From Natrinema sp. DC36 (GTDB lineage Archaea > Halobacteriota > Halobacteria > Halobacteriales > Natrialbaceae), in assembly GCF_020405225.1 (NCBI RefSeq), contig NZ_CP084473.1:248001-312000 (forward strand): a stretch of 64,000 bases of DNA, in the 5' to 3' direction. The position numbers and the translations under genes are program-made. This document shows positions 1 to 64,000 of the stretch, piece by piece. Numbering within the stretch: position 1 is the stretch's first letter; every line of letters starts with the position of its first letter. The notes under the pieces were generated by a model. That model had not been told where the DNA came from. It saw only the letters and a program-made list of their open reading frames with translations, and did no database searches.

Positions 1-1500
1 TGGCTCCGAAGGTTGCTCGAGGTCGTCCCAGCCGATGGCTTCCTTGCCGCGCTCGATACACTCGTCGAGACCGCAGGAACGGATACGACGCTCCGCGCCC
101 TCGCCGCCCATCATGCCGGCGATCTCGTCCAGGTCACCGACCTCCATGTAGTGTTGCCGGCGGAATTCGATCGGATCGAGGTCGAGATCCCGCGCGACCT
201 CGTCCAAGTGACCTTCGAGAGCGAGCGTCCCCTGGGGGGCGCCGTATCCCCGCATCGCACCGGTCTGTGGCGTGTTTGTGTGGACGATGTCGGCCTCGAA
301 GCGAGCGTTCGGTACCTTCGAGTACAGCGGCATCGGCTTGCTGCCGACGTTCCCGGCGACGGTCATGCCGTGGCTTCCGTACGCGCCGGTGTTCGAGAGC
401 GCGTAGAGGGCGATCGCTTCGATCGTCCCGTCGTCGGTGACTGCCGTACGCGCACGAACCTTCATCGGGTGACGCGAGCGCATCGCGTAGAACTCTTCGT
501 CGCGGGAGGCCTCGTACATGACGGGACGGTCTGTCGCGAGCGACAGCGCGAGCGGGATCGGCTCGACGACCATCGCCTGTTTACCGCCGAAACCACCACC
601 AACGCGAGGTTTCTTCACTCTGATGTCCCGAATCGGGATATCGAACAGGTGCGCCAGCTGGCGGCGAGTGTGGTTCGGGACCTGCGTACTCGTGATGAGC
701 ACTTTCCTGTCGTCCTCGTCGGTGTAGGCGAGCGACGTGTGTTTCTCGATCTGTGCGTGGGACTGCCGGATGGTTTCCCACTCGGTTTCGTGGACGTGCG
801 CGTTCTCGCGTTCGAGCGCGGCGTCGACGTCTCCGATCTCGCCCTCGATGTTGGACATCCGGTTGCGGTCGTAGTCGTGGCCGACGATTTTGTTCTCAAC
901 CTCGTCGTCGGCGAACAGTTGCGGAGCGTCTTCGTCGAACGCCTCCTCGGGATCGACGACGTGGTCGTACTCCTCGTACTCGACCTCGATGGTGTCGACC
1001 GCTGCCGCAGCGGTGGTCGCGTCCTCGGCCGCGACCGCCGCGATCGGGTCGCCGATGTAGCGGACGTGCTCGTTGAGCACGTTCATGTCCCACGGGCTCG
1101 GTTCGGGGTACGACTGGCCGGCGCTCGTGTACTTCGCGTCCGGCACGTCGTCTGACCACGGTGTAAGAACGGCGTAGACGCCGTCCAGTTCCTCGGCCTC
1201 GGTCGTGTCGATGGCCGTCACGCGGCCGTGTGGTACCTCGCTGCGGACGACTGCGGCGTGAGCGAGATCCGGGAATCGCTCTTCGTAGTCCGCGGTGTAC
1301 TTGGCCTGTCCGGTGACGAGCTTGCGGTCGTCGAACTTTTCGGCCGGCTGGGAAACGCTCTTTCGCTCCCCCGGTGCCTTGTTGTTGTTCGCCGATTCGT
1401 CCCACTCGAGGGGGTGTTCTTCGAACTCCTGTGGCTCTTCCGAGGTCGGCTTCGACGCGGTACCACCGTCGGTCTGGGGATCGTTCGGGTCGTCACTCAT
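1..1500 (-). CDS. Molybdopterin-binding subunit of a xanthine dehydrogenase/CO dehydrogenase-type hydroxylase (3' end cut by window)
   Basis: Large catalytic subunit of a molybdenum hydroxylase, which oxidises a purine, aldehyde or related N-heterocycle with water as oxygen donor. About 500 residues are visible and the C-terminal part lies beyond position 1. The acidic N-terminus leads into the a/b hammerhead domain (KLVTGQAKYTADY, later RYIGDPIAAVAAE). The molybdopterin-binding loop GGGFGGKQ follows near residue 300, then AMRGYGAPQ about 100 residues later; both are hallmarks of the family. The start ATG overlaps the end of the upstream 2Fe-2S subunit gene by 8 bases (ATGAGTGA), so the two are cotranscribed. 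No FAD subunit is visible; it may lie left of the window. The family is certain. The substrate is inferred from the neighbouring amidohydrolase and carbamoylase genes. Confidence 0.93.
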   Translation of the reverse strand, partial: MSDDPNDPQTDGGTASKPTSEEPQEFEEHPLEWDESANNNKAPGERKSVSQPAEKFDDRKLVTGQAKYTADYEERFPDLAHAAVVRSEVPHGRVTAIDTTEAEELDGVYAVLTPWSDDVPDAKYTSAGQSYPEPSPWDMNVLNEHVRYIGDPIAAVAAEDATTAAAAVDTIEVEYEEYDHVVDPEEAFDEDAPQLFADDEVENKIVGHDYDRNRMSNIEGEIGDVDAALERENAHVHETEWETIRQSHAQIEKHTSLAYTDEDDRKVLITSTQVPNHTRRQLAHLFDIPIRDIRVKKPRVGGGFGGKQAMVVEPIPLALSLATDRPVMYEASRDEEFYAMRSRHPMKVRARTAVTDDGTIEAIALYALSNTGAYGSHGMTVAGNVGSKPMPLYSKVPNARFEADIVHTNTPQTGAMRGYGAPQGTLALEGHLDEVARDLDLDPIEFRRQHYMEVGDLDEIAGMMGGEGAERRIRSCGLDECIERGKEAIGWDDLEQPSEP

Positions 1501-2038
1501 CGGAATCACCGTCGTGACCGGTGTCGTCGGTTCCGCGAGAGTCGATCCGTGAGCCGCCGTCGGCGGCGACCGATCGATCGCCGTGCATTCGGTCGGCGGC
1601 GTCAAGGATCGCTTCGACGGGTTTCTGATAGCCGGTACACCGGCAGAGATTATCGTCGATGGCCTGGCGTACCTCAGCTTCGGTCGGATCGGGGTTATTC
1701 GCGAGTAGCGACTTGGCCTCGATTATCATGCCGGGAATACAGAAACCACATTGGACGGCGAAGTGGTCGACGAACGCCTCCTGAATCGGATGGAGATCGT
1801 CCTGTGTCCCGAGCGCCTCGATCGTTTCGATCTCCGCACCGTCGACGTTCCGGGCGTCAACGCCGCAGGCCATTTTCACTTCACCGTCGACGAACACCTT
1901 CGATGCGCCACAGACGCCACTATCACAGCCACACTTCACGCCCTTGTAGCCGTTCCGTCGCAGTACAGTCGCCAGGTCGTCGTCCGATTCGACCGCCACA
2001 GTCGTCGATTCGTCGTTGATCGTTAGTTCGATTTCCAC
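1493..2038 (-). CDS. (2Fe-2S)-binding subunit of the molybdenum hydroxylase
   Basis: Small electron-transfer subunit of 181 residues. It carries two [2Fe-2S] clusters: a plant-ferredoxin-type site (CGCDSGVCGASK, then MACG) and a second, helical site (QCGFCIPGM, then CRCTGYQ). It passes electrons from the molybdenum centre to a flavin or downstream acceptor. I chose the GTG at 2038 because GGAGG stands just upstream and the protein then begins VEIELTIND, as family members do. The longer upstream reading frame adds a Cys-rich, unacidic tail with no family support. The gene overlaps the catalytic subunit gene, so this is a two-gene operon continuing left. It is divergent from the F420 reductase gene on its right. 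Confidence 0.92.
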   Translation of the reverse strand: MEIELTINDESTTVAVESDDDLATVLRRNGYKGVKCGCDSGVCGASKVFVDGEVKMACGVDARNVDGAEIETIEALGTQDDLHPIQEAFVDHFAVQCGFCIPGMIIEAKSLLANNPDPTEAEVRQAIDDNLCRCTGYQKPVEAILDAADRMHGDRSVAADGGSRIDSRGTDDTGHDGDSDE

Positions 2039-2341
2039 GGAAATCCCTCCATTGGTGCAGGTGTGGCTCTCGCACACGCACGTCGTGGTGTAGGATGCGA
2101 GACAACAACACATATATCTATGGGTGACTTCCTCAATGCCGGCCCGAGACGGCCCAAACCCAGCGAACCGACTCGCCATGTTCGTTGGACAGCTGTGGCA
2201 TCTCGCGTCGTCCGAGGTCCGGGTCGCCACGTGTCGAGACGCCTGTTGGCACAGTGATGTGGCAGTGTCGACTGTGTCGCCGGTTTGTCCGATCGCTGTG
2301 TGACGAGTACAGTTTTGAAGGGTACTCTACATTGTCGCTGT

Positions 2342-3010
2342 ATGGAGATTGCACTCCTCGGAGGTACTGGTGATATCGGTCAGGGACTCGCGCTGCGCTG
2401 GGCGCGGGACACTGACCACTCGGTCGTCATCGGATCGCGGGACGCCGACAAGGCCGAGCAAAAGGCGAACGAATACTACTCGTCACTGAAAGAGATCGGC
2501 GTCACTCCCGATATCGCCGGCTATAGTAACGAAACGGCCGCCGATTCCGCCGAAGTCGTCGTCGTCAGCGTCCCGCCCGAATACGCGCCGCAGACGGTCG
2601 AAACGGTCGGGCCCGTCCTCGGCGAGGACGACGTACTCGTCAGTCCGGCAGTCCAGATGTCGCGTGACGCGAGCGGGTTTCACTACGATCCGCCCGAAAC
2701 GGGATCCGTCGCCGAAGCAATCGATCGCGCAGCCCCCGACGACGTACCGGTCGTGAGTGCGTTCCAGAACCTCGCTGCGGGCGCGCTCAGCGTCCTCGAG
2801 AACGATCTCGAGGCCGACGTCGTCGTTACCGGTGACGATGGCGAGGCGAAGGAGACGGTCATGGCGCTGGCAGAGGACATCGACGGCCTCAGGGCGCTCG
2901 ACGGCGGCCCGCTCGCGAACACCGGCGTCGTCGAGAGCGTGACGCCGCTTCTGATCAACCTCGCGATGAACAATGACGGCATGCACGACCTCGGCGTCCG
3001 CTTCGAGTAG
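2342..3010 (+). CDS. npdG: NADPH:F420 reductase
   Basis: Soluble 222-residue Rossmann enzyme that moves hydride between NADP(H) and coenzyme F420. The N-terminus MEIALLGGTGDIGQGLALR is the GxGxxG dinucleotide-binding turn. IGSRDADKA follows strand 2, where the NADP phosphate is bound, and VVVSVPPEYA is the typical mid-domain segment. The length matches the family. The ATG at 2342 begins exactly at the conserved N-terminus, so I reject the longer upstream extension. It stands alone on the + strand, divergent from the molybdenum hydroxylase operon. It fits the other F420 genes in this window (LLM oxidoreductase, cofH, cofG), and together they suggest an F420-dependent redox step in the local pathway. 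Confidence 0.9.
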   Translation: MEIALLGGTGDIGQGLALRWARDTDHSVVIGSRDADKAEQKANEYYSSLKEIGVTPDIAGYSNETAADSAEVVVVSVPPEYAPQTVETVGPVLGEDDVLVSPAVQMSRDASGFHYDPPETGSVAEAIDRAAPDDVPVVSAFQNLAAGALSVLENDLEADVVVTGDDGEAKETVMALAEDIDGLRALDGGPLANTGVVESVTPLLINLAMNNDGMHDLGVRFE

Positions 3011-3392
3011 CGAGCGAGGACGGTTTCTGTCGCGGTCGGCAGCGTTCATTCGGTCACACCGTCGGCTGCGATCCATCGACGGATCGACAACGGTGAGCTG
3101 CGAGTATCGCCATCGGCCTTTTGCCTGACGAACCGAGACGACGATACGAGTCGCACGAACTCGATCTCGAGGTCCCGTTCGTCCGTCGGAACGACGAACC
3201 ATCGTAGAGCGAAGTCCGTCATCGGAAGGTCGGTTCGATGTCGGGATAACATTGATACATTCTCGCGTACGAGTGACGACGGAGACGCAATCCTACCGAT
3301 CCCCGCGGGGTAGTATTTGCTTTCCCGCTCCGTCCGCGATTCCGGGATCATCGCTCGTCAGAGACGCCATCCATGACCGACGCAGGCCACCC
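3011..3392. other. Intergenic stretch without a convincing gene
   Basis: About 380 bases separate npdG from the phosphonate-permease remnant. A minus-strand reading frame runs through 3046-3351. Its product is basic and Ser/Arg-rich, unlike its neighbours, and I recognise no domain. I see no RNA gene or repeat. Confidence 0.4.
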
Positions 3393-4275
3393 ATGACTGA
3401 AGACACTAAACGGCACGCCGAAGCCAATCTACACGGTAGTCGTACACTTCTTTCGAAACGATCACTATCGTACGTATTCACGGTGGCGGTAGTCCTCGTA
3501 GTGGCCGGGTGGATCGTCGATGTCGATCCGGTCCTCCTACTGTCGTCGGACGCTCGCGGCCAGATGTGGTTGCTCGTCGCTGAAGGATATCCGCCAGACG
3601 TCAGCCGCGATTTTCTTTTCGGTCACGCCCTTCGTGGCGGATTGCTGTGGGCGGTCGTCGAAACGCTCGCAATAAGTATCATCGGCACCTCCCTCGCCGT
3701 AGTCTTCGCGATCCCGCTCGCGCTCGCGAGTGCATCGACCGTCACACATCAAGGACCGCTGTATACGAGTGCGTCCTCCTCGCGAGTCGCGCTCGGATAC
3801 GCACTCCATCGCAGTACAAGACTCCTGTTGGGTTTCTCCGATCGGTCCCCGGCCTCGTCTGGGGTTTTCTCTTCGTCACCGCCGTCGGACTGGGACCGTT
3901 CGCCGGCGCGCTCGCGCTCGGCGTTCACAACACGGGCGTGCTCGGTAAACTGTACGCGGACTTCCTCGAGGATACGGATCCGATGACGACCGAAGCGGTC
4001 GCGTCGAGCGGGCGACGCGGTTCCAGGCCGTCTGTCACGGGATGGTCCCGCAGATATCGGCGACGGTGGCGTCGTACACTCTCTACAGGTGGGAGTGTAC
4101 CATCCGTTCGGCGACGATACTCGGCTTCGTCGGTGCCGGCGGGATCGGCTACTACCTCGTCATCTCGATTCAGCGGCTACAGTATCAGAAACTCGTCACT
4201 GCGATCGCTGCAGTGTTCGCGCTCGTGGTGATGTCCGACGCGCTCGCATCGCGACTTCGCGCTCGGATGGTGTGA
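3393..4275 (+). pseudogene. Phosphonate ABC transporter permease (PhnE-like), frameshifted
   Basis: Remnant of an inner-membrane permease that imported phosphonate or phosphite in complex with PhnC and PhnD. Homology walks through three frames. From 3393 the frame gives a cytoplasmic N-terminus, a first membrane segment (YVFTVAVVLVVAGWIV) and ISIIGTSLAVVFAIPLALAS. A frame change near 3770-3830 leads to FLRSVPGLVWGFLFVTAVGL and GVLGKLYADFLED. A second change near 4011 (one base missing) leads to ATRFQAVCHGMVPQ and TILGFVGAGGIGYYLV, the conserved EAA-loop and C-terminal region. No ATPase or binding-protein gene is adjacent, so the gene is an orphan and probably dead. A sequencing error could explain one of the shifts but hardly both. 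Confidence 0.8.
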
Positions 4276-4339
4276 ACTCGGCAGTCGGTGGTCGTAATGA
4301 CGCCGAACGGAACTGACACGAGGCCGTCTCGGACATCGC

Positions 4340-5572
4340 CTACGCTGACGCCTTCGACCGGACGGCCTCGAGGAGTACTTCGGTTCCGGTCACGATGTCC
4401 TCCCACTCCGTGTATTCGCTCTCGCGGTGGCTAATGCCGTCGACGCTCGGGACGAATATCATGCTCGTCGGCGTGATCTTGTTGAGGTAGTTCGCATCGT
4501 GGCCGGCACCGCTGACGAGACGAGTGTAGTCACAGCCGACCGTTTCGGCGGCGTCGACGACCGTCTCGATACAGCTCTGGTCGAAGGGGTCGGCGTCGAC
4601 GCGCATGATCTCCTCGAACTCGTACTCGAGGCCCTCTCGTTCGGCCGCGTGGGCGATCTCGTGCTGGATCTGCTCGACCGCTGCATCGACGACCTCGTCG
4701 TCGTACGACCGGAAGTCGATCGTGAACTCGACTTTCTCGGGAATCACGTTAATCGCGTTCGGCCAGACGTCGACACTGCCGACGGTGCCGACGAGGTCGG
4801 TGCCTTCGGTCGCGGTGATCCGCCGGACGCTGTCGGTCACGTCGGCCGTCGCGACGAAGGCGTCGCGACGCATATCCATCGGCGTCGGGCCGGCGTGGTT
4901 CGCCTGCCCCTCGAACGTGACGTTCATCCAGGAGAAGCCAAACACGCCTTCGACGGCCGCGACGGGCAGGTCTGCTTGCTCGAGGAACGGTCCCTGCTCG
5001 ACGTGCATCTCAAAATAGCAGTGGATGTCGTGGGGTTCGCAGGGCTCGTCGCCCTTGTACCCGATCCGTTCGAGTTCGTCACCGAACGTCTTCTCGTCCT
5101 TGTCCTCGCGCTCGTACGCGTAGTTGAGTTCGAAAATGTCACAAAAGACGCCGCTGCCGAGCATGTCCGGCTGGAACCGGACGCCCTCTTCGTTACTCCA
5201 CGCGACGATCTCGAGCGGGCGCGTCGTCGTCTCGTCGGCGTCGTTGAGGGCTTCGACGACTTCGAGGCCGCCGAGGACGCCGATCACACCGTCGTATCGG
5301 CCACCGTTGTACTGGCTATCGATGTGCGAGCCGAACATAACAGGATCGGCGTCCGGATTCGCCCCGGATAGCCGTCCGAAGATATTCCCCATCTCGTCGA
5401 TACGGACCGTCAGATCGGCGTCGCGAAACCATTCAGCGATGGTATCTCGGGCTTCCTTGTTCTCGTCGGACAAGCTCGGGCGGTTCACCCCGCCGTTGTC
5501 GGTCGCCCCGATCTCACTGAACTCGTCGAACCGTCGGCGGAATCGCTGCTCGTCGATACTCACTTCGGCCAT
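4340..5572 (-). CDS. M20-family N-carbamoyl-amino-acid hydrolase / allantoate amidohydrolase
   Basis: Cytoplasmic metal-dependent amidase of 410 residues, which splits an N-carbamoyl amino acid or ureido compound to the amino acid, CO2 and ammonia. Family signatures are GSHIDSQYNGGRYDGV (metal ligands His and Asp), WSNEEGVRFQPDMLGSGVF (catalytic and metal Glu pair), HVEQGPFLE and SGAGHDANYL. A TATA-like AACTTTAAC on + lies about 27 bases before the ATG at 5572, which favours this leaderless start over upstream ATGs. It is divergent from the D-aminoacylase gene. Together with the hydantoinase-type gene at 13538 it could complete ring opening and decarbamoylation. Exact substrate is not readable from sequence. 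Confidence 0.88.
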   Translation of the reverse strand: MAEVSIDEQRFRRRFDEFSEIGATDNGGVNRPSLSDENKEARDTIAEWFRDADLTVRIDEMGNIFGRLSGANPDADPVMFGSHIDSQYNGGRYDGVIGVLGGLEVVEALNDADETTTRPLEIVAWSNEEGVRFQPDMLGSGVFCDIFELNYAYEREDKDEKTFGDELERIGYKGDEPCEPHDIHCYFEMHVEQGPFLEQADLPVAAVEGVFGFSWMNVTFEGQANHAGPTPMDMRRDAFVATADVTDSVRRITATEGTDLVGTVGSVDVWPNAINVIPEKVEFTIDFRSYDDEVVDAAVEQIQHEIAHAAEREGLEYEFEEIMRVDADPFDQSCIETVVDAAETVGCDYTRLVSGAGHDANYLNKITPTSMIFVPSVDGISHRESEYTEWEDIVTGTEVLLEAVRSKASA

Positions 5573-5700
5573 GTGGGAACGCACCATCGGGGCGAACTTT
5601 AACATTCCGAAGGGGTCTACCACAGAGAAGCAGCCAAACACTGCCAGACGCGGTGCAACTCACCGAAAGAACCAAACAGCCCATCCACGAGAGTCGACAC

Positions 5701-7344
5701 ATGTCGTCTGTTAGCACGGGGTCCGTAGAGTTCCGAAACGCACGCGTTCTCGATGGCACCGGTGGGCCGGTCTTCAGCGCACACGTCCTAGTCGACGACG
5801 GTCGGATCAAACGCATCAGCGACGAACCGAGCGGTGCCGATCGGCACGTCGACCTCGACGGATCATATCTCGCCCCCGGGTTCGTGGACATGCACGCCCA
5901 CTCGGAGCTGCGACTGATTTCCAAGCCCACTGCCGAGGAGAAGCTCACGCAGGGTATCACGACCGAAGTGCTCGGACAGGACGGGGTCAGCGTCGCGCCC
6001 GTACCCGAAGCGCTGAAGACCGAGTGGGAGAAGCGTATCCAGTCGCTGGACGGGACAATCGACGGGAGATGGCCGTGGAACTCCGTCGCCGAGTATCTCG
6101 CCGAACTCGACGAGGCGGCGCCGGCCGTCAACGCTGCCCACTACGCCCCGCACGGGAACCTCCGATCGCACATCGCCAGCTTCGAGGACCGCGAACTCGC
6201 GGCCGGAGAAGTGGCCGATCTACAGGACGGGCTCGAGCAGGCGATCGATGGCGGCGCGTTCGGACTGTCCACGGGAATGATCTACCCGCCGAGTTCCTAC
6301 GGACGCGACCCGGAACTCGAGGCGCTCGCCGAGACGCTCGCGACCCGGGACTCGTTTATGATCTCTCACGTGTGGAACGAGACCGACCGGGTCGTCGAAT
6401 CGATCGACCGCTATCTCGAACTCTGTCGGCGCGGCGGCTGTCACGCACACGTCTCACACCTGAAAGTGGGCGGCCAACAGAACTGGGGGAACTCCATGGA
6501 CGTCCTCGAGCTGTTCGACGACGCGATCGACGCGGGACAACGGGTCTCGTTCGACCAGTACCCATACACGGCGGGCTCGACGATGCTCACCGCGCTGTTG
6601 CCGCCGTGGGCGCGACAGGGCGAAACGGCGGACATCCTCGAACGGCTGCGACGGGCGGACGTCAGAGAACGTATCGCCGAGGACATCTCGGCGCCCGGGG
6701 AGTGGGAAAACCTGGCTCGCGCGGCGGGCAGTTGGGACAACATCCTCATCACGCGGACCGCGAGCGGCGACTACCAGGGAGACACGATCGAGGAAATCGC
6801 GACCGAGCGAAACCTCGACCCGGTCGATGCGATGTGTGAACTCCTCGTCGAGGAGCACTTGGACGTGACGATGGCGGACTTCGTCATGTCGGAAGAAGAC
6901 ATCGAGCGGTTCCTCGCGGACGACCGAGGAACGTTCTGTACGGACGGCATCTTCGGCGGCAAACCCCATCCGAGAGCAATCGGGACGTTCGGTCGCATCC
7001 TGGAGCGATACGTGCGGGAGCGCGATGTACTGTCCCTGCCGCTTGTGGCGCGCAAGGCGGCCGGCCACCCCGCCGACATCCTCGGACTCGACGACCGGGG
7101 GTACGTGAAGGAGGGGTACGTCGCAGACCTCGTTGCATTCGACCTTGACGCCGTGTCGGAGAACGCCACCTACGAGGACCCGTTCCAGCTCACCGACGGC
7201 TTCGAGTATATTCTCGTCGGCGGAGCGATGGCCGTCGAGGACGGGACGACGACGGGCGTTCGGAACGGTGAGATTCTCCGCTCGACCGACGAGTGGGACG
7301 GCTCCGACCGGCCGGCACTCGACAGGTCGTCCAACGAGTCGTGA
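5701..7344 (+). CDS. N-acyl-D-amino-acid deacylase (D-aminoacylase family amidohydrolase)
   Basis: Zinc amidohydrolase of 547 residues that removes N-acyl groups from D-amino acids. The metal-binding MHAHSEL motif follows a beta-sandwich N-terminus (VEFRNARVLDGTGGPV). Later come LSTGMIYPPSSYG, HVSHLKVGGQQNWG and FDQYPYTAGSTML, then FCTDGIFGGKPHPR with the active-site Asp. The C-terminal sandwich strand reads RGYVKEGYVADLVAFD. All are typical of the family. The ATG at 5701 gives the usual N-terminus; the in-frame start 16 codons upstream adds an unrelated tail. It is divergent from the carbamoylase, so the two probably belong to one catabolic unit for N-substituted amino acids. Confidence 0.88.
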   Translation: MSSVSTGSVEFRNARVLDGTGGPVFSAHVLVDDGRIKRISDEPSGADRHVDLDGSYLAPGFVDMHAHSELRLISKPTAEEKLTQGITTEVLGQDGVSVAPVPEALKTEWEKRIQSLDGTIDGRWPWNSVAEYLAELDEAAPAVNAAHYAPHGNLRSHIASFEDRELAAGEVADLQDGLEQAIDGGAFGLSTGMIYPPSSYGRDPELEALAETLATRDSFMISHVWNETDRVVESIDRYLELCRRGGCHAHVSHLKVGGQQNWGNSMDVLELFDDAIDAGQRVSFDQYPYTAGSTMLTALLPPWARQGETADILERLRRADVRERIAEDISAPGEWENLARAAGSWDNILITRTASGDYQGDTIEEIATERNLDPVDAMCELLVEEHLDVTMADFVMSEEDIERFLADDRGTFCTDGIFGGKPHPRAIGTFGRILERYVRERDVLSLPLVARKAAGHPADILGLDDRGYVKEGYVADLVAFDLDAVSENATYEDPFQLTDGFEYILVGGAMAVEDGTTTGVRNGEILRSTDEWDGSDRPALDRSSNES

Positions 7345-7508
7345 CACACGAACCGTCCTGTGGCACATGATCGACAAAGGGGGACACACCGATTTGGTCT
7401 ACTCGCACAACCGGTCGGTACAGATCTGTAGGCGGTTGGTCGGCATTGCCTGAGTTTATCACCCATACTTATTTAGTAGACCTCGGATTACTTCTCAACG
7501 GAATTCCA

Positions 7509-8546
7509 ATGAGCAGTAGCAAACAGGTGTTCGATAGAGGCGACCGTGTTGGTATCTACCTGCAGGACAAACATTCGTTACAGGAGAATCTCGAACTCGT
7601 CCAGTACGCAGAAGAGCAGGGGATCGACGAGATCTGGCAGGCGGAGTCTCGACTTGCACGCGACGGCATTACGCCGCTCGGCGCGTACGCCGCCGTCACG
7701 GACCAGATCAAGCTCGGGACCGGCGTTATCAACAACTGGACGCGCAACACCGCACTCATTGCCCAGACGATGAGCACACTGGAGGAACTCGCCGGTCCGA
7801 ACCGCATCCAGTGTGGGATCGGCGCCTGGTGGGACCCACTGGCAGAGAAGGTCGGCATCGACCGAAGCGGTGCTCTCCGCGCGATGCGGGAATGCGTCGA
7901 GGTCACACAGGACCTCCTGGACATGGAGAACGTCACCTACGACGGCGAGTTCGTTCAGATGCGTGACGTGGAACTCGACGTCGTCCACGGCGACTCCGGA
8001 CCGCGGACGGTGCCAGTGTACGTCGGCGGTACCGGATTCAAAATGCTCGAGCTCACGGGTCATTTTGCCGACGGCGCTGTGATGAACTACCTCGTCAGTC
8101 CCGAGTACAACGAGAAGGCACTCGACGCGCTCGCGACCGGCGCAGAGCGCGGCGGCCGGTCGCTCGAGGATATCGACCGACCGCAACTGGTCGTCTGTTC
8201 GATGGACCACGATGTCGACAAAGCGCTCGACAACGCACGCGAACTCATTACTCAGTATCTGGGGCAGCAGCCCCACATCATGAAGGCAAGCGGTGTCAGT
8301 CAGGACCTCATCGACGAGGTCGGCGACGCGATCGGCGGCTGGCCGGCGGACAAGGAAGACATCAAACAGGGAATGGAACTCATTCCGGACGACGTCGTCC
8401 ACAAGCTCACAGCTAGTGGGACTCCCGAGCAATGTCGGGAAAAAGTCCGCGAATACGCTGAGAGTGGCTGCCAGTGCCCGATTCTCTATCCGCTCGGGGA
8501 CGATCGCGAACTGATGATCGACGAGTTCGCAGACGGCTACCTGTAG
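7509..8546 (+). CDS. LLM-class F420-dependent oxidoreductase (methylenetetrahydromethanopterin-reductase-like)
   Basis: TIM-barrel oxidoreductase of 345 residues in the luciferase-like family that in archaea usually uses reduced F420. Typical elements are GIDEIWQAESRL, KLGTGVINNWTRNTA and LEELAGPNRIQCGIGAWWDP (the Mer-like bulge region), with VPVYVGGTGFKMLELTGHFADG later. The ATG at 7509 starts a normal N-terminus (SSSKQVFDRGDRVGIYLQD). The gene lies on the + strand after the D-aminoacylase, with a 164-base gap, and converges on the PLP-enzyme gene. NpdG at 2342 could supply its reduced cofactor. True methylene-H4MPT reductase activity is not implied; it may act on a pathway intermediate. Confidence 0.85.
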   Translation: MSSSKQVFDRGDRVGIYLQDKHSLQENLELVQYAEEQGIDEIWQAESRLARDGITPLGAYAAVTDQIKLGTGVINNWTRNTALIAQTMSTLEELAGPNRIQCGIGAWWDPLAEKVGIDRSGALRAMRECVEVTQDLLDMENVTYDGEFVQMRDVELDVVHGDSGPRTVPVYVGGTGFKMLELTGHFADGAVMNYLVSPEYNEKALDALATGAERGGRSLEDIDRPQLVVCSMDHDVDKALDNARELITQYLGQQPHIMKASGVSQDLIDEVGDAIGGWPADKEDIKQGMELIPDDVVHKLTASGTPEQCREKVREYAESGCQCPILYPLGDDRELMIDEFADGYL

Positions 8547-8678
8547 CGATACGGCACGTACTCGTTCACGTTTCGGGCGAGTGGTGGGACCGCCTGTTCC
8601 GTTCGGCGCGTTTGCATTTTCAGTTCGAGAGTAGTATCTCGGATCGAGACCGACGTTCAACAGCCGCTTCGGCGACGA

Positions 8679-9938
8679 TCAGTCGTCGGCAGCGGCGGCC
8701 TGGGCGTCTCCGAACAGCGCTTCCACTTCGGAGAGTTCGGGCTCGATCCGGTTGACGTCGCCCGTCGCTTTCTTCGCGCTCTCGGTATCTTTCAGGCCGA
8801 AGCCGGTCGAGACGACGACGACGGTTTCGTCCCGCTCGATGATTCCCTGCTCCAGCGCCTCCTGAACGCCGGCGACCGGCGTCGCTCCTGCAGGTTCAGC
8901 GTAAATCCCCTCCGTGCTCCCAAGGAGCTTCTCGGCCTCGAGAATATCCTCGTCGGAGACCAACACGGTGTCTCCGCCGCTCTCTTGGGGAGCGCGGCAG
9001 GCCTTGATCGTGTTGCGCGGCCGGCCGACGGCGATGCTGTCGGCGATGGTGTCGGCAATATCGTCGATATCCTCGTGGCCCTGGAACGTATCGTGAATCG
9101 CCGAGGCGCCTTCCGCTTGCACGCCGAGCATCTTCGGGTAGTCGTCGACGTAGCCGAGGTCGTAAAATTCCTTGAATCCCTTCCAGGCGCCGGCGATCGT
9201 ACAGCCGTCACCCATCGAAAAGACCACCCAGTCGGGCACCTCCCCGCGGACCACCGACTGTTCCGCGAGCTCGTGACCGACGGTTCGTTTCCCTTCCACC
9301 TGGAAGGGGTTGATCGCCGCATTGCGGTTGTACCAACCGTACTCGTCCGTAACCTCGACGCTCAGATCGTACGCTTCGTCGTAGGACCCGTTGACGGCGA
9401 GGACGTCGGCACCGTATACGAGCGGCTGAGCGAGCTTGCCGGCGGGTGCGGCCCCGGGAACGAAGATGCGACAGTCCAGACCGCCACGCGCCGCGTACCC
9501 GGACAGCGAAGCCGCCGCGTTCCCAGTTGACGCACACGTGATGATATCACGGCCGGCGTGTTTGGCCTTCGTCACCGCGATGGAACTGGCGCGGTCCTTG
9601 AAACAGCCGGTTGGATTGCGCCCGTCGTCCTTGACGAGCGTCTCGACACCGAGCTCCTCGCTCAGATTCGGAGCGTCGAACAGGTCCGTCCCGCCTTCGT
9701 TGAGGGTCACGACTTCTGCATCGTCGTCGACCGGTAGAAACGCTTCGTACTTCCACTGGCTCTGAATGTTTCCGTCGAGGTCGGCGTCGAAGTTGTCGTC
9801 GATGACGTCGTAATCGTACTTGACCTCGAGAATGCCTTTGACGCCCTCGTGCTCCGGACAGGTGTAAATAATCTGGTCAGGGTCGTAGTCCCTCTCACAA
9901 ATCGTACACTCTAACGTAGTGACATGGTTCATTGCCAT
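8679..9938 (-). CDS. thrC: Threonine synthase-like PLP enzyme with N-terminal zinc ribbon
   Basis: Fold-type II pyridoxal-phosphate enzyme of 419 residues. An N-terminal zinc-ribbon-like segment (LECTICERDY, TCPEHEG) precedes the catalytic domain. NPTGCFKDRASS carries the PLP lysine and CASTGNAAASLSGYAARGG binds phosphate; VFSMGDGCTIAGAWKGF is the Gly-rich loop. The threonine synthase call follows the NPTGxFKDR motif. The location in a catabolic cluster leaves open that this is a paralogue acting as a beta-eliminating lyase, as YgeX does in bacterial urate clusters. A TATA-like TTTTAGTA (minus strand, near 9966) supports the leaderless ATG at 9938. It is divergent from cofH. Confidence 0.85.
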   Translation of the reverse strand: MAMNHVTTLECTICERDYDPDQIIYTCPEHEGVKGILEVKYDYDVIDDNFDADLDGNIQSQWKYEAFLPVDDDAEVVTLNEGGTDLFDAPNLSEELGVETLVKDDGRNPTGCFKDRASSIAVTKAKHAGRDIITCASTGNAAASLSGYAARGGLDCRIFVPGAAPAGKLAQPLVYGADVLAVNGSYDEAYDLSVEVTDEYGWYNRNAAINPFQVEGKRTVGHELAEQSVVRGEVPDWVVFSMGDGCTIAGAWKGFKEFYDLGYVDDYPKMLGVQAEGASAIHDTFQGHEDIDDIADTIADSIAVGRPRNTIKACRAPQESGGDTVLVSDEDILEAEKLLGSTEGIYAEPAGATPVAGVQEALEQGIIERDETVVVVSTGFGLKDTESAKKATGDVNRIEPELSEVEALFGDAQAAAADD

Positions 9939-10000
9939 ACGAGATATCAAGCAAGGCACCTACTAAAAGACACCGCACACCATTCAAAACGGTTGCCGCT

Positions 10001-10050
10001 GTCAGTGAGCCGTATTTTCGAGATACGGCAGAACAATCTCTGTCACTGAC
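10001..10050. promoter_or_regulatory. Nested inverted repeats between divergent thrC and cofH
   Basis: An outer pair, GTCAGTGA (10001-10008) and TCACTGAC (10043-10050), encloses an inner pair, GCCGTAT (10009-10015) and ATACGGC (10023-10029). All arms are perfect. The site lies between the two divergent promoters, about 60 bases from the thrC start and 100 from the cofH start, so it could be an operator shared by both genes. The binding protein is unknown. Confidence 0.5.
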
Positions 10051-10147
10051 CGGCACACGATATCCAAATCCGTCACAAATGTCCCGAAGAGTCGTTCAGA
10101 AAACAGAGAGGGACACATTTATCGTCACGGCTGTATGTCTTCGTTTC

Positions 10148-11503
10148 ATGTCAGACGCGTTTCGATTGGGGGTCACTGGACCCGCCGGTCGAATGGAATA
10201 CAGCCACCGTCCAGACACGACGCAATCGTTCGAGAACGCGCTCGAAAAGGCCCGTAACGGAGAGCGATTAACCGTCGATGACGGTGTCGAGCTGCTTACC
10301 ACGGGGACGAAAAGTCCCGAAATCGACCAGAGGCGCAAGGAGGAAGTACTCCGGATCGCCGACTACCGACGTGCGGAGGTGGTCGGTGAGGAGGTGACGT
10401 TCGTCGCTAATCTCAATAACAACGTGACGACGGCGTGTAACACGGGGTGCCAATTCTGTAACTTCAAGGATACCGCCAGCAAATTCGAAACGGAATACTC
10501 CGAAGATCACGGGGGTTTCACGAAGACGCCGGAAGAATCTCGCGAGATAGTGCGAGACGCCGTCGAGCGAGGTATCTACGAAGTCTGTTCCGTGAGCGGT
10601 CTTCATCCGGCGTTCGCGCTCGACGATGAACACCGGGAACGACTGGAAGCGTGCGATCGTAACGACCTCAATTACAAGGCCCCTGCCGCGTACACCGTCG
10701 ATCCCGGGACGTACTGCGACCAGATGAAGGCGATGAGCGTCGACGGCGTCCACGTCCATTCGATGACTCCGGAGGAGGCCTATCACGCCCGGCGCGGCAC
10801 CGACTGGGAGTACGAGGAGGTGTATCGTCGTCTCCGTGATGCCGGCCTGAACTCTGTCCCCGGGACTGCCGCGGAGATCCTCGTGGACGAAGTCCGTGAG
10901 GTAATTTGCCCCGGGAAGATCGGAACCGACGAGTGGGTCGCAGCGATGGAAGCAGCTGCTGCCGTCGGTCTGCCGATGACGGCCACGATCATGTACGGCC
11001 ACGTCGAAAACGAGATGCATCGCGTCCAGCATCTCGATGTCATTCGAGACCTGCAGGACAGGACGGAGAACATCACCGAATTCGTTCCGTTGTCGTTCGT
11101 GCATGAACAGACTCCACTTGCCGAACACGGCGTCGTCGAGTCAGGTGCCAGCACCGACGAAGACGAACTCATGATCGCCGTCTCGCGCCTGTTTCTCGAC
11201 AACATCGAGAACATTCAATCGTCGTGGGTGAAATACGGCGACGCCCAGGGGTTGAAGATGCTCAACTGCGGAGCGAACGATTTCATGGGGACGATCCTTT
11301 CCGAAGAGATCACCAAGCGCGCGGGTGGCAGTTACGGCCAGTTCCGTTCGTTCGAAGAGTACTGTGACATGCTTTCAGCGATCGGACGGCCGCCGGTCGA
11401 ACGCTCGTCAGACTACGAACAGCGCCGTCGCATCGACGTCGAGTCGGATCGAATCGGCCCCCGTCTCGGACCTGCCGCCGACGGAACACCGCTCGTCGAG
11501 TAA
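10148..11503 (+). CDS. cofH: FO synthase subunit 2 (5-amino-6-(D-ribitylamino)uracil--L-tyrosine 4-hydroxyphenyl transferase)
   Basis: Radical SAM enzyme of 451 residues that joins tyrosine to 5-amino-6-ribitylaminouracil, the first committed step to the F420 deazaflavin. The [4Fe-4S] cysteines are in CNTGCQFCNF (CxxxCxxC), preceded by FVANLNNNVTTA. Further family features are the SVSGLHP, HSMTPEEAYHAR and PGTAAEILVDEVR segments and the C-terminal GANDFMGTILSEEI. A TTTATC box (10118-10123) stands about 27 bases before the ATG at 10148, giving a leaderless start. Its functional partner cofG lies 7.6 kb downstream, beyond the catabolic and rdfA genes, so the pair is split. Confidence 0.93.
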   Translation: MSDAFRLGVTGPAGRMEYSHRPDTTQSFENALEKARNGERLTVDDGVELLTTGTKSPEIDQRRKEEVLRIADYRRAEVVGEEVTFVANLNNNVTTACNTGCQFCNFKDTASKFETEYSEDHGGFTKTPEESREIVRDAVERGIYEVCSVSGLHPAFALDDEHRERLEACDRNDLNYKAPAAYTVDPGTYCDQMKAMSVDGVHVHSMTPEEAYHARRGTDWEYEEVYRRLRDAGLNSVPGTAAEILVDEVREVICPGKIGTDEWVAAMEAAAAVGLPMTATIMYGHVENEMHRVQHLDVIRDLQDRTENITEFVPLSFVHEQTPLAEHGVVESGASTDEDELMIAVSRLFLDNIENIQSSWVKYGDAQGLKMLNCGANDFMGTILSEEITKRAGGSYGQFRSFEEYCDMLSAIGRPPVERSSDYEQRRRIDVESDRIGPRLGPAADGTPLVE

Positions 11504-11728
11504 GTCCTCGTTGCAATCTTCGTATCATATGTGTCATACGGCTACTGCGTTGTACGCCACACATCGGACGGACGTGCCACACTGGCGGCACACTCATGCC
11601 ACACTCGTCGTGGCGACAGTGCTTTTATACAGTAATCGCTCGATGGTTCGCTGGACGCTAGCATAGTCCACTACCGTCGGCACGGTCGCCGATGATAGCG
11701 CACGGAGAGCTAGCAGTGAGTTACAACC

Positions 11729-13441
11729 ATGTACGGAAGACGCTTAGCGACAATAGAGGAGATCATCGCGCTCGTCAGTCCGGATAGTGAAGAAGAATTA
11801 TCGACGCTCGAAACGTGGGCGGACGATCACGAGATACCCGTCCACGCGGTCGAGGTGGGTGACGACATCGATGAGGTGTACACCCCGGAACGCGAGTACT
11901 TGGGTGTCACTCTCGGCGGTGACGGGACGTACCTCGAAGGCGTCCGGCAGTTCAGTCCGAGACAGGTTCCGATCCTCGGGATCAACGCCGGGACCCTCGC
12001 GTTCCTCGCGAGCATCTCCCCGGACGACCTCACGGACGCCCTCGACGAAACCCTGCGAGGTGGTGCGACGGTCGACCGCCGGCAGCAGTTACACGTCGAG
12101 GGCAACGGAGTCGACTGTACCGGTATCAACGACGTCATGATCGAACACGAGCTGCCGGAGAATCCCGTCGACAGGAAGATCACCGAGCTGGAGGTATTCG
12201 CGGACGGCGAGTTCGTCGGTGAGTACGAAGGGAGCGGACTCGCAGTATCGACGCCGACCGGTTCGACCGGCGTCTCACTGTCGGCTGGCGGCCCCGTCCA
12301 CTACCCGATGAACAACTCGTCGTTACAGATCGTGCCGCTGCACACCCATCGGATGGGTATCCGTCCGCTCATCGTCGATGCCGACACCACCATCGAAGTC
12401 GTCTCAGAGGGGTCCGCAAACCTCCTCGTAGACGGTGGACGCGCGCAGACCCGTCTCGAGGAGGACGATACGATCACTATCAGTGGAGCCGACACGTCGG
12501 CACTTGTCGTTAACACGAGTTACGACGACGACTTCTTCACGTCCATCTCCGAGAAACTCGGCTGGAGCGTTCGTGAAGACAGACACGATCAAGGTGATAC
12601 CGACCGAGTAGTCTCGACCACCGAAGCGGAAGACGTCGTCCCCCGGGCCGAGCAGGTAGCGGAGGACGCTTCGAAGGCGGCCGGTGAGGCGCTCAGAGAA
12701 CTCCACGGACAGACGGAGTCCGTCGAGTACAAGTCCGATAAATCGGACATCGTCACCGAGGCCGACTACAAGGCGGACAACATCATCACGACCGTCATCG
12801 AGAACGAGTTCCCCACTCACGGGATCCGATCGGAGGAGAGCGGTGAGCAAGTCGGGACGAGCGAGTACACCTGGCTGATCGATCCGCTCGACGGTACGGG
12901 GAACTTCGCACATGGCAACCCCAACTACTCGATCTCCATCGCGCTTCTTGAGGACGAGGAACCCGTAATGGGCGTCGTCTACGCGCCGGAAACGGACGAA
13001 ATGTTCACTGCGATCGAAGGTGAAGGAGCGACGCTGGACGGCCTTCCGATTTCGACGACCGATCGAACGTCGCTGGACGAGTGTATGCTCCTCTCCGGTT
13101 ACGATCCGAACGGAGCATTCCTCTCGCACTGCTATCAGGAAACTCGCGGTGTTCGAAGTATCGGTTCGGCTGCGCTGAACCTTTGCTTCCTGGCGGCCGG
13201 AAGCGCCGACGCGGTGTGGGAGTTCGATACGTATCCGTGGGACGTCGCTGCTGGGGTAGTTATCGCCCGCGAGGCCGGCGCCACGCTCACGAACGCGGAC
13301 GGCGAGCAGTATGACCCGATCGCGGCACACGAGACGCGAAACGAACTCGTCGGATCGAACGGACCGGTCCACGAGGACCTGCTCCGTCATCTCGACGACG
13401 AACAGGAACTGCAAGCTACGCAACAGACCAGCGCAGACTGA
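11729..13441 (+). CDS. Fused NAD kinase - inositol-monophosphatase-family (NADP phosphatase?) protein
   Basis: Two-domain protein of 570 residues. Residues 1-280 are an NAD kinase: GGDGT at 63-67, GINAGTLAFLA, DVMIEHEL and STPTGSTGVSLSAGGPV, all active-site elements. Residues 310-555 are an inositol-monophosphatase-family phosphatase: DIVTEADYKAD, RSEESGEQ, the metal motif DPLDGTGNFAHG, and WDVAAGVVIAREAG. The fusion could both make and degrade NADP(H) and so set its level. A methanogen NAD kinase/NADP phosphatase fusion is known with, as I recall, the phosphatase first; here the kinase is first. The ATG at 11729 begins at the conserved domain edge. It lies alone between cofH and the cyclic-amidohydrolase gene. 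Confidence 0.9.
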   Translation: MYGRRLATIEEIIALVSPDSEEELSTLETWADDHEIPVHAVEVGDDIDEVYTPEREYLGVTLGGDGTYLEGVRQFSPRQVPILGINAGTLAFLASISPDDLTDALDETLRGGATVDRRQQLHVEGNGVDCTGINDVMIEHELPENPVDRKITELEVFADGEFVGEYEGSGLAVSTPTGSTGVSLSAGGPVHYPMNNSSLQIVPLHTHRMGIRPLIVDADTTIEVVSEGSANLLVDGGRAQTRLEEDDTITISGADTSALVVNTSYDDDFFTSISEKLGWSVREDRHDQGDTDRVVSTTEAEDVVPRAEQVAEDASKAAGEALRELHGQTESVEYKSDKSDIVTEADYKADNIITTVIENEFPTHGIRSEESGEQVGTSEYTWLIDPLDGTGNFAHGNPNYSISIALLEDEEPVMGVVYAPETDEMFTAIEGEGATLDGLPISTTDRTSLDECMLLSGYDPNGAFLSHCYQETRGVRSIGSAALNLCFLAAGSADAVWEFDTYPWDVAAGVVIAREAGATLTNADGEQYDPIAAHETRNELVGSNGPVHEDLLRHLDDEQELQATQQTSAD

Positions 13442-13537
13442 CGTACCGCGTCACGTTATACCTGCCTGCGCCGTTGCCGTCCCCTTCTCGTTTTGGTTCG
13501 ACACTCAGTGGGGATCCACGTCCGTTTCAGCGGTAGG

Positions 13538-14875
13538 CTACGGCCGCGAGAGGAACTCGCCCCGGCCGGGCGAAGACTGGACCTCGTGATCGCTGGCGAT
13601 AACGTCGCCGTTCGCAATGACCGTGTCGACACGTGCGCTCCACTCGCGACCTTCGTACGGCGTCCAGCCGCCGACGTACTGAAGATCATCGGCCGAAACC
13701 GTAAACTGGTCTTCGCGAACGAGAACGATGTCCGCGTCGGTCCCCTCCTGGAGCGATCCTTTCCGCGGGTAGATACCAGCCTCGCGTGCTGGCCGCGAAC
13801 AGATAAGCTCGTGAAGCCGTGTCCAGGAGAGTCGGTCCTCGTGAACGCCGGCACTGACAAGGAACTCGAGCATCGTTTCGATGCTGGGCAGTCCGGCGTA
13901 CGGCTCCCAAATATTCTCCCAGCCGCGCTCTCGGTCTTCCCGGTACGTCGGGAAGTGTTCGCTGGCGATGAGATCGATCGTTCCGTCGCGGACGGCGTCC
14001 CAGAGTCGATCGACCTCTGCGGGCGATTTGAGGCTCGGATTAACCTTCAGGAACGGTCCCTTCTCCTCGACGTCTTCCGCCGAGAACGCGAGGTAATGCG
14101 GACAGGTCTCAAGGGTCACCGGAACGTTCGACCGCGATTTGAATCGTCCGCCTTCGCGTGCCCCGCTTCCGCTAGAGACGTGGACGACGTGAAGGGGACA
14201 CTCGGCGTATTCGGCGAACCACCCCATTCGATTGATGGCGTCGAGTTCCGCTTCGAGCGGGCGGGACTCCATGTACACGTCCGGCGTGGTTTCGTCTATC
14301 GACGCTCGAGCGTGGTCGAGGAGTCCCTGCGTTTCGCAGTGAACGCGGACTTTCCCGCCGGCGTTTCCGACGGCCTCCATCAGGGACACGATCATCTCGT
14401 CGGAAGCGAGGTATGGCTCGGCCGTGAACGTCTTGAAATCGCGCGTGCCCTCCGCCATGATCCCCTCGACGTTGATATCCGCTTCTTCGACGTTTCCCGC
14501 GACTAGTCCGAAGTCAATGTGTGCGAGGTCGGCACATTCGTCTCTCTTCTTCCGGAACGCGTCCGGCGACGTGATCGGGCTCTGCGTCGGGAGCTCGACG
14601 ACGGTCGTCACTCCGCCGGCCGCGGCACTCGCCGTCTGTGACGCGAAATCGATACCATCCGGAAAGAGGTTCGGATCGTGCAGATGATTGTGGACATCCA
14701 CGACACCCGGAATAGCGATCTTCCCCGCAGCGTCGATCACGTCTGTCGCGTCACCGTATTCGCTCGCGACGTTCGGGCCGATCGCCCGTATCTGGCCGTC
14801 GTCGATGGCGATAGATCCCGCTCGAACGCCGGTCGCACTGACGATACGCGCGTCTTCGATGAGACGATCAATCAT
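13538..14875 (-). CDS. Cyclic amidohydrolase (dihydroorotase / allantoinase / hydantoinase family)
   Basis: Binuclear zinc enzyme of 445 residues that hydrolyses a cyclic ureide such as a hydantoin, allantoin or dihydropyrimidine. The metal motif is VDVHNHLHDP. FKTFTAEP carries the likely carboxylated lysine, VRVHCETQ and HVVHVSSGS carry the next histidines, and TLETCPHYLAFS is typical of allantoinase and hydantoinase. The last motif reads ASEHFPTY where most relatives have DHAP, so the catalytic Asp position differs and the substrate may be unusual. The ATG at 14875 gives MIDRLIEDARIV, the standard first strand. Divergent from the SsnA-like gene. Confidence 0.85.
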   Translation of the reverse strand: MIDRLIEDARIVSATGVRAGSIAIDDGQIRAIGPNVASEYGDATDVIDAAGKIAIPGVVDVHNHLHDPNLFPDGIDFASQTASAAAGGVTTVVELPTQSPITSPDAFRKKRDECADLAHIDFGLVAGNVEEADINVEGIMAEGTRDFKTFTAEPYLASDEMIVSLMEAVGNAGGKVRVHCETQGLLDHARASIDETTPDVYMESRPLEAELDAINRMGWFAEYAECPLHVVHVSSGSGAREGGRFKSRSNVPVTLETCPHYLAFSAEDVEEKGPFLKVNPSLKSPAEVDRLWDAVRDGTIDLIASEHFPTYREDRERGWENIWEPYAGLPSIETMLEFLVSAGVHEDRLSWTRLHELICSRPAREAGIYPRKGSLQEGTDADIVLVREDQFTVSADDLQYVGGWTPYEGREWSARVDTVIANGDVIASDHEVQSSPGRGEFLSRP

Positions 14876-15070
14876 GAACGACAATCGTATCGCGAACGAC
14901 CAAAACAGTTGGCGAACCAATCGTTACCTTGTCACTTTCCGGAGTGTGACGCCTCGGCCAACGCGTCCACACCGAGAACACGTTTGTGGCAGCGATGTGT
15001 TGCGATATGGGAACCGTCGACGAAGTCGATCAGAGGTACCTTTTTGTAGAACGACAGTATTTGCCATGGT

Positions 15071-16369
15071 GTGATACTGAACGCAGGCACGCTCATCACG
15101 ATGAACGATGAGCGCGAGGTCAGAGAGGAGGTCCACGTCGTCGTTGAGGACGGCGAAATCGTCGACATCGCCGACGGATACGAATCCGCCGAGGAGACGA
15201 TCGACGCTCGCGACGAGGTCGTTATTCCCGGCCTCGTGAACTGCCACACGCACATGTACGCGCTTCCGATTCGCGGCGCGCCGCTGACCGCGTCCCCGGA
15301 GAGTTTCTACGAAGCGCTCGTCGACATCTGGTGGGAAGTCGACGAAGCGTTCACGACGCGTGACGCCCGGTTCTCCGCCCTCGGATCGGCCGCCGAGATG
15401 GTGGAGAGCGGCGTCACGGCGTTCTGTGACAACTATTCCGGACCGAACACACTTCCCGGCGCACTGGACGCCGTCGCCGACGGCGTCTCCCAGACGCCGA
15501 TCCGCGGCATGATTTCGTTCGAGACGACTGCACGTAACTCCGAAGCGGAGGCCCTCGAGGGGATTGACGAGAACCAGCGGTACATCCACGAGGCAGAGGA
15601 GGAGTACGACGATATCACCGGCCACTACTGCCTCCACACCCTGTTTACGAACACGAAGGACGTCGTCGACGAGTGTGTCGAGCGTGCGGTCCAGGACGAT
15701 CGGCCGATCCAGATCCACTTGGAGGAGGGACTGGTCGACGTCCACGAGTCGATCAAGAAGTACGGGGAACGACCCGTTCCCGCGCTCGATTCGATGGGGT
15801 TTTTCGAGGCAGACGTCATCGCTGCCCACTGCGTCCACTCCACGGAACGTGAACTCGAGATCCTCGCCGAAAACGATGTGAAGGTCGCGCACAACCCGTA
15901 CTCCAATATCAACAACGCGGTCGGCATCGCCGACATCGAGACGATGGAAGAACTCGACATGACGATCGGCATCGGCGACGATGGCTGGGACCCCGATATG
16001 TTCGAAACAATGCGGTCGGCCGTTGGCATTCACAAACTGAAACAGAACGATCCGAGCGGCTTTGACATGGCGAAGGCCCTCGAATGGGCGACTATCGGTA
16101 GCGCGGGAGTCCTCGGAATGGAAGACCGGATCGGCAGCATCGAAGTCGGGAAACGCGGTGACTTCGTTACGCTCGACCTCGGTCCGAACCCCGTACTCCC
16201 CGAGAGCGCGCCCTACTACGTCGTCAGTGCCGCAAGCAGGGCCGACGTGACGCGGACCGTAATCGACGGGAAGACCGCGTACAGTCCGGATCAGGGCGTC
16301 CGCGGTGTCGACGACGCGGAACTGGAGTCCGTCGGTGAGGCGAGCGCCGAACTCTGGAATCGCCTCTGA
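15071..16369 (+). CDS. Aminohydrolase of the SsnA / TRZ-ATZ family
   Basis: Metal-dependent deaminase or chlorohydrolase-type amidohydrolase of 432 residues. Signatures are VNCHTHMYALPIRGAPL (HxH), QIHLEEG, AAHCVHSTERELE and GIGDDGWDPDMFETMRSA, with the C-terminal sandwich IGSIEVGKRGDFVTLDL. The DxxDMFE segment resembles SsnA proteins found in bacterial purine/urate clusters. It starts at GTG (15071). TTTTTGTA about 27 bases upstream fits a leaderless promoter, and the nearby ATG at 15066 is out of frame. It is divergent from the cyclic amidohydrolase. The substrate is inferred to be a purine or related amino-heterocycle. Confidence 0.82.
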   Translation: MILNAGTLITMNDEREVREEVHVVVEDGEIVDIADGYESAEETIDARDEVVIPGLVNCHTHMYALPIRGAPLTASPESFYEALVDIWWEVDEAFTTRDARFSALGSAAEMVESGVTAFCDNYSGPNTLPGALDAVADGVSQTPIRGMISFETTARNSEAEALEGIDENQRYIHEAEEEYDDITGHYCLHTLFTNTKDVVDECVERAVQDDRPIQIHLEEGLVDVHESIKKYGERPVPALDSMGFFEADVIAAHCVHSTERELEILAENDVKVAHNPYSNINNAVGIADIETMEELDMTIGIGDDGWDPDMFETMRSAVGIHKLKQNDPSGFDMAKALEWATIGSAGVLGMEDRIGSIEVGKRGDFVTLDLGPNPVLPESAPYYVVSAASRADVTRTVIDGKTAYSPDQGVRGVDDAELESVGEASAELWNRL

Positions 16370-16441
16370 ACTGACGGGACCGACTGTCAGCCAGCGGCGT
16401 ACTTCCGCACTGTCAGCGAAAGATCAGGGAACGAACTATAG

Positions 16442-16462
16442 TTAACAGGCTTAGCTTGTTAA
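16442..16462. promoter_or_regulatory. Palindromic operator 1 upstream of rdfA
   Basis: A 21-base inverted repeat with arms TTAACA and TGTTAA around the core GGCTTAGCT; one further matching base pair flanks it on each side. It shares its arms and most of its core with a second palindrome 52 bases downstream. That spacing is close to five helical turns, so dimers at both would lie on the same DNA face. Confidence 0.65.
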
Positions 16463-16493
16463 CCATCTGTTTGCCTCTTATCCGCCCACAGTC

Positions 16494-16514
16494 TTAACAG
16501 GCTAAGTCTGTTAA
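16494..16514. promoter_or_regulatory. Palindromic operator 2 upstream of rdfA
   Basis: Arms TTAACAG and CTGTTAA around GCTAAGT, 21 bases in all, matching operator 1. It ends 66 bases before the TTTATC box (16581-16586) that serves the leaderless rdfA start at 16612. The position suits an upstream activator or a looping repressor. The regulator is unknown. Confidence 0.65.
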
Positions 16515-16611
16515 ATACAACACGCACCGATCGGGCATCCAAACGAAGGAGAGAGACGAAACGTACACGCTTCGTCAAGATTTATCACTGATGCGCAAGT
16601 AAGAATGAGTA

Positions 16612-17253
16612 ATGCCAACTGATCTTGGTTGCAAGGTGGATGCAGCCGTAAAACGGTACGGTTTGGAATCCGCCGATCCGGTGTACGAATCGATCGACAG
16701 GGGGCTCCTCGCTCGGTGGAAAGGGTCCGACGACCGGACACCGATGGGGTACCGATCGCTCACGGAGTGGTTCAACAAACGCCTCCTCAAACGGGTGTAC
16801 GACGAGCACGGCCGCGATTCGCTGGGCGCTCGTGTCGATAGCGATTACGAGGCGCTACGCAGCGACGACGAACTCGTCCGAGAGGAGATGATCGAGAGCC
16901 TATCGGCAGACGGAATCGACGCCGAACGGGTTCTCGAGGACATGGTGTCGTATGGGACGATGAGAAACCATCTTCAGGAATGCCTCAACGGGGATAAAGC
17001 ACCGCAAACTGCCGAGACTGAGTGGGAACGCGAGAGCATCGAGGTAGCTCGTGAGGTCGCCAGGGAGAAAGCCGAACGAGCACTGTCGTCACTGGAGACG
17101 AAAGGTCAGATCGACGGCGTCGAATCATCGTCCATCGAGGTCCAGATCCAGCTGAGTTGCGAGTCCTGTCCGACTCGTATCCCGCTCGAAGTAGCGGTCA
17201 AGCAGGGCTACGTCTGTGAAACGCACGACCAAACACCCGCCGCCTCACACTGA
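16612..17253 (+). CDS. rdfA: Rod-determining factor RdfA family protein
   Basis: Protein of 213 residues recognised as the haloarchaeal RdfA family, in which the Haloferax volcanii member is needed for rod-shaped cells. It starts CKVDAAVKRYGL, followed by a helical segment (YRSLTEWFNKRLLKRVYDEHG) that looks DNA-binding. A long helix (EREREVAREKAE-like, near residues 140-165) comes next. The C-terminal CESCPTRI and CETH could form a zinc site. The gene is 2 bases from the downstream SMC-related gene, a pairing typical of the family, so they likely act together. It is leaderless from a TTTATC box, and two palindromes lie upstream. Molecular role unknown; DNA binding is an inference. Confidence 0.82.
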   Translation: MPTDLGCKVDAAVKRYGLESADPVYESIDRGLLARWKGSDDRTPMGYRSLTEWFNKRLLKRVYDEHGRDSLGARVDSDYEALRSDDELVREEMIESLSADGIDAERVLEDMVSYGTMRNHLQECLNGDKAPQTAETEWERESIEVAREVAREKAERALSSLETKGQIDGVESSSIEVQIQLSCESCPTRIPLEVAVKQGYVCETHDQTPAASH

Positions 17254-17255
17254 TC

Positions 17256-19064
17256 ATGACCTGGAATATCGAAATCGAAAACATCGCAGGAATACTCGAC
17301 GGAAGGACGACCATTGAGCCGGGGTTGAACGCTGTTAGAGGGTCGAACTGGCAGGGGAAATCGAGTTTCATCGAGGCTATCAAGACCGCACTCGGAACGT
17401 CGACGGAACTCACCGAAAGCAAGGACAGCGGACGGGTGAAGCTACAGACACCCGACCGCGATATCACGGTTACGCTCACCCGCGAGAACGGAACCGTTCG
17501 GCGGAGCGGTACCCCGTATCTCGAAAACGAGTACGACGTTATTCGGACGGAACTGTTTGCCTGTCTCGACGAGCGAAACGAGGTCCGCAGTGCCGTTCGC
17601 CGGGGCGAGAACTTAGAGGACGTTCTCATGCGCCCGCTCGATTTCCAGAATATCGATGAGCAGATCACCGATCTGAAACGCGAGCGCGAGCAGATACGGT
17701 CGGAACTCTCACAGGCGAGAGAGGCGAAAAAACGCCTTCCCGGTGTACAGGAACAGGTCACCCAACTCGAGAAAGAGATCGAGGAGTTACGCGAAAAGCG
17801 CGATGAAATCGCCGTCAGCGACTCTGATGAAGCAACTGGCGAAGACGAGAACGATGACGCGTCTCCCCAGAAACGGTTGAGTAACGTACAGACGGAACGG
17901 AATCAAGCTGAAAACCAGATCGACAGATTAGAACGGACCATCGAACGAACCGAAGAACGTCTCCAGCAGCGAAGATCCGAACTCGAGTCGCTCGAAATTC
18001 CAGCGGACGACGATATCGAGGATAAACTTGCGGCAGCCCGGGACCAACTACAACAAATCGAACGGGATACCGAAGTACTGCAGTCGGTATACTCGGCGAA
18101 CGAGATGGTTCTAAAGGAGAACCGACTTGATCTCTTGACGGAGGTCGAACGTGAATTAACTGAAGACAACGTGGTTTGTTGGACATGCGGGAACGAGGCC
18201 AAGCGCGAGGAAATGGAGGAACGACTCGACCACCTTGGTGACAAAATCACGGATCAGCGGGCACAGAAAGAGCGGTATCACGATAGAGTCCAAGAACTCG
18301 AAGCCCGCCGCGAAGAGATCGATCAGGCGGAGCGTCGAAAGCGCGATCTGGAAAGTGAAATAACGGAACTGGAAGACACGCTTGCCGATCGACGTCAGAG
18401 TCTCGACGAAGCGGAGGAACGATACCGAGACGCTCAGGAACGGGTCGAAGAGCTCTCAGATACCGTCGACGAGACCGTCGAAGCGATCTCCGACGTCGAA
18501 AGCAAAATAAAGTATCGGGAAGCCGAACTGAACGATGTCAAAGACGAGCTATCCCAGCTCGAAACCCGGGCCGAACAAGTCGAGATGCTCGAAGCCGAGA
18601 GCGCGGAAATTCGGTCCGATATCGAAGAACTCCGGAATCGCAAAGACAGAATCAAACACCGCGCTCGAGAGGCGTTCGACGAAGCGATGGATGAAATCCT
18701 CTCCCGGTTTGGAACGGGGTTCGAGACCGCTCGTCTCACCGCCGACTTCGATCTCGTCGTCGCTCGTGACGGTCGAGAAGCCAGTCTCGATGCACTCAGT
18801 GAGGGAGAACTCGAACTTATCGGCTTCGTCGCAGCGCTTGCAGGCTACGAATCGTTCGACGTCGACGAGGCGGTGCCGCTTCTGCTCGTCGACGGTCTCG
18901 GCGGGCTAGCGGACGACAACCTGCACACTCTAGTCGAGTATCTTCACGAACGGACGGAATACCTCGTGTTCACCGCATATCCGGAGTACACGGCGTTCGA
19001 GGGCCGCGAGATCGACCCCGGTAATTGGACCGTCGCGACGAACAGGCAGGCCATCACTGACTGA
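17256..19064 (+). CDS. Archaea-specific SMC-related ATPase (Sph family)
   Basis: SMC/Rad50-like ATPase of 602 residues. The N-terminal ATPase half has a Walker A variant GSNWQGKSS near residue 30. Two long coiled-coil arms (about 135-300 and 315-490) flank a hook region with VCWTCG near residue 306, a CxxC that could dimerise through zinc. The C-terminal half has LSEGELELIGFVAALAG (signature motif) and PLLLVDGLGGLADDN (Walker B/D-loop, with Gly where many have Glu). It begins 2 bases after rdfA and is surely cotranscribed. Likely role: DNA tethering or compaction linked to RdfA. The acidic stretch near 188-205 is a haloarchaeal insertion. Confidence 0.87.
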   Translation: MTWNIEIENIAGILDGRTTIEPGLNAVRGSNWQGKSSFIEAIKTALGTSTELTESKDSGRVKLQTPDRDITVTLTRENGTVRRSGTPYLENEYDVIRTELFACLDERNEVRSAVRRGENLEDVLMRPLDFQNIDEQITDLKREREQIRSELSQAREAKKRLPGVQEQVTQLEKEIEELREKRDEIAVSDSDEATGEDENDDASPQKRLSNVQTERNQAENQIDRLERTIERTEERLQQRRSELESLEIPADDDIEDKLAAARDQLQQIERDTEVLQSVYSANEMVLKENRLDLLTEVERELTEDNVVCWTCGNEAKREEMEERLDHLGDKITDQRAQKERYHDRVQELEARREEIDQAERRKRDLESEITELEDTLADRRQSLDEAEERYRDAQERVEELSDTVDETVEAISDVESKIKYREAELNDVKDELSQLETRAEQVEMLEAESAEIRSDIEELRNRKDRIKHRAREAFDEAMDEILSRFGTGFETARLTADFDLVVARDGREASLDALSEGELELIGFVAALAGYESFDVDEAVPLLLVDGLGGLADDNLHTLVEYLHERTEYLVFTAYPEYTAFEGREIDPGNWTVATNRQAITD

Positions 19065-19140
19065 GTGACTGTTCTTTCTCCCATCTTTGCGGTTCGTTCC
19101 GTCACAACTGTTTTATCCGGGCGCAGTGACGCGAGAGCTG

Positions 19141-20286
19141 ATGGACACTGCGAACGAATACCCGGGGTCGAGGCTTCAGTTCGGCGAAGACGAAATCCGG
19201 ATCCAAGAAAACGAGATCGAGGAACTCCTCTCCGTTTCCCCGGATGACGCCTCCTCGCCAGAGACGTTGTCCGTCGCGAAAAACGTATTTCTGCCGCTGA
19301 CGACGGCATGCCGGTACACCTGTACGTATTGCACGTTTTTCGATCCTCCGGGCGAAGCATCGATAATGTCTATGGACGAGATCCGAACAGTGCTTCGTCA
19401 GGGCGTCCGGGCCGACTGCACGGAAGCCCTGTTTACGTTCGGCGATAAACCGAACGATCGGTATACCGAGATCCACCACCAACTCGACGAATGGGGATAC
19501 GGATCCATCCACGAGTATCTTCACCGGGCTTGCGAAGTCGCGTTGGAGGAGGGCATCCTCCCACATAGCAATCCCGGTGACCTCACCCACGATGAGGTGG
19601 AATATCTCTCATCGGTCAATGCGAGCATGGGTGTTATGTTAGAGACGACTGCTACTGTCGACGCTCACGCGGGTAAACGACAGAAGACCCCGGAACAGCG
19701 TCTCCGGACTATCCAGACCGCTGGTGAACTCGCCGTCCCGTTTACGACGGTTTTTCTCGTCGGACTCAGTGAGACGTGGCGCGATCGTGCAGAGAGTATA
19801 CTCGCGATCAAAGCGCTCCACGAGCGGTACGGTCACATTCAGGAAGTGATCGTACAGAACGTGGTCCCGAACGACCGGTCCGAGTTCGAGTCGCCATCGG
19901 TCGAAACCATGCGCCGTGTGACAGCGATGGCGAGATACGGGTTGCCGGATGCGATTGAACTCCAAGTACCACCGAACCTCTTCCCGGTCGATGAACTCCT
20001 CGACTGCGGTATCGGTGATTTCGGCGGTGTATCTCCGATCACGCAGGACCATATCAATCCGAATTACACGTGGCCGGAACTGCGGCGACTCGAAGAACTG
20101 GCGGATACTGCGGAGAAGCGCGTCGTTGAACGACTTCCGGTCTACGAACGGTATCTCGACGAGCAGCGAGAGATTCACGAGCCACAGCGCCTCGATCGAC
20201 CGTGGGTGACGGACCCGGTCCGAAACACCATTAGATCGAACGACCACCTCGCCCAATTGACCTCGACAGTGGATTCGCCGACGTGA
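19141..20286 (+). CDS. cofG: FO synthase subunit 1 (7,8-didemethyl-8-hydroxy-5-deazariboflavin synthase)
   Basis: Radical SAM enzyme of 381 residues that closes the deazaflavin ring after CofH. The cluster motif is CRYTCTYCTF (CxxxCxxC), with FTFGDKPNDRY, LPHSNPGDLTHDE, SMGVMLETTA, VPFTTVFLVGLSE and QNVVPNDRSEF following in family order. A TTTTATC box (19111-19117) about 27 bases before the ATG at 19141 supports this leaderless start; a longer frame begins upstream but crosses that promoter. It follows the SMC-related gene in the same direction with a 76-base gap and has its own promoter, so it need not be in the rdfA operon. Confidence 0.92.
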   Translation: MDTANEYPGSRLQFGEDEIRIQENEIEELLSVSPDDASSPETLSVAKNVFLPLTTACRYTCTYCTFFDPPGEASIMSMDEIRTVLRQGVRADCTEALFTFGDKPNDRYTEIHHQLDEWGYGSIHEYLHRACEVALEEGILPHSNPGDLTHDEVEYLSSVNASMGVMLETTATVDAHAGKRQKTPEQRLRTIQTAGELAVPFTTVFLVGLSETWRDRAESILAIKALHERYGHIQEVIVQNVVPNDRSEFESPSVETMRRVTAMARYGLPDAIELQVPPNLFPVDELLDCGIGDFGGVSPITQDHINPNYTWPELRRLEELADTAEKRVVERLPVYERYLDEQREIHEPQRLDRPWVTDPVRNTIRSNDHLAQLTSTVDSPT

Positions 20287-20416
20287 ACCACCGCTCTATA
20301 CTTCGTCACACTGCCCTCTTATCGCTCATTCCTCCCTATACTGTGAGTTCGCGGATTTACCGGTAACAATTCCCGGTATGTAAACCCAATAATGTGGCCG
20401 TGTCGAACCTTGCCAT

Positions 20417-21529
20417 ATGGGAGTCAGTGACGCATTTGGGGGACTAACTGCGGTACTCGAGTACCTAGAAACGACCGACGCCGAGGTCAAGAACGTCGAA
20501 ATCGGCAAGCAGGCGATCCAGGAACGTGATGAAATAACCGCGAACCTGACTGTCGGGGTACCGGTCCTCGCCGATGACGAGTTCCACGATGGAATTTCGA
20601 TCCGAGGAGACAACGTCGACCTCAAGGACAGTTACGCGAATATCGATCTCTCGGTGACTCTATCGGTCGAGGAGTCACAGAGAGGCTACGGTTCTTCACC
20701 GACCAGCGTCGGCATGTCCTCGGAACGAGCTAGCTCGAACGCTGTTCCAGCATACAAAGATCCAAATGCGTTACGGGACGTTTACGAACAGTACGATACC
20801 TTCCCCGAGATGACCGAGGCGCTGGGTGTCGATGTAACCTCAGAGACGGTTCGACGATATATGGTTGAATATGATATCCACGACCCCAGTGATACCAAAC
20901 AGGTGCGAAATCATACCGACCTCGATCAGAATACCCCTGATCCGTCGAGCAAAGACCTCGCAGAGGAAAGCGGGTCTGGGAAGCCGAACGCGGCTCCCTC
21001 CGAGACGATTGGGGGTGAGACTACCGCATCGTTCGGCGAAGATAAGTCAGCGGGATCGGTTGAGGACGGCGTTCCAGTAACGGCGACGAAGAAACGACCA
21101 GCATCTATTAGAACCGAAAACTCGGACGCTACGACCGGTACTAACGGGGATGGCACTGGCGAAAACAGCCGTGACGATGCTCCTGAAGGCGGCATCGACG
21201 ATGAGGACCCATCCGAGAAAGACGATACGTCCGTGGCCGAACTCCTCGCCGAGGCGAACAGTGAAAGCGGTGACGACTCGCTCATGGCCGATGGACACGG
21301 TATTCCCAAGGGTTTGACCGTGGGTGAACTCACAACGATCGTCAACGAGTCGAGCACGGTCTACGAGGTCAAAACCAAATTGGGTGTTAATCAGGATCTC
21401 GCCCGGCGACTCCTCAAAGAAACTGCGCTGATAGACCTCGTCACACAGCGCCTCGGTGCCGAGCAGATTAGAGTATCTCCGAGGGAGGTACGGCGACGAA
21501 TCGCCCCGAACGACCAGGATAGTTCGTAG
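20417..21529 (+). CDS. Unknown protein with two helix-turn-helix-like segments and a disordered acidic linker
   Basis: Acidic protein of 370 residues that I do not recognise. Residues 1-85 look folded (DAFGGLTAVLEYLETTD, then strands with NLTVGVPVL). Residues 115-155 (RDVYEQYDTFPEMTEALG, SETVRRYMVEYDIHD) have the spacing of a helix-turn-helix. Residues 160-300 are low-complexity, rich in Ser, Gly, Asp and Thr. The C-terminus (PKGLTVGELTTIVNES, VYEVKTKLGVNQDLARRLL) is a second helix-turn-helix-like unit. It is transcribed in the same direction as rdfA, SMC and cofG, from its own promoter. A DNA-binding role is an inference. Confidence 0.7.
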   Translation: MGVSDAFGGLTAVLEYLETTDAEVKNVEIGKQAIQERDEITANLTVGVPVLADDEFHDGISIRGDNVDLKDSYANIDLSVTLSVEESQRGYGSSPTSVGMSSERASSNAVPAYKDPNALRDVYEQYDTFPEMTEALGVDVTSETVRRYMVEYDIHDPSDTKQVRNHTDLDQNTPDPSSKDLAEESGSGKPNAAPSETIGGETTASFGEDKSAGSVEDGVPVTATKKRPASIRTENSDATTGTNGDGTGENSRDDAPEGGIDDEDPSEKDDTSVAELLAEANSESGDDSLMADGHGIPKGLTVGELTTIVNESSTVYEVKTKLGVNQDLARRLLKETALIDLVTQRLGAEQIRVSPREVRRRIAPNDQDSS

Positions 21530-21679
21530 CGTATTCTATACGGATGTCGCCGTGTAGATGACTGGTAATTCGTCTTCTCTTTGCTGCTAGCGTTGTCTTG
21601 TTTCATCTGTTTATTTTACATACTGATTTGGGTGAATAGACGGGAAGCGTTATTTGGGTGGGTGAAGAGTTCACACACA

Positions 21680-22492
21680 ATGGCAACAATCAGGGTGCGA
21701 GATTGGACGAAAAAACAGATTGAAGAGATTCTCGAGGAAGAGTCTCACTCTTCGCACGACTCGGTGATCAAAGCGCTGTTGAAGGACCGAGAACTAGCTA
21801 AATTTGCGGGGAAGGACATCGAGACCGAAGAGAGCACATCGAACGCAGATCAGCAGCCGCCCGAAGACAAGGCCTTCGACGAGCTCACGGTCCTCAGTGA
21901 GATGTACCGTGCGGACAACGATGTTCTTTTCCTCTGGTGCCCGAACTGCGGGAAGGAACTTGTCCACCTTACCCTGGAAAACCCGGTAGATATCTCTATC
22001 TTCGAGATGGAATGCCAACGATGTCTCAATCACCTCGATCAGCATGCGATCATCGCGATCGAGATCGGCTATCCGATCGAAGAGAAACTCGTCGAAGACA
22101 ACCTTCAGGCTGATCTGAAGGAGTGCACTATCGACTATTGGGACCGTCATCTCGAACAGTCGACCGAAAACACCGTCACTGAGGAGAGTGCAATCGAACA
22201 GTTGGTCTGGCAGTTCGATCAATATGTTCGGAACTTTCAGTGGGACTGGCCTGACGACGTTCCAGTTGTCGGTTTCGAAGCCGGAGATACGCTCCATAAC
22301 AAAGTCGATGGTGAACTGATCGAGGTTATCGAACCGGTCACGGAAAACCGGAACGCTCTCGATTCGTTCGAGGTAAAGCGGTATTCCGAGGGGACGGATC
22401 CTAACGAGGCCAGAACTGAAATTATGGACAGTAATACGATCGCTAACCTCATTATCAACCGGAGTCTGCACCTCGTAGAAGATGAACCGTAA
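21680..22492 (+). CDS. Unknown protein: ribbon-helix-helix-like N-terminus plus zinc-ribbon CPNCG...CQRC
   Basis: Protein of 270 residues. The first 45 residues (ATIRVRDWTKKQIEEILEEE, then HDSVIKALLKDRE) match the strand-helix-helix plan of MetJ/Arc-type DNA-binding domains. Residues about 90-125 contain WCPNCGKELVHL and MECQRCLNHL, a four-cysteine zinc knuckle. The acidic C-terminal half has no recognisable motif. The ATG at 21680 is supported by a TTATTTGG box about 28 bases upstream; upstream in-frame codons encode a hydrophobic tail typical of noncoding DNA. It converges on ppc. Possible regulator, target unknown. Confidence 0.75.
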   Translation: MATIRVRDWTKKQIEEILEEESHSSHDSVIKALLKDRELAKFAGKDIETEESTSNADQQPPEDKAFDELTVLSEMYRADNDVLFLWCPNCGKELVHLTLENPVDISIFEMECQRCLNHLDQHAIIAIEIGYPIEEKLVEDNLQADLKECTIDYWDRHLEQSTENTVTEESAIEQLVWQFDQYVRNFQWDWPDDVPVVGFEAGDTLHNKVDGELIEVIEPVTENRNALDSFEVKRYSEGTDPNEARTEIMDSNTIANLIINRSLHLVEDEP

Positions 22493-22563
22493 AGACGGCA
22501 AACCGTTTCGCAGAACGTGACTCGTTTTCTGGTCGTTCGTCTCACAGACGGGTGTTCGATATC

Positions 22564-25254
22564 CTATCCCGTATTCTTCATCCCAGCAGCGATTCCTTTG
22601 ACCGTCAGCCGTAACGTCCGCTCTTCGATGCCCGTCCGATCGGTCTGGTCGAGTAGGTGTACCTGTAGTATATTCAGCGGGTCGACGTACGGATTCCGAA
22701 GTTCTAAGTTCTCACTGAGCCAATCGCGGGTGTGAAGATGGTCGCGCTGCCCGATCTCGGTCAGCAGGTCGATCGCCCGCTCGTACTCGTCGGTCACGCG
22801 TGGGAAGAACCGCTCGCGAAGCTCCTCGTCGGCCAACCCCGCGTAGCGCTCGGAAATCTCGAGTTCGGTCCGCGACAGCGAGAGCGCCGCGTTGTCGAGG
22901 GACGTCCGGAAGAATGGCCACTCGTCGTACATCGTCCGGAGCGTCTCCATCGAGCCGCCGTCGTCTAGGTAGGAATCGATGCCCGTCGCGACCGCGTACC
23001 AGCCGGGCAGGATACACCGCGACTGGGTCCACGAGAACACCCACGGGATCGCCCGCAGGTCCTCAACGGTGCGCTCGCCCGATCGGGAGGCCGGCCGTGA
23101 GCCCAGATCGAGATCTTCGATGACCGTGATCGGCGTCGCCTGCTCGAAATACTGGACGAAGCCGTCGCTCTCGAGGAGATTGCGGTACTCCCGTCGGGCG
23201 GCGTCGGCCATCATCTCCATGGCCTTGAGCCACTCCTCCTGGTCCTCCTCCTCGGGCTGTTCGATCGCCTGTTTGCGTGCTCGGAGCTGGGCGTTGAGCA
23301 TCTGTTCGATGTTGCGTTCGGCGATGCGCGGGTTGCCGTACTTCTCGGCGATGGCCTCACCCTGCTCAGTGAACTTTACCTGGCCCGTCACCGTCGAGTT
23401 CGGCAGGGACAACAGCGCCTCGTTCATCGGGCCGCCGCCCCGGGAAATCGAGCCGCCGCGACCGTGGAACAGCCGCATCGTCACGTCGTGATCGTCACAG
23501 ATCTTCCCCAGTCGGCGCTGGTTCTTGTACAGCGACCAGTTCGCGGCGAGGAAGCCGTTCTCCTTGTTCGAGTCCGAGTAGCCCAGCATGATCTCCTGGG
23601 TCCACCCCCGGGCCTCCAGCGCCTGTACGTAAGCCTCGTTCTCGAACAGCGTCCCCATGATCCGACGAGCCCCCGAGAGGGCGTGCTCGGTCTCGAGGAG
23701 CGGCACGATATCGATCCCCGAATGCTCTGGAAGGGACACGACGCCGGCCTGGTCGGCTAGGAACAGCACCTCGAGGACGTGGCTGGGCTCCTCGGTCATC
23801 GAGATACAGTAGGTGTCGATCGCCTCGACGCCGTACTCGGTCTGCCACGCCGCGAGGCTGTCGAACAACTCGAGGACCCGCGCCGAGTCTTCCGAGAGCG
23901 GTTCGGTATCCCCGAGATCGATCACCGGTTCGTCCTGCAACACGGCGTCGGTCAGGAACTCGACGCGCTCGTCCTCCGACAGGCCGTGGTAGCCGATTCC
24001 CTCCGCTTCGAGGGCCTCGGCGATGGCGTCGGTGTGTTTTTGCTGGTGGTCCCGCAGGTCGAGACTCGCGAGCGAAAAGCCAAAGGTCGCGACCTGCCGG
24101 CGGATCGGATCGACGTGGGACTCGACGACACTCTCGGCCCCGTTGTTGCGTAGGCTCGTCGCGATAACCTCGAGGTCCTTAAGGAGGTCGTCGACCTCGT
24201 CGTAGCCGCCCGGTCGGACGTCGCCGACGCGGCGGAGTCGCTCGCGCATAAGTTGGAGTTTCTGGCGATAGGGCTCGCCGGGGTAGCGCTCCTCGGCCGT
24301 ACGTGCGCTACCCGGCAACCGTTCACGATCGCGCTCCAGGGAGGCCTGAAACGCCGAGCCGGCGTCGATCCGGCTCCCGTCCTGGCTCAGGATGCCCGAG
24401 AGGCGTTTGAGCTGATCGCGGTAGCGCTCCAAGATGACCTCGCGCTGGCGCTCTAAGGTGTTCGCGGTCACCTCGGGGGTCACGTACGGGTTGCCGTCGC
24501 GGTCGCTACCCGCCCACGAGCGGAACTCGAAGAGCTTCGGAATGTCGAGGGTTCCGGGGATTTCCTCATTGATCGTTTCGGCGAACTCATCGTAGACCTC
24601 GCCGACGACGTCGAACAGCGTGTTCTCAAGGTACCACTGGACGTTACGCGCCTCGTCTTCGGGCGCGGGCTGGCGGTTGCGGACCTGCGGGGTCTGCCAG
24701 AGACTCGTCACCTCGGCGTCGATATCGCGCCAGACCTGCCTCTCTTCCTTGTCGGTCAGCAACTGTTCGTCCAGCGTCTCGAGACACGTTGCAATCTCAC
24801 GAAGTTTGGATTTGACCGTCTTACGCCGTGCTTCAGTCGGGTGAGCGGTGAACGTCGGTTCGATCAGCATGTCGTTGAGAATCTGTCTGACGGTTTCGAT
24901 ATCAGCTTCGCCGAGTTCTTCGGCCGCCGTCTCGAGGCTATCGTCGAGGATTCCTTCGTGAGATTCGGTTCGGATCGTCCGAACCCGCTCGCGCTCTTCG
25001 GCGAGGTTGATAAGTTCGAAATAGGTTGTAAACCCGCGAGCGACGATCTGCTGGTGATGAGACGACAGGTCTTCGAGCTCCGCGATCAGCGGCTTCCGGG
25101 ACTTCCCGTCCCCGGATCGGTATTCGATCGAGGACCGACGAGACGATTCGACCGCTTCGAACGCTTTGCGAGAGGTCTGGTCCTCGAGGATGTTACCGAG
25201 CAACACGCCGAGCTCGCGGACATCCTGACGGATATCCCTGTTATGGAGTCGCAT
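22564..25254 (-). CDS. ppc: Phosphoenolpyruvate carboxylase
   Basis: Cytoplasmic anaplerotic enzyme of 896 residues that makes oxaloacetate from PEP and bicarbonate. Conserved elements in order: FTAHPTEARRKTV (bicarbonate/PEP His), WAGSDRDGNPYVT, LDLRDHQQKH, GYSDSNKENGFLAAN, RLFHGRGGSISRGGGP (catalytic loop), AIPWVFSWTQSR and a C-terminal MKNTG in place of the common QNTG. Length and domain order are those of bacterial-type PEPC. The start MRLHNRDIRQD at 25254 is the usual N-terminus. A diverged copy of the last 25 codons occurs alone at 31113-31187. A palindrome lies 160 bases upstream, between ppc and the DUF2061 gene. Confidence 0.96.
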   Translation of the reverse strand: MRLHNRDIRQDVRELGVLLGNILEDQTSRKAFEAVESSRRSSIEYRSGDGKSRKPLIAELEDLSSHHQQIVARGFTTYFELINLAEERERVRTIRTESHEGILDDSLETAAEELGEADIETVRQILNDMLIEPTFTAHPTEARRKTVKSKLREIATCLETLDEQLLTDKEERQVWRDIDAEVTSLWQTPQVRNRQPAPEDEARNVQWYLENTLFDVVGEVYDEFAETINEEIPGTLDIPKLFEFRSWAGSDRDGNPYVTPEVTANTLERQREVILERYRDQLKRLSGILSQDGSRIDAGSAFQASLERDRERLPGSARTAEERYPGEPYRQKLQLMRERLRRVGDVRPGGYDEVDDLLKDLEVIATSLRNNGAESVVESHVDPIRRQVATFGFSLASLDLRDHQQKHTDAIAEALEAEGIGYHGLSEDERVEFLTDAVLQDEPVIDLGDTEPLSEDSARVLELFDSLAAWQTEYGVEAIDTYCISMTEEPSHVLEVLFLADQAGVVSLPEHSGIDIVPLLETEHALSGARRIMGTLFENEAYVQALEARGWTQEIMLGYSDSNKENGFLAANWSLYKNQRRLGKICDDHDVTMRLFHGRGGSISRGGGPMNEALLSLPNSTVTGQVKFTEQGEAIAEKYGNPRIAERNIEQMLNAQLRARKQAIEQPEEEDQEEWLKAMEMMADAARREYRNLLESDGFVQYFEQATPITVIEDLDLGSRPASRSGERTVEDLRAIPWVFSWTQSRCILPGWYAVATGIDSYLDDGGSMETLRTMYDEWPFFRTSLDNAALSLSRTELEISERYAGLADEELRERFFPRVTDEYERAIDLLTEIGQRDHLHTRDWLSENLELRNPYVDPLNILQVHLLDQTDRTGIEERTLRLTVKGIAAGMKNTG

Positions 25255-25414
25255 AACCCAACCTCTGTCGCTGTCGCCAAAAAGGACTAGGAGAACGACT
25301 ATCGAGGCAGACTGGGCTGTTTCCCTACGGTGATCCGTCCGTCCCGCGAGCGGCGGTTGCGCTAAGCGGAAGGGTCAACCACAAGTATGCGATCTGTGAG
25401 TAGTGTGTCGTGTG

Positions 25415-25429
25415 TGGCACAATGTGCCA
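25415..25429. promoter_or_regulatory. Perfect palindrome TGGCACA-A-TGTGCCA
   Basis: A 15-base perfect dyad lies in the 343-base gap between divergent ppc (start 25254) and the DUF2061 gene (start 25598). Its size and symmetry suit a dimeric regulator. Related TGGCACA half-sites occur before npdG (2247) and before the LLM oxidoreductase gene (7361). Confidence 0.5.
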
Positions 25430-25597
25430 AACACCGAAGGGAGGCACAATCTTTCTCTCGTATTGTCTGTCCGAATACTGACCGCGAACCGTAACACGTC
25501 CCGAGAGGATCGTCCGTATGAAACCCCTTCCGGTTATATTCTGGCAAGTATGTTATTTATATTGATTACTTATAATGGGTCTCCGCGAAGAGCTACT

Positions 25598-25831
25598 ATG
25601 ATACGGTCTATCACCTCACGATCCGCGATTCATGTTCAAAAGCGGGCGATCGTCAAAACCATTTGTTATCGACTGGCCATGCTCCTGATTACAGTAACTG
25701 TTGCGTGGTCGGTCATCGGTGACGTGAATGCCGCGCTAAATATCGGTCTCGTCGCTAACCTCGTGAAGACCGGAACGTACTATATCTACGAGCGGACGTG
25801 GGATCGCATTATGTGGGGAGTCGCAACCTGA
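25598..25831 (+). CDS. Small DUF2061-family membrane protein
   Basis: Protein of 77 residues matching the DUF2061 pattern: KRAIVKTICYRLAMLLITVTV is a Lys/Arg-led first membrane segment, NAALNIGLVANLVKTGTYY is the second, and YERTWDRIMWG is the family's conserved C-terminus. Function is unknown. A TTATAA box at 25569-25575 lies about 27 bases before the ATG at 25598, so I use this leaderless start and discard the long upstream frame. It is divergent from ppc. Confidence 0.82.
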   Translation: MIRSITSRSAIHVQKRAIVKTICYRLAMLLITVTVAWSVIGDVNAALNIGLVANLVKTGTYYIYERTWDRIMWGVAT

Positions 25832-25925
25832 GTCCTACTACTCCGCCCCCATCTAGTTGCATATTAAGAGATTATATACTATGGCACAATAAATACTATA
25901 TCCGTGCATATCGCAGAACGTGGTG

Positions 25926-26069
25926 ATGTTTGACATCCAAGATAATCCTGGAAAAGAATCGTCGTATGAATGTTTACAGTGCGGTGAAATCACACGTTCA
26001 ACGTCTCACCCTGGAAATTGTCCAACATGTAATAGGGTAATGCAGAACCGGGCAAATTCCCTCGAATAA
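25926..26069 (+). CDS. Small rubrerythrin-like zinc-ribbon protein
   Basis: A 47-residue protein with two CxxC knuckles: YECLQCGEITRS and GNCPTCNRVMQNR. The spacing is that of the C-terminal rubredoxin-like knuckle of rubrerythrins, and haloarchaea carry many such stand-alone mini-proteins. It probably binds one zinc or iron. The ATG at 25926 precedes MFDIQDNPGKES, and the local DNA is more AT-rich than the neighbourhood. Role unknown. Confidence 0.72.
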   Translation: MFDIQDNPGKESSYECLQCGEITRSTSHPGNCPTCNRVMQNRANSLE

Positions 26070-26561
26070 CTTTCAATCCTCGTTTTTAGCCTGCTATCTC
26101 TACAGGGTAGCCAAAGCAGTAGGTATTGGCCGTCAGTACGAAGAGAGAGAGAGACCCGTTATTTACACTCTGCTAACTCGACCGTGTCGCAGAACATCTT
26201 GCGTTAAGACTGAGTGGGAGGTGTAGTACCGCTAGCTGGTGGTGGGTATAAATCTAAACTACCAATCTCTGAACTGAAACTATTGTGGAACTTGAAACTC
26301 GTGTTCTCATCCATGAGAACCAGCTAGAGACCCCTTCAGCCGGGATTCTGTTTCAATACCCAAATAGACTAAGCGGTGTAGATCATTTCCGCCCACACTT
26401 TCGAATCAGCCGATAGATGAATCCGCGGAGTGATCGCCCGTTTCAGTCCCGATTTCGTGAAACAAGTGATCAGCCGCATCTCAGATGACAATGCGCTCTC
26501 TTTGGTTAAAACATCGGTTTGAGTGCCAATGCTTATTCGGTGAACGGATCTACTTAGGTTG
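26070..26561. other. Gene-free stretch with inverted repeats
   Basis: About 490 AT-richer bases without a convincing gene. It contains the perfect dyad GTTCTCATCCATGAGAAC (26303-26320). It also contains a 9-base inverted pair, CTAGCTGGT (26232-26240) and ACCAGCTAG (26319-26327), that could bound a roughly 96-base miniature element. A minus-strand frame over 26369-26530 reads like a worn protein end (ITPRIHLSADSKVWAEMIYTA-like) but has no start. Confidence 0.45.
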
Positions 26562-26963
26562 ATGGCTAAGATCGAGATCACTGCCGAGGAATTGCTTGCT
26601 GAGGCCCGCCAGCGCATTGATGAAATCTCCGCCGAGGAAGCAATCAACCGCCACGGCGACGGGGAGGTAGTGTTCGTTGACGTACGAGATGAGAACGAAC
26701 TTGACGACGGGTTGATTCCGGGCACGGAACACGTACCCCGCGGCATGATCGAGTTCAAGGCCGACCCGACCAGCAACTACCATAACCTCGCATTCGATCC
26801 AGACAAGCAGTATGTCTGTTACTGCGCGGTTGGGTTACGCTCGGCATTCGTGACGGACCGCCTCAGGAGGATGGGCTACGATATCGTCAACCTTGACGGC
26901 GGGATTAAGGCCTGGCGCGATGCTGGCGGGGCGGTCGTCCCCTATGAGGTGGCGACAGCGTAA
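26562..26963 (+). CDS. Rhodanese-domain protein
   Basis: Single-domain sulfurtransferase-like protein of 133 residues. The N-terminal part includes ISAEEAINRHGDGEVVFVDVRDENE (the rhodanese entry motif). PGTEHVPRGMIEF follows, and the active-site loop is CYCAVGLRSA, with the catalytic Cys followed by a loop that ends in Arg. DIVNLDGGIKAWRDAGG is the usual C-terminal element. It could carry persulfide sulfur between partners. The ATG at 26562 gives MAKIEITAEE. Adjacent to and convergent with cstA; no thiosulfate or sulfur genes nearby. Confidence 0.88.
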   Translation: MAKIEITAEELLAEARQRIDEISAEEAINRHGDGEVVFVDVRDENELDDGLIPGTEHVPRGMIEFKADPTSNYHNLAFDPDKQYVCYCAVGLRSAFVTDRLRRMGYDIVNLDGGIKAWRDAGGAVVPYEVATA

Positions 26964-27008
26964 CCTGTTCGTAGCGTACACTGCGATAGCGACCCTGTCG
27001 ATAAACGA

Positions 27009-28772
27009 TCAATCATCGGCGGGATCAACGACTTCTGCGTCTCTCGTTCCCCACATTTTCCGGAGACCGGCATGGACGATGAACGCTGATAGTCCGAGTA
27101 GCGACACAACGGTGAGGATTTGCACGGCGGTTGAGACGAGCGAGAGTGGTGACGTAGACTCAACCCACGCCGGATCGAGAAGCCGCGCTACATTCGAGGA
27201 CGTGAGATAGACCAATGCCGAGGCGCTCATTGCGAAGACGAAGGCAGCTCCCGCGAGCATCGCCACCCGGATTCGGTTCCTGTCACTGGACGCCAGCCAG
27301 ACCGCAAGCGTGAACATCGAGAGGCTGGCGAAAATTTGGACCGACCCGCCGAACAGCGGCCACACTATATTCCACGAACCGCTGGCGACAAGCAGGTAGG
27401 CGGCGATGGTCTGGAGACTCGCGCTTGGAACGGGCCGAGAAAGGAGGCTACTTGTCGGTCCGTCCGTCGATTCAGTAATTTCGTCGAGGAAGTATCGTCC
27501 AAGACGGATCGAAGTATCGACAGTGGTGAGCGCAAACGCCGAGAGCATCAACGCCAGGAAGGCTGCGCCGACGCCTGGCGGGACGCCGACAGCACTTAGA
27601 ATAATGCCGCCGCCGGTGGCGAATGACGGGAGGGCGAGCTTCAGGCCAGTTCCTGTTGGGATTTGAGGAACGACCGCGATGGCACCCACGGCGATAACGG
27701 CAAGGACCCCCTCGAAGAGCGTTGTCCCGTACCCAATAGCCTGAGCATCGGTTTCACGGGAGAGTTGCTTGGGCGTCGTCCCACAACAGACCATGGAGTG
27801 GAGTCCACACACTGCGCCACAGAAAATGGTCGGAAACAGCATCGGAACGAGCGGTCCAACTCCGCCGAAGTCGTCACTCATGAACCCGGTGAACGGCTGC
27901 AGGTTCATGGTCAATGGCTCTGTAGCGGTGCCGAAGATGGTCCCGATGACGACGGCGAGGAGCATCCCAAAAAGGCCGGCGTACAGCAGGAACGATGAAA
28001 GATAATCCCGCGGCTGAAGCAACACCCACACTGGAAGGACGCTAGCGACGCACGCATACCCGAGGATAAGGAGGAACCACGCAGAGACGTTGGGGTTCAT
28101 CACCGTTGGAATGGGAAGTCTCGTGCCGTCCGAGACCAGCACGAGCGGGTGATCGAGACCGAGGAATACACCGGCCATGACGCCCGCGCCAAACAGTATC
28201 GATCCCACCAGAAACGGCAGATTGAGGCGCTTCCAATAGACGCCGAACAGAACCGCAAGTACAACGTAGAAGACGCTTGCCGTCGCGGCACTCGGGAAGG
28301 CATCGAAGATGACTGCCGTCATGAACGAGAGGACGCCGATGACGAGCAGGTTCGCGGCCACGGCGATCGACAGCAGCATTCGCTTCCCATCGCCGCCGAC
28401 GTAGCGGTTGAAGATGTGGCCAATCGAGCGTCCATCATGACGGATACTGGCGACCAGCGTCACAAAGTCATTGAGCCCGCCAAAGATGACCGTTCCAACG
28501 ACGATCCAAAGTACTGCGGGGACCCACCCCCAAGCGAGTGCCGCAGTAATCGGACCGATGATCACTGCCCCGCCAGCGATACTAGAGAAGTGGTGACCGA
28601 ATAGTACGGCCTTCGGTGATGGCACGTACTCCATGCCGTCCCGATGGCGGTGTGCAGGCGTCGTACGATCCTCGTCGAGGTCGAACGATCGATGCAGGAA
28701 TCGACCGTACACCATGTAAGCGATAGCAAAGATGACAACCGTCACGCCGAGGACCGTAAGTAACTTGGTCAT
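27009..28772 (-). CDS. cstA: CstA-family carbon-starvation / pyruvate or peptide transporter
   Basis: Polytopic membrane protein of 587 residues with about 15 hydrophobic segments. Family hallmarks are GHHFSSIAGGAVIIGPITA, WGWVPAVLWIVVGTVIFGG, LVASIRHDGRSIGH, GLHSMVCCGTTPKQL and TTVDTSIRLGRYFLDEI. Relatives import peptides or pyruvate when carbon is scarce. I start at the ATG at 28772 (MTKLLTVLGVTVVIFAI), where the first membrane segment begins; an upstream start adds nine unsupported residues. It converges with the rhodanese gene and has the IS remnant on its 5' side. Confidence 0.93.
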   Translation of the reverse strand: MTKLLTVLGVTVVIFAIAYMVYGRFLHRSFDLDEDRTTPAHRHRDGMEYVPSPKAVLFGHHFSSIAGGAVIIGPITAALAWGWVPAVLWIVVGTVIFGGLNDFVTLVASIRHDGRSIGHIFNRYVGGDGKRMLLSIAVAANLLVIGVLSFMTAVIFDAFPSAATASVFYVVLAVLFGVYWKRLNLPFLVGSILFGAGVMAGVFLGLDHPLVLVSDGTRLPIPTVMNPNVSAWFLLILGYACVASVLPVWVLLQPRDYLSSFLLYAGLFGMLLAVVIGTIFGTATEPLTMNLQPFTGFMSDDFGGVGPLVPMLFPTIFCGAVCGLHSMVCCGTTPKQLSRETDAQAIGYGTTLFEGVLAVIAVGAIAVVPQIPTGTGLKLALPSFATGGGIILSAVGVPPGVGAAFLALMLSAFALTTVDTSIRLGRYFLDEITESTDGPTSSLLSRPVPSASLQTIAAYLLVASGSWNIVWPLFGGSVQIFASLSMFTLAVWLASSDRNRIRVAMLAGAAFVFAMSASALVYLTSSNVARLLDPAWVESTSPLSLVSTAVQILTVVSLLGLSAFIVHAGLRKMWGTRDAEVVDPADD

Positions 28773-28852
28773 CTCTGCGTCACTCTCCTCCGGGTACACG
28801 TTTCTGCCTTACGAATCAGTCGGGGGGCGCTGTCAGATTAGAGTTTGAAGGA

Positions 28853-28900
28853 GTGAGGCGGTAGAATTCGTTGAGCTATGCCAGAATTCCACCGCCTCAC
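28853..28900. repeat. Hairpin enclosing the transposase start codon
   Basis: The 17-base arms at 28853-28869 and 28884-28900 pair with one mismatch, which would be a G-U pair in RNA. The 14-base loop contains the ATG (28878-28880) of the decayed transposase. Such a structure could hide the start codon in read-through transcripts. Confidence 0.7.
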
Positions 28901-29515
28901 CGGATCTAGCATCGAGATAGTTAGATTTTGTGGAGCGCGAGCAGACACCGCGCGAGCTCATGGAACTCAGTATCCACTCTAGTTGTGCGGATTATCACTT
29001 TCAGATACTGTCTCTGTCTTAGAGTGCTTCGGTGTCGAACGGGCGCGCTCGACCGTTCATAACTGGGTCCAAAAAGCCGACTTACAGCCGACAGACGGTG
29101 CCCAGCCGGATCACATCGCACTCGACGAAACCGTGATCCACCTCGACAATCGGCGCTACTGGCTGTACGCTGCTGTCGATCCCGAAACGAACAAATTTCT
29201 CCACGTTAGGCTGTTTCCGACGCGGAACGAGGGTGTTACCTCGATCTTTCTCTCTGAACTCACCGAGAAACACGATGTCGACAACGCCGTGTTTCTCGTC
29301 GATTCTGGACCGTGACTGATAGCTGCATTCAACCGACACGGCCTCCGATTTCGACACGAAACACACGGAAATCGGAACGCCGTTGAACGTCTCTTTAAAG
29401 AAGTAAAACGATGAACCTACCAGTTCGGAAATTGTTTCAGAAACGCCGAACCGAATACCGCCAAAACTTGACTCCAGAGCTACGCGTACGTATGGAATCA
29501 ACTAATCTGAACACG
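28853..29515 (+). mobile_element. Decayed IS6-family insertion element (transposase pseudogene)
   Basis: Remnant of an IS6-type element with a DDE transposase. Homology is readable across broken frames: FVERE.TPRELMELSI near 28930, LSLSDTVSVLECFGVERARSTVHNWVQKADLQP from 28995, then DHIALDETVIHLDNRRYWLY with the first catalytic Asp and FLVDSG with the second region. A stop interrupts at 29313, followed by LIAAFNRHGLRFRHETHGNRNAVERLFKEVKR with the final Glu, then more damage. At least three lesions are visible, so it cannot transpose. Its ends are not sharply defined on the right. It lies between cstA and the broken integrase. Confidence 0.82.
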
Positions 29516-29739
29516 GCCAGTCGGGGTGACACCCCATGCATTTTGATCTCACAGCCGCTCGTACCGAACTATTCTACCGCAGATATGCCTTTAAACTGCC
29601 GAAACGCCAGAATAGCTGGTCTCGCTTAATACACTTGATTAACTCAATAATCAAGCGTGATTTTATGGGAGTCGGCTCCCTTTCCGAACCACGAACGATG
29701 GAATCCAGCAGGAAATCGGCTCTCGAGGGTGAACGAGTG

Positions 29740-30876
29740 TGAATCGCGAATCAGCGTCAGTGCAGAACCGCTCGAAAAATTCCTTCGATCGAAGTCGAAG
29801 GGTGGGAAGGGAAGTGGGAACTACCAGCGGAATCTCGAGCGCTGCGTCGACGACTTCCTCGAGTGGCTCGAGGGGGATCCCCACTCGGGCGGGACGTTCG
29901 ACGAACTCGACGAGCGAACCTTCCGGCGATACGCGCGCGAGCTCACAAGCCGGGACCTCGCACCGGGGACGGTTCGAACGTACTACGCGCAAGTCAGCGC
30001 CTACATCGGCTGGTGTGTTCGCGAGGGGCTCCTCGAGGCGAACTACCCCCAGCGGAACGTCGCGAAGGAGCCGCTCCCCGACAACGATGGGCGACGTCCG
30101 GGGATCAGCAGGCCTGGACCGACGAACACCGGTCACTGATCACACGGTACGTCGACGAACGCGCACACGATGCTGCCGACGAGAAGGGGTTCGACGCTAT
30201 TCAGGAGTTCCGGGACCGAGCGCTCGTCTACGTCCTCTGCTACTCCGGGGTTCGCGGCGGAGAGATTGTTGCTGATCCCAAGGACGAGCGGCGCAACGGC
30301 CTCAAGTGGGGTGACGTCTCCCTCGAGGATCGGAAGATGACCGTCCTCGCGAAAAAACAGAACTGGTCCGATCGATCGCTGACGAAATAAGTGACAAATC
30401 TCATGTCGCGATACGAAGAACTGATCGACCCGGCTGGGGACGACTGGCCGGTATTTCCGACGTTCCATCTTCCGATGCTCTACGAGACGCTTCGAGCGGG
30501 ACTCCGTGAAGAACATGATTGGCCCGCGGACGATATCGAGGAGTTCGTCGACGGGTTCACGGGCCAACTGGACGTGTTCGACGCACTCCGTGACTACGAA
30601 TTAGCGCCGTCCTCGATCAACACGGACGGTGCTCGCCGAATCATGCGATTGTTGTGCGAGGAAGCCGAGATCGACCTCGAAGGGAAACACGGCTATCTCG
30701 CACCACACGGTGGACGTCGCGGTGCCGGCGAGGTAATGGTCCGACAGCGCGGCTTCACTGCCGCTGCTCGTCTTCTCGATAACAGCGAGGAAGTAGTTCG
30801 GAAGTCCTACTCACATATCGAGGTGAAAGAAATGGCCAAAGACGCCGGCGATGCGTTCGCAGAGCACGATACATGA
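29740..30876 (+). pseudogene. Tyrosine recombinase/integrase, frameshifted and with an internal stop
   Basis: Phage/plasmid-type integrase in three pieces. The SAM-like core-binding domain reads FLRSKSKGGKGSGNYQRNLE, then TFRRYARELTSRDLAPGTVR to about 30090, where the frame shifts. The catalytic domain then reads YVLCYSGVRGGEI (first catalytic Arg) to 30387. TAA at 30388 interrupts, and the same frame resumes with LMSRYEELIDPAGDDWPVFP, HGGRRGAGEVMVRQRGF (the HxxR motif) and VRKSYSHIE (nucleophile Tyr). Catalytic residues are intact but the gene is not. The original start is unclear because the 5' region holds several frames. It marks an old integration event beside the ppc scar at 31113. Confidence 0.82.
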
Positions 30877-31112
30877 GCGCTTTTTGATGGATCCCGGAAC
30901 AACAGATGGAATTAAGAAACTCCCCTCGAGGAAGCCCCAGTAGCGGAGCTCGAAAAGAAGCTTCACGACCATTACGTGGATCTAACCAGAGAAACGGGGA
31001 GCAGACTGCAGGCCCTACTATCCAAACGCTGAGGGAATCGGAGAGTCGGAAGGGCGCGGATCTCCGGCTTGCGTGACTCGGAATTCATCCCCCCCTCAGG
31101 TGGAGGGAGATG

Positions 31113-31187
31113 TCAACCTGTATTTTTCATTCCTGCTGCAATCCCCTTGACCGTCAGTCGGAGCGTTCGCTCTTCGATATCCGTTCG
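31113..31187 (-). pseudogene. Orphan 3' end of a second ppc gene
   Basis: On the minus strand this encodes RTDIEERTLRLTVKGIAAGM followed by KNTG and a stop, nearly the same as the end of ppc at 22564. About a fifth of the bases differ, mostly at third codon positions. Upstream codons bear no PEPC similarity. It is therefore a fragment of a diverged homologue, not a fresh duplicate. It lies just beyond the broken integrase. Confidence 0.78.
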
Positions 31188-31319
31188 GTGGTTCCGACCT
31201 CGATCTCGAGGCCAACTGAGGGGGGTTCGAACTCTTCTTCCGTAAGTTTCGACGGAGCGTTTCCACCAGAGGCTCAGAAATACCGCACAACTTAATCGAG
31301 AGACCTGCCAACTAGCAGT

Positions 31320-32147
31320 ATGGTTCGTCGAAGCGTGCTGTTCGCCCCCGGTGACAAACCCGCTCTCATGCGGAAAGCCGCCGAGAGCGACGCCGACGTC
31401 GTTGTCTTCGACCTCGAGGACGCAGTCGCCCCGGCAGACAAACAATGCGCACGCGAGGCCGTCCGAGAGGTGCTCGACGACGTCGAGTCCGACAGCGAAG
31501 TCTGCGTTCGCGTGAACCCGATCGGCATCTCGGCTGCGATCGACCTCGAGGTCGTTCTCGAGGGGCCCAACCCGGACAGCGTGATGCTCCCGAAGACGGA
31601 GGCAGCCGAGGACGTCCGAACGGTCGATCGGCTGCTCGAGGAACGCGACGCCGAGTTCCCGGTGCTGTCGCTCATCGAGTCCGCTGCTGGTGTCCTCCGG
31701 GCCGACGATATCGCGACGGCCGACGCGACAGATGCGTTGCTGTTCGGGGCGGAGGACCTCGCGGCAGACATCGGCGCAATTCGAACCAGCGAGGGAACGG
31801 AGGTGTTGTACGCCCGCGAGCGGACCGTGATCGCGGCCAGCGCCGCCGGCGTCGACGCGATCGACATCGTCTTCACCGATTACACAGACGTGGACGGACT
31901 TCGAGAGGAGACGACGTTTGCTGCGGGACTCGGTTACGACGGCAAAATGGCGATCCATCCCGACCAGGTCCCGATCATCAACGACGCGTTCACGCCAGAC
32001 GACGAGGACGTCGAGTGGGCCGAACGCGTGCTGGACGCGCAGGGTCAGACGGACGCGGGCGTGTTCGAAGTCGACGGCGAGATGATCGACGCTCCGCTCA
32101 TCGCACAGGCCGAGCGCATTGTGGAACGCGCCCGACAGGCGGAGTGA
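31320..32147 (+). CDS. CitE/HpcH-family CoA-ester lyase
   Basis: TIM-barrel lyase of 275 residues that cleaves or forms a beta-hydroxyacyl-CoA (malyl-, citramalyl- or HMG-CoA type). Signatures are RSVLFAPGDKPALMRKA, VVFDLEDAVAPADK (metal Glu/Asp), VRVNPIG, VMLPKTEAAEDV, LSLIESAAGVL, LLFGAEDLAADIG and GYDGKMAIHPDQV. The ATG at 31320 has an ACTTAATC box about 27 bases upstream, so it is leaderless. It faces the acyl-CoA carboxylase operon. With MaoC, carboxylase and dehydrogenase nearby, an HMG-CoA lyase role in leucine breakdown is plausible; citramalyl- or malyl-CoA lyase is the alternative. Confidence 0.87.
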   Translation: MVRRSVLFAPGDKPALMRKAAESDADVVVFDLEDAVAPADKQCAREAVREVLDDVESDSEVCVRVNPIGISAAIDLEVVLEGPNPDSVMLPKTEAAEDVRTVDRLLEERDAEFPVLSLIESAAGVLRADDIATADATDALLFGAEDLAADIGAIRTSEGTEVLYARERTVIAASAAGVDAIDIVFTDYTDVDGLREETTFAAGLGYDGKMAIHPDQVPIINDAFTPDDEDVEWAERVLDAQGQTDAGVFEVDGEMIDAPLIAQAERIVERARQAE

Positions 32148-32280
32148 CAGCCGGCGCTGTACGTCCGAATCCGAACGGAACGGAGCTCTTCCTGCCCGTT
32201 GTGTGCTCTCGCTCTCGTCGCGTGAGCCGAGGTTATCCGTCGATTCGAGTGCGAGACGGACGAATGTGCTCGACTATTCG

Positions 32281-32774
32281 ATGGGAACGCCTATTCCGCC
32301 ACCCGTCGCTTCAGAGCGTATGAAGGCTGTCGTTCGGGCTAACTTCGACGAGAGTGTCTCCGCCTACGACGCCTCCGAGCGGCGAACCGGCCGGTTCACA
32401 GCGCTCGCGTGGCTGCTGGCCGCCAAGATGTCGGCTCGAGCGGACGGTCCCTTCGCGACCGTCCTCGACGCCAGGATCGGTATGGGCGCGAGTACGCACG
32501 TCTTCGCCGCCCTCGACTGGGAGTCGCGGTCGCAGTCAGGAGCAAACGAGATCGAGGCAGCGCCCGACGATGTGTTCACCGTCACCGCAGGCACCTAGCG
32601 GTTCGCAACGACGACCGCGGACGTCCGGCGCTTCCACGCTATCCCAGCGATGGCGGCGCGCCTCTACCCGAAATCGAGAGCGAAGAACGCGTCGCGAAGG
32701 CGCGCGACCTGCTCGACGGTCTCGAGGGAACCGTCGAACAGCGATGGCGATGGATAGTCGACGTCGTCGAATAA
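32281..32774 (+). pseudogene. Class I SAM-dependent methyltransferase remnant
   Basis: The 5' part reads MKAVVRANFDESVSAYDASE and then VLDARIGMGASTHVFAALDW, a damaged form of the SAM-binding motif VLDxGxGxG. The frame stops at 32598. The 3' part, in another frame, reads EIESEERVAKARDLLDGLEG and ends EQRWRWIVDVVE, like the C-terminus of such enzymes. The middle of the domain is missing, so the gene carries at least one frameshift and an internal deletion. Confidence 0.6.
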
Positions 32775-32815
32775 TCTCCGGTACGTACCGTTTCGGCCCC
32801 GGTCGACCGGAATCG

Positions 32816-33280
32816 CTACGTTTCGCGCTCTCGTTTCAGCGAGAGCGCCGTCCGATCGAACTCGCAGACCAGCAGCTCGTCAGGATAGTTCACTTTGAAC
32901 ACCTCGACGTGCATGATGACGATGCCGCGCTCGCCGTCGCTGGTCTCGCGCTTGTCTGTCACCATCGACTGGACGCGGATGGTGTCCCCGTGGTGAACGG
33001 GGTTCGGGTGCTCGACGTTGTCGTAGGATAGATTCGCGACGATGGTCCCGTCGGTCGTGTCCGGAATCGTGATCCCAACGGCTAGGCTCATCGTGTAAAG
33101 GCCGTTGACCAGCCGCTCGCCGAACTGCGTCTCCGAGGCGAACTCCGCGTCGAGGTGGAGCGGCTGCTGGTTCATCGTCATATCACAGAACTGCTGGTTG
33201 TCGCGCTCGCTGATTGTCCGTCGCTTCTCGTGTTCGATGGTCTCGCCGACCTCGAACTCCTCGTAGTAGCGTCCCGTCAC
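32816..33280 (-). CDS. MaoC-family enoyl-CoA hydratase
   Basis: Hot-dog-fold hydratase of 154 residues. It starts YYEEFEVGETIEHEKRRTIS, then has DNQQFCDMTMNQQPLHLDAE, in which the Asn/Gln and His correspond to the MaoC hydratase motif. GLYTMSLAVGITI and VHHGDTIRVQSMVTDKRET follow. It is the last gene of the five-gene operon starting at 39745, with its ATG 2 bases after the carboxylase gene. It could hydrate 3-methylglutaconyl-CoA, or mesaconyl- or itaconyl-CoA, ahead of the CitE-type lyase encoded on the opposite strand. Confidence 0.88.
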   Translation of the reverse strand: MTGRYYEEFEVGETIEHEKRRTISERDNQQFCDMTMNQQPLHLDAEFASETQFGERLVNGLYTMSLAVGITIPDTTDGTIVANLSYDNVEHPNPVHHGDTIRVQSMVTDKRETSDGERGIVIMHVEVFKVNYPDELLVCEFDRTALSLKRERET

Positions 33281-33282
33281 AG

Positions 33283-35061
33283 TCAGATGATGGTCCCGTG
33301 TTTCTTGTCGGGCAGGTCCTTCTCGACGCTCTCGTAGAACGTGAAGCGGTTGGTGAGTTCCTCGCGCAGCGAGCTCGGCGGGACGATCTCGTCGATAACG
33401 ACCTCGCTGGCCATCCGATGGATGTCGATGTCCTCGCGGTACTCCTCGCGGAGCTCCTGCTCCACACGCTCGCGCTCGTCGGGATCGTCGATCTCGGCGA
33501 GCTTGCGGGCGTAGACAGCGTTGATCGCCGCTTCGGGCCCCATAATGGCGATCTCGCCAGAGGGGAGGCCGATGACGCTTTCCGGATCGTAGGCCGGCCC
33601 CGACATCGCGTAGATGCCCGCACCGTAGGCCTTGCGTACGACGACTGACTGCTTGGGGACCGTCGCCGACGAGGTCGCGTATATCATCTTCTTGCCCTGC
33701 TCGAGGATGCCCTCTTTTTCGACCTGCGAGCCGGCCATGAAGCCAGGGGTGTCACAGAGGTAGAGGAGTGGGATGTCGTAGGCGTCACAGGTCCAGATGA
33801 ATTGGGCCGCCTTCTCCGCGGCGTCCGGGAAGATCGCGCCGGCCCGGTGGGCGGGCTGGTTGGCCACGATGCCGACCGGGCGGCCGTCGATCCGGGCGAA
33901 GGAAGTGATGATCTCCTTCCCGAACTGCGGTCGCAACTCGAGTGTCGACCCGGCGTCGACGACCCGGTTGATAACGTCGAACATGTCGTAGCCCTTGTTG
34001 GGCTCCTGCGGAACGATAGCGTCGATCTCCGCCGGGGAGTCGGATGGCACCCGTCCGTCTGTTCGGGGCGGCTTCTCGTCGCTGTTGTTCGGCAGGTAGC
34101 CGATGAGTTTCGCGACTAGTTCTCGGGCGTGCTCCTCGTCCTCGGCGATGAGGTCCGCGCTCCCGGAGTACTGCGCGTGCACGTCTGGACCGCCGAGTTC
34201 CTGTAAGTCGATCTGCTCGCCGGTGACCATCTCGACCATGCGCGGAGAGGCGATCGCCATTGCGCTCACGTCCCGGACCATGACGGTGAAGTCGGCGAAT
34301 ATGGGCGTGTAGGCCGCCCCGGCGATACAGGGCCCGTAGAGGACGCAGATCTGGGGAACCCGCCCGGAGAGCATCGAGTGGTTGTAGTAGTACTTCCCGA
34401 TTCCCTCGCGGTTCGCGAAGAAACCGGTCTGCTGGTCGATCCGACCGCCCGAGGAGTCCATCAGGTACAGCACCGGCTTACCGGTCTTCAGGGCGCGCTG
34501 TTGCATTCGAAGGAACTTTTCGACGCCCTTCGCGGCCATACTGCCGCGCTTGACCGTGTAGTCGTTGGCCATGAAGTGGACGTCTCGGCCTTCGAACTCG
34601 GCGGCGCCCGTGATGAGACCGTCGGCCGGCAGCCGGTCGTCGGTGTCCTCGTCGGCGTTCGCACCGCCCGGATGCCAGTCGTCGAACGCCGCGAACTTTC
34701 CGTCCTCGAAGAGGAAGTCGTCGCCGAACCAGAGGTCGAGCCGGTCCCGGACGAACAACTTCCCTTGCTCGGGCAGTTGCTCGCGGTACTTCTCCGGACC
34801 GCCCTCGAGGATCTCGTCGATCTCCTCGAGCAGTGCTTCCTCGCGGGCCGTCGGTCCGAGGTCCGCGTTCGGTTCGGTCCCTGTTGCCGCGTCGACCCCG
34901 CTGCCGGCCGTCGCGTCAGACCCACCGTCGTAGGACGCGCTGCCGAGTTCGTTGCCGCCGTCGGTGACGACGGTCACGTCGTCCCGGTACTGCGACGCCA
35001 TCGCCTCGGCGATCGCCCGTGCCTGTGCTTCGGTCGCGTCGTCTGAAATTCTGACTCGCAT
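33283..35061 (-). CDS. Acyl-CoA carboxylase carboxyltransferase (beta) subunit, with an N-terminal extension
   Basis: Carboxyltransferase of 592 residues that moves CO2 from biotin to an acyl-CoA. The core has GRDVHFMANDYTVKRGSMA, LMDSSGGRIDQQ, LYGPCIAGAAYTPIFADF, FGKEIITSFARIDGRPVG, CDTPGFMAGSQVEKEGI and RKAYGAGIYAMSG, closest in style to methylcrotonyl/propionyl-CoA carboxylase beta chains. Residues 1-30 (RVRISDDATEAQARAIAEAM) form an extra strand-helix unit resembling small epsilon-type subunits, joined by an acidic Gly-rich linker. A GTG at 35070 overlapping the upstream stop (GTGA) is an alternative start adding three residues. Confidence 0.92.
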   Translation of the reverse strand: MRVRISDDATEAQARAIAEAMASQYRDDVTVVTDGGNELGSASYDGGSDATAGSGVDAATGTEPNADLGPTAREEALLEEIDEILEGGPEKYREQLPEQGKLFVRDRLDLWFGDDFLFEDGKFAAFDDWHPGGANADEDTDDRLPADGLITGAAEFEGRDVHFMANDYTVKRGSMAAKGVEKFLRMQQRALKTGKPVLYLMDSSGGRIDQQTGFFANREGIGKYYYNHSMLSGRVPQICVLYGPCIAGAAYTPIFADFTVMVRDVSAMAIASPRMVEMVTGEQIDLQELGGPDVHAQYSGSADLIAEDEEHARELVAKLIGYLPNNSDEKPPRTDGRVPSDSPAEIDAIVPQEPNKGYDMFDVINRVVDAGSTLELRPQFGKEIITSFARIDGRPVGIVANQPAHRAGAIFPDAAEKAAQFIWTCDAYDIPLLYLCDTPGFMAGSQVEKEGILEQGKKMIYATSSATVPKQSVVVRKAYGAGIYAMSGPAYDPESVIGLPSGEIAIMGPEAAINAVYARKLAEIDDPDERERVEQELREEYREDIDIHRMASEVVIDEIVPPSSLREELTNRFTFYESVEKDLPDKKHGTII

Positions 35062-35066
35062 TGTGT

Positions 35067-36839
35067 TCACTCTAACGTAACGAGGGTGTCGCCCATGTCG
35101 ACGGAATCGCCCTCGGAAATCGGGACCGATTCGACCGTCCCGTCGCTGACGGCGACCACGTCGTTCTCCATCTTCATCGCCTCGAGCACGCAGACGACGT
35201 CACCGGCGGCGACTTCGTCGCCCGGTTCGACGGCGACCGAGAGAATAGTTCCCTGCATCTCGGCGGTGACGGCGTCGGCGGTGGCGACCTCGGGGGTCAC
35301 GTCCGATCCCGACTCACCGCCGGTAGCGGTCCCGCCGTCGGCGTTTCCGGCTGTCGTTTGCGGGACCCCGCCCTCGATGACGACGTTGAACCGACGGCCG
35401 TCGACCTCGACGGTGACCTCCGTGGTCTCGGTCCGCGTGCCATCGCCGCCGGTTGTCTCCGCGGGTCCCCATCGATCGACGGCCGCCTCGAGTGCATCGT
35501 CGTCGAGTTCCCGGTCTAGATATTTCGTGGTGTGCTCCCCGGCGACGAAGGTCTCGTCGTCGAGCATGAGTCGGTGGAACGGGATCGTCGTATGTACGCC
35601 CTCGACAGCGAAATGCTCGAGCGCGCGCTTCGAGCGCTCGAGGCAGTGCTCGCGGTCGTCGCCCCTGACGATCAGCTTCGCGATCATCGAGTCGTAGTCG
35701 CCACCGATCTCCGCGCCTTGCGCGACCGCGTGATCGAGGCGAACGCCGATACTCGCCGGCGGTCGGTAGGTCGTTAGTTGCCCGGGCGTGGGAGCGAAGT
35801 CGGCGGCCGGATTCTCGGCGTTGATGCGGTACTCGATCGCGTGGCCGTCGATTTCCACGTCATCCTGGGCGAAGGCGAGTTCCTCGCCGGCGGCGACCCG
35901 CAATTGCCACCGGACGATGTCGATACCGGTCACCTCCTCGCTGACGGTGTGTTCGACCTGAATGCGGGTGTTCACCTCCATGAAGTAGAACTCGCTGTCC
36001 TCGACCAGGAATTCGACGGTCCCGGCGTTCGCGTACCCGGCTTCGCGGACGCCCTGACGGGCGGCCTCGCCGATGTCCGTGCGCAACTCGGCGTCGAGCG
36101 CCGGGCTCGGAGCTTCCTCGATGACCTTCTGGTGACGGCGCTGGAGCGAACAGTCGCGCTCGCCGAGGTGCCGGACGTTTCCGTGGCAGTCGGCGATCAC
36201 CTGCACCTCGATGTGTTTGGGCGCCTCGAGATACTTCTCGACGTAGACCGAATCGTTGCCGAAGTACGCCTCGCCCTCGCGCCGCGCGCTTTCGAGGGCG
36301 TCTTCGACTTCGGCCTCGCTGCGGACGATCTTCATGCCGCGGCCGCCACCGCCGCCCTCGGCCTTGATGGCGATTGGGTAACCGAACTCGTCGCCAAGTT
36401 CGCGGACCTCTTCGGCGTCGTCGACCGGCTCGATCGTTCCGGGGACGACCGGAACGCCGGCCTCCTGCATGACTGACCGAGCCTTCGTCTTCTCGCCGAG
36501 CGTCTCCATGGCGTCGCTGGGCGGGCCGACCCACGTGACCCCGACCATCGATTCGACGCGGCGAGCGAAATCGGCGTTCTCCGCGAGGAACCCGTAGCCG
36601 GGGTGGATCGCGTCCGCGCCGGCTCGCTCGGCGATGTCGACGATCTCCGCCTGGTCGAGGTACGATTCGCTGGCGGGCGCCGGACCGACGTTGTACGCCT
36701 CGTCAGCGTACTCGACGTGGCCGGCGTCGCGGTCGGCGTCGCTGTAGACGGCCACCGTCTCGATGTCGAGTTCTTCGCATGCTGCCATCACGCGGACTGC
36801 AATTTCGCCGCGGTTCGCGACGAGTACTTTCTCGAACAT
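35067..36839 (-). CDS. Acyl-CoA carboxylase biotin carboxylase/biotin carrier (alpha) subunit
   Basis: Fusion of biotin carboxylase and biotin carrier in 590 residues. Biotin carboxylase: [51 protein letters not shown] (ATP-grasp glycine loop), [40 protein letters not shown]. After a Thr/Gly-rich linker the carrier domain ends in [15 protein letters not shown], with the biotinylated Lys near residue 555. It pairs with the beta subunit gene just downstream. The operon context (acyl-CoA dehydrogenase before, MaoC after) favours 3-methylcrotonyl-CoA as substrate, though propionyl- or acetyl-CoA cannot be excluded. Confidence 0.94.
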
Positions 36840-36841
36840 GG

Positions 36842-38008
36842 TCAGTAGGACTTGGGGAAACCGAGTTGCTGGCTGATGTGGTTGTACGCCATCTGCTGGG
36901 AGACCGGCGCCAGGCGCGTGAGGTTGATCTCACGCCACCAGCGCTCGACGTCGTACTCCGTCGCGTAGCCCCAGCCGCCGAAGGCCTGCATCGACTGCTT
37001 GACCGCTTCGATCCCGGCGCTGACGGCCGTCGCTTTCGCGACGTTGGTCTCGTAGCCACAGTCCTTCCCGTGATCGTAGAGCCAGGCGGCTTTCTCGCGC
37101 ATGAGCGCAGCCGTTTCCATCCGTGCGTAGGCCTGCGCGATGGGGAACGAGACGGCCTGGTGGCTTCCGACCGGGGCACCGAACACCTCGCGGTCGTTGG
37201 CATATTCGATAGCGGTATCGGCGGCCAGTTTTCCGATCCCCGTTCCGGCCGCGGCGAAGCCGATGCGCTCGGGGTTCAACATGTCGACGAGTGCCCACCA
37301 GCCTTCGTCTTCTCCCCCGAGCAGGTTCTCTTCGGGCACGCGAACGTCCTTGATGAACACTTCGCAGGACTTCGAATAATTGATGCCGTGTTTGGGGATC
37401 GGAGAGACGTCGATCCCGGGATCGTCCATATCGACGATGAACAGGCTGATACCGTCGGTGCCACGGTCGACCTCATCGCGCGGGGTCGTCCGTGTGACGA
37501 GGATCATATTGTCCGCTCGATCGGCGAAGGTGATCCACGCCTTGTTCCCGTTGAGAACGTACTCGTCACCGTCCTTCTCGGCGCGCGTGGCGACGTTCAG
37601 CGTGTTCGTTCCCGCTTCGGGCTCGGTGATGCCGATCGAAAAGTTTCGCTCACCGGTGGCGATGTCGGACAGGTACCGCTCCTTCTGGGCCTCGGTGCCG
37701 TTCTCGCGGATGCCGACGGCGGCCATGCCCCCGGTGAGAACCAGATACCAGGTCCCGGCCATGCCACAGCCTTCGGCACAGAGCGTTTCCATCGCTAAGC
37801 CCATCTCCTGCATGCCCATGCCGGCGCCATCGTACTCCTCCGGGACCAACAGTCCGTGAAAGCCGGCCTCCGCGAGTTCGTCCCAGAACCCCTGGGCGAA
37901 TTCGCCCTCTTCTTCTTTCTCTCGCCAGTACTCCGGCCCGTATTCGGCCGCGACCGCTTCCGCGGTCGACCGGATCATCGAACGTTCGTCGGTAGACTCG
38001 AAATTCAT
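36842..38008 (-). CDS. Acyl-CoA dehydrogenase
   Basis: FAD-dependent dehydrogenase of 388 residues. Family segments are [34 protein letters not shown] (FAD/substrate loop), [68 protein letters not shown] and [21 protein letters not shown] with the C-terminal catalytic region. I start at the ATG at 38008 ([19 protein letters not shown]). It lies 2 bases from the carboxylase gene and 54 after the synthetase gene, so all form one operon. An isovaleryl-CoA dehydrogenase role is inferred from context, not from residues. Confidence 0.9.
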
Positions 38009-38062
38009 TATGTGGTATGTCGAACGAATCACTCATGACAGGTCGTCTCGCGAGACGGGCGC

Positions 38063-39745
38063 TTACGGCGACGCCTCGGCCTCTTCCTCTGCATCGTCCC
38101 GCAGTTCGGTGCGACGAATCTTCCCGGTGACCGTCTTGGGAAGTTCCTCGCGGAACTCGATTTCGCGGGGGTACTCGTGGGCCGACAACTCGTCGCGCAC
38201 GTGATTCCTGATGTCCTCCTTGAGATCCTCGGAGGGTGTCGCGCCCTCGCTGGGCACGATGTAGGCCTTCACGATGTTGCCCCGCTCCTGGTGGGACTTG
38301 GGCACGACGGCCGCCTCGGCGACAGCCTCGTGTTCACCCAGCGAACTCTCGACCTCGAACGGGCCGATCCGGTAGCCCGACGAGAGAATGACGTCGTCGG
38401 CTCGCCCCTCGAACCAGAAGTAGCCGTCCTCGTCTTTGTGGGCGAGGTCACCCGAGAGGTACCACTCACCGTCGGACCCGTCGACGAAACACGACGCAGT
38501 CTTTTCGGGCTTCTGCCAGTATTCGGCGAAGAAACAGGGATAGTCTCCCCGCTGGGCGATCTCACCCGTCTCGCCGGGCTCGAGCACTTCGCCGGTTTCG
38601 GGGTCGACGATGTCGGCCTCGATTCCGGGAAGCGGCTTGCCCATCGAGCCAGGTCGGAGCTCCATCGTCGGGTAGTTGTTGATGATCATGTTGCCCGTCT
38701 CCGTCTGGCCGTACGTGTCGAGGATGGTGACGCCGAGTTCGTCCTCGCCCCACTCGACGACGCCGGCACTGAGCGGCTCGCCGATCGAGAGGGCGTGGCG
38801 TAGGTCGAGGTCGACGTCCGCCAGAACCTCCTCTTTCTCCCGCAGCATCCGGTACGCCGTCGGGACCGAGAACAGGACGGTGATCGGGTACTCGTCGAGC
38901 AGGTCGGCCCACTCCTTCGGGTCGAACTCGCCTTCGTACGTGAACAGCGAGGCCCCCCAGAACCAGGCTCCGAGCGTGTTGATCGCGCCCGTCAGCCAGC
39001 CCAGGTCGCCGGTACTCCAGTAGAGGTCACCGGGTTGGAGGTCAACGGCGTACTTCTGGGTCGCGGCGACGCCGGCCACCCAGCGCTGTTTGTGAAGGAC
39101 GCCTTTCGCCAGGCCGGTCGTCCCCGACGTGTAGTACAGCAAGGCGTCGTCCTCGCCGCCGGTCTCAGCGGCGTCGTACGCCGTTCTCGCGCCGTCGAGC
39201 GCCGTATTGAACATGACGTCGTCGGTTGGCGCACCGCCGCCGCGATCGACGGTGATGACGTGTTCGACCGATGGCGCGTCGTCGAGCGCGTCTTCGACGG
39301 TGTCGCGGTTGTCGGTCGTCGTCACGACGACTTTCGCCTCACAGTCATCGAGTCGGTAGGAAATGCCGTCCGGACCGAAGCGCTCGTTGACGCTTCCCCA
39401 GACGGCGCCCCGCTTGAGCGTCCCGATCAGCGCCACGTAGTGTTCCGGAATCCGTGGCATGTACGAGAACACGCGGTCGCCCTGCTCGACTCCCAGATCC
39501 TCGAGGACGTTCGCGAACTGGCTCGAGCGGTCTGCCAGCTCCCAGAACGTCAGCTTTGTGAGCTCCCCGTCGGTATCGACCTGGTAGAGCGCGACCTTCT
39601 CACGGTCAGTAGCGTGTCGGTCCGCGACCTCGTATGCGATGTTGAGTTCCCCCGGTGCGTCCCAGTCGGCTTCCGCGTAGATGTCTTCCCACGAGAACTG
39701 CTCCCGTTCAGCCTCGTAGTCGGACAGGTTGTGGCTGGATACCAT
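38063..39745 (-). CDS. Acyl-CoA synthetase (AMP-forming, acetyl/medium-chain type)
   Basis: ANL-superfamily ligase of 560 residues that activates a carboxylic acid with ATP and CoA. Motifs: LLYYTSGTTGLAKGVLH (P-loop), WSTGDLGWLTG, ILDTYGQTETGNMI (A5), GEWYLSGDLAHKDEDGYFWF (A7), GRADDVILSSGYRIGPFEVE (A8) and the C-terminal PKTVTGKIRRTELR with the catalytic Lys. First gene of the five-gene operon. A TTATGTA box about 27 bases upstream supports the leaderless ATG at 39745, and a 18-base palindrome lies further up. Acetoacetate, isovalerate or a similar short acid is the likely substrate. Confidence 0.9.
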   Translation of the reverse strand: MVSSHNLSDYEAEREQFSWEDIYAEADWDAPGELNIAYEVADRHATDREKVALYQVDTDGELTKLTFWELADRSSQFANVLEDLGVEQGDRVFSYMPRIPEHYVALIGTLKRGAVWGSVNERFGPDGISYRLDDCEAKVVVTTTDNRDTVEDALDDAPSVEHVITVDRGGGAPTDDVMFNTALDGARTAYDAAETGGEDDALLYYTSGTTGLAKGVLHKQRWVAGVAATQKYAVDLQPGDLYWSTGDLGWLTGAINTLGAWFWGASLFTYEGEFDPKEWADLLDEYPITVLFSVPTAYRMLREKEEVLADVDLDLRHALSIGEPLSAGVVEWGEDELGVTILDTYGQTETGNMIINNYPTMELRPGSMGKPLPGIEADIVDPETGEVLEPGETGEIAQRGDYPCFFAEYWQKPEKTASCFVDGSDGEWYLSGDLAHKDEDGYFWFEGRADDVILSSGYRIGPFEVESSLGEHEAVAEAAVVPKSHQERGNIVKAYIVPSEGATPSEDLKEDIRNHVRDELSAHEYPREIEFREELPKTVTGKIRRTELRDDAEEEAEASP

Positions 39746-39861
39746 ACACGGCACCGGATTCCGTTCCCCTACATAATCATGGTGGTAAATTCTGCGGGTG
39801 AAACAGACATATACTACACACAACTAAACACGATAGAGATATTGTACCGATCCCATAATGC

Positions 39862-39879
39862 GTAAACGGTTTCGTTTAC
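39862..39879. promoter_or_regulatory. Palindrome GTAAACGGTTTCGTTTAC upstream of the acyl-CoA operon
   Basis: Seven-base perfect arms with a four-base centre, about 90 bases upstream of the TATA-like box for the synthetase-led operon and 56 bases beyond the end of the UbiD gene. It lies in a short AT-rich intergenic stretch, so it is a candidate operator for this operon. Regulator unknown. Confidence 0.5.
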
Positions 39880-39935
39880 AAGTCTTAAGGATACTAATGT
39901 ATTAGGGGCGATGGCTACACGGCCGTCTCCACACC

Positions 39936-41324
39936 TCAGTCACCGTTTCCGGCCGCCGCATCGTGACGGTCGTTCCACGTCTTCCGGGCGGCGTCGCGAA
40001 CAGACACCGGAAACGACCGTTCGAACGAGACCCGCGGGGCGATGTAGGAATCCTCCCAACGGGGGTCCCAAGCCGCGTTCACGTACAGCCGGGCGCCAGT
40101 CGTTCCATCCCGACGGTACCGTGGCCGTTTCGCTGCTGGCGCGGACGGCTCGCTGAAAATCCAGTCCCGAGACGGATGGGCCTTCACCCAGATATCGCCG
40201 AGAACGCGTCCGAAATCGTGCGGCGAGACGCCCTCGTCGACGATGATGACGGTATCGAACAGCGACGAGAACGTAAAGAGGAGGTTAGCGAGCTGCCATT
40301 CGAAGCCGGCGTAGAGGATATTCGTAGCGACGAAGCAGATCCCGAGTTCGGCCTCGGCCGGCAACAGAACCCACTCGATGGGTGAGATGCCCCAGTAATC
40401 GTTGACGCGACGGTACAACATCGCCGCCGTCGCCAGTCCCGTGAGTTGCAGGTCGTCCGCAAGCGGTCGTCCGACGGGCGAGAACGGGATCACCGGATCA
40501 TCGGTCGCGATCACCCGCTCGACGGAGAGGGAAAGCGGCGTGCTCGCGACGCCGTGTTCCCACGCTTCGCGCCGATCCGACTGGAAGTCGGGGTGCCGAT
40601 CCGCGACCGTCGTCTCGACGACTATCTCCGTCGCACTCGGAACGAGGCCGCCGTTCGTCGGAACCAACGGGACATCGTCCGCGACGCCGCAGGCCTGCAC
40701 CGGCACGTCGACACACCCCGTCACGGCGAGCAGGTAGGCGGTCGCGACGGCCGCCGGCGGCACGCCGAGCGCGATCGAGAGCGTTCCGTCGTCGTCCAGC
40801 AGCGACGACAGCGCGGCCGGCGTGCGCACGCGGAGCTTATCGTCGCTGATGACGGAGCCGTGGATCGGTGCCCAGTGTGACCCCTCCGATGACGATACCG
40901 ACGCGACGCCCAACGTCAACGAAGGCCAGACGTCTTCGGTTCCCCGCGGCAGGTTCAGATCCTGGACGTTATCGACGGTTCGCGACGCTGTCTGTCCGGC
41001 GTACGTCGGGTTCGCGTCGCCGCCGGACGGGCCGAGTCCCATAATCGTATCGAGTACGGTGACGAACGATGCATCGGGATTCAGGCCGAAGCCCAGCGCC
41101 AACCGCGACCACGGCTTCGATTCCCGGCGTTGCATCTGATCCGGGCCGCTGAACGTCCCGCTTGCGAGATCGACGCTGTCGGCTCGTCGGTATCGGATTG
41201 CCGGCCCGCTCGCACGAAGGGCTTCCGCCGCGACGACGTCCGGAGGTACGTCGGCGGACTCGTCGATGGTTATCAGATCACCGTCGCTCGCCAGCCCTCG
41301 CAGGTACTGTGCGAACGGGATCAT
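39936..41324 (-). CDS. UbiD-family protein, divergent paralogue
   Basis: Protein of 462 residues related to prenylated-FMN decarboxylases. It starts MIPFAQYLRGLASDGDLITI and has ESKPWSRLALGFG, HWAPIHGSVISDDKLRVR, LSIALGVPPAAVATAYLLAV and FPVSVRDAARKTW-like segments in UbiD order. In its partner at 41321 the catalytic EGPFGDYFGY loop is clear, but here the corresponding stretch reads DPVIPFSPVGRPLADD, without the Glu and Glu/Asp pair. It may be a non-catalytic or specialised subunit. Its ATG overlaps the partner's stop by 4 bases (ATGA), which indicates coupled translation and probably a heteromer. Confidence 0.8.
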   Translation of the reverse strand: MIPFAQYLRGLASDGDLITIDESADVPPDVVAAEALRASGPAIRYRRADSVDLASGTFSGPDQMQRRESKPWSRLALGFGLNPDASFVTVLDTIMGLGPSGGDANPTYAGQTASRTVDNVQDLNLPRGTEDVWPSLTLGVASVSSSEGSHWAPIHGSVISDDKLRVRTPAALSSLLDDDGTLSIALGVPPAAVATAYLLAVTGCVDVPVQACGVADDVPLVPTNGGLVPSATEIVVETTVADRHPDFQSDRREAWEHGVASTPLSLSVERVIATDDPVIPFSPVGRPLADDLQLTGLATAAMLYRRVNDYWGISPIEWVLLPAEAELGICFVATNILYAGFEWQLANLLFTFSSLFDTVIIVDEGVSPHDFGRVLGDIWVKAHPSRDWIFSEPSAPAAKRPRYRRDGTTGARLYVNAAWDPRWEDSYIAPRVSFERSFPVSVRDAARKTWNDRHDAAAGNGD

Positions 41325-42826
41325 CGCGCCCCATAACCTCCCCACTCGAGGAGATCGAACGCCTCCGACGAGACGCCCGCATTGACGAGGAGTTCCTGTG
41401 CTCGCCTTCGCAGTTCTTCGTCTCCGGCACTGTCCCCCGCTGGACGATCACTGGTGGCGTCGATGTATGCTTTTGCGGTCTTGGCTTTCGAGGTGCCGAC
41501 ATCGGCACTGCCCTTCTCGTCGGGTGTCTGGTAGATGTTGAGCGGCACCTTCGGCATGCGCTCGACGCCGAACTGGTGGAAGTCAGCGTCCGGGTCGGCC
41601 TCGAGCGCGATCGCAGTCAGCACGGCGCGCGGGTCGAGCGGGTCGACATCGGCGTCGACGAATACGAAGAAATCGATGTGGAGCATCCCCCAGGTGGTGA
41701 AGATGAAGTTCGCCAGTTCGTGGAGGTAGCCCGGATACGGGCGATCCGTTGCGATGACCCAGACGGTCTGGGAGGTAAACCGCCACGGGACGGCCAGCGC
41801 GACGTCGAAGCCGGCCGCCTGCAGGCCGAGGGTCGCGTCGGGGCCGGCCGCGGCCGTCTGGAGCGTGCTGCTCGAGTTCTGGCCGTAGCCGACGCCGGTT
41901 CCCTCGACGCAAAACGGTACTCGCGGTTCGCCTCGACGGGTTATCGCGTCGACCGCGAACACGGGCATGGACCGTCGCGGGCCGTTCATATAGCCGAAGT
42001 AATCGCCGAACGGCCCCTCGTCGAGCCGCTCGTTCGGGAGCACGCGGCCCTCGAGCACCAGCTCAGCCGTCGCTGGGACGTAGAGGTCGTTCGTCTCGCA
42101 CGAGACGAGGTCGACCGGACCGTCTTTCAGTCCGCCCGCGAAGGCAGCCTCGCTTCGGCCGGTCGGAATCCACATCTCCGTACTGCACTGGACGGCCGGT
42201 TCGGTACCGAGGACGACCGCGACCGGCATCGGCTCCTCGCGCGGTTCGTACTCGTAATAGTACAGGTTCGGAGCCTGCTCGCCCGCCAGAAAGAGGAGGC
42301 TCGCGAGGTCGTCGTCGTGGATCATCATTCGGTGGCTCGACCAGTGGCCCCACCGGGTCTTCGGGTCCGGTCCGACGACGGTGTGGAGGTTCGAGTACCG
42401 CCCGCCGTCGCCCCGGTGGATGTACGGCCAGGGAATCGACAGGAGGTCGACATCCGTCCCGGTGTGGACGACATCCTTGCAGGGGGCCGCGTCCCGGTCG
42501 ACTATCTGCGGCTCGCGGGGCGATCGGAGCCGGTCGATGACCGCTTCGTAGTACTCCGCTCCGGACAGGCCAGCCGGCAGTTCGAACACCCGGGCGAGGT
42601 GTTCCCACGGCCGACATCGCGGACCGCGGTACGGATCGCCAACGAGCGCCGCGTCGATCGTCGTTTCTTCGACCGACTCGAAGATCGGGACCTCACCGTC
42701 AGTCCGGTTAGCGAGGGTCGTGACCGCGCTCGCCTCGAGGTCCCACGACACCAACTCGGCGAACGAAACGAGGGCGTCCTCGTCCTCGAGAAGTCGGAGA
42801 TACTCCCGAAATGAATCGGCCGACAT
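41321..42826 (-). CDS. UbiD-family decarboxylase
   Basis: Protein of 501 residues in the prenylated-FMN-dependent (de)carboxylase family, which acts on aromatic or alpha,beta-unsaturated acids. Family elements are RPWEHLARVFELP, SIPWPYIHRGDGGRYSNLHT, RWGHWSSHRMMIHD (the Arg-rich cofactor region), PVAVVLGTEPAVQC, NERLDEGPFGDYFGYMNGPR (catalytic Glu and Asp), TWGMLHIDFFVFVDADVDP and RMPKVPLNIYQTPDEKG near the C-terminus. Middle gene of a three-gene operon. No UbiX-type flavin prenyltransferase gene is in the window, so the cofactor would come from elsewhere. Confidence 0.9.
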   Translation of the reverse strand: MSADSFREYLRLLEDEDALVSFAELVSWDLEASAVTTLANRTDGEVPIFESVEETTIDAALVGDPYRGPRCRPWEHLARVFELPAGLSGAEYYEAVIDRLRSPREPQIVDRDAAPCKDVVHTGTDVDLLSIPWPYIHRGDGGRYSNLHTVVGPDPKTRWGHWSSHRMMIHDDDLASLLFLAGEQAPNLYYYEYEPREEPMPVAVVLGTEPAVQCSTEMWIPTGRSEAAFAGGLKDGPVDLVSCETNDLYVPATAELVLEGRVLPNERLDEGPFGDYFGYMNGPRRSMPVFAVDAITRRGEPRVPFCVEGTGVGYGQNSSSTLQTAAAGPDATLGLQAAGFDVALAVPWRFTSQTVWVIATDRPYPGYLHELANFIFTTWGMLHIDFFVFVDADVDPLDPRAVLTAIALEADPDADFHQFGVERMPKVPLNIYQTPDEKGSADVGTSKAKTAKAYIDATSDRPAGDSAGDEELRRRAQELLVNAGVSSEAFDLLEWGGYGAR

Positions 42827-42828
42827 GA

Positions 42829-43323
42829 CTATTCCTCGTCCGTGAGGGCACGACGGAGCGGGTCGGCCTCGAACTCGGTTCGGACGTCTTCGTACGTTTC
42901 CAGCAGTGCGGGTCGATTCTCAGCGAGGTACTGAAACGAGATTTCCCGGAGTGCCTCGGCCGTCGAATCGTATTGGCCCGATTCGACGAGATAGCGTAGA
43001 ATCACTTTGAGGTCGTCTGATCGAGTGTTGACGATGTTCGAGGTCGTTTCCTGCTCGCCCGCGAGCCGACGGAGGCGGTCTTCGTCGATTCCCTCCGAGG
43101 CGATTTCGTCTATGAGTTCGACGTACCGTTCCTCGCTGACGTCCTCGTGCGGTCCGGTAACGACCCGTAGCGGCCGCGGATCGGTGAGCTCATGGGGATC
43201 GTGGGCGATTCGAACCCGCGCTTCGAAGATCCGCTTCGTCTCGGCATCGGTGATCTGGAGCGTCGTCTCCGTCAGGTCCTCGTCGGGCAGATGTTCCTCT
43301 GCTGTGATGTAATGGTTCGACAT
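42829..43323 (-). CDS. Unknown acidic protein, first gene of the UbiD operon
   Basis: Protein of 164 residues that I do not recognise. The first half has strands (YITAEEHLPDEDLTETTLQI, KRIFEARVRIA), the second is helical (LKVILRYLVESGQYDSTAEA, LREISFQYLAENRPALLETY). The start is fixed by GGAGG five bases before the ATG at 43323. It ends 2 bases before the UbiD-type decarboxylase, so it is probably a third subunit or an accessory protein of that enzyme. The helical part resembles a ribbon-helix-helix tail, which could also mean a regulator. Confidence 0.72.
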   Translation of the reverse strand: MSNHYITAEEHLPDEDLTETTLQITDAETKRIFEARVRIAHDPHELTDPRPLRVVTGPHEDVSEERYVELIDEIASEGIDEDRLRRLAGEQETTSNIVNTRSDDLKVILRYLVESGQYDSTAEALREISFQYLAENRPALLETYEDVRTEFEADPLRRALTDEE

Positions 43324-43527
43324 GGCCTCCACTGGATACGTAGCCTGTGTCTGGTGATTGCACACGCCAGTCGGACGTTTCTACTCTCCACCCTTCCTAA
43401 AGAGTGGGGTTATTTCCTGACTGTTTCCGTTCCTCAAGCACGAACTCAGCGACGATATCACTGGGTAGACTGAACTATTTAACGTTCTGTACGACTCGTG
43501 TATTGCGTACTTGTGTATTGCGTTTGC

Positions 43528-44387
43528 CTATCGCTGCCGAAGCCGCATTGGGAGGCCGTTCTTTGTCTGCGTAGTGATCTCCGGTTCGATTGTGATCGTC
43601 GGGTCCCCATCAGCCCATTCGAGAGTCCACTGTTGACCGATCGTCGCCAGCACCAGCGTCGCCTCGAGGCGAGCAAACTCCCGACCGATACACGTCCGAC
43701 GACCACAACCGAATGGGATGAACGCGTGGTCAGTGAGTTCCTCTTCGAAATCATCTGTCCACCGGTCGGGCCGGAATGACAGGGATCGGCGTAGAACCGC
43801 TCATCACGATGAGTCGAGATGATGGACAGATGAACTTCCTCCTCGGCCGGAATCCAGTAGCCATCGACCTGGACATCTCGAGTTGTCTCCCGGGGAATCG
43901 TATGGATGGGGGGATACAGTCGGAGGGGCTCGGTGACGATTCGGTTTGTGAGGTCGAGGTTTGCAATGTCTTCAGGTGTCGGTGGTTCATCTTCCAGAAC
44001 AGCATCGAGTACATCGTGGAACGCTTGCCGAATATCAGAATTTATCGCCAGCGAGTACCAGGCGAATCCGAGCGCAGCGGCGGTGGTTTCATATTCAGCA
44101 AAGGTCATCGTGAGCATCTGGTCTTCGACTTCCTCCGTGCTCAGACGGTCTTGGCCACTTGCCTCGCGTGCCTTGTGGAGTTTCGATAAGAGCGTCTCTT
44201 GCTGGAGGTCGTTCGGCTGTGAGCTGTTCGCTCGTTCCGAATCTGCACTATACTCCGCAAGCAGTTGTCGAACTTCCGTTCGGAGACGCTCTACTGAGTT
44301 GCTGAACTTCCGGTTCGACGACATCCGTTGGGTACAATTCCTCGATTTTGGCGCGGTAGTGTTCGGCCCACGGGCGATTCTGTTCAT
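43528..44387 (-). pseudogene. Cytochrome P450, truncated and frameshifted
   Basis: Heme monooxygenase remnant. The I-helix reads FAEYETTAAALGFAW, the K-helix EPLRLYPPIHTIPRET keeps the ExxR-type pair, and YWIPAEEEVHLSIISTHRDE follows. A frameshift near 43790 leads into FRPDRWTDDF and the heme loop FIPFGCGRRTCIGREFA with the ligand Cys, ending LPMRLRQR. The N-terminal 150-200 residues are absent; the sequence before about 44330 is unrelated. It lies at the left edge of the conjugative region and may have been cut by its arrival. Confidence 0.82.
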
Positions 44388-44479
44388 GAGTCTCGATCGT
44401 CCGCTCCTAGTGATTAACCATGTAGACTCGGAACACCTGCTGCCAAGGTAGTTCCCGTCTGATCAGTTGTGTCTCTTTG

Positions 44480-44574
44480 ATTCGACCGATTGCTATATAA
44501 ATAATTTGGATGGAAACAAAAAATCTATATAGTGTAACGACCAACAATTCAATTGAACATTCAAGATAGTATAT
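44480..44574 (+). promoter_or_regulatory. AT-rich promoter region of the conjugation genes
   Basis: Very AT-rich stretch with CTATATA motifs near 44492 and 44527 and the palindrome TTCAATTGAA near 44547, ahead of the first small gene. It contrasts with the GC-rich surroundings and likely holds the main promoter of the downstream operon. No specific regulator site can be assigned. Confidence 0.45.
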
Positions 44575-44823
44575 ATGATTGGAAACAGTACAAAGACGAT
44601 CGGTTTGAGGAAACGTGCCGACACAGTACTGATCACCAGAGATACGGGGGTAAATGCGTCTAACTGGTTTCGAACGGTATTGGCCGAACGGACGGCCTAC
44701 CGTAATACTGCTCTTTGTGGCACGGAAACTGAACAGGGTCATTTACCCGATATGACGACGGATATCGCGGCCCTCGAAGCGCTGCTCGAGATAGTCCATG
44801 CAGATTACCACTATAATGAGTAA
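44575..44823 (+). CDS. Small protein of unknown function at the head of the conjugation operon
   Basis: Possible 82-residue protein starting MIGNSTKTIGLRKRADTVLI. The frame overlaps the start of the pilin-like gene by 8 bases (ATGAGTAA), the same type of coupling seen elsewhere in the window, which argues that it is translated. No domain is recognisable. It has no signal peptide and one Cys. It could be a small regulator of the operon or a chance frame. Confidence 0.45.
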   Translation: MIGNSTKTIGLRKRADTVLITRDTGVNASNWFRTVLAERTAYRNTALCGTETEQGHLPDMTTDIAALEALLEIVHADYHYNE

Positions 44824-45283
44824 TAGTTCTTCACGTAGTTCGTCCGAACCGCTCAGTAATCGTCATGATTCGTCGTACAGCCGATCGAGTGATTCCCGAC
44901 AATTGCTCAGTTGGGTGAGGTCAACAGTGGTTTCGGCCACGGTATGGGCGGCTCTGATAGTCGTTCTTTCCGGGACAGCAGTTGCGCAGTCGGATGTCGG
45001 CAATGTGTACTGTGGTACTGGCGTTGAGACCGGTATCGGCATTGTCTTTGGTGCCGTTGCTGGTCTCGGCCTCCCTGCGACCGGCTTCTACATCGGTCGA
45101 GCCGGCCTTTCGTACATGCGCGCTGGCGGGAACCCTGAGAAGAAGAATCGAGCCAAGGAGAAACTCGTGATGTCGGGTATCGGATTTGGGATCCTCGTCC
45201 TCGCGCTGATCTCACCGGAACTCATCGACAAGGTCGGCAGTCAGATGGGATTCGGCTTCTCTGACTGTGTGAAACCGTTCTAA
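44816..45283 (+). CDS. Pilin-like (VirB2/TrbC-type) small membrane protein
   Basis: Protein of 155 residues with a Ser-rich leader and a hydrophobic signal segment ending GTAVAQSD, an AxA-type cleavage site. A mature part of about 95 residues follows, with two membrane segments (GIGIVFGAVAGLGLPATGFY and SGIGFGILVLALISPELI) joined by a basic loop (GNPEKKNRAKEKL). This is the layout of T4SS major pilins. One Cys lies near each mature end (VYCGTG and SDCVKPF). Start at ATG 44816 is more likely than 44798. First clear gene of the transfer operon. Pilin identity is an inference from topology and context. Confidence 0.65.
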   Translation: MSNSSSRSSSEPLSNRHDSSYSRSSDSRQLLSWVRSTVVSATVWAALIVVLSGTAVAQSDVGNVYCGTGVETGIGIVFGAVAGLGLPATGFYIGRAGLSYMRAGGNPEKKNRAKEKLVMSGIGFGILVLALISPELIDKVGSQMGFGFSDCVKPF

Positions 45284-45314
45284 TACAGCAAACAAACCGT
45301 TTCACCGAAATTCA

Positions 45315-47069
45315 ATGACCACATCACGTGTGATCGTCATTGCCGTCGCGTTCCTCGCCGTAAGCGGAGGCGTTGCGAGTCTGACTGCAGGTGTCGCTGC
45401 AGTTGACCCAAACTCGAGTACGGCTATTCCTGCTGACGGACCGGATTACGGTGTAAACGAAACGCGGTTCCCGCTGTTGTGGTCGGAAGACATCGATAGA
45501 GGGGACCGCTCAAGTGAGGAGTTCACGGATACCGTTTCTTCCGACGCGGAGTTTTCCGCTCGGCTCGCAGGGTCGACGGATGTTCCGTTCGAAGAGCCGG
45601 TTGAAGCCGTCGAAACCTGGAACAGTGGCGACGTCCAGGATTTCACCCCTGGGAATGAGAAGACATCAGTTCATCCTGAGGAAGCACAGCTCGAGGACGG
45701 ACTCTACGTCAGGGATGCGTACGCGAGCATCTTTGCAGTCCAGCCGTCGACGGTGTTGCATTCAGGAATCAACTCGACACAGTACATCGCTCCAGACGGA
45801 GAGGTCCTCGCGATAACCGATTACCGAGTGCATGTTCCAGATGACGATACCACTGGCTCGGTTCGCGATCAGTGGTCGATTGCTGAGACAGATATTGACA
45901 GTGTCGAACTACGGGCAGACGGTCGGGTACTCGACTCCGGTAACGATCATCGCTCTACTCTCGAGTACAGTGAGCTGTCAGGGACGCAGAACCTCTCCGT
46001 GGACGTTGCCATTTCCGTTCGCCTTCGCCATGAAATACGAACGTGCGATGATTACGACAGTGATGCAGAATCCTGTGATGGGGCGTGGGAGACTGAAACC
46101 GAGAATGTGAGCGAACGGGTAACAGCAACCGAATCCCGTCAGACGGTCGTTTCTCGGATCGACAATAGTGACGGGAAGCGCGTGACGTTCGAAAGCGACG
46201 AGAACCGCACTGGTGTCGTCGTACATCCGGGCACTACGTGGGCAGCAATCGATGTTGACAGTACCGCTCGTCTTCGGGGAAATTGGCGGTTCTACTCCGT
46301 GGGAGTAGACGGCTGGCATACGATGGTGTCCCGAACGGAAAGGGACACTACCCTGAAGAACTCATCCGTCCGCCCAGCGCAAATCCACGCCGTACCGACG
46401 CAGAAACGGCCAGATATGCCAAGCGAGGCGACGGATACTGCTGAGCCGCCGTTAGTTATCGAAGAAACTTGGGGAAGTGAACAAGACGGTCCCTCCCTTT
46501 CGAACGAGATCGATATTGCGACTGTCGATCGCTATGTGAACGCAACGTCAGTCGCTATCCAATCGGAGACGCTTCCAGCAGCGACCTTTGACGAGGTAAC
46601 CGTTCACGGCATCGTCCGTGGCCAGTCGAAGTCCATCTCGATCGATGACGATGGAACCGTTCGCGAAACGAACCTCGAGCTGACGGTCCTCGAGGCGAAC
46701 TCGTCAGGAGCCCTCGTTCAGGCAACTGTCACAGAGAAGGCAACCGGCGATCCGGTCACAACCGGCCGGGTCGAAGTTGGGAATCAGTCCGCTACCGTCA
46801 ACGCTAGTGGAATGACCGTTCTCGAACTCGAGAACCGGCCGTCTGTAGTCGTTGATGGGCAGTACGTTCCAACGGAGTGGTGGCGCGCGAATCAATTGTA
46901 CTCCGCAGCAGAGGACCGGGCGAAGATTCCACCGAAATATCCCGGTTTCCAGAAGATCATTCAGTTGATTCTCGTAACACTGCTCTGGTTTCTGCCGGTT
47001 GCTCTGGCCGTCTACGGTTTCGACTACCTGTCCGGAGGCACGTTCCTCGGACTTACAGATCAACAATGA
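45315..47069 (+). CDS. Secreted, membrane-anchored surface protein of the transfer operon
   Basis: Protein of 584 residues with an N-terminal signal segment (VIVIAVAFLAVSGGVASLTA). A long acidic, strand-rich extracellular part contains several NxS/T sequons. A C-terminal membrane anchor (IIQLILVTLLWFLPVALAVY) precedes a short tail. Residues about 440-510 (TVTEKATGDPVTTGRVEVGN) resemble an immunoglobulin-like or Big-type repeat. No enzyme motif is seen. It could act in mating-pair contact or cap the channel outside the cell. Its stop overlaps the next ATG (ATGA). Confidence 0.72.
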   Translation: MTTSRVIVIAVAFLAVSGGVASLTAGVAAVDPNSSTAIPADGPDYGVNETRFPLLWSEDIDRGDRSSEEFTDTVSSDAEFSARLAGSTDVPFEEPVEAVETWNSGDVQDFTPGNEKTSVHPEEAQLEDGLYVRDAYASIFAVQPSTVLHSGINSTQYIAPDGEVLAITDYRVHVPDDDTTGSVRDQWSIAETDIDSVELRADGRVLDSGNDHRSTLEYSELSGTQNLSVDVAISVRLRHEIRTCDDYDSDAESCDGAWETETENVSERVTATESRQTVVSRIDNSDGKRVTFESDENRTGVVVHPGTTWAAIDVDSTARLRGNWRFYSVGVDGWHTMVSRTERDTTLKNSSVRPAQIHAVPTQKRPDMPSEATDTAEPPLVIEETWGSEQDGPSLSNEIDIATVDRYVNATSVAIQSETLPAATFDEVTVHGIVRGQSKSISIDDDGTVRETNLELTVLEANSSGALVQATVTEKATGDPVTTGRVEVGNQSATVNASGMTVLELENRPSVVVDGQYVPTEWWRANQLYSAAEDRAKIPPKYPGFQKIIQLILVTLLWFLPVALAVYGFDYLSGGTFLGLTDQQ

Positions 47070-47923
47070 CAGAAAACTCCAATACGGACGGCAGTCGTAT
47101 CGCTCGCAGGTCAGTCCTTGCTACCCTCGGCGTTAGTACAGCCACTCTTGCTGGCTGTGCGTCAGGGTCAGACCCATCGAACAATAGTACAGATGGGAAC
47201 GGAATCAGTGCTGGAGACAGTGATGTCTTCACATCCGTCGAAATAGCGGAGGAGAGCCTCGAGATCGAAGTTTCCGATGATACGTCGGTTGAGTTCATCA
47301 ATCTCGTTGATCCGAGTGGAGAGCTGTACGATCAACAACGTCTCGAGAATGGCGAGACCGAGACATCGTTCGAAATTCTTGGCCAATATGAAGATGACTT
47401 CCCCATTGGAAAATACGAGCTAGTCGCCCTCGATGGAGACAATCAGGTCGATACAACGACACTCACGCTCGAGGCTAACTGTACGATCACAGATGTCCTG
47501 TGGGCGGCAGAGAATCCCGACATGGAGTGGGACAAGAATTCGTCCGAGTGGGAGACATATGCGGCAGTCGTTATTGAGAACACGGGGACGATACCGTCGT
47601 TACTCACTGAACTCGAGTGGGCAGGTGCTCCAGTTGCTCGACTGCAATCGAAGGAATCGCAGTCATACTTTCACGAGACACGCTTACCGCCGGGGGAGAC
47701 TACAGTTCAATCAAAACGTCCTGTCTACCGAACCGGAAACGCAGTTAGATCACTTGACTGTGGAGAACTCGGCACAGAACCGATGGCGGTGACGGCTGTC
47801 GTACAGGTAGGTGGAGATCCATCCTATACTCAGCAACTCCGCTATGATGGTGATCAGTCGTGTGAGCTTTCTATTGTAGAAGGCAGTCCAAATGAGTCAA
47901 TATCTAATGGGGGTGAGAATTGA
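47066..47923 (+). CDS. Tat-type lipoprotein of the transfer operon
   Basis: Protein of 285 residues with an N-terminal twin-arginine segment (SRIARRSVLATLGVSTATLA) ending in the lipobox LAGC, so it is probably exported folded and lipid-anchored. The mature part is acidic and strand-rich with two weak repeats (VEFINLVDPSGELYDQQRL, TYAAVVIENTGTIPSLLTEL), the latter like a FxLYD or CARDB-type domain. It sits between the surface protein and the VirB6-like gene and abuts both. It may replace VirB7/VirB9-type envelope components. Function is inferred from position. Confidence 0.75.
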   Translation: MTENSNTDGSRIARRSVLATLGVSTATLAGCASGSDPSNNSTDGNGISAGDSDVFTSVEIAEESLEIEVSDDTSVEFINLVDPSGELYDQQRLENGETETSFEILGQYEDDFPIGKYELVALDGDNQVDTTTLTLEANCTITDVLWAAENPDMEWDKNSSEWETYAAVVIENTGTIPSLLTELEWAGAPVARLQSKESQSYFHETRLPPGETTVQSKRPVYRTGNAVRSLDCGELGTEPMAVTAVVQVGGDPSYTQQLRYDGDQSCELSIVEGSPNESISNGGEN

Positions 47924-49132
47924 ATGGGATGGCTTCAAAACGAAGTTGAGAATGCAATCGAGAACGTCATCGAGGATTTTACCGATGCACTTCTCGGCCT
48001 TGTCAATGACATTTATGAAGCGATCTTAGGTCCAATCGTCGGAGTTCCGACCCCAAAATCGGATTCGGGGTATATGGTTGTTGGAACCCCGGACAATGCG
48101 CCATGGGAGAGTCTGTACCAAGACGTATACCTCTCATACATCATGCCGCTGGCGATCATGCTGTCGGTTATCGCCTTTGCGTTCGTTGGACTCCGGGCAG
48201 GTTCGATGAGTGAGTACCGACGAAAACAGCTCCTGCGACGACTTGGTCTCGTATTTATGGGGACTTTTGTTTGGTTTCCACTTGTATCGATTCCGTTGCA
48301 GTTCATCGACGCAGTAGGTATGACGATTGCCCCAATCGACGAGATGTCGGCAGGACTCGGTGGCCTCATCCAATCCTCGCTTGGAGGCATGTTCACCATT
48401 CTTGCGATGGTCGTCATATCGAACTTCTTCTTAGTTATTGCAGGATTTGTCGTCGCTCTCCGGTGGATCGCACTCTGCGTCTTGACGCCGATCATGCCGC
48501 TACTGGGCGTTCTCTGGTCGATGGAAGTCTGGCCATTTAGTCCCGCGGCAAACATGGCACGTCAGGCTTCAGGGATCTATCCAGGCTTAGTGCTCGCTGG
48601 GATTCCGCCAGCCATCCTCTTCCGAATCGGCTGGGAGGTCGGTGGTCTCGAAACCTCTGTTGATGGACTTTTTTCGTTGTTCATCGGGTTGACGCTGATT
48701 CCTGCGGCGATTATCACGATGATCATGACGGTGTACTGGAGCAGCCCAGCAATACGGACCGTCGCACAGAAGGGCGTCTCGGCAACGAATCCTGCAGCAG
48801 CCGCATCTGGGGCTGCAAAGGCAAAACGCACCTCCGGAAAGGCTGTCCGGGGTGCCCGAAACGTCCATCGGGGATACGCGAACAATCAGGTTGGCGCAGT
48901 AACGAAGAGTGGCCAGACGACGCTTGGAGGTGGCAACTCGAAAGCCTATCAGCTCGGCGCATCGGCTCGGTCAACGAAGGCTCACGCTGGTCGGTACAAC
49001 AATCTGCGGAAGTCGAAGACGGGCCGTATGCGAGACAAAGTCGCCGATGACGCTCGTAAGGCCACACAGAAGACATCGACTCGAGCAAAGCGCGGGCTCA
49101 AGAACACGAAACAGAAGGTCTCGCGGTGGTGA
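47924..49132 (+). CDS. VirB6/TrbL-like polytopic channel protein
   Basis: Membrane protein of 402 residues. After an amphipathic start, about six hydrophobic segments run from residue 65 to 280: YIMPLAIMLSVIAFAFVGLR, LGLVFMGTFVWFPLVSIP, FTILAMVVISNFFLVIAGF, WIALCVLTPIMPLLGVLWS and LFIGLTLIPAAIITMIMTV among them. A long basic, Ala/Lys/Ser-rich cytoplasmic tail (280-402) follows. The topology and tail match VirB6/TrbL inner-membrane components. It follows the lipoprotein gene without a gap and precedes virB4 by 6 bases. The basic tail is unusual for a haloarchaeal protein and may touch DNA. Confidence 0.75.
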   Translation: MGWLQNEVENAIENVIEDFTDALLGLVNDIYEAILGPIVGVPTPKSDSGYMVVGTPDNAPWESLYQDVYLSYIMPLAIMLSVIAFAFVGLRAGSMSEYRRKQLLRRLGLVFMGTFVWFPLVSIPLQFIDAVGMTIAPIDEMSAGLGGLIQSSLGGMFTILAMVVISNFFLVIAGFVVALRWIALCVLTPIMPLLGVLWSMEVWPFSPAANMARQASGIYPGLVLAGIPPAILFRIGWEVGGLETSVDGLFSLFIGLTLIPAAIITMIMTVYWSSPAIRTVAQKGVSATNPAAAASGAAKAKRTSGKAVRGARNVHRGYANNQVGAVTKSGQTTLGGGNSKAYQLGASARSTKAHAGRYNNLRKSKTGRMRDKVADDARKATQKTSTRAKRGLKNTKQKVSRW

Positions 49133-49138
49133 TTTTGG

Positions 49139-52100
49139 ATGAGTACGAATACAGCTGATAGCGAGTATAGTACGAGAAAGATCCATCAGTCATTGGGCGG
49201 TACTACGGCGTTCTTCCGAGGGTACACGATCGGCGAACTCATGCTGTTTCTCGCGGTGGCGTTCGTCACTGTCGTTGCAGCGACGTTCGTCCCTGCTGCA
49301 CTGACGATCCCGGTACTGGGCTTCGGAATTATGCTCACGATCCTCCTATTCTTGCTCCATAAGGTGAAGCCCAGATACCTATGGCTCACCGAGTGGCTCG
49401 CTGCCCGGTTCGGCTGGGCGCTCAAGAACAAGGAGTATACCCACGGTGGTGAGGACAACAGCGAGGTTCGGTATCTGACTCGCTTACAACGGGTATATCC
49501 CCACGCTGTCGAGCGAACGGATGGTGCACTCGTCGGAGCGATGAAAGTCGAGCCAGCGAACATGGCCCTCGAGGACGACGATGCATGGGCGAAGGCTGTC
49601 CAGTCGCTTTCTGAGTTCGTTAACTCGACTGTGGACTTCCCGGTGAAGATCTATATCACCAGCCGAGAGGTCGACGATGACGATGTTATCCGTTCACACC
49701 AGGAACGACTCGGTGACGCTGATGTTCGGTCACGACCGGTCTTGAAGCGGCTTCTCGAGGAATACGTCACCGCGAACACGACCGAAAGCGGAGATATCGA
49801 TTCAGAGACGACAACGATTCGCGAGTACTACCTCATCACTGCAGTGAACGATGATGATGTCGAACAATTCGACAAGACGGGTGATAGCGTCCTCGCCTAT
49901 CTCGCAGAGATGCCCATGGTAGGTCGATTCTTCGACCGGTTCCAGACCGATGATCTGACTGACCCCGAGCGTGAGCGGCTCAAAGAAGAGCAACTCGAGG
50001 CACGACTCACACAGCTCCGACGCAGCGGCTCGTCGCTCTACCGGTGTTCAATTAGTCCGGTCGACGCATACGACCTCGCTCGGATCACGAAGGAGTACTG
50101 GTCGTGTCAGCCCGAGGAGTACGCTGATATCACGGATTCACTCGGCACGTTCCCGGTCGTCTCCCACGGGATTAGCGATGGTGTTCCAGCAACGCCCGAC
50201 CCTGATGATGTCCTCGATGCAATGGACGAACCGACCAGTACGCCGGAATCGGCCTCGGACGATCGTACTGAAGATACTATCGACGAGGATCTCTCGAGTT
50301 CCTCCGGCGATCGATTGCCAGATACGTCGACGATGCACCAGTCGGTTCTCGCCCCGGCGACGGTCGATTGGGAGACGACCTACGCCGTGATCAACGACGA
50401 GGCGTACGTCCGTACATTCTGGGTCGAACAGTTCCCTGAGGAACCGTCGGATGGCCTCCTCGAGCGTCTGTTGCTCGAGACCGACCTTCAGACGGATATC
50501 AGCATCCACCTCGACCCGTTCGACAGCCAGTCGGCCCAAGACATGATGGCGGACTGGATCTCGGATTTGAAGATCAATCAGCACGACTCGAACAGCCTCC
50601 AATCCGAAGATCTTCAGGACGATATCGATCAGGCGAAATACATGCGGTCGCTTGTTCGCGCGAACAAAGCGTCGTTTTACCGCGGTGGCGTGTTCATTCG
50701 CCTCGCTGCTGACAGCGAGCAAGCGCTCGACAATCAGACGACTCGCTTGCGGTCGATCGTCAAGGATGCCCCGGCGAACTGTACGCTCAAGGTTGCGAGC
50801 CGGTGGCAGGAACGTGGCCTCGCAACAGTGTCACCGCTCGGGACGAACGAACTCGGTCGCGATCGGATGTCCACACTGACGAATCAGGCGATCGGCGCGA
50901 TGTTCCCGTTCTCGTCGAACTACCAGATGATGGACGGCGGCATCGAGTATGGCTATCACGGTCACAACGGCTCCCCCATCCGAATCAACCCGTGGGAACT
51001 CGAGACTGGGCATAGCGAACTCGTTGTCGGAATGCCGGGTGCTGGGAAGACGTTCGGCGACATCATGCGCCACCTTCGGATGATGAAGCGGCACAACGAC
51101 ACGATGCTCGTCCTCGTCGATCCAGTCGGCGGCTTCCGTGGTATCGCGGACGCTTTGAACGCGAAAACGATTACCGTCGGCGGCGACACGAAGCTGAACC
51201 CGCTCGAGATCCGAGAGACGCCACAGCACGTCCTCGAGTCCAACGGTGGCATCTCTCCACTCTCAGCGAAGAAAGACGAGGTCTACGCCATTCTCGAGAA
51301 CTTCCTCGACGCTCGTGATATCGAACTCGGAGCCGAGACTGGTGTCCTCTCGTATGTCATTGACGAGGCCTACCGACTAGCGGGGATCGTCGAGGATGAT
51401 GTCTCGACGCATACCTCGAAGAACTCACCGACGATGCAGGACGTCCATCAGATTCTCTGTGATATCGCCGAGAATCCAGATGAGCACAATATTGCGGCAT
51501 CCGAATCCGCTCGCGAGCGTGCCGCACAATATGCAGACGAACTCGCAATCGCGTTTCAGCCCTTCCGAGAGGGCGGTGCCTACGAAAATCTCTCACACCG
51601 CTCGGAGATCAATATCCTCGAGGGCGACAACAAGGTCATCTACATCGATCTCGGTCAGATCGAGGGCAGCGCATCAGGAATCGACCGCCAGACGTTCCTG
51701 ATGCAACTCCTGCTCTCGACGATCTATCAACAGGCGAAGAACACCCAACGGAACGTCGAAATCGCGATCGACGAAGCGCACTACCTCTTCGAGGACCAGG
51801 CGAACCTGGACTTTCTCGAGACGGCGTTCCGGCACCAGCGCCATGCTGGCCTTCGAATGGTTCTCCTCTCTCAGACAGCCCAAGAGTTCTACGAAACCGA
51901 GCAGGCCGAGAAAATTATCGGGATGTGTCCAATCAAGGTCTTTCACAAACTGCCCGATTTGGACGACGAGACAGCCGACAAAATCGGCCTCACAGAGGAA
52001 CAACGTCGGTACGTTCGACGGGCTGATGCAGGCAAGGAAGACCTCGGCTACAGTCAATCGCTTGTTCGCGTCGAAGAACACGGAACGTATCCGCTGCACG

Positions 52101-52429
52101 TCGTCGCCGACGACTTCGAGAAGCGCGTCATCAACTACGAACCCGACGACCGGGAATTCATCCAACAGGCGATTAGCGACCAGCCTGAAGAACTCGTTGA
52201 CTTCGAACGGTTCGTGGAAAATGAGGCGCGGATGAACGCACTCACCAGTCGCTATGGACTCTGTGAGGCAGAGGCGACTCGAATTCTCGATAATGGCTTC
52301 ACTGAAGACGAGATCATCGAGGCGATAGTCGCGACCGCGCGACAGAGCGACACGGCGGAGACATCTGCTCTCGCCGATAGCGGTGACGATGCAATACGGT
52401 TCGACGAGGAGGTGAATGACGATGTTTAG
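49139..52429 (+). CDS. virB4: VirB4-family T4SS ATPase with fused N-terminal membrane (VirB3/PrgI-like) domain
   Basis: Large ATPase of 1096 residues. Residues 25-80 (FFRGYTIGELMLFLAVAFVT and a second hydrophobic segment) resemble PrgI/VirB3, here joined to the ATPase. The VirB4 N-domain follows (LTRLQRVYPHAVERTDGALV), with an acidic linker at 345-400. Walker A is VGMPGAGKTFGDIM near 630. Walker B is VEIAIDEAHYLF near 872, followed by RHQRHAGLRMVLLSQTAQEF. It powers pilus assembly and substrate transfer at the membrane. It overlaps the next gene by 14 bases. Confidence 0.92.
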   Translation: MSTNTADSEYSTRKIHQSLGGTTAFFRGYTIGELMLFLAVAFVTVVAATFVPAALTIPVLGFGIMLTILLFLLHKVKPRYLWLTEWLAARFGWALKNKEYTHGGEDNSEVRYLTRLQRVYPHAVERTDGALVGAMKVEPANMALEDDDAWAKAVQSLSEFVNSTVDFPVKIYITSREVDDDDVIRSHQERLGDADVRSRPVLKRLLEEYVTANTTESGDIDSETTTIREYYLITAVNDDDVEQFDKTGDSVLAYLAEMPMVGRFFDRFQTDDLTDPERERLKEEQLEARLTQLRRSGSSLYRCSISPVDAYDLARITKEYWSCQPEEYADITDSLGTFPVVSHGISDGVPATPDPDDVLDAMDEPTSTPESASDDRTEDTIDEDLSSSSGDRLPDTSTMHQSVLAPATVDWETTYAVINDEAYVRTFWVEQFPEEPSDGLLERLLLETDLQTDISIHLDPFDSQSAQDMMADWISDLKINQHDSNSLQSEDLQDDIDQAKYMRSLVRANKASFYRGGVFIRLAADSEQALDNQTTRLRSIVKDAPANCTLKVASRWQERGLATVSPLGTNELGRDRMSTLTNQAIGAMFPFSSNYQMMDGGIEYGYHGHNGSPIRINPWELETGHSELVVGMPGAGKTFGDIMRHLRMMKRHNDTMLVLVDPVGGFRGIADALNAKTITVGGDTKLNPLEIRETPQHVLESNGGISPLSAKKDEVYAILENFLDARDIELGAETGVLSYVIDEAYRLAGIVEDDVSTHTSKNSPTMQDVHQILCDIAENPDEHNIAASESARERAAQYADELAIAFQPFREGGAYENLSHRSEINILEGDNKVIYIDLGQIEGSASGIDRQTFLMQLLLSTIYQQAKNTQRNVEIAIDEAHYLFEDQANLDFLETAFRHQRHAGLRMVLLSQTAQEFYETEQAEKIIGMCPIKVFHKLPDLDDETADKIGLTEEQRRYVRRADAGKEDLGYSQSLVRVEEHGTYPLHVVADDFEKRVINYEPDDREFIQQAISDQPEELVDFERFVENEARMNALTSRYGLCEAEATRILDNGFTEDEIIEAIVATARQSDTAETSALADSGDDAIRFDEEVNDDV

Positions 52430-53549
52430 CTGGCTTTTCAGCGGCGGTGCACAGTACGACGCAACACAGATAGAGTTCGAAGAGCCGTTCGTCCAGCACC
52501 CGGAGAGTGCGCCCGGTATTCTGCTCAGAATCCGACCCTTCAAAGAGAATCAAGGAGTCGTCGACGGCGCTGGACTGCTCCAGTCGGTCCACGACGTGAC
52601 GACGAACTTCCGGGGGAAGAACATGAGCAACCATCACACCTTCGAGGTCTGGTTCGACGAGGGGAAGATCAAGTTCTACATGCACGCTGCAACCGAGGCA
52701 GCCGCCGACAAGTTCCGCCGCCGCGTCGGGAATAACTACGCTAACAGCGAGGTCTTTCCCGTCGAGGGTGGCCACGCGTTCCCCGTCATCGAGCCCCACG
52801 AGTACGTCGCTGGCGCATGGCTGGAGATGGAGAAGATTCCTTATTACCCGATTCGCCACCACAATAGTGAGGGATTCGAGACGGACCCATACGGCGAGAT
52901 CACGAGCGAGATGCTCTCACTCGACGAGAGTAAGGTTGTTACGCAGGTCGTCTTTCGACCGGCGAAGCAGTCCTGGACGGACGGCGACCAGTTCAAGCAC
53001 AACAGCGTTGATGACCTGGCCCACGCGCTCCGCCAGGGAACGTCGGTCGGATGGTTGAATCCTCGGACGCGACCAGCGAGCGAGAAGGACAAGCAGGCGG
53101 CGAGAACCATCGAACAGCAGCGCGGCGAACAGGCGTTCCACGTCAATATCCGTATAGTCGCAATCTCAGCGGACAAAGACGAAGCTGAGGCCCGTGCGCG
53201 CGGCGTCGCAGGGATGTTCAGAAAGTACTACAACGCGATTACTGAGCAGGGTCTCGACGATATGCCAGTGTACCATCGGAAGCAGGGCAAGCGTGCAAGT
53301 CAACTCCGCCAACACGTCACTCGGATGGCCGACCGCGAGTGGACCGACCGGCGCATGATCATGACCGTCGACGAACTCGCCGGCGTCGCACATATCCCGA
53401 ACAACGAGATCGAGACGCCGAACATCGACTGGCGATACACGCAACGGGGTGACCGCGTCCCCGCCGATGCCGTTCAGTATGAGCGACACACGACCAGTGA
53501 CGGTCCCCAGAAGCGCCAGGCTGGACAGGGAGGGCAGGATGGTGTTTGA
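52416..53549 (+). CDS. Conserved protein between virB4 and virD4
   Basis: Soluble protein of 377 residues without a recognised domain name. It has PGILLRIRPFKENQ, then alternating strands and helices (EGKIKFYMHAATEAAADKFR), a middle part (SKVVTQVVFRPAKQSW), and HVNIRIVAISADKDEAEARA, the last reminiscent of the N-terminal domain of HerA/VirB4-type proteins. The start at 52416 (MTM) or 52422 overlaps virB4; the end overlaps virD4 by 11 bases. This double overlap suggests it binds one of the two ATPases, perhaps as a split-off N-terminal domain of the coupling protein. Confidence 0.75.
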   Translation: MTMFSWLFSGGAQYDATQIEFEEPFVQHPESAPGILLRIRPFKENQGVVDGAGLLQSVHDVTTNFRGKNMSNHHTFEVWFDEGKIKFYMHAATEAAADKFRRRVGNNYANSEVFPVEGGHAFPVIEPHEYVAGAWLEMEKIPYYPIRHHNSEGFETDPYGEITSEMLSLDESKVVTQVVFRPAKQSWTDGDQFKHNSVDDLAHALRQGTSVGWLNPRTRPASEKDKQAARTIEQQRGEQAFHVNIRIVAISADKDEAEARARGVAGMFRKYYNAITEQGLDDMPVYHRKQGKRASQLRQHVTRMADREWTDRRMIMTVDELAGVAHIPNNEIETPNIDWRYTQRGDRVPADAVQYERHTTSDGPQKRQAGQGGQDGV

Positions 53550-56500
53550 ACGCTTCTTCGGTCGTGGAAACAGTGACCAGTCGGTGCACTCTGATGCAGG
53601 CTCGTCTTCGAAAGGACCGACAAGAGCCGAAGAGGCGAGTGCCGATCTCCAGACCGAACCAGACGAACGTGCAGACGTGAGTGATACGTCCGACCCAACA
53701 CCAGATTCGCGGTCTCGAGTCAGTAAAACGTATGAAATCACCGAACAAGATACTACCTACGTCGGTGGGAAGCCTATCATCACCGAAACAGCCAGTGAGG
53801 GCACTGTCGCGGGATCGCACGTCCGCGAGATGTTCGAATCAGGTGCCACAACGTCGACCGCGCCGCTTTGGATCGGCTACGACGAAGATGCGCAACGTGG
53901 GTTCCGCGAAGCACCGCTCCGATTCGAGTCCCTCTTCCGGCATATCTGGATCACGGGCACCACCGGCTACGGGAAAACAACGGAGTTGCTGAACATGATG
54001 GTCCAGTGGGCGTATTCAGGATATGGATTCGTCTACTTCGATCCGAAAGGGCGAGACTCCCGTGAGCTCCTGCGGAAACTCCCCGAAGACCGTCTTGACG
54101 ACGTCGTTTGGATTGAACCTGGGTCGTCAAAGCACGACAAGACGGTCGGGCTGAACTTCCTCGAGGTTCCCGACTGTGATACAGAGGAAGAGCGCGAAAA
54201 CGAGATTGAGAATCGCATCGAGAATCTGAAGGCGATCTTCGATACGGACGAGTACTGGGGCATCAATATGGAGTCGATCACCGAGTCAATGGGACGAGCG
54301 ATGATGCAGTCCGAGAGACCGTTCTCAGTGATCGACATGTACTTCACGCTGTTGAACGCCGAGCGGCGTGAAGAGTTTGCTCTCGATGTCGACGATCCGT
54401 ATGTGCAGGAGTTCTGTCTCGAAATCGCACGGATGGATGACGAGACAGTCCGGCCACTCCTGAAGCGAATCAAATCCTGGGTCGAAAACTCGGTCATCCG
54501 ACGAATCATCTCCCACCGCGAGAGCACGATCGATTTCCGCGATATTATCGACAACGACCGAATCGTTATCGTCCGCACGCCCGTCGAGAATACGGACATC
54601 AAGAAGATGGTCACACTCGGCGTGATGCGGAATCTCTGGAGTGCAATTCAGCAGCGGTCGTATGAACGCGATACCGACCCAGATCCGTATTTCGTCCTCT
54701 GTGACGAGTTCGACGACATCGCCAGCGACAATCTCGATATCGAGTCAATGCTCGCTCGTGCTCGGTCGATGCGGCTCTCCGTGACGCTCGCCTCTCAGTA
54801 CCCCTCGCAGTTCGACGAGGACACGCTCAAGGCGATGCAGAACAACTGCGACAATCTCATCGCGTTCTCAGTGAATGACGTAGACGATGCCCAACTCCTG
54901 ATGAAGCGGTTCCGAGACTACACTGCAGAGGACCTGATCTCAACTGACCAGTATCAGGTCTGGACGAAACTGCCTCTCGATGGCGGTCGGTACTCAGAAC
55001 CCGTCCTCCTCCGCTCGTTCCCACCGTATCCACCACTACGGTCGGCTGATGCGGTCGACGACATCATCGAGCAGAGTTTGGACCGTTACGGGACCGAGCC
55101 GCTGACCGACGCTGAAATCATGCAGAATCTCATCTACAGCGACCCCCACGAGGCAGCGAACCCGACGAAGATATTGGATGAAACGATGGCGGAGTCGATC
55201 CGTGCAGTACAGATTCGGGAGGGTGTACGGGCGGAAAACGGCTGGGTGGATGTCACTGCCGTTGACGAGGAACTCTCGATCCGCCTTGAGAACACCCAGC
55301 CCGACATCGACTATGCATACGAGGACCTTCCGGACGTGCGTGAAGCATCGCGGTTGCTTGAAGTCGATCTGAAGAACGACGATATCGTTGCCCGCCTCTC
55401 TGACGAGGGGGAAACGACAGTCCAGCCTGAGACGGGGACTGTCGGATCGGCAGGGGGAACGAGCCATGATGCAGTCCTCATGGATACCGAAACGGCGCTT
55501 ACCGAACGCGGATTCAGTGTCAATATCCTCGAACAGGACGGGAGCGAGCAGCCCGACGCCACCGCGACCCACCCAAACCACGACGTCGTCTTCAACATCG
55601 AGGCCGAGACGACGACACCGGACCGGCCAGCGAAGGTCTTGCAGAACCTCAAACGGGCCCACGAGACCGACCGGATACCACTCTTTGTCGTCCGGCCTGG
55701 TGACTCCGATACGAAGTGGGCTAAACGAATCGAGAACATCCTCTCGCCGCCGTTGCGAGAGCGGGCGGACGGCACCGAGCAGTTCTATAATCGCGACGAG
55801 CTCGTGATGTTCGGCGGTGGCGCGACGGCTCACGGTGGAGTAACCGCCGTTCGACCACGCACTGCAGACACAAATCGGACTGTCTGGACGCGCGATAACG
55901 GCGAGCGCGTGCTTTCGGACGGCGAGACGGAGTTCGCCCGCGTTCCAGACGAGGGTACGCTCTCCAAAGACGGTGTTCCGGCCTACTATAGCCACGACCG
56001 AGAAACCGGCCAGTACACGGTCCACAAACCCGGAGAGACCTGCGTCTATGACTCGAAAGACGATTTCGAAGAGGATTGGACGCCCATCAAACGACCGTTC
56101 ATCCCCAACATCGAGTTGCCGGATGCAGACTATTCACGTGACAGCTACATCGTACTGATTCTGCCAGCTGACGGTAGTCCACTGATTTTCCAGCATGGAG
56201 AAACGTATGTGCTGTCCGAGAACCCCGACTTCGAGGAGCTATGGCCCGACGATTCCAACGGTGATTCAGGCCGAGTTGAGGTTTCGACGATTCGTCGTGG
56301 TGGAAATCCTCCGTCAGATGGTGAGGCATCTGATTCGCCATCGAAAGATGAGACGGTGGACATCGACCCGGACGGTGACGGTGTTGAAGCGTTCACGGCA
56401 ATGTACGTCAGGCAGGCCGATGGAGCCAAAGTTCCACAGGATGATCTGTTTCAGGCGTACGCTACCTGGACTGACCAGCACGATATTGACGGGACAACCA

Positions 56501-56634
56501 AAGGCTGGTTTACCCGGAAGCTACGGAACGTCGTCAACCTCGAGACCGACCGGTCCAGAGTGGACGGTGACCGCGTACAGTTCTACGTCGGACTCTCCCT
56601 GACAGAAGAGGGGCAGACACTCCTCGGACAATGA
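53539..56634 (+). CDS. virD4: VirD4-type coupling ATPase with an internal nuclease-like segment and a D5-like C-terminal domain
   Basis: Protein of 1031 residues. Residues 110-560 are a VirD4/TraD-type ATPase: Walker A ITGTTGYGKTTELL near 138, FVYFDPKGRDSRELL, Walker B YFVLCDEFDDIASDN near 384 and VTLASQYPSQFDEDTL. Residues about 640-720 have the order helix (TETALTERGF), strand, QPD (Pro672-Asp673), strand with NIEAET (Glu688, Glu690), helix (AKVLQNLKRAHETDR), strand (IPLFVV), as in PD-(D/E)XK nucleases. Residues 950-1030 (FTAMYVRQADGAKVPQDDLF, GWFTRKLRNVV) resemble the winged-helix tail of D5 primases. No N-terminal membrane helices, so it is probably recruited to the channel. The nuclease reading is an inference. 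Confidence 0.88.
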   Translation: MVFERFFGRGNSDQSVHSDAGSSSKGPTRAEEASADLQTEPDERADVSDTSDPTPDSRSRVSKTYEITEQDTTYVGGKPIITETASEGTVAGSHVREMFESGATTSTAPLWIGYDEDAQRGFREAPLRFESLFRHIWITGTTGYGKTTELLNMMVQWAYSGYGFVYFDPKGRDSRELLRKLPEDRLDDVVWIEPGSSKHDKTVGLNFLEVPDCDTEEERENEIENRIENLKAIFDTDEYWGINMESITESMGRAMMQSERPFSVIDMYFTLLNAERREEFALDVDDPYVQEFCLEIARMDDETVRPLLKRIKSWVENSVIRRIISHRESTIDFRDIIDNDRIVIVRTPVENTDIKKMVTLGVMRNLWSAIQQRSYERDTDPDPYFVLCDEFDDIASDNLDIESMLARARSMRLSVTLASQYPSQFDEDTLKAMQNNCDNLIAFSVNDVDDAQLLMKRFRDYTAEDLISTDQYQVWTKLPLDGGRYSEPVLLRSFPPYPPLRSADAVDDIIEQSLDRYGTEPLTDAEIMQNLIYSDPHEAANPTKILDETMAESIRAVQIREGVRAENGWVDVTAVDEELSIRLENTQPDIDYAYEDLPDVREASRLLEVDLKNDDIVARLSDEGETTVQPETGTVGSAGGTSHDAVLMDTETALTERGFSVNILEQDGSEQPDATATHPNHDVVFNIEAETTTPDRPAKVLQNLKRAHETDRIPLFVVRPGDSDTKWAKRIENILSPPLRERADGTEQFYNRDELVMFGGGATAHGGVTAVRPRTADTNRTVWTRDNGERVLSDGETEFARVPDEGTLSKDGVPAYYSHDRETGQYTVHKPGETCVYDSKDDFEEDWTPIKRPFIPNIELPDADYSRDSYIVLILPADGSPLIFQHGETYVLSENPDFEELWPDDSNGDSGRVEVSTIRRGGNPPSDGEASDSPSKDETVDIDPDGDGVEAFTAMYVRQADGAKVPQDDLFQAYATWTDQHDIDGTTKGWFTRKLRNVVNLETDRSRVDGDRVQFYVGLSLTEEGQTLLGQ

Positions 56635-57002
56635 TATCTGACAGAATTATGATGTACTGTAATAGCGGTTCTACGGGTATCCTTGTTCGAGGGAATCGAG
56701 TCCTCCATTCTCTCCGAGATAGCCCCTTACACAGCCAGAATACAGCATCTGAATTATCTGTCCACGCAGACTGGATTTCCAAGGAAACTCTATGGAGGGA
56801 GTTGTCCACGCAGAACCGCATGACGGGAGTGCTGTCCATGCAAAATAACCCGCCAAAGCCAACTAGTATACACTGGGTTCCATCCGCAGAACGATGCGGG
56901 GACAGGCAGCTTGAACATTATACACAAAATCGACATTTCTATCTGTATCCTGATATAGTTTGTTCGAGGGATTCAGTAAGTGCCTCCCGAGGGAATCACT
57001 AA
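56631..57002 (+). CDS. Possible small basic protein between virD4 and the primase gene
   Basis: Frame of 123 residues beginning MISDRIMMYCNSGS. It starts in an ATGA overlap with virD4 and ends in a TAATG overlap with the primase gene. Such a precise fit suggests translation. Against it, the product is basic and Cys- and Ser-rich, unlike neighbours, and three short direct repeats run through it. The DNA could instead be a regulatory spacer of about 370 bases. I recognise no domain. Confidence 0.35.
   Translation: MISDRIMMYCNSGSTGILVRGNRVLHSLRDSPLHSQNTASELSVHADWISKETLWRELSTQNRMTGVLSMQNNPPKPTSIHWVPSAERCGDRQLEHYTQNRHFYLYPDIVCSRDSVSASRGNH
56759..56842. repeat. Three direct repeats TGTCCAYGCA
   Basis: Copies at 56759-56769 and 56803-56813 (TGTCCACGCAG) and at 56833-56842 (TGTCCATGCA). 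The last two also share GGGAGT or GGGAGTG just upstream. They lie between the coupling-protein and primase genes, so they may be operator, iteron or transfer-origin sites. Confidence 0.5.
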
Positions 57003-58270
57003 TGAGTTTTATTGCATCACTCGATAGGACAGTACTCCCAGCAGACTTGCGAGACCGCGACCAGTGGGTCTGTTGGAAAGAAGAACTTCGAGATGGGAAG
57101 CCGACGAAGATACCGGTGACGCCAGGTAGTGGTGCGTTCGCGTCATCAACGGATCCGGAGACATGGATGTCGTTCGAGATAGCGCTTGAGTACGCCGACA
57201 CGGAGAACGCCGATGGCATCGGATTCGTCTTTACCGACAATGATCCCATCGTCGGCGTAGATCTGGATGACTGTCGAGATCCCGAAGGCGGCGACATCGA
57301 CGATACAGCGCTGGACATCATCGAGCGACTCGATTCCTATACGGAGATTTCTCCGTCAGGTACTGGGTTTCATGTGCTCATCGAGGGAGAACTCCCAGAT
57401 GGGCGGAACCGCCGTGGCAGTATCGAACTGTACGACACCGCTCGGTTTTTCACCGTTACCGGCGACCGCCTCGAGGACACGCCAACTCGCGTTGCACGTC
57501 GGCAGGATGCGCTGGTAGCGATCCATCGTGAGTACGTTCAAGACTCTGAACCGGATCCAGAACACGAATCTGGAGACTATAGTTCCAGTGAGAAGCAAGC
57601 AGCGACGGGCAGTGCAGCCGATACCAACGTCGACCTCAAGGACGAGGAACTGCTCGAGCGAGCACGGAACGCATCGAACAGCGAGAAGTTCGAGCGGTTG
57701 TGGCGTGGCTCGACTGCTGGTTACGAGAGTCAGTCAGAGGCGGACATGGCATTGTGCTGTCTGCTGGCATTCTGGACTGGTGGTGACCACCAAACGATGG
57801 ACCGGCTTTTCCGCCAATCAGGACTGCTCCGAGACAAGTGGGATGAAGTCCACTACGCTGACGGCTCTACGTATGGCGAAAAGACTATCGAGCGAGCAAT
57901 TGCGAGTACCTCCGAGTTCTACGATCCCGACACTCGAGATACGTCAACCGAATCTGTTTCCAGAACGAGCGAGTCGTCGACCAGTGCTAGCCGTGACGAC
58001 TCGGAGCAGAATCGGAATCATGCGTATCTGGTTGAGAAGAACCGACTGTTGACTGACCGCGTCGATGAACTCGAGGCCACGCTCGAACAGAAAACTGAAC
58101 GTATCGATCGCCTCGAGACAACGATCGAAGATCTCAGAACCGAACTTTCAGAGCGTAACCGAGAGATCGAGCAGGCTCGAGAAGAACAAGCCGGGACAAC
58201 GTCCGACTGTGATACCGCTTCAGAGACATCCTCTCTATGGGGACGATTATTCGGCGATAGGTCCAAGTAA
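57002..58270 (+). CDS. Archaeo-eukaryotic-type primase/polymerase (phage NrS-1 polymerase-like) with C-terminal coiled coil
   Basis: Protein of 422 residues. It starts LPADLRDRDQWVCWKEELRD (the W-x-x-W/K entry typical of NrS-1-type Prim-Pol), then GIGFVFTDNDPIVGVDLDDC with the catalytic Asp-x-Asp and SPSGTGFHVLIEGELPD with the ST-x-H-type motif. RRGSIELYDTARFFTVTGDR follows. Residues 210-305 (KFERLWRGSTAGYESQSEAD, DRLFRQSGLLRDKWDE) are the helical helper domain. Residues 335-405 are a coiled coil (DRVDELEATLEQKTERIDRL). No helicase domain is fused. It may prime replication or replacement-strand synthesis of the element. Confidence 0.85.
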   Translation: MSFIASLDRTVLPADLRDRDQWVCWKEELRDGKPTKIPVTPGSGAFASSTDPETWMSFEIALEYADTENADGIGFVFTDNDPIVGVDLDDCRDPEGGDIDDTALDIIERLDSYTEISPSGTGFHVLIEGELPDGRNRRGSIELYDTARFFTVTGDRLEDTPTRVARRQDALVAIHREYVQDSEPDPEHESGDYSSSEKQAATGSAADTNVDLKDEELLERARNASNSEKFERLWRGSTAGYESQSEADMALCCLLAFWTGGDHQTMDRLFRQSGLLRDKWDEVHYADGSTYGEKTIERAIASTSEFYDPDTRDTSTESVSRTSESSTSASRDDSEQNRNHAYLVEKNRLLTDRVDELEATLEQKTERIDRLETTIEDLRTELSERNREIEQAREEQAGTTSDCDTASETSSLWGRLFGDRSK

Positions 58271-58365
58271 CAGTCATTGGGAGGACCGTTTCTTCAATTC
58301 AGAATAAGGTATGAAGGGACACTCGACAGAACAATGGTTATGAGGGAGACGACCTCGTTGAGGAG

Positions 58366-58392
58366 AGAGGAGTACACTTCCACCGAAAGCCC
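58366..58392. repeat. Repeat copy A flanking the MNT/HEPN module
   Basis: Sequence with core AGAGGAGTACA and CCGAAAGCCC, followed by a short palindromic stretch (CTCGGCCGCTCGG). It nearly matches copy B at 59859. The two bracket the toxin-antitoxin genes. Confidence 0.55.
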
Positions 58393-58422
58393 TCGGCCGC
58401 TCGGCATCCCGCGCCTCGCTCC

Positions 58423-58941
58423 CTAGGATTTGGTTTCGTGGCGCTCCTTGCAGTTACACCGGGAATGCGCATCGGCGAACTCGACAGCGTACGAGTGAAC
58501 TTCCTCAGCTAGCTCGTGCATCCCAACTGCCAGATCTCGACCGGGTCGATCAATATCGTAATAGATCCGGGCACGATGTTCCGATCGGAACGCATCAATC
58601 CGGGCAGGCACACCCGTATCAGAGAATACCCCGCGACTTTCGATGTCTTCGAACACTTGCTCATGCTTTCGGAAATCAGACGATTCAGCAGCAGTCTGAT
58701 CCACCAAGTAGAACTGGAACGACCGTTCGATGGCGTTGAACGACAACTCGACAATACTGACGTAGTTATTTGTCCCGCTGCGTAATTGACGGCACGTTCC
58801 TAGCATCGCACATGCTTTCCCCAGTTGTACGTCAGCATCCGTTTGCTGCCACGACAACGAGTCTTGAACAGGGCCTGTTTCCTCGTCGGCTAACAACGAC
58901 TCAACGTGCTCGACAGCGTCAACGACGTCTTCAAGTCCCAT
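58423..58941 (-). CDS. HEPN-like toxin candidate of an MNT/HEPN module
   Basis: Helical protein of 172 residues encoded directly after a nucleotidyltransferase gene, with an 11-base overlap. This order is typical of MNT/HEPN toxin-antitoxin pairs. The N-terminal helix (EDVVDAVEHVESLLADEE), the central VSIVELSFNAIERSFQFYLV and a C-terminal helix with Arg135-x6-His142 (RDLAVGMH) fit the HEPN fold with its RX4-6H ribonuclease motif. The assignment of that motif is my inference. The last residues (RCNCKERHETKS) are Cys-rich. The antitoxin would be the partner, which could AMPylate it. Confidence 0.7.
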   Translation of the reverse strand: MGLEDVVDAVEHVESLLADEETGPVQDSLSWQQTDADVQLGKACAMLGTCRQLRSGTNNYVSIVELSFNAIERSFQFYLVDQTAAESSDFRKHEQVFEDIESRGVFSDTGVPARIDAFRSEHRARIYYDIDRPGRDLAVGMHELAEEVHSYAVEFADAHSRCNCKERHETKS

Positions 58942-59713
58942 CCGCGAACACCTCCTGTTTCACCGCGTCGAGAACTGGGGTGTCGTGAAGCGTGATCCCT
59001 TCCACGAGCACGTCACGGATTCGGTCGTGCGTTACTGCTGAGTCGCGCGTCTCAACGACGATGTGCGGTTCGAATCGATCTCCATCGAACTGTTCCGACG
59101 TGATATCTTCCTCAATGTCGTGAGCCGCTCGTTGCGCCGCCATTCGACCATCATCGACAACGACGAATACGTCGATATCGCTTGCCCGGTCGGCGTCACC
59201 ACGAGCGACACTCCCGAACAACACAATCGCTGCATGATCACCGATACGGTCTATAAGCCGATTCCGAACAGTTCGCACTGGGTCATGGAACTCGGATTGC
59301 GGAATTGTGGTAACAGGATCATCACTGTGAACGAATCTTTTCGGGTTGATCTGTACGGCATTTGACCTGCCGTCGCGATCAACGTGAATTATACCGAGGG
59401 CTTCGAGGGAGAGAACAGCGGCATTCACGTTCGACATTCCTCTTTCCGTCAACCGGTGGAGTTCACGGTTCGAGAAGGCCGTATCTGGATTATCTGCGAG
59501 TACGTGAAGGATGTCAGTCGCTGCGCGGTGTCGGAACGCCTCGCGGTCACCGAGCGGAATCGGGAGGCAAACGTACGTTCCCTCACATCCATCCGATGTC
59601 CGAACGGTGTCACGGTTCATGAACCGTAATGCGGTTCGGTCGCTATTAAGTGTTCCGTCCACGTGCACTACTTCAGGTATGTTCTTCGAACCGGTGATCG
59701 GTCGATGATACAT
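58931..59713 (-). CDS. MNT-type nucleotidyltransferase with N-terminal winged helix
   Basis: Protein of 260 residues. Residues 55-125 form a winged helix (ATDILHVLADNPDTAFSNRE, GMSNVNAAVLSLEALGIIHV), probably autoregulating the operon. Residues 145-250 are a minimal nucleotidyltransferase with the motif GSVARGDADRASDIDVFVV (Gly-Ser near 167, Asp179 and Asp181) and a later PHIVVE carrying the third acidic residue. ATG 59713 is chosen; a GTG two codons upstream is possible. Antitoxin of an MNT/HEPN pair by context. Confidence 0.85.
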   Translation of the reverse strand: MYHRPITGSKNIPEVVHVDGTLNSDRTALRFMNRDTVRTSDGCEGTYVCLPIPLGDREAFRHRAATDILHVLADNPDTAFSNRELHRLTERGMSNVNAAVLSLEALGIIHVDRDGRSNAVQINPKRFVHSDDPVTTIPQSEFHDPVRTVRNRLIDRIGDHAAIVLFGSVARGDADRASDIDVFVVVDDGRMAAQRAAHDIEEDITSEQFDGDRFEPHIVVETRDSAVTHDRIRDVLVEGITLHDTPVLDAVKQEVFADGT

Positions 59714-60285
59714 AGACACCCTGTACTTGTCGTTTGTTCGATATCCGTGTCGAGGACGTGAGGATTATTTTACGACATGTCTGTGTGAGTGTCTCGGACT
59801 ATCGGGGTTGGACTGGAGGTAACGCTCGAGGAGGAAGATATCTCGAGAAGAGAGGGAAAGAGGAGTACATTACCCCGAAAGCCCGCCAGGCAGAGCTGAA
59901 GTTGGGGTGCTTTGAGCGTTCCTTGACTGGTGTGAACGGGACGGCACGCTCTGCTCGCCTTCCCTCCCTCTGCATCGCTCGCGACCGACCATTCCGGGCT
60001 GCTCGCTCCCGGTGGTCGCTGTGCTGCCGGGCTTTGGTTTCGACGCCAGCGGGTAACCGCGAGGGGTTGCGCGGCGTAGCTGCTCACCCCCCACGGTTAC
60101 TCCGCTGGACGCTCGCGCCGGTCGTCTCGGCGCGCGGTGCTGGCTGGTGGGGGTGAGTGTCCCGCTCTACTCGCGCCTCAGGGGACCTGAAGGCGCGAGC
60201 GAGAGCGGTTGCAGGAGACGAGTATAGTTGGGACTGAGAGGTGTTGGAGTGAAGACGCGTTGGAAAGCGCCTTCGGAGCTAAGCA
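59714..60285. other. Gene-free, GC-rich spacer with REP-like repeats
   Basis: About 570 bases between the nucleotidyltransferase and OB-fold genes. It begins AT-richer, then carries repeat copy B (59859-59884). A GC-rich stretch with many short dyads of the CGCTCGC/GCGAGCG type follows (59950-60220), resembling haloarchaeal plasmid spacers. A + strand frame (59734-60156) is Arg-rich and not protein-like. Possible site for an origin or other structural element. Confidence 0.45.
59859..59884. repeat. Repeat copy B flanking the MNT/HEPN module
   Basis: AGAGGAGTACATTACCCC and CCCGAAAGCCC, nearly the same as copy A at 58366 and in the same orientation. It lies upstream of the nucleotidyltransferase promoter. 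Confidence 0.55.
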
Positions 60286-61155
60286 ATGAGTTCTACGAAC
60301 TTCCGAGATGATAAAACTTCGGCTGAATCGACTGTCAACCAAGATGCGGCTGCGGAGAAGACGGACGCAGGCGTGGAAGATCCGTTCGCGGAAGACATCG
60401 TGGACGAGACGCCGGAGTTCTCGCCGAGTGTCGAGCAAGAAATCAATACGAAAGTCGAGACGAACCACCCGGAGACGGTGGTTGGACGTGAGGAGAACGA
60501 GTTCGGACACCTGCCACTGGCACAGGAAGAGCGGATTCGGGCTCGAGAGGAGGAACTCGAGTTGATCAGCGCAAAGGCGACGTTCGGAACGCAAGAGGGG
60601 CGAGAGAAGCGGACGCGAGAGATCGTGGTCGAGCAGCGCCGAGAGCGGCGGGTCGAACGGGTGGACCCCCGTTCGGAGCTGGAGCAAGAGCAGTTGGCGG
60701 AGGTCAACACACAATCGGTGCGAATCACGGAGACGGTGCGTGGGGGTCCAAGCCGGGCGGCAGTGAGCCGTGGACTGGCGGAGAAGGTGACGGACGGGAC
60801 GTCGATGATCGACGCAACCCTCGAGGAGATGGACGAAGTGAAAGCCGAGTCGGGAACGATCGTCGACCTCGCAGACGTACCGGAGGTGGAGGCAGGCGAA
60901 GTGGACGTGGAAGGCGAGATCATCAAACTGTGGGACCCCTCGCAGCCGTCGATCAGCCAAGTTGGGTTGATCGCGGATGCGACCGAGAAGATGAAGTTCA
61001 CGATCTGGGAGAACTCATACCAGACGAACGTGAGTGAGGGCGAAACGGTGCGGATCAGGAACGCGGCGAAGAACTGGCACAACGAGCGATGCAGCCTGGC
61101 TGTGACCGGCTGGAGCCGCCTCGAGTTCCCCGAACGCGGGCGGTGGTGGACTTAG
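60286..61155 (+). CDS. RPA-like OB-fold single-strand DNA-binding protein of the element
   Basis: Acidic protein of 289 residues. The first 190 residues are mostly helical or disordered, with a charged segment (QEGREKRTREIVVEQRRERR). Residues 200-285 form an OB fold: EVDVEGEIIKLWDPSQPSIS, VGLIADATEKMKFTIWENSY, EGETVRIRNAAKNWHNERCS and LAVTGWSRLEFPE, the pattern of archaeal RPA OB domains. Plasmid and virus SSB-like paralogues of this type are common in haloarchaea. It probably protects single strands during transfer or replication with the primase upstream. Confidence 0.8.
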   Translation: MSSTNFRDDKTSAESTVNQDAAAEKTDAGVEDPFAEDIVDETPEFSPSVEQEINTKVETNHPETVVGREENEFGHLPLAQEERIRAREEELELISAKATFGTQEGREKRTREIVVEQRRERRVERVDPRSELEQEQLAEVNTQSVRITETVRGGPSRAAVSRGLAEKVTDGTSMIDATLEEMDEVKAESGTIVDLADVPEVEAGEVDVEGEIIKLWDPSQPSISQVGLIADATEKMKFTIWENSYQTNVSEGETVRIRNAAKNWHNERCSLAVTGWSRLEFPERGRWWT

Positions 61156-61271
61156 GAATAGCGTAGCCGCCCTCTTTTTTGTGTGTCCAACCACACGCTC
61201 GCTTCGCTCGCGTCCTCCCCAGCCTCCTCGCTTTGCTCCCTGTGGTCGCATCGCTCGTCCCTCGCACGTTC

Positions 61272-61289
61272 TGCGCGCTAAAGCGCGCA
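61272..61289. terminator. Perfect hairpin between convergent genes
   Basis: TGCGCGCT-AA-AGCGCGCA is a perfect 8-base stem between the convergent OB-fold and HTH genes. A T run (CTCTTTTTTG) at about 61171-61180 just after the OB-fold gene is the likelier transcription end for that gene. The GC-rich spacer contains further short dyads. Confidence 0.45.
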
Positions 61290-61319
61290 TTCATCGCGCG
61301 CCACCGCTGGCACGGCGAA

Positions 61320-61769
61320 CTACGGTGCGGCAGCCGCCGTGTCGCCAGTCTCTGGATCGAAGGGGAGGTTGATGACGAGTTCGTCGAACCAGACGACCGG
61401 GCGCTTACTCTGGCCGTCTTCCTCGAAGAAGATGATGCCCAGCTGGGCGAGCCGACTGAGTTCCTCGTGGACATTCTTCACGTCCCGGTCAACGACCCGT
61501 GCAGTCTCGTTGATGCTGGCTGGCTCTTCCCGGCGGATGGCCTCGATGAGATCGAGGACGCGCGGCGTCAGTGTCTCCATGAGGTCGTCGTAGCTGGTAA
61601 ACGAGAGCATCGGCGTGGAATCCACCGAATTGCCCCGCTCGAGCGCCTCGATACCGTCGGTAACATCATTGTGGAACTCACTGGACGACTTTACGGTCAC
61701 GACGAGGGTTGATTCGGCCCGAAGCTGTTCGCGCTCCATCGGATGCAGCGGCGGCGTAGTATCGTTCAT
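61320..61769 (-). CDS. HTH (MarR-like) DNA-binding antitoxin of a TumE-type module
   Basis: Protein of 149 residues. N-terminal region with LVVTVKSSSEFHNDVTDGIE and LMETLTPRVLDLIEAIRREE, then a winged helix (ASINETARVVDRDVKNVHEE, LSRLAQLGIIFFEEDGQSKR). It resembles haloarchaeal HVO_A0114-type regulators that accompany TumE toxins. Start at the ATG 61769 (MNDTTPPLH), 24 bases after the TumE stop, so the two form an operon, toxin gene first. The alanine-rich tail ends the protein. Confidence 0.8.
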   Translation of the reverse strand: MNDTTPPLHPMEREQLRAESTLVVTVKSSSEFHNDVTDGIEALERGNSVDSTPMLSFTSYDDLMETLTPRVLDLIEAIRREEPASINETARVVDRDVKNVHEELSRLAQLGIIFFEEDGQSKRPVVWFDELVINLPFDPETGDTAAAAP

Positions 61770-61793
61770 GGGAATCACCGTGGTGTGATGGCC

Positions 61794-62132
61794 TCACTTG
61801 ACCTCGAACTCGGATTTCGGGATCTCGCTCCAGAATCGTTCCCAGAGTTCGACCATCCCGGGGAACGTGATTATATCTGGGTCGGGGTCCGGTGCGACGT
61901 GCAGTTCGTGCCCTTTCGTGTCCTCGTGCGAATTGTCGTACCGACGAATCGTCCCATCGTCAAGCGTGCGGGGTGGATCCGGCTCCGTCGCGCCGTAGTG
62001 GAGCTTGTAGGCCCACCTAGACGGGTACGCGTCGCGGTCTGTCCGCATGCAAAACACACGGACGACGGTCCCGTTGGAGTACTTCCTCCCCTCGCTCACG
62101 CCATCGAGGTCGTCGTCGGTCAGTGAGGCCAT
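61794..62132 (-). CDS. TumE-family (DUF6516-like) toxin
   Basis: Protein of 112 residues starting MASLTDDDLDGVSEGRKYSN. The pattern SNGTVVRVFCMRTDRDAYPS, WAYKLHYGATEPDPPRTLDD, GTIRRYDNSHEDTKGHELHV and the C-terminal ELWERFWSEIPK fits TumE/DUF6516 proteins, whose conserved Arg-Tyr-Asn/Asp-H region is thought to be the active site. It sits directly upstream of its HTH partner. The longer in-frame start at 62162 adds a non-conserved tail. Toxic activity is inferred from family knowledge. Confidence 0.78.
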   Translation of the reverse strand: MASLTDDDLDGVSEGRKYSNGTVVRVFCMRTDRDAYPSRWAYKLHYGATEPDPPRTLDDGTIRRYDNSHEDTKGHELHVAPDPDPDIITFPGMVELWERFWSEIPKSEFEVK

Positions 62133-62167
62133 CCTCGTCCATTGGTACACCGACCAATACAATAAGA

Positions 62168-62624
62168 CTATTGGTCAGGAGAACAATAGCAGTCGTCCCA
62201 CTCCCAATACTCATACAATTCCTCTTCACCAGTCCATTCCACCACGTCGTGTCCTTCCCATTCGCCTGTCTTCTCGTTCCTTCTCGGGACCATATCGAAA
62301 GATGGTTTCTCGCAGTTTGCCACTACCTTCACCGTAAGAGTCGTCGTTTGGACTCACAGGTAATGGACGATTCAGAAGCCATTCGAGGTTCATCTTTGCA
62401 CTCTTGAGATTCGTCGTATAGTCAGCGTCCGAGTCCAAGCCTTTCGGATGGCCGAAATGAGAGCCGATCGACTCGAGTGACTTTTCCTCAACCGGGGTAT
62501 CGAACTGGAAGACATCAGCAGCGTCTTCGCGACTGTAAATCGGGTAGGCGTAGGCTTCTTCCATCTCAGAATCACGCCCAGCACGCCCGATCCACTCGCT
62601 TAGTACAGGCGGAGAAGTGTACAC
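62168..62624 (-). pseudogene. Truncated, frameshifted protein with a helicase motif VI-like start
   Basis: The 5' frame reads SPPVLSEWIGRAGRDSEMEE, in which IGRAGR recalls motif VI of superfamily 2 helicases, then AYAYPIYSREDAADVFQFD and an acidic middle. Near 62270 the frame would need to shift into EKTGEWEGHDVVEWTGEEEL and YEYWEWDDCYCSPDQ, which looks like genuine haloarchaeal coding to a stop at 62168. The helicase core is missing. It may be the end of a longer gene lost by rearrangement, or two small genes. Confidence 0.45.
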
Positions 62625-62968
62625 TCACCGCGAGCGAACCGAGTGAGCGAGCGGGCCGACGACCGACCCGTAGGGGAGGGAGGAGTGCTTTTAATCAACA
62701 TTTTGCCGAGCGACCGAGCGCTAGCGAGGGAGCGCAGAGCAAAATGTTGGCACATGTAGTGAACGGATAGTTCGCTCCAGATTCGGTGAAAAGAACGCTA
62801 TGCGGATCGTTCGATGACACTCTCGAACCGACCTCTGCTGCAGTTTTCGGTATTTGATTGAGTGGAAAACCTATCAAACAGATCGCGATATTCTACTTTC
62901 ACAGTGCGAAGACATACAATTCTCCGTGGAAAGAAGTCAAATGCAGCATCGTTGAATACTCTCGTAAT
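62625..62968. other. Spacer with short dyads and one long inverted repeat
   Basis: About 340 bases ahead of the PadR gene. It contains GC-rich REP-like sequence (62640-62690), the inverted repeat at 62696-62749, and then AT-rich DNA before the PadR start. No gene is supported. Confidence 0.45.
62696..62749. repeat. Inverted repeat with 11-base arms
   Basis: CAACATTTTGC (62696-62706) and GCAAAATGTTG (62739-62749) are perfect arms around 32 bases rich in CGAGCG/AGCGAGG. The hairpin could be a terminator, a recombination site or the end of a lost insertion element. Confidence 0.6.
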
Positions 62969-63244
62969 ATGGATGACCTCACCGGCTTCCAGCGAGACCT
63001 CCTGTACGTGATCGCAGGTGCCGACCGCCCGTCCGGCCAAGATGTCAAGGAGGAGATAGAGAAATACTATGAGAGCGAGATCAATCACGGCCGGCTGTAC
63101 CCCAACCTCGACACGCTTGTCAACAAAGAGTTGGTCGAGAAGGGCGAGCTCGACCGACGGACGAACTATTATGCGATGGGCGACGCAGGGGAGCAAGCGA
63201 TCCAGGATAGACGAGAGTGGGAAGATCAGTACGTCGAGTTGTAA
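62969..63244 (+). CDS. PadR-family transcriptional regulator
   Basis: Winged-helix protein of 91 residues. It starts MDDLTGFQRDLLYVIAGADR, then PSGQDVKEEIEKYYESEINH, GRLYPNLDTLVNKELVEKGE and RRTNYYAMGDAGEQAIQDRR, the complete PadR helix-turn-helix and wing. The ATG 62969 gives the usual N-terminus; upstream in-frame sequence is not conserved. Such regulators are common on haloarchaeal plasmids next to the small protein found downstream here. Confidence 0.9.
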   Translation: MDDLTGFQRDLLYVIAGADRPSGQDVKEEIEKYYESEINHGRLYPNLDTLVNKELVEKGELDRRTNYYAMGDAGEQAIQDRREWEDQYVEL

Positions 63245-63336
63245 TGCATCCATATTCGTTCGTTTGAGAGCGTTGGAAATTCCGACCGTTTCGCTAACGA
63301 GAAGGCTTATATTGGCAAAATTGAGTCTACCACTGT

Positions 63337-63642
63337 ATGCCAAGTGAGAGAACGATGACAAATATCGTTACAGTGATCGGTCGTGGAGTGCCATCCAACT
63401 ACGAAATTAGCGTCGATGGTAATATCGAATCAATTGAGGCTAACTCACTCGAGGAACCCACAGTGGTCTCGGAACATGCTGTCGAGGGGACGATCGAAAC
63501 TGGGGTCCAACGGTTCCGGTTTTCTGGAGAACTGGCGAACGTGCATGTTCTCGATTGGAACGGAACTCCGGCATCTGAATCACCGAGCACACCGGAAGTC
63601 CACATCGATTACGGCGTCCCCAGCCGGAAGAACAACAGCTAG
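63337..63642 (+). CDS. Small conserved haloarchaeal plasmid protein of unknown function
   Basis: Protein of 101 residues: VTVIGRGVPSNYEISVDGNI, EEPTVVSEHAVEGTIETGVQ, RFRFSGELANVHVLDWNGTP. It is all-strand with no catalytic motif. It resembles small proteins often found beside PadR or ArsR genes on haloarchaeal plasmids. A TTATATT box about 27 bases before the ATG at 63337 supports a leaderless start; a second ATG seven codons in is possible. Confidence 0.72.
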   Translation: MPSERTMTNIVTVIGRGVPSNYEISVDGNIESIEANSLEEPTVVSEHAVEGTIETGVQRFRFSGELANVHVLDWNGTPASESPSTPEVHIDYGVPSRKNNS

Positions 63643-63828
63643 ACTGCCAACGCGATCTCGCTTCACTAAATCCTACGGAGTTGTATGAGAAAGTGCTTGC
63701 TGCTCAAGCGGTGGGCCCATCCGTACGGCCTGGTTGTTCCCGGTAGATCCTGTTGCTGTGAGCGCAGCTGCTAATCACAGCCACGGCCCGACCGACGGAT
63801 GATCGAGTAATCGCTGGGGGTCCGGCGG

Positions 63829-64000
63829 TCAGAACAGTACGCTGTCTAGTGGGTCGTCGGGATCACTATATCGCTCTGGCGGGAGGATTATCTCGAGAAG
63901 GGTGTCGGCGGCGTCGAGGAGTGTCTGGTTCTCCTCGAGGACAGTTGGAACAACCGAATCGCGGCGTTCGGAAGTAGTCTGGAACGATAATGCCAGACGA
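63829..64000 (-). CDS. C-terminal end of an unknown protein (cut by the window)
   Basis: The last 56 codons of a minus-strand gene are visible: LSFQTTSERRDSVVPTVLEE, then NQTLLDAADTLLEIILPPER, ending DPDDPLDSVLF and TGA. The composition is acidic and haloarchaeal, so I take it as real. The 5' part lies beyond 64000 and no domain can be named. The 186 bases between it and the previous gene hold no other gene. Confidence 0.6.
   Translation of the reverse strand, partial: RLALSFQTTSERRDSVVPTVLEENQTLLDAADTLLEIILPPERYSDPDDPLDSVLF

Follow-up and report, generated by a model that had tools for sequence, protein, structure and literature searches.

A putative heteromeric UbiD-type (de)carboxylase of haloarchaea with a cofactor that may not be made by UbiX

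Enzymes of the UbiD family need prenyl-FMN (prFMN), a cofactor made by UbiX, and to our knowledge no other enzyme produces it. The UbiD/UbiX prFMN (de)carboxylases include Fdc1, HudA (also PA0254), E. coli UbiD, HmfF, and VdcC. One element of their active site is a network of the form R-Xn-E-X4-(E/D), in which Glu or Asp is required at both acid positions (PMC5818171). The other element is a metal site. His188 and Glu229 have been described as the metal ligands, with Ser165 in the second sphere (PMC3650080); HudA is reported to need Mn2+ and K+ for activity, both of which network with the prFMN phosphate (PMC7976604), and in AnInD the phosphate is reported to be coordinated by two metal ions (PMC8988006). 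In printed alignments, the metal-binding His is present in the crystallised Fdc, HudA, E. coli UbiD, HmfF, and VdcC.

AbcA and AbcD are both UbiD-family proteins. AbcA and its partner are given as the two gene products of a presumed anaerobic benzene carboxylase (PMC5852087). The phenylphosphate carboxylase of Thauera and the phenylphosphoamidate carboxylase of Desulfatiglans combine two UbiD-like proteins with small subunits. According to PMC7500099, the subunits of these carboxylases are named alpha, beta, gamma, and delta, FMN is reportedly sufficient for the aniline version, and the organism of this FMN-only precedent has a ubiX-like gene. In the hydroxyarylic acid decarboxylase LpdBCD the small subunit D (LpdD) is a prFMNH2-binding chaperone; VdcBCD and LpdBCD both pair a UbiD with a small partner (PMC10865409).

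The cassette described here, from Natrinema sp. DC36, encodes a small protein, a catalytic-type UbiD, and a degenerate UbiD-fold protein termed pUbiD. It has in common with the UbiD/UbiX enzymes the fold, the R-Xn-E-X4-(E/D) network, and the metal-ligand Glu, but it occurs without UbiX in 76 of 78 genomes, has Gln in place of the metal-binding His, and includes the extra degenerate UbiD. Like the phenylphosphate and phenylphosphoamidate carboxylases it joins two UbiD-like proteins to a small one, but its genome context differs, with no phosphorylating synthase among the assigned conserved neighbors. As in VdcBCD and LpdBCD a UbiD has a small partner; here, however, there is no UbiX component, the small protein falls in no NCBIfam family, and pUbiD is added. 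The presence of two UbiD-type gene products recalls AbcA/AbcD, whose anaerobic bacterial setting is unlike that of the cassette. The curated models for these systems all score below their cut-offs: the 501-aa UbiD reaches 143.9 of 564.6 bits with the phenylphosphate carboxylase alpha model (TIGR02723) and 164 of 650 bits with the VdcC model (NF041204), and the 462-aa pUbiD reaches 16 of 468.95 bits (E 0.0029) with the beta model (TIGR02724). A search of the literature, mostly open, on UbiX-less UbiD and on haloarchaeal pathways returned no description of this cassette. Our main reading, to which we give a probability of about 0.55, is that of a putative heteromeric haloarchaeal UbiD-type (de)carboxylase feeding CoA-ester catabolism with a cofactor that is not UbiX-made.

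The three-gene cassette and its conservation

The window, that is, the whole stretch of 64 kb that was analysed, sits in a 320-kb contig of this haloarchaeal genome, and the named relatives are Natrinema and other haloarchaea. The first-pass annotation had pointed to three head-to-tail genes for proteins of 164, 501, and 462 aa, and the ORF coordinates agree. All three lie on the minus strand. The gene of the small protein (42829..43323, ATG start) comes first, and in the window ORFs its stop is separated by 2 bp from the ATG of the UbiD gene (41321..42826). The ATG of pUbiD (41324-41322) overlaps the TGA of UbiD (41323-41321) as ATGA, and pUbiD ends at 39936 (39936..41324). The pUbiD ORF was taken as 462 aa from this ATG; the ORF list gives a longer form of 469 aa from a GTG. 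Annotated records name both large proteins "UbiD family decarboxylase" (one record adds "domain-containing protein") and the small one "hypothetical protein". A repeat search gave one 78-nt repeat, and a blastn self-comparison gave none.

A synteny search, proposed in the first-pass annotation as a check, finds the three-gene order conserved. Among 100 relatives, 33 genomes, Natrinema sp. DC36 included, have a strong match to pUbiD (E 4e-94 or better); counting the weaker ones as well, which land on other UbiDs, gives 40 genomes. UbiD adjoins pUbiD at 35 of 35 loci (34 further loci plus that of the window), and the small gene is found at 33 of them, being missed at L049 and at L061, the latter cut by a contig end. 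A scan with the pUbiD alignment over 84,980 species yields 65 named loci, all haloarchaeal, and a pUbiD search in genomes of the phylum gives 6 matches in 148, all with the same gene order. Counting those gene pairs of the 65 named loci that the gene caller delimits, a 4-base overlap joins UbiD to pUbiD in 49 of 60, and the small gene lies between -4 and +4 from UbiD in 54 of 62. The gene order kept across haloarchaea, together with the recurring 4-base overlap, indicates that the arrangement is more than chance. Trees of the 57 complete loci give the same split into two clades for all three proteins, each with support 1.0: clade A, with 36 of the 65 named loci plus the window, and clade B, with 29. 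Across the same 57 loci, the pairwise distances of the three proteins correlate at 0.88-0.94, part of which is shared species history.

Active-site residues and predicted folds

In the 501-aa protein all three UbiD domains exceed their Pfam cut-offs (PF01977 at 3e-62, UbiD_C, and UbiD_N). The alignment used to compare its residues covers 33 UbiDs from cassettes, two PDB sequences, 12 pUbiDs out of 35, and 7 ordinary UbiDs of haloarchaea; these 7 were the ones available as loci, out of more that were found, and a single family accounts for four. Columns are numbered as in A. niger Fdc1, whose metal ligands are 168, 191, and 233. All 33 cassette UbiDs retain the Arg-Glu-Asp network (the Arg, E277, and D282; Arg166, Glu270, and Asp275 of EGPFGD in the window protein), and they show almost no variation in EGPFGDYFGY and the UbiD core. 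The His/Glu metal site that bridges the prFMN phosphate in prFMN enzymes is altered: the Glu (E233) is kept in all 33, but the His is replaced in all 33 by Gln (Gln184 in the window), itself always preceded by Glu, whereas the 7 ordinary haloarchaeal UbiDs all have His. The N168 position, taken as the column of Ser165 in PMC3650080, holds Asn in 1 of the 33 cassette UbiDs (L086), compared with 7 of 7 ordinary ones; the exception at L086 counts against our main reading.

The 462-aa protein is far more degenerate. Only UbiD_C exceeds its Pfam cut-off (1.8e-11), PF01977 staying below it (0.0056). The predicted model (pLDDT 73.9, pTM 0.77, with a poorly predicted C-terminal part) finds HudA as its best Foldseek match (E 1.5e-21) and superposes on Fdc1 with a VIA Z of 31.6 and an rmsd of 3.8 over 392 aligned residues, so that, judged by this model, pUbiD has the full UbiD fold. 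Direct reading of the translations places EGPFGDYFGY in the 501-aa protein and not in the 462-aa one, as noted earlier, and EGPFG(E/D) occurs in none of 26 pUbiD sequences searched. The network as a whole is also missing, since no row among the 12 tabulated of 35 members has all three residues; in the Arg column the clade A members carry His or Tyr, those of clade B Arg. The first-pass annotation had described one of the two proteins as lacking the catalytic loop; the loss of the loop is correct, but the description understates the change because the Arg position is lost too in the window pUbiD, which has His at the Fdc1 R173 column. A restored Glu-Arg-Glu site in the shorter protein, which the first-pass annotation had named as evidence that would overturn its idea of a hetero-oligomeric enzyme of a new subtype, is not seen at the sequence level. 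Near the missing loop, a Trp-Glu pair (Trp255-Glu256) is invariant in 35 pUbiDs and keeps an acid there; Lys381, His383, Asp387-Trp388, and Asp420 are invariant as well.

The small protein is predicted to have a beta-rich N-terminal half and a helical C-terminal half (pLDDT 78.4, pTM 0.51). A search of NCBIfam at E 0.1 gave no match for it, profile and structure comparison gave no significant match to a known family or fold, and no structure, whether with the Pba3/4-like fold of LpdD-type chaperones or any other, was a confident match. In a profile search with the C-terminal part, ParD/CopG antitoxins make up 4 of 7 weak PDB rows (E 0.28-0.86), and 3 of 39 small-protein members match ParD (best 0.015), all of them non-significant.

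Absence of UbiX and the nature of the enzyme

The UbiX model TIGR00421 has 0 matches in the Natrinema sp. DC36 genome. A divergent UbiX was sought there through PF02441, whose sole match is a 390-aa protein identified as CoaBC by TIGR00521 (334 bits, cut-off 219.7). Among the 100 relatives, ordinary UbiD and UbiX co-occur in exactly the same 14 genomes. Only one of the 33 cassette genomes has UbiX (G023, which also carries two ordinary UbiDs), so that UbiX is found in 0 of 32 cassette-only genomes against 13 of 13 with ordinary UbiD only (Fisher p 1.4e-11, a value that counts genomes as independent, which related genomes are not). In 45 further cassette genomes, a set that leaves aside L077, UbiX is absent from 44 and present in one (G123, locus L106), which counts against our main reading. 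Each of the 9 control genomes in which UbiD is matched has a UbiX match too, and in Haloferax volcanii, another control genome, neither gives a match. Since cassette genomes are almost always without UbiX (76 of 78, from the sets of 33 and 45), their cofactor supply is probably different, and in the genomes lacking UbiX the cofactor almost certainly has another source than UbiX, barring uptake of prFMN. Set apart from UbiX and changed at the site of the cofactor's metal, the cassette is more than a routine tandem duplication and makes a testable variant within the UbiD family. The stronger novelty, the missing UbiX and the substituted metal ligand of the catalytic UbiD, had gone unnoticed in the first-pass annotation.

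We infer that UbiD, pUbiD, and the small protein assemble into a single heteromeric enzyme of the UbiD family, peculiar to haloarchaea. The 501-aa subunit would supply the Arg-Glu-Asp network for acid-base catalysis and carboxylate binding, the 462-aa subunit, with the UbiD fold and no network, would act as a structural or allosteric partner, and the small protein may be an accessory subunit for assembly or cofactor handling, a regulatory role being less likely. The enzyme would add CO2 to, or remove it from, an unsaturated or aromatic acid exchanged with the neighboring CoA ligase. Its cofactor may be a flavin that UbiX has not prenylated, or prFMN made by another enzyme, held without the usual His-metal-phosphate link. 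The hetero-oligomeric enzyme of a new subtype put forward in the first-pass annotation gains indirect support from the conserved order, the translational coupling, the shared split into clades, the correlated distances, and the predicted pUbiD fold; physical association goes further than these, as synteny and overlap are no proof of a complex, and in clade A the cassette is gapped from the ligase.

As to the cofactor, we hold tentatively, at somewhat below even odds, that a UbiX-independent UbiD branch evolved in haloarchaea, in which the complex of UbiD, pUbiD, and small protein keeps the acid-base network and works with plain FMN, with a different flavin, or with no flavin, the His-metal link playing no part in the anchoring. 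Against this, and against the main reading, the intact Arg-Glu-Asp motif is that of a working prFMN enzyme, the UbiX models would miss a flavin prenyltransferase that is not homologous, and Gln plus Glu could still hold K+ in the high-KCl cytosol, though ordinary haloarchaeal UbiDs keep the His. The cassette might carry out ordinary prFMN chemistry, UbiD working as usual with prFMN from a prenyltransferase unrelated to UbiX. In agreement with this, all 33 cassette UbiDs retain the network and the UbiD domains exceed their Pfam cut-offs, but Natrinema sp. DC36 has no PF02441 protein besides CoaBC, a standard prFMN site does not predict the loss of the metal-binding His, and the ordinary UbiDs of relatives are always accompanied by UbiX (14 of 14 genomes); we regard this alternative as unlikely. 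The absence of UbiX and the substituted phosphate-metal site would also suit a UbiD fold recruited for a flavin-free reaction, for instance isomerization of a carboxylate or a lyase step on it, in which Arg-Glu-Asp would serve simply for acid-base catalysis; that EGPFGDYFGY and the UbiD core hardly vary suggests an unchanged pocket chemistry, and this alternative is decidedly doubtful. A conserved subfamily without UbiX either hides a second route of prFMN synthesis or shows UbiD chemistry without prFMN, and either outcome is testable in culturable haloarchaea and would alter the annotation and engineering of UbiD enzymes.

The composition of the enzyme could also differ from the heteromer favored here. 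With its C-terminal half resembling a ribbon-helix-helix, the small protein might be a DNA-binding autoregulator, leaving an enzyme of UbiD and pUbiD only. The ParD/CopG matches point that way, yet all are non-significant, unrelated matches score equally, and AlphaFold predicts the C-terminal half as long helices without a strand, so that we regard a regulator as unlikely. The many invariant residues of pUbiD could instead belong to a new site of an independent paralogue with its own activity, in which case there would be two separate enzymes; as pUbiD is never apart from UbiD (35 of 35 loci) and the 4-bp overlap recurs, this seems quite improbable.

Two genomic settings

In the window, an AcsA/MbcS-like AMP-forming acyl-CoA ligase (38063..39745, minus strand) follows pUbiD after about 190 bp, a gap that suggests the ligase possibly has its own promoter. 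On the same strand lie genes for an acyl-CoA dehydrogenase (36842..38008), a biotin carboxylase with a biotin carrier domain (35067..36839), the carboxyltransferase subunit of an acyl-CoA carboxylase (33283..35061), and a MaoC-type hydratase (32816..33280), whose nearest NCBIfam model, RipB/Ich, gives 98.7 bits, below the cut-off of 340. A CitE/RipC-like C-C lyase is encoded on the plus strand (31335..32147; 215 bits, below the cut-off of 375), and such a gene is close to the cassette in 10 loci, the window included. CoA ligase, acyl-CoA dehydrogenase, and biotin-dependent carboxylase are the neighbors typical of clade A, with the biotin carboxylase in 37 of 37 loci and the carboxyltransferase in all but one, cut by a contig end. 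This setting may represent a route through short branched acyl-CoAs that includes a biotin carboxylase.

Clade B is surrounded by a Paa-like oxygenase set, with a PaaD-like gene in 28 of 29 loci, PaaA/B/C-like genes, and enoyl-CoA hydratases; aldehyde dehydrogenase, thiolase, and ligase genes are often present, and in many loci a gene with a metallo-beta-lactamase fold stands immediately 3' of pUbiD. The clade B ligase tested passes the benzoate-CoA ligase family model (397 bits, cut-off 375). Proper phenylacetate catabolism was considered for clade B and rejected, because its PaaA/B/C/D-like proteins do not reach the curated thresholds of the models for genuine Paa proteins; an aryl-CoA route with a Paa-like oxygenase is proposed instead. 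Branched or aromatic 2-oxo acids and the carboxylation of isobutene or arenes were considered as candidate substrates, and the two contexts do not decide among them; CoA-ligase chemistry is the sole feature common to both, and any particular substrate is a guess. In the Haloterrigena turkmenica cluster, formate dehydrogenase genes are also found nearby.

Flanks of the cassette

Upstream of the cassette that encodes the small protein, UbiD and the degenerate UbiD-fold protein pUbiD lies a cytochrome P450 remnant (43482-44387), whose Pfam match covers only positions 208-380 of the 462-position model. The cassette also appears to adjoin a conjugative element, as is suggested by the presence of a VirB4/TraC-like conjugation ATPase (49193-52429) with matches under the curated cut-offs.

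A repeat near the CitE-like gene

A repeat search identified a pair of 78-nt sequences with 77% identity (22568-22645 and 31117-31194). The repeat corresponds to the 3' end of a PEP carboxylase-like gene, and its second copy is found beside the CitE/RipC-like C-C lyase gene and integrase-like fragments. This second copy is perhaps the leftover of a lost second PEP carboxylase-like gene.

Other genes in the window

The window also holds several F420 genes, namely npdG (2342-3010), CofH (10193-11503; PRK07360) and CofG (19141-20286), all over their NCBIfam cut-offs, and an LLM/Mer-like oxidoreductase (7509-8546), whose Mer-like match falls under its cut-off. The archaea-specific SMC-related protein ASRP (486 bits) is encoded together with a partner gene at 16636-19064. 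At the haloarchaeal cassette loci L102, L108 and L110, the cassette is closely preceded on its upstream side by the family of this partner (f34), together with a roughly 592-aa ORF.

Observations at other haloarchaeal loci

In one haloarchaeal genome, pUbiD is broken into two pieces with one in-frame TGA (G248:C1:1003407-1004951). On a Haloterrigena turkmenica plasmid (locus L184, 5410-10262), formate dehydrogenase genes lie upstream of the clade B cluster, which carries the Paa-like oxygenase set; Box-type aryl-CoA ring cleavage yields formate.
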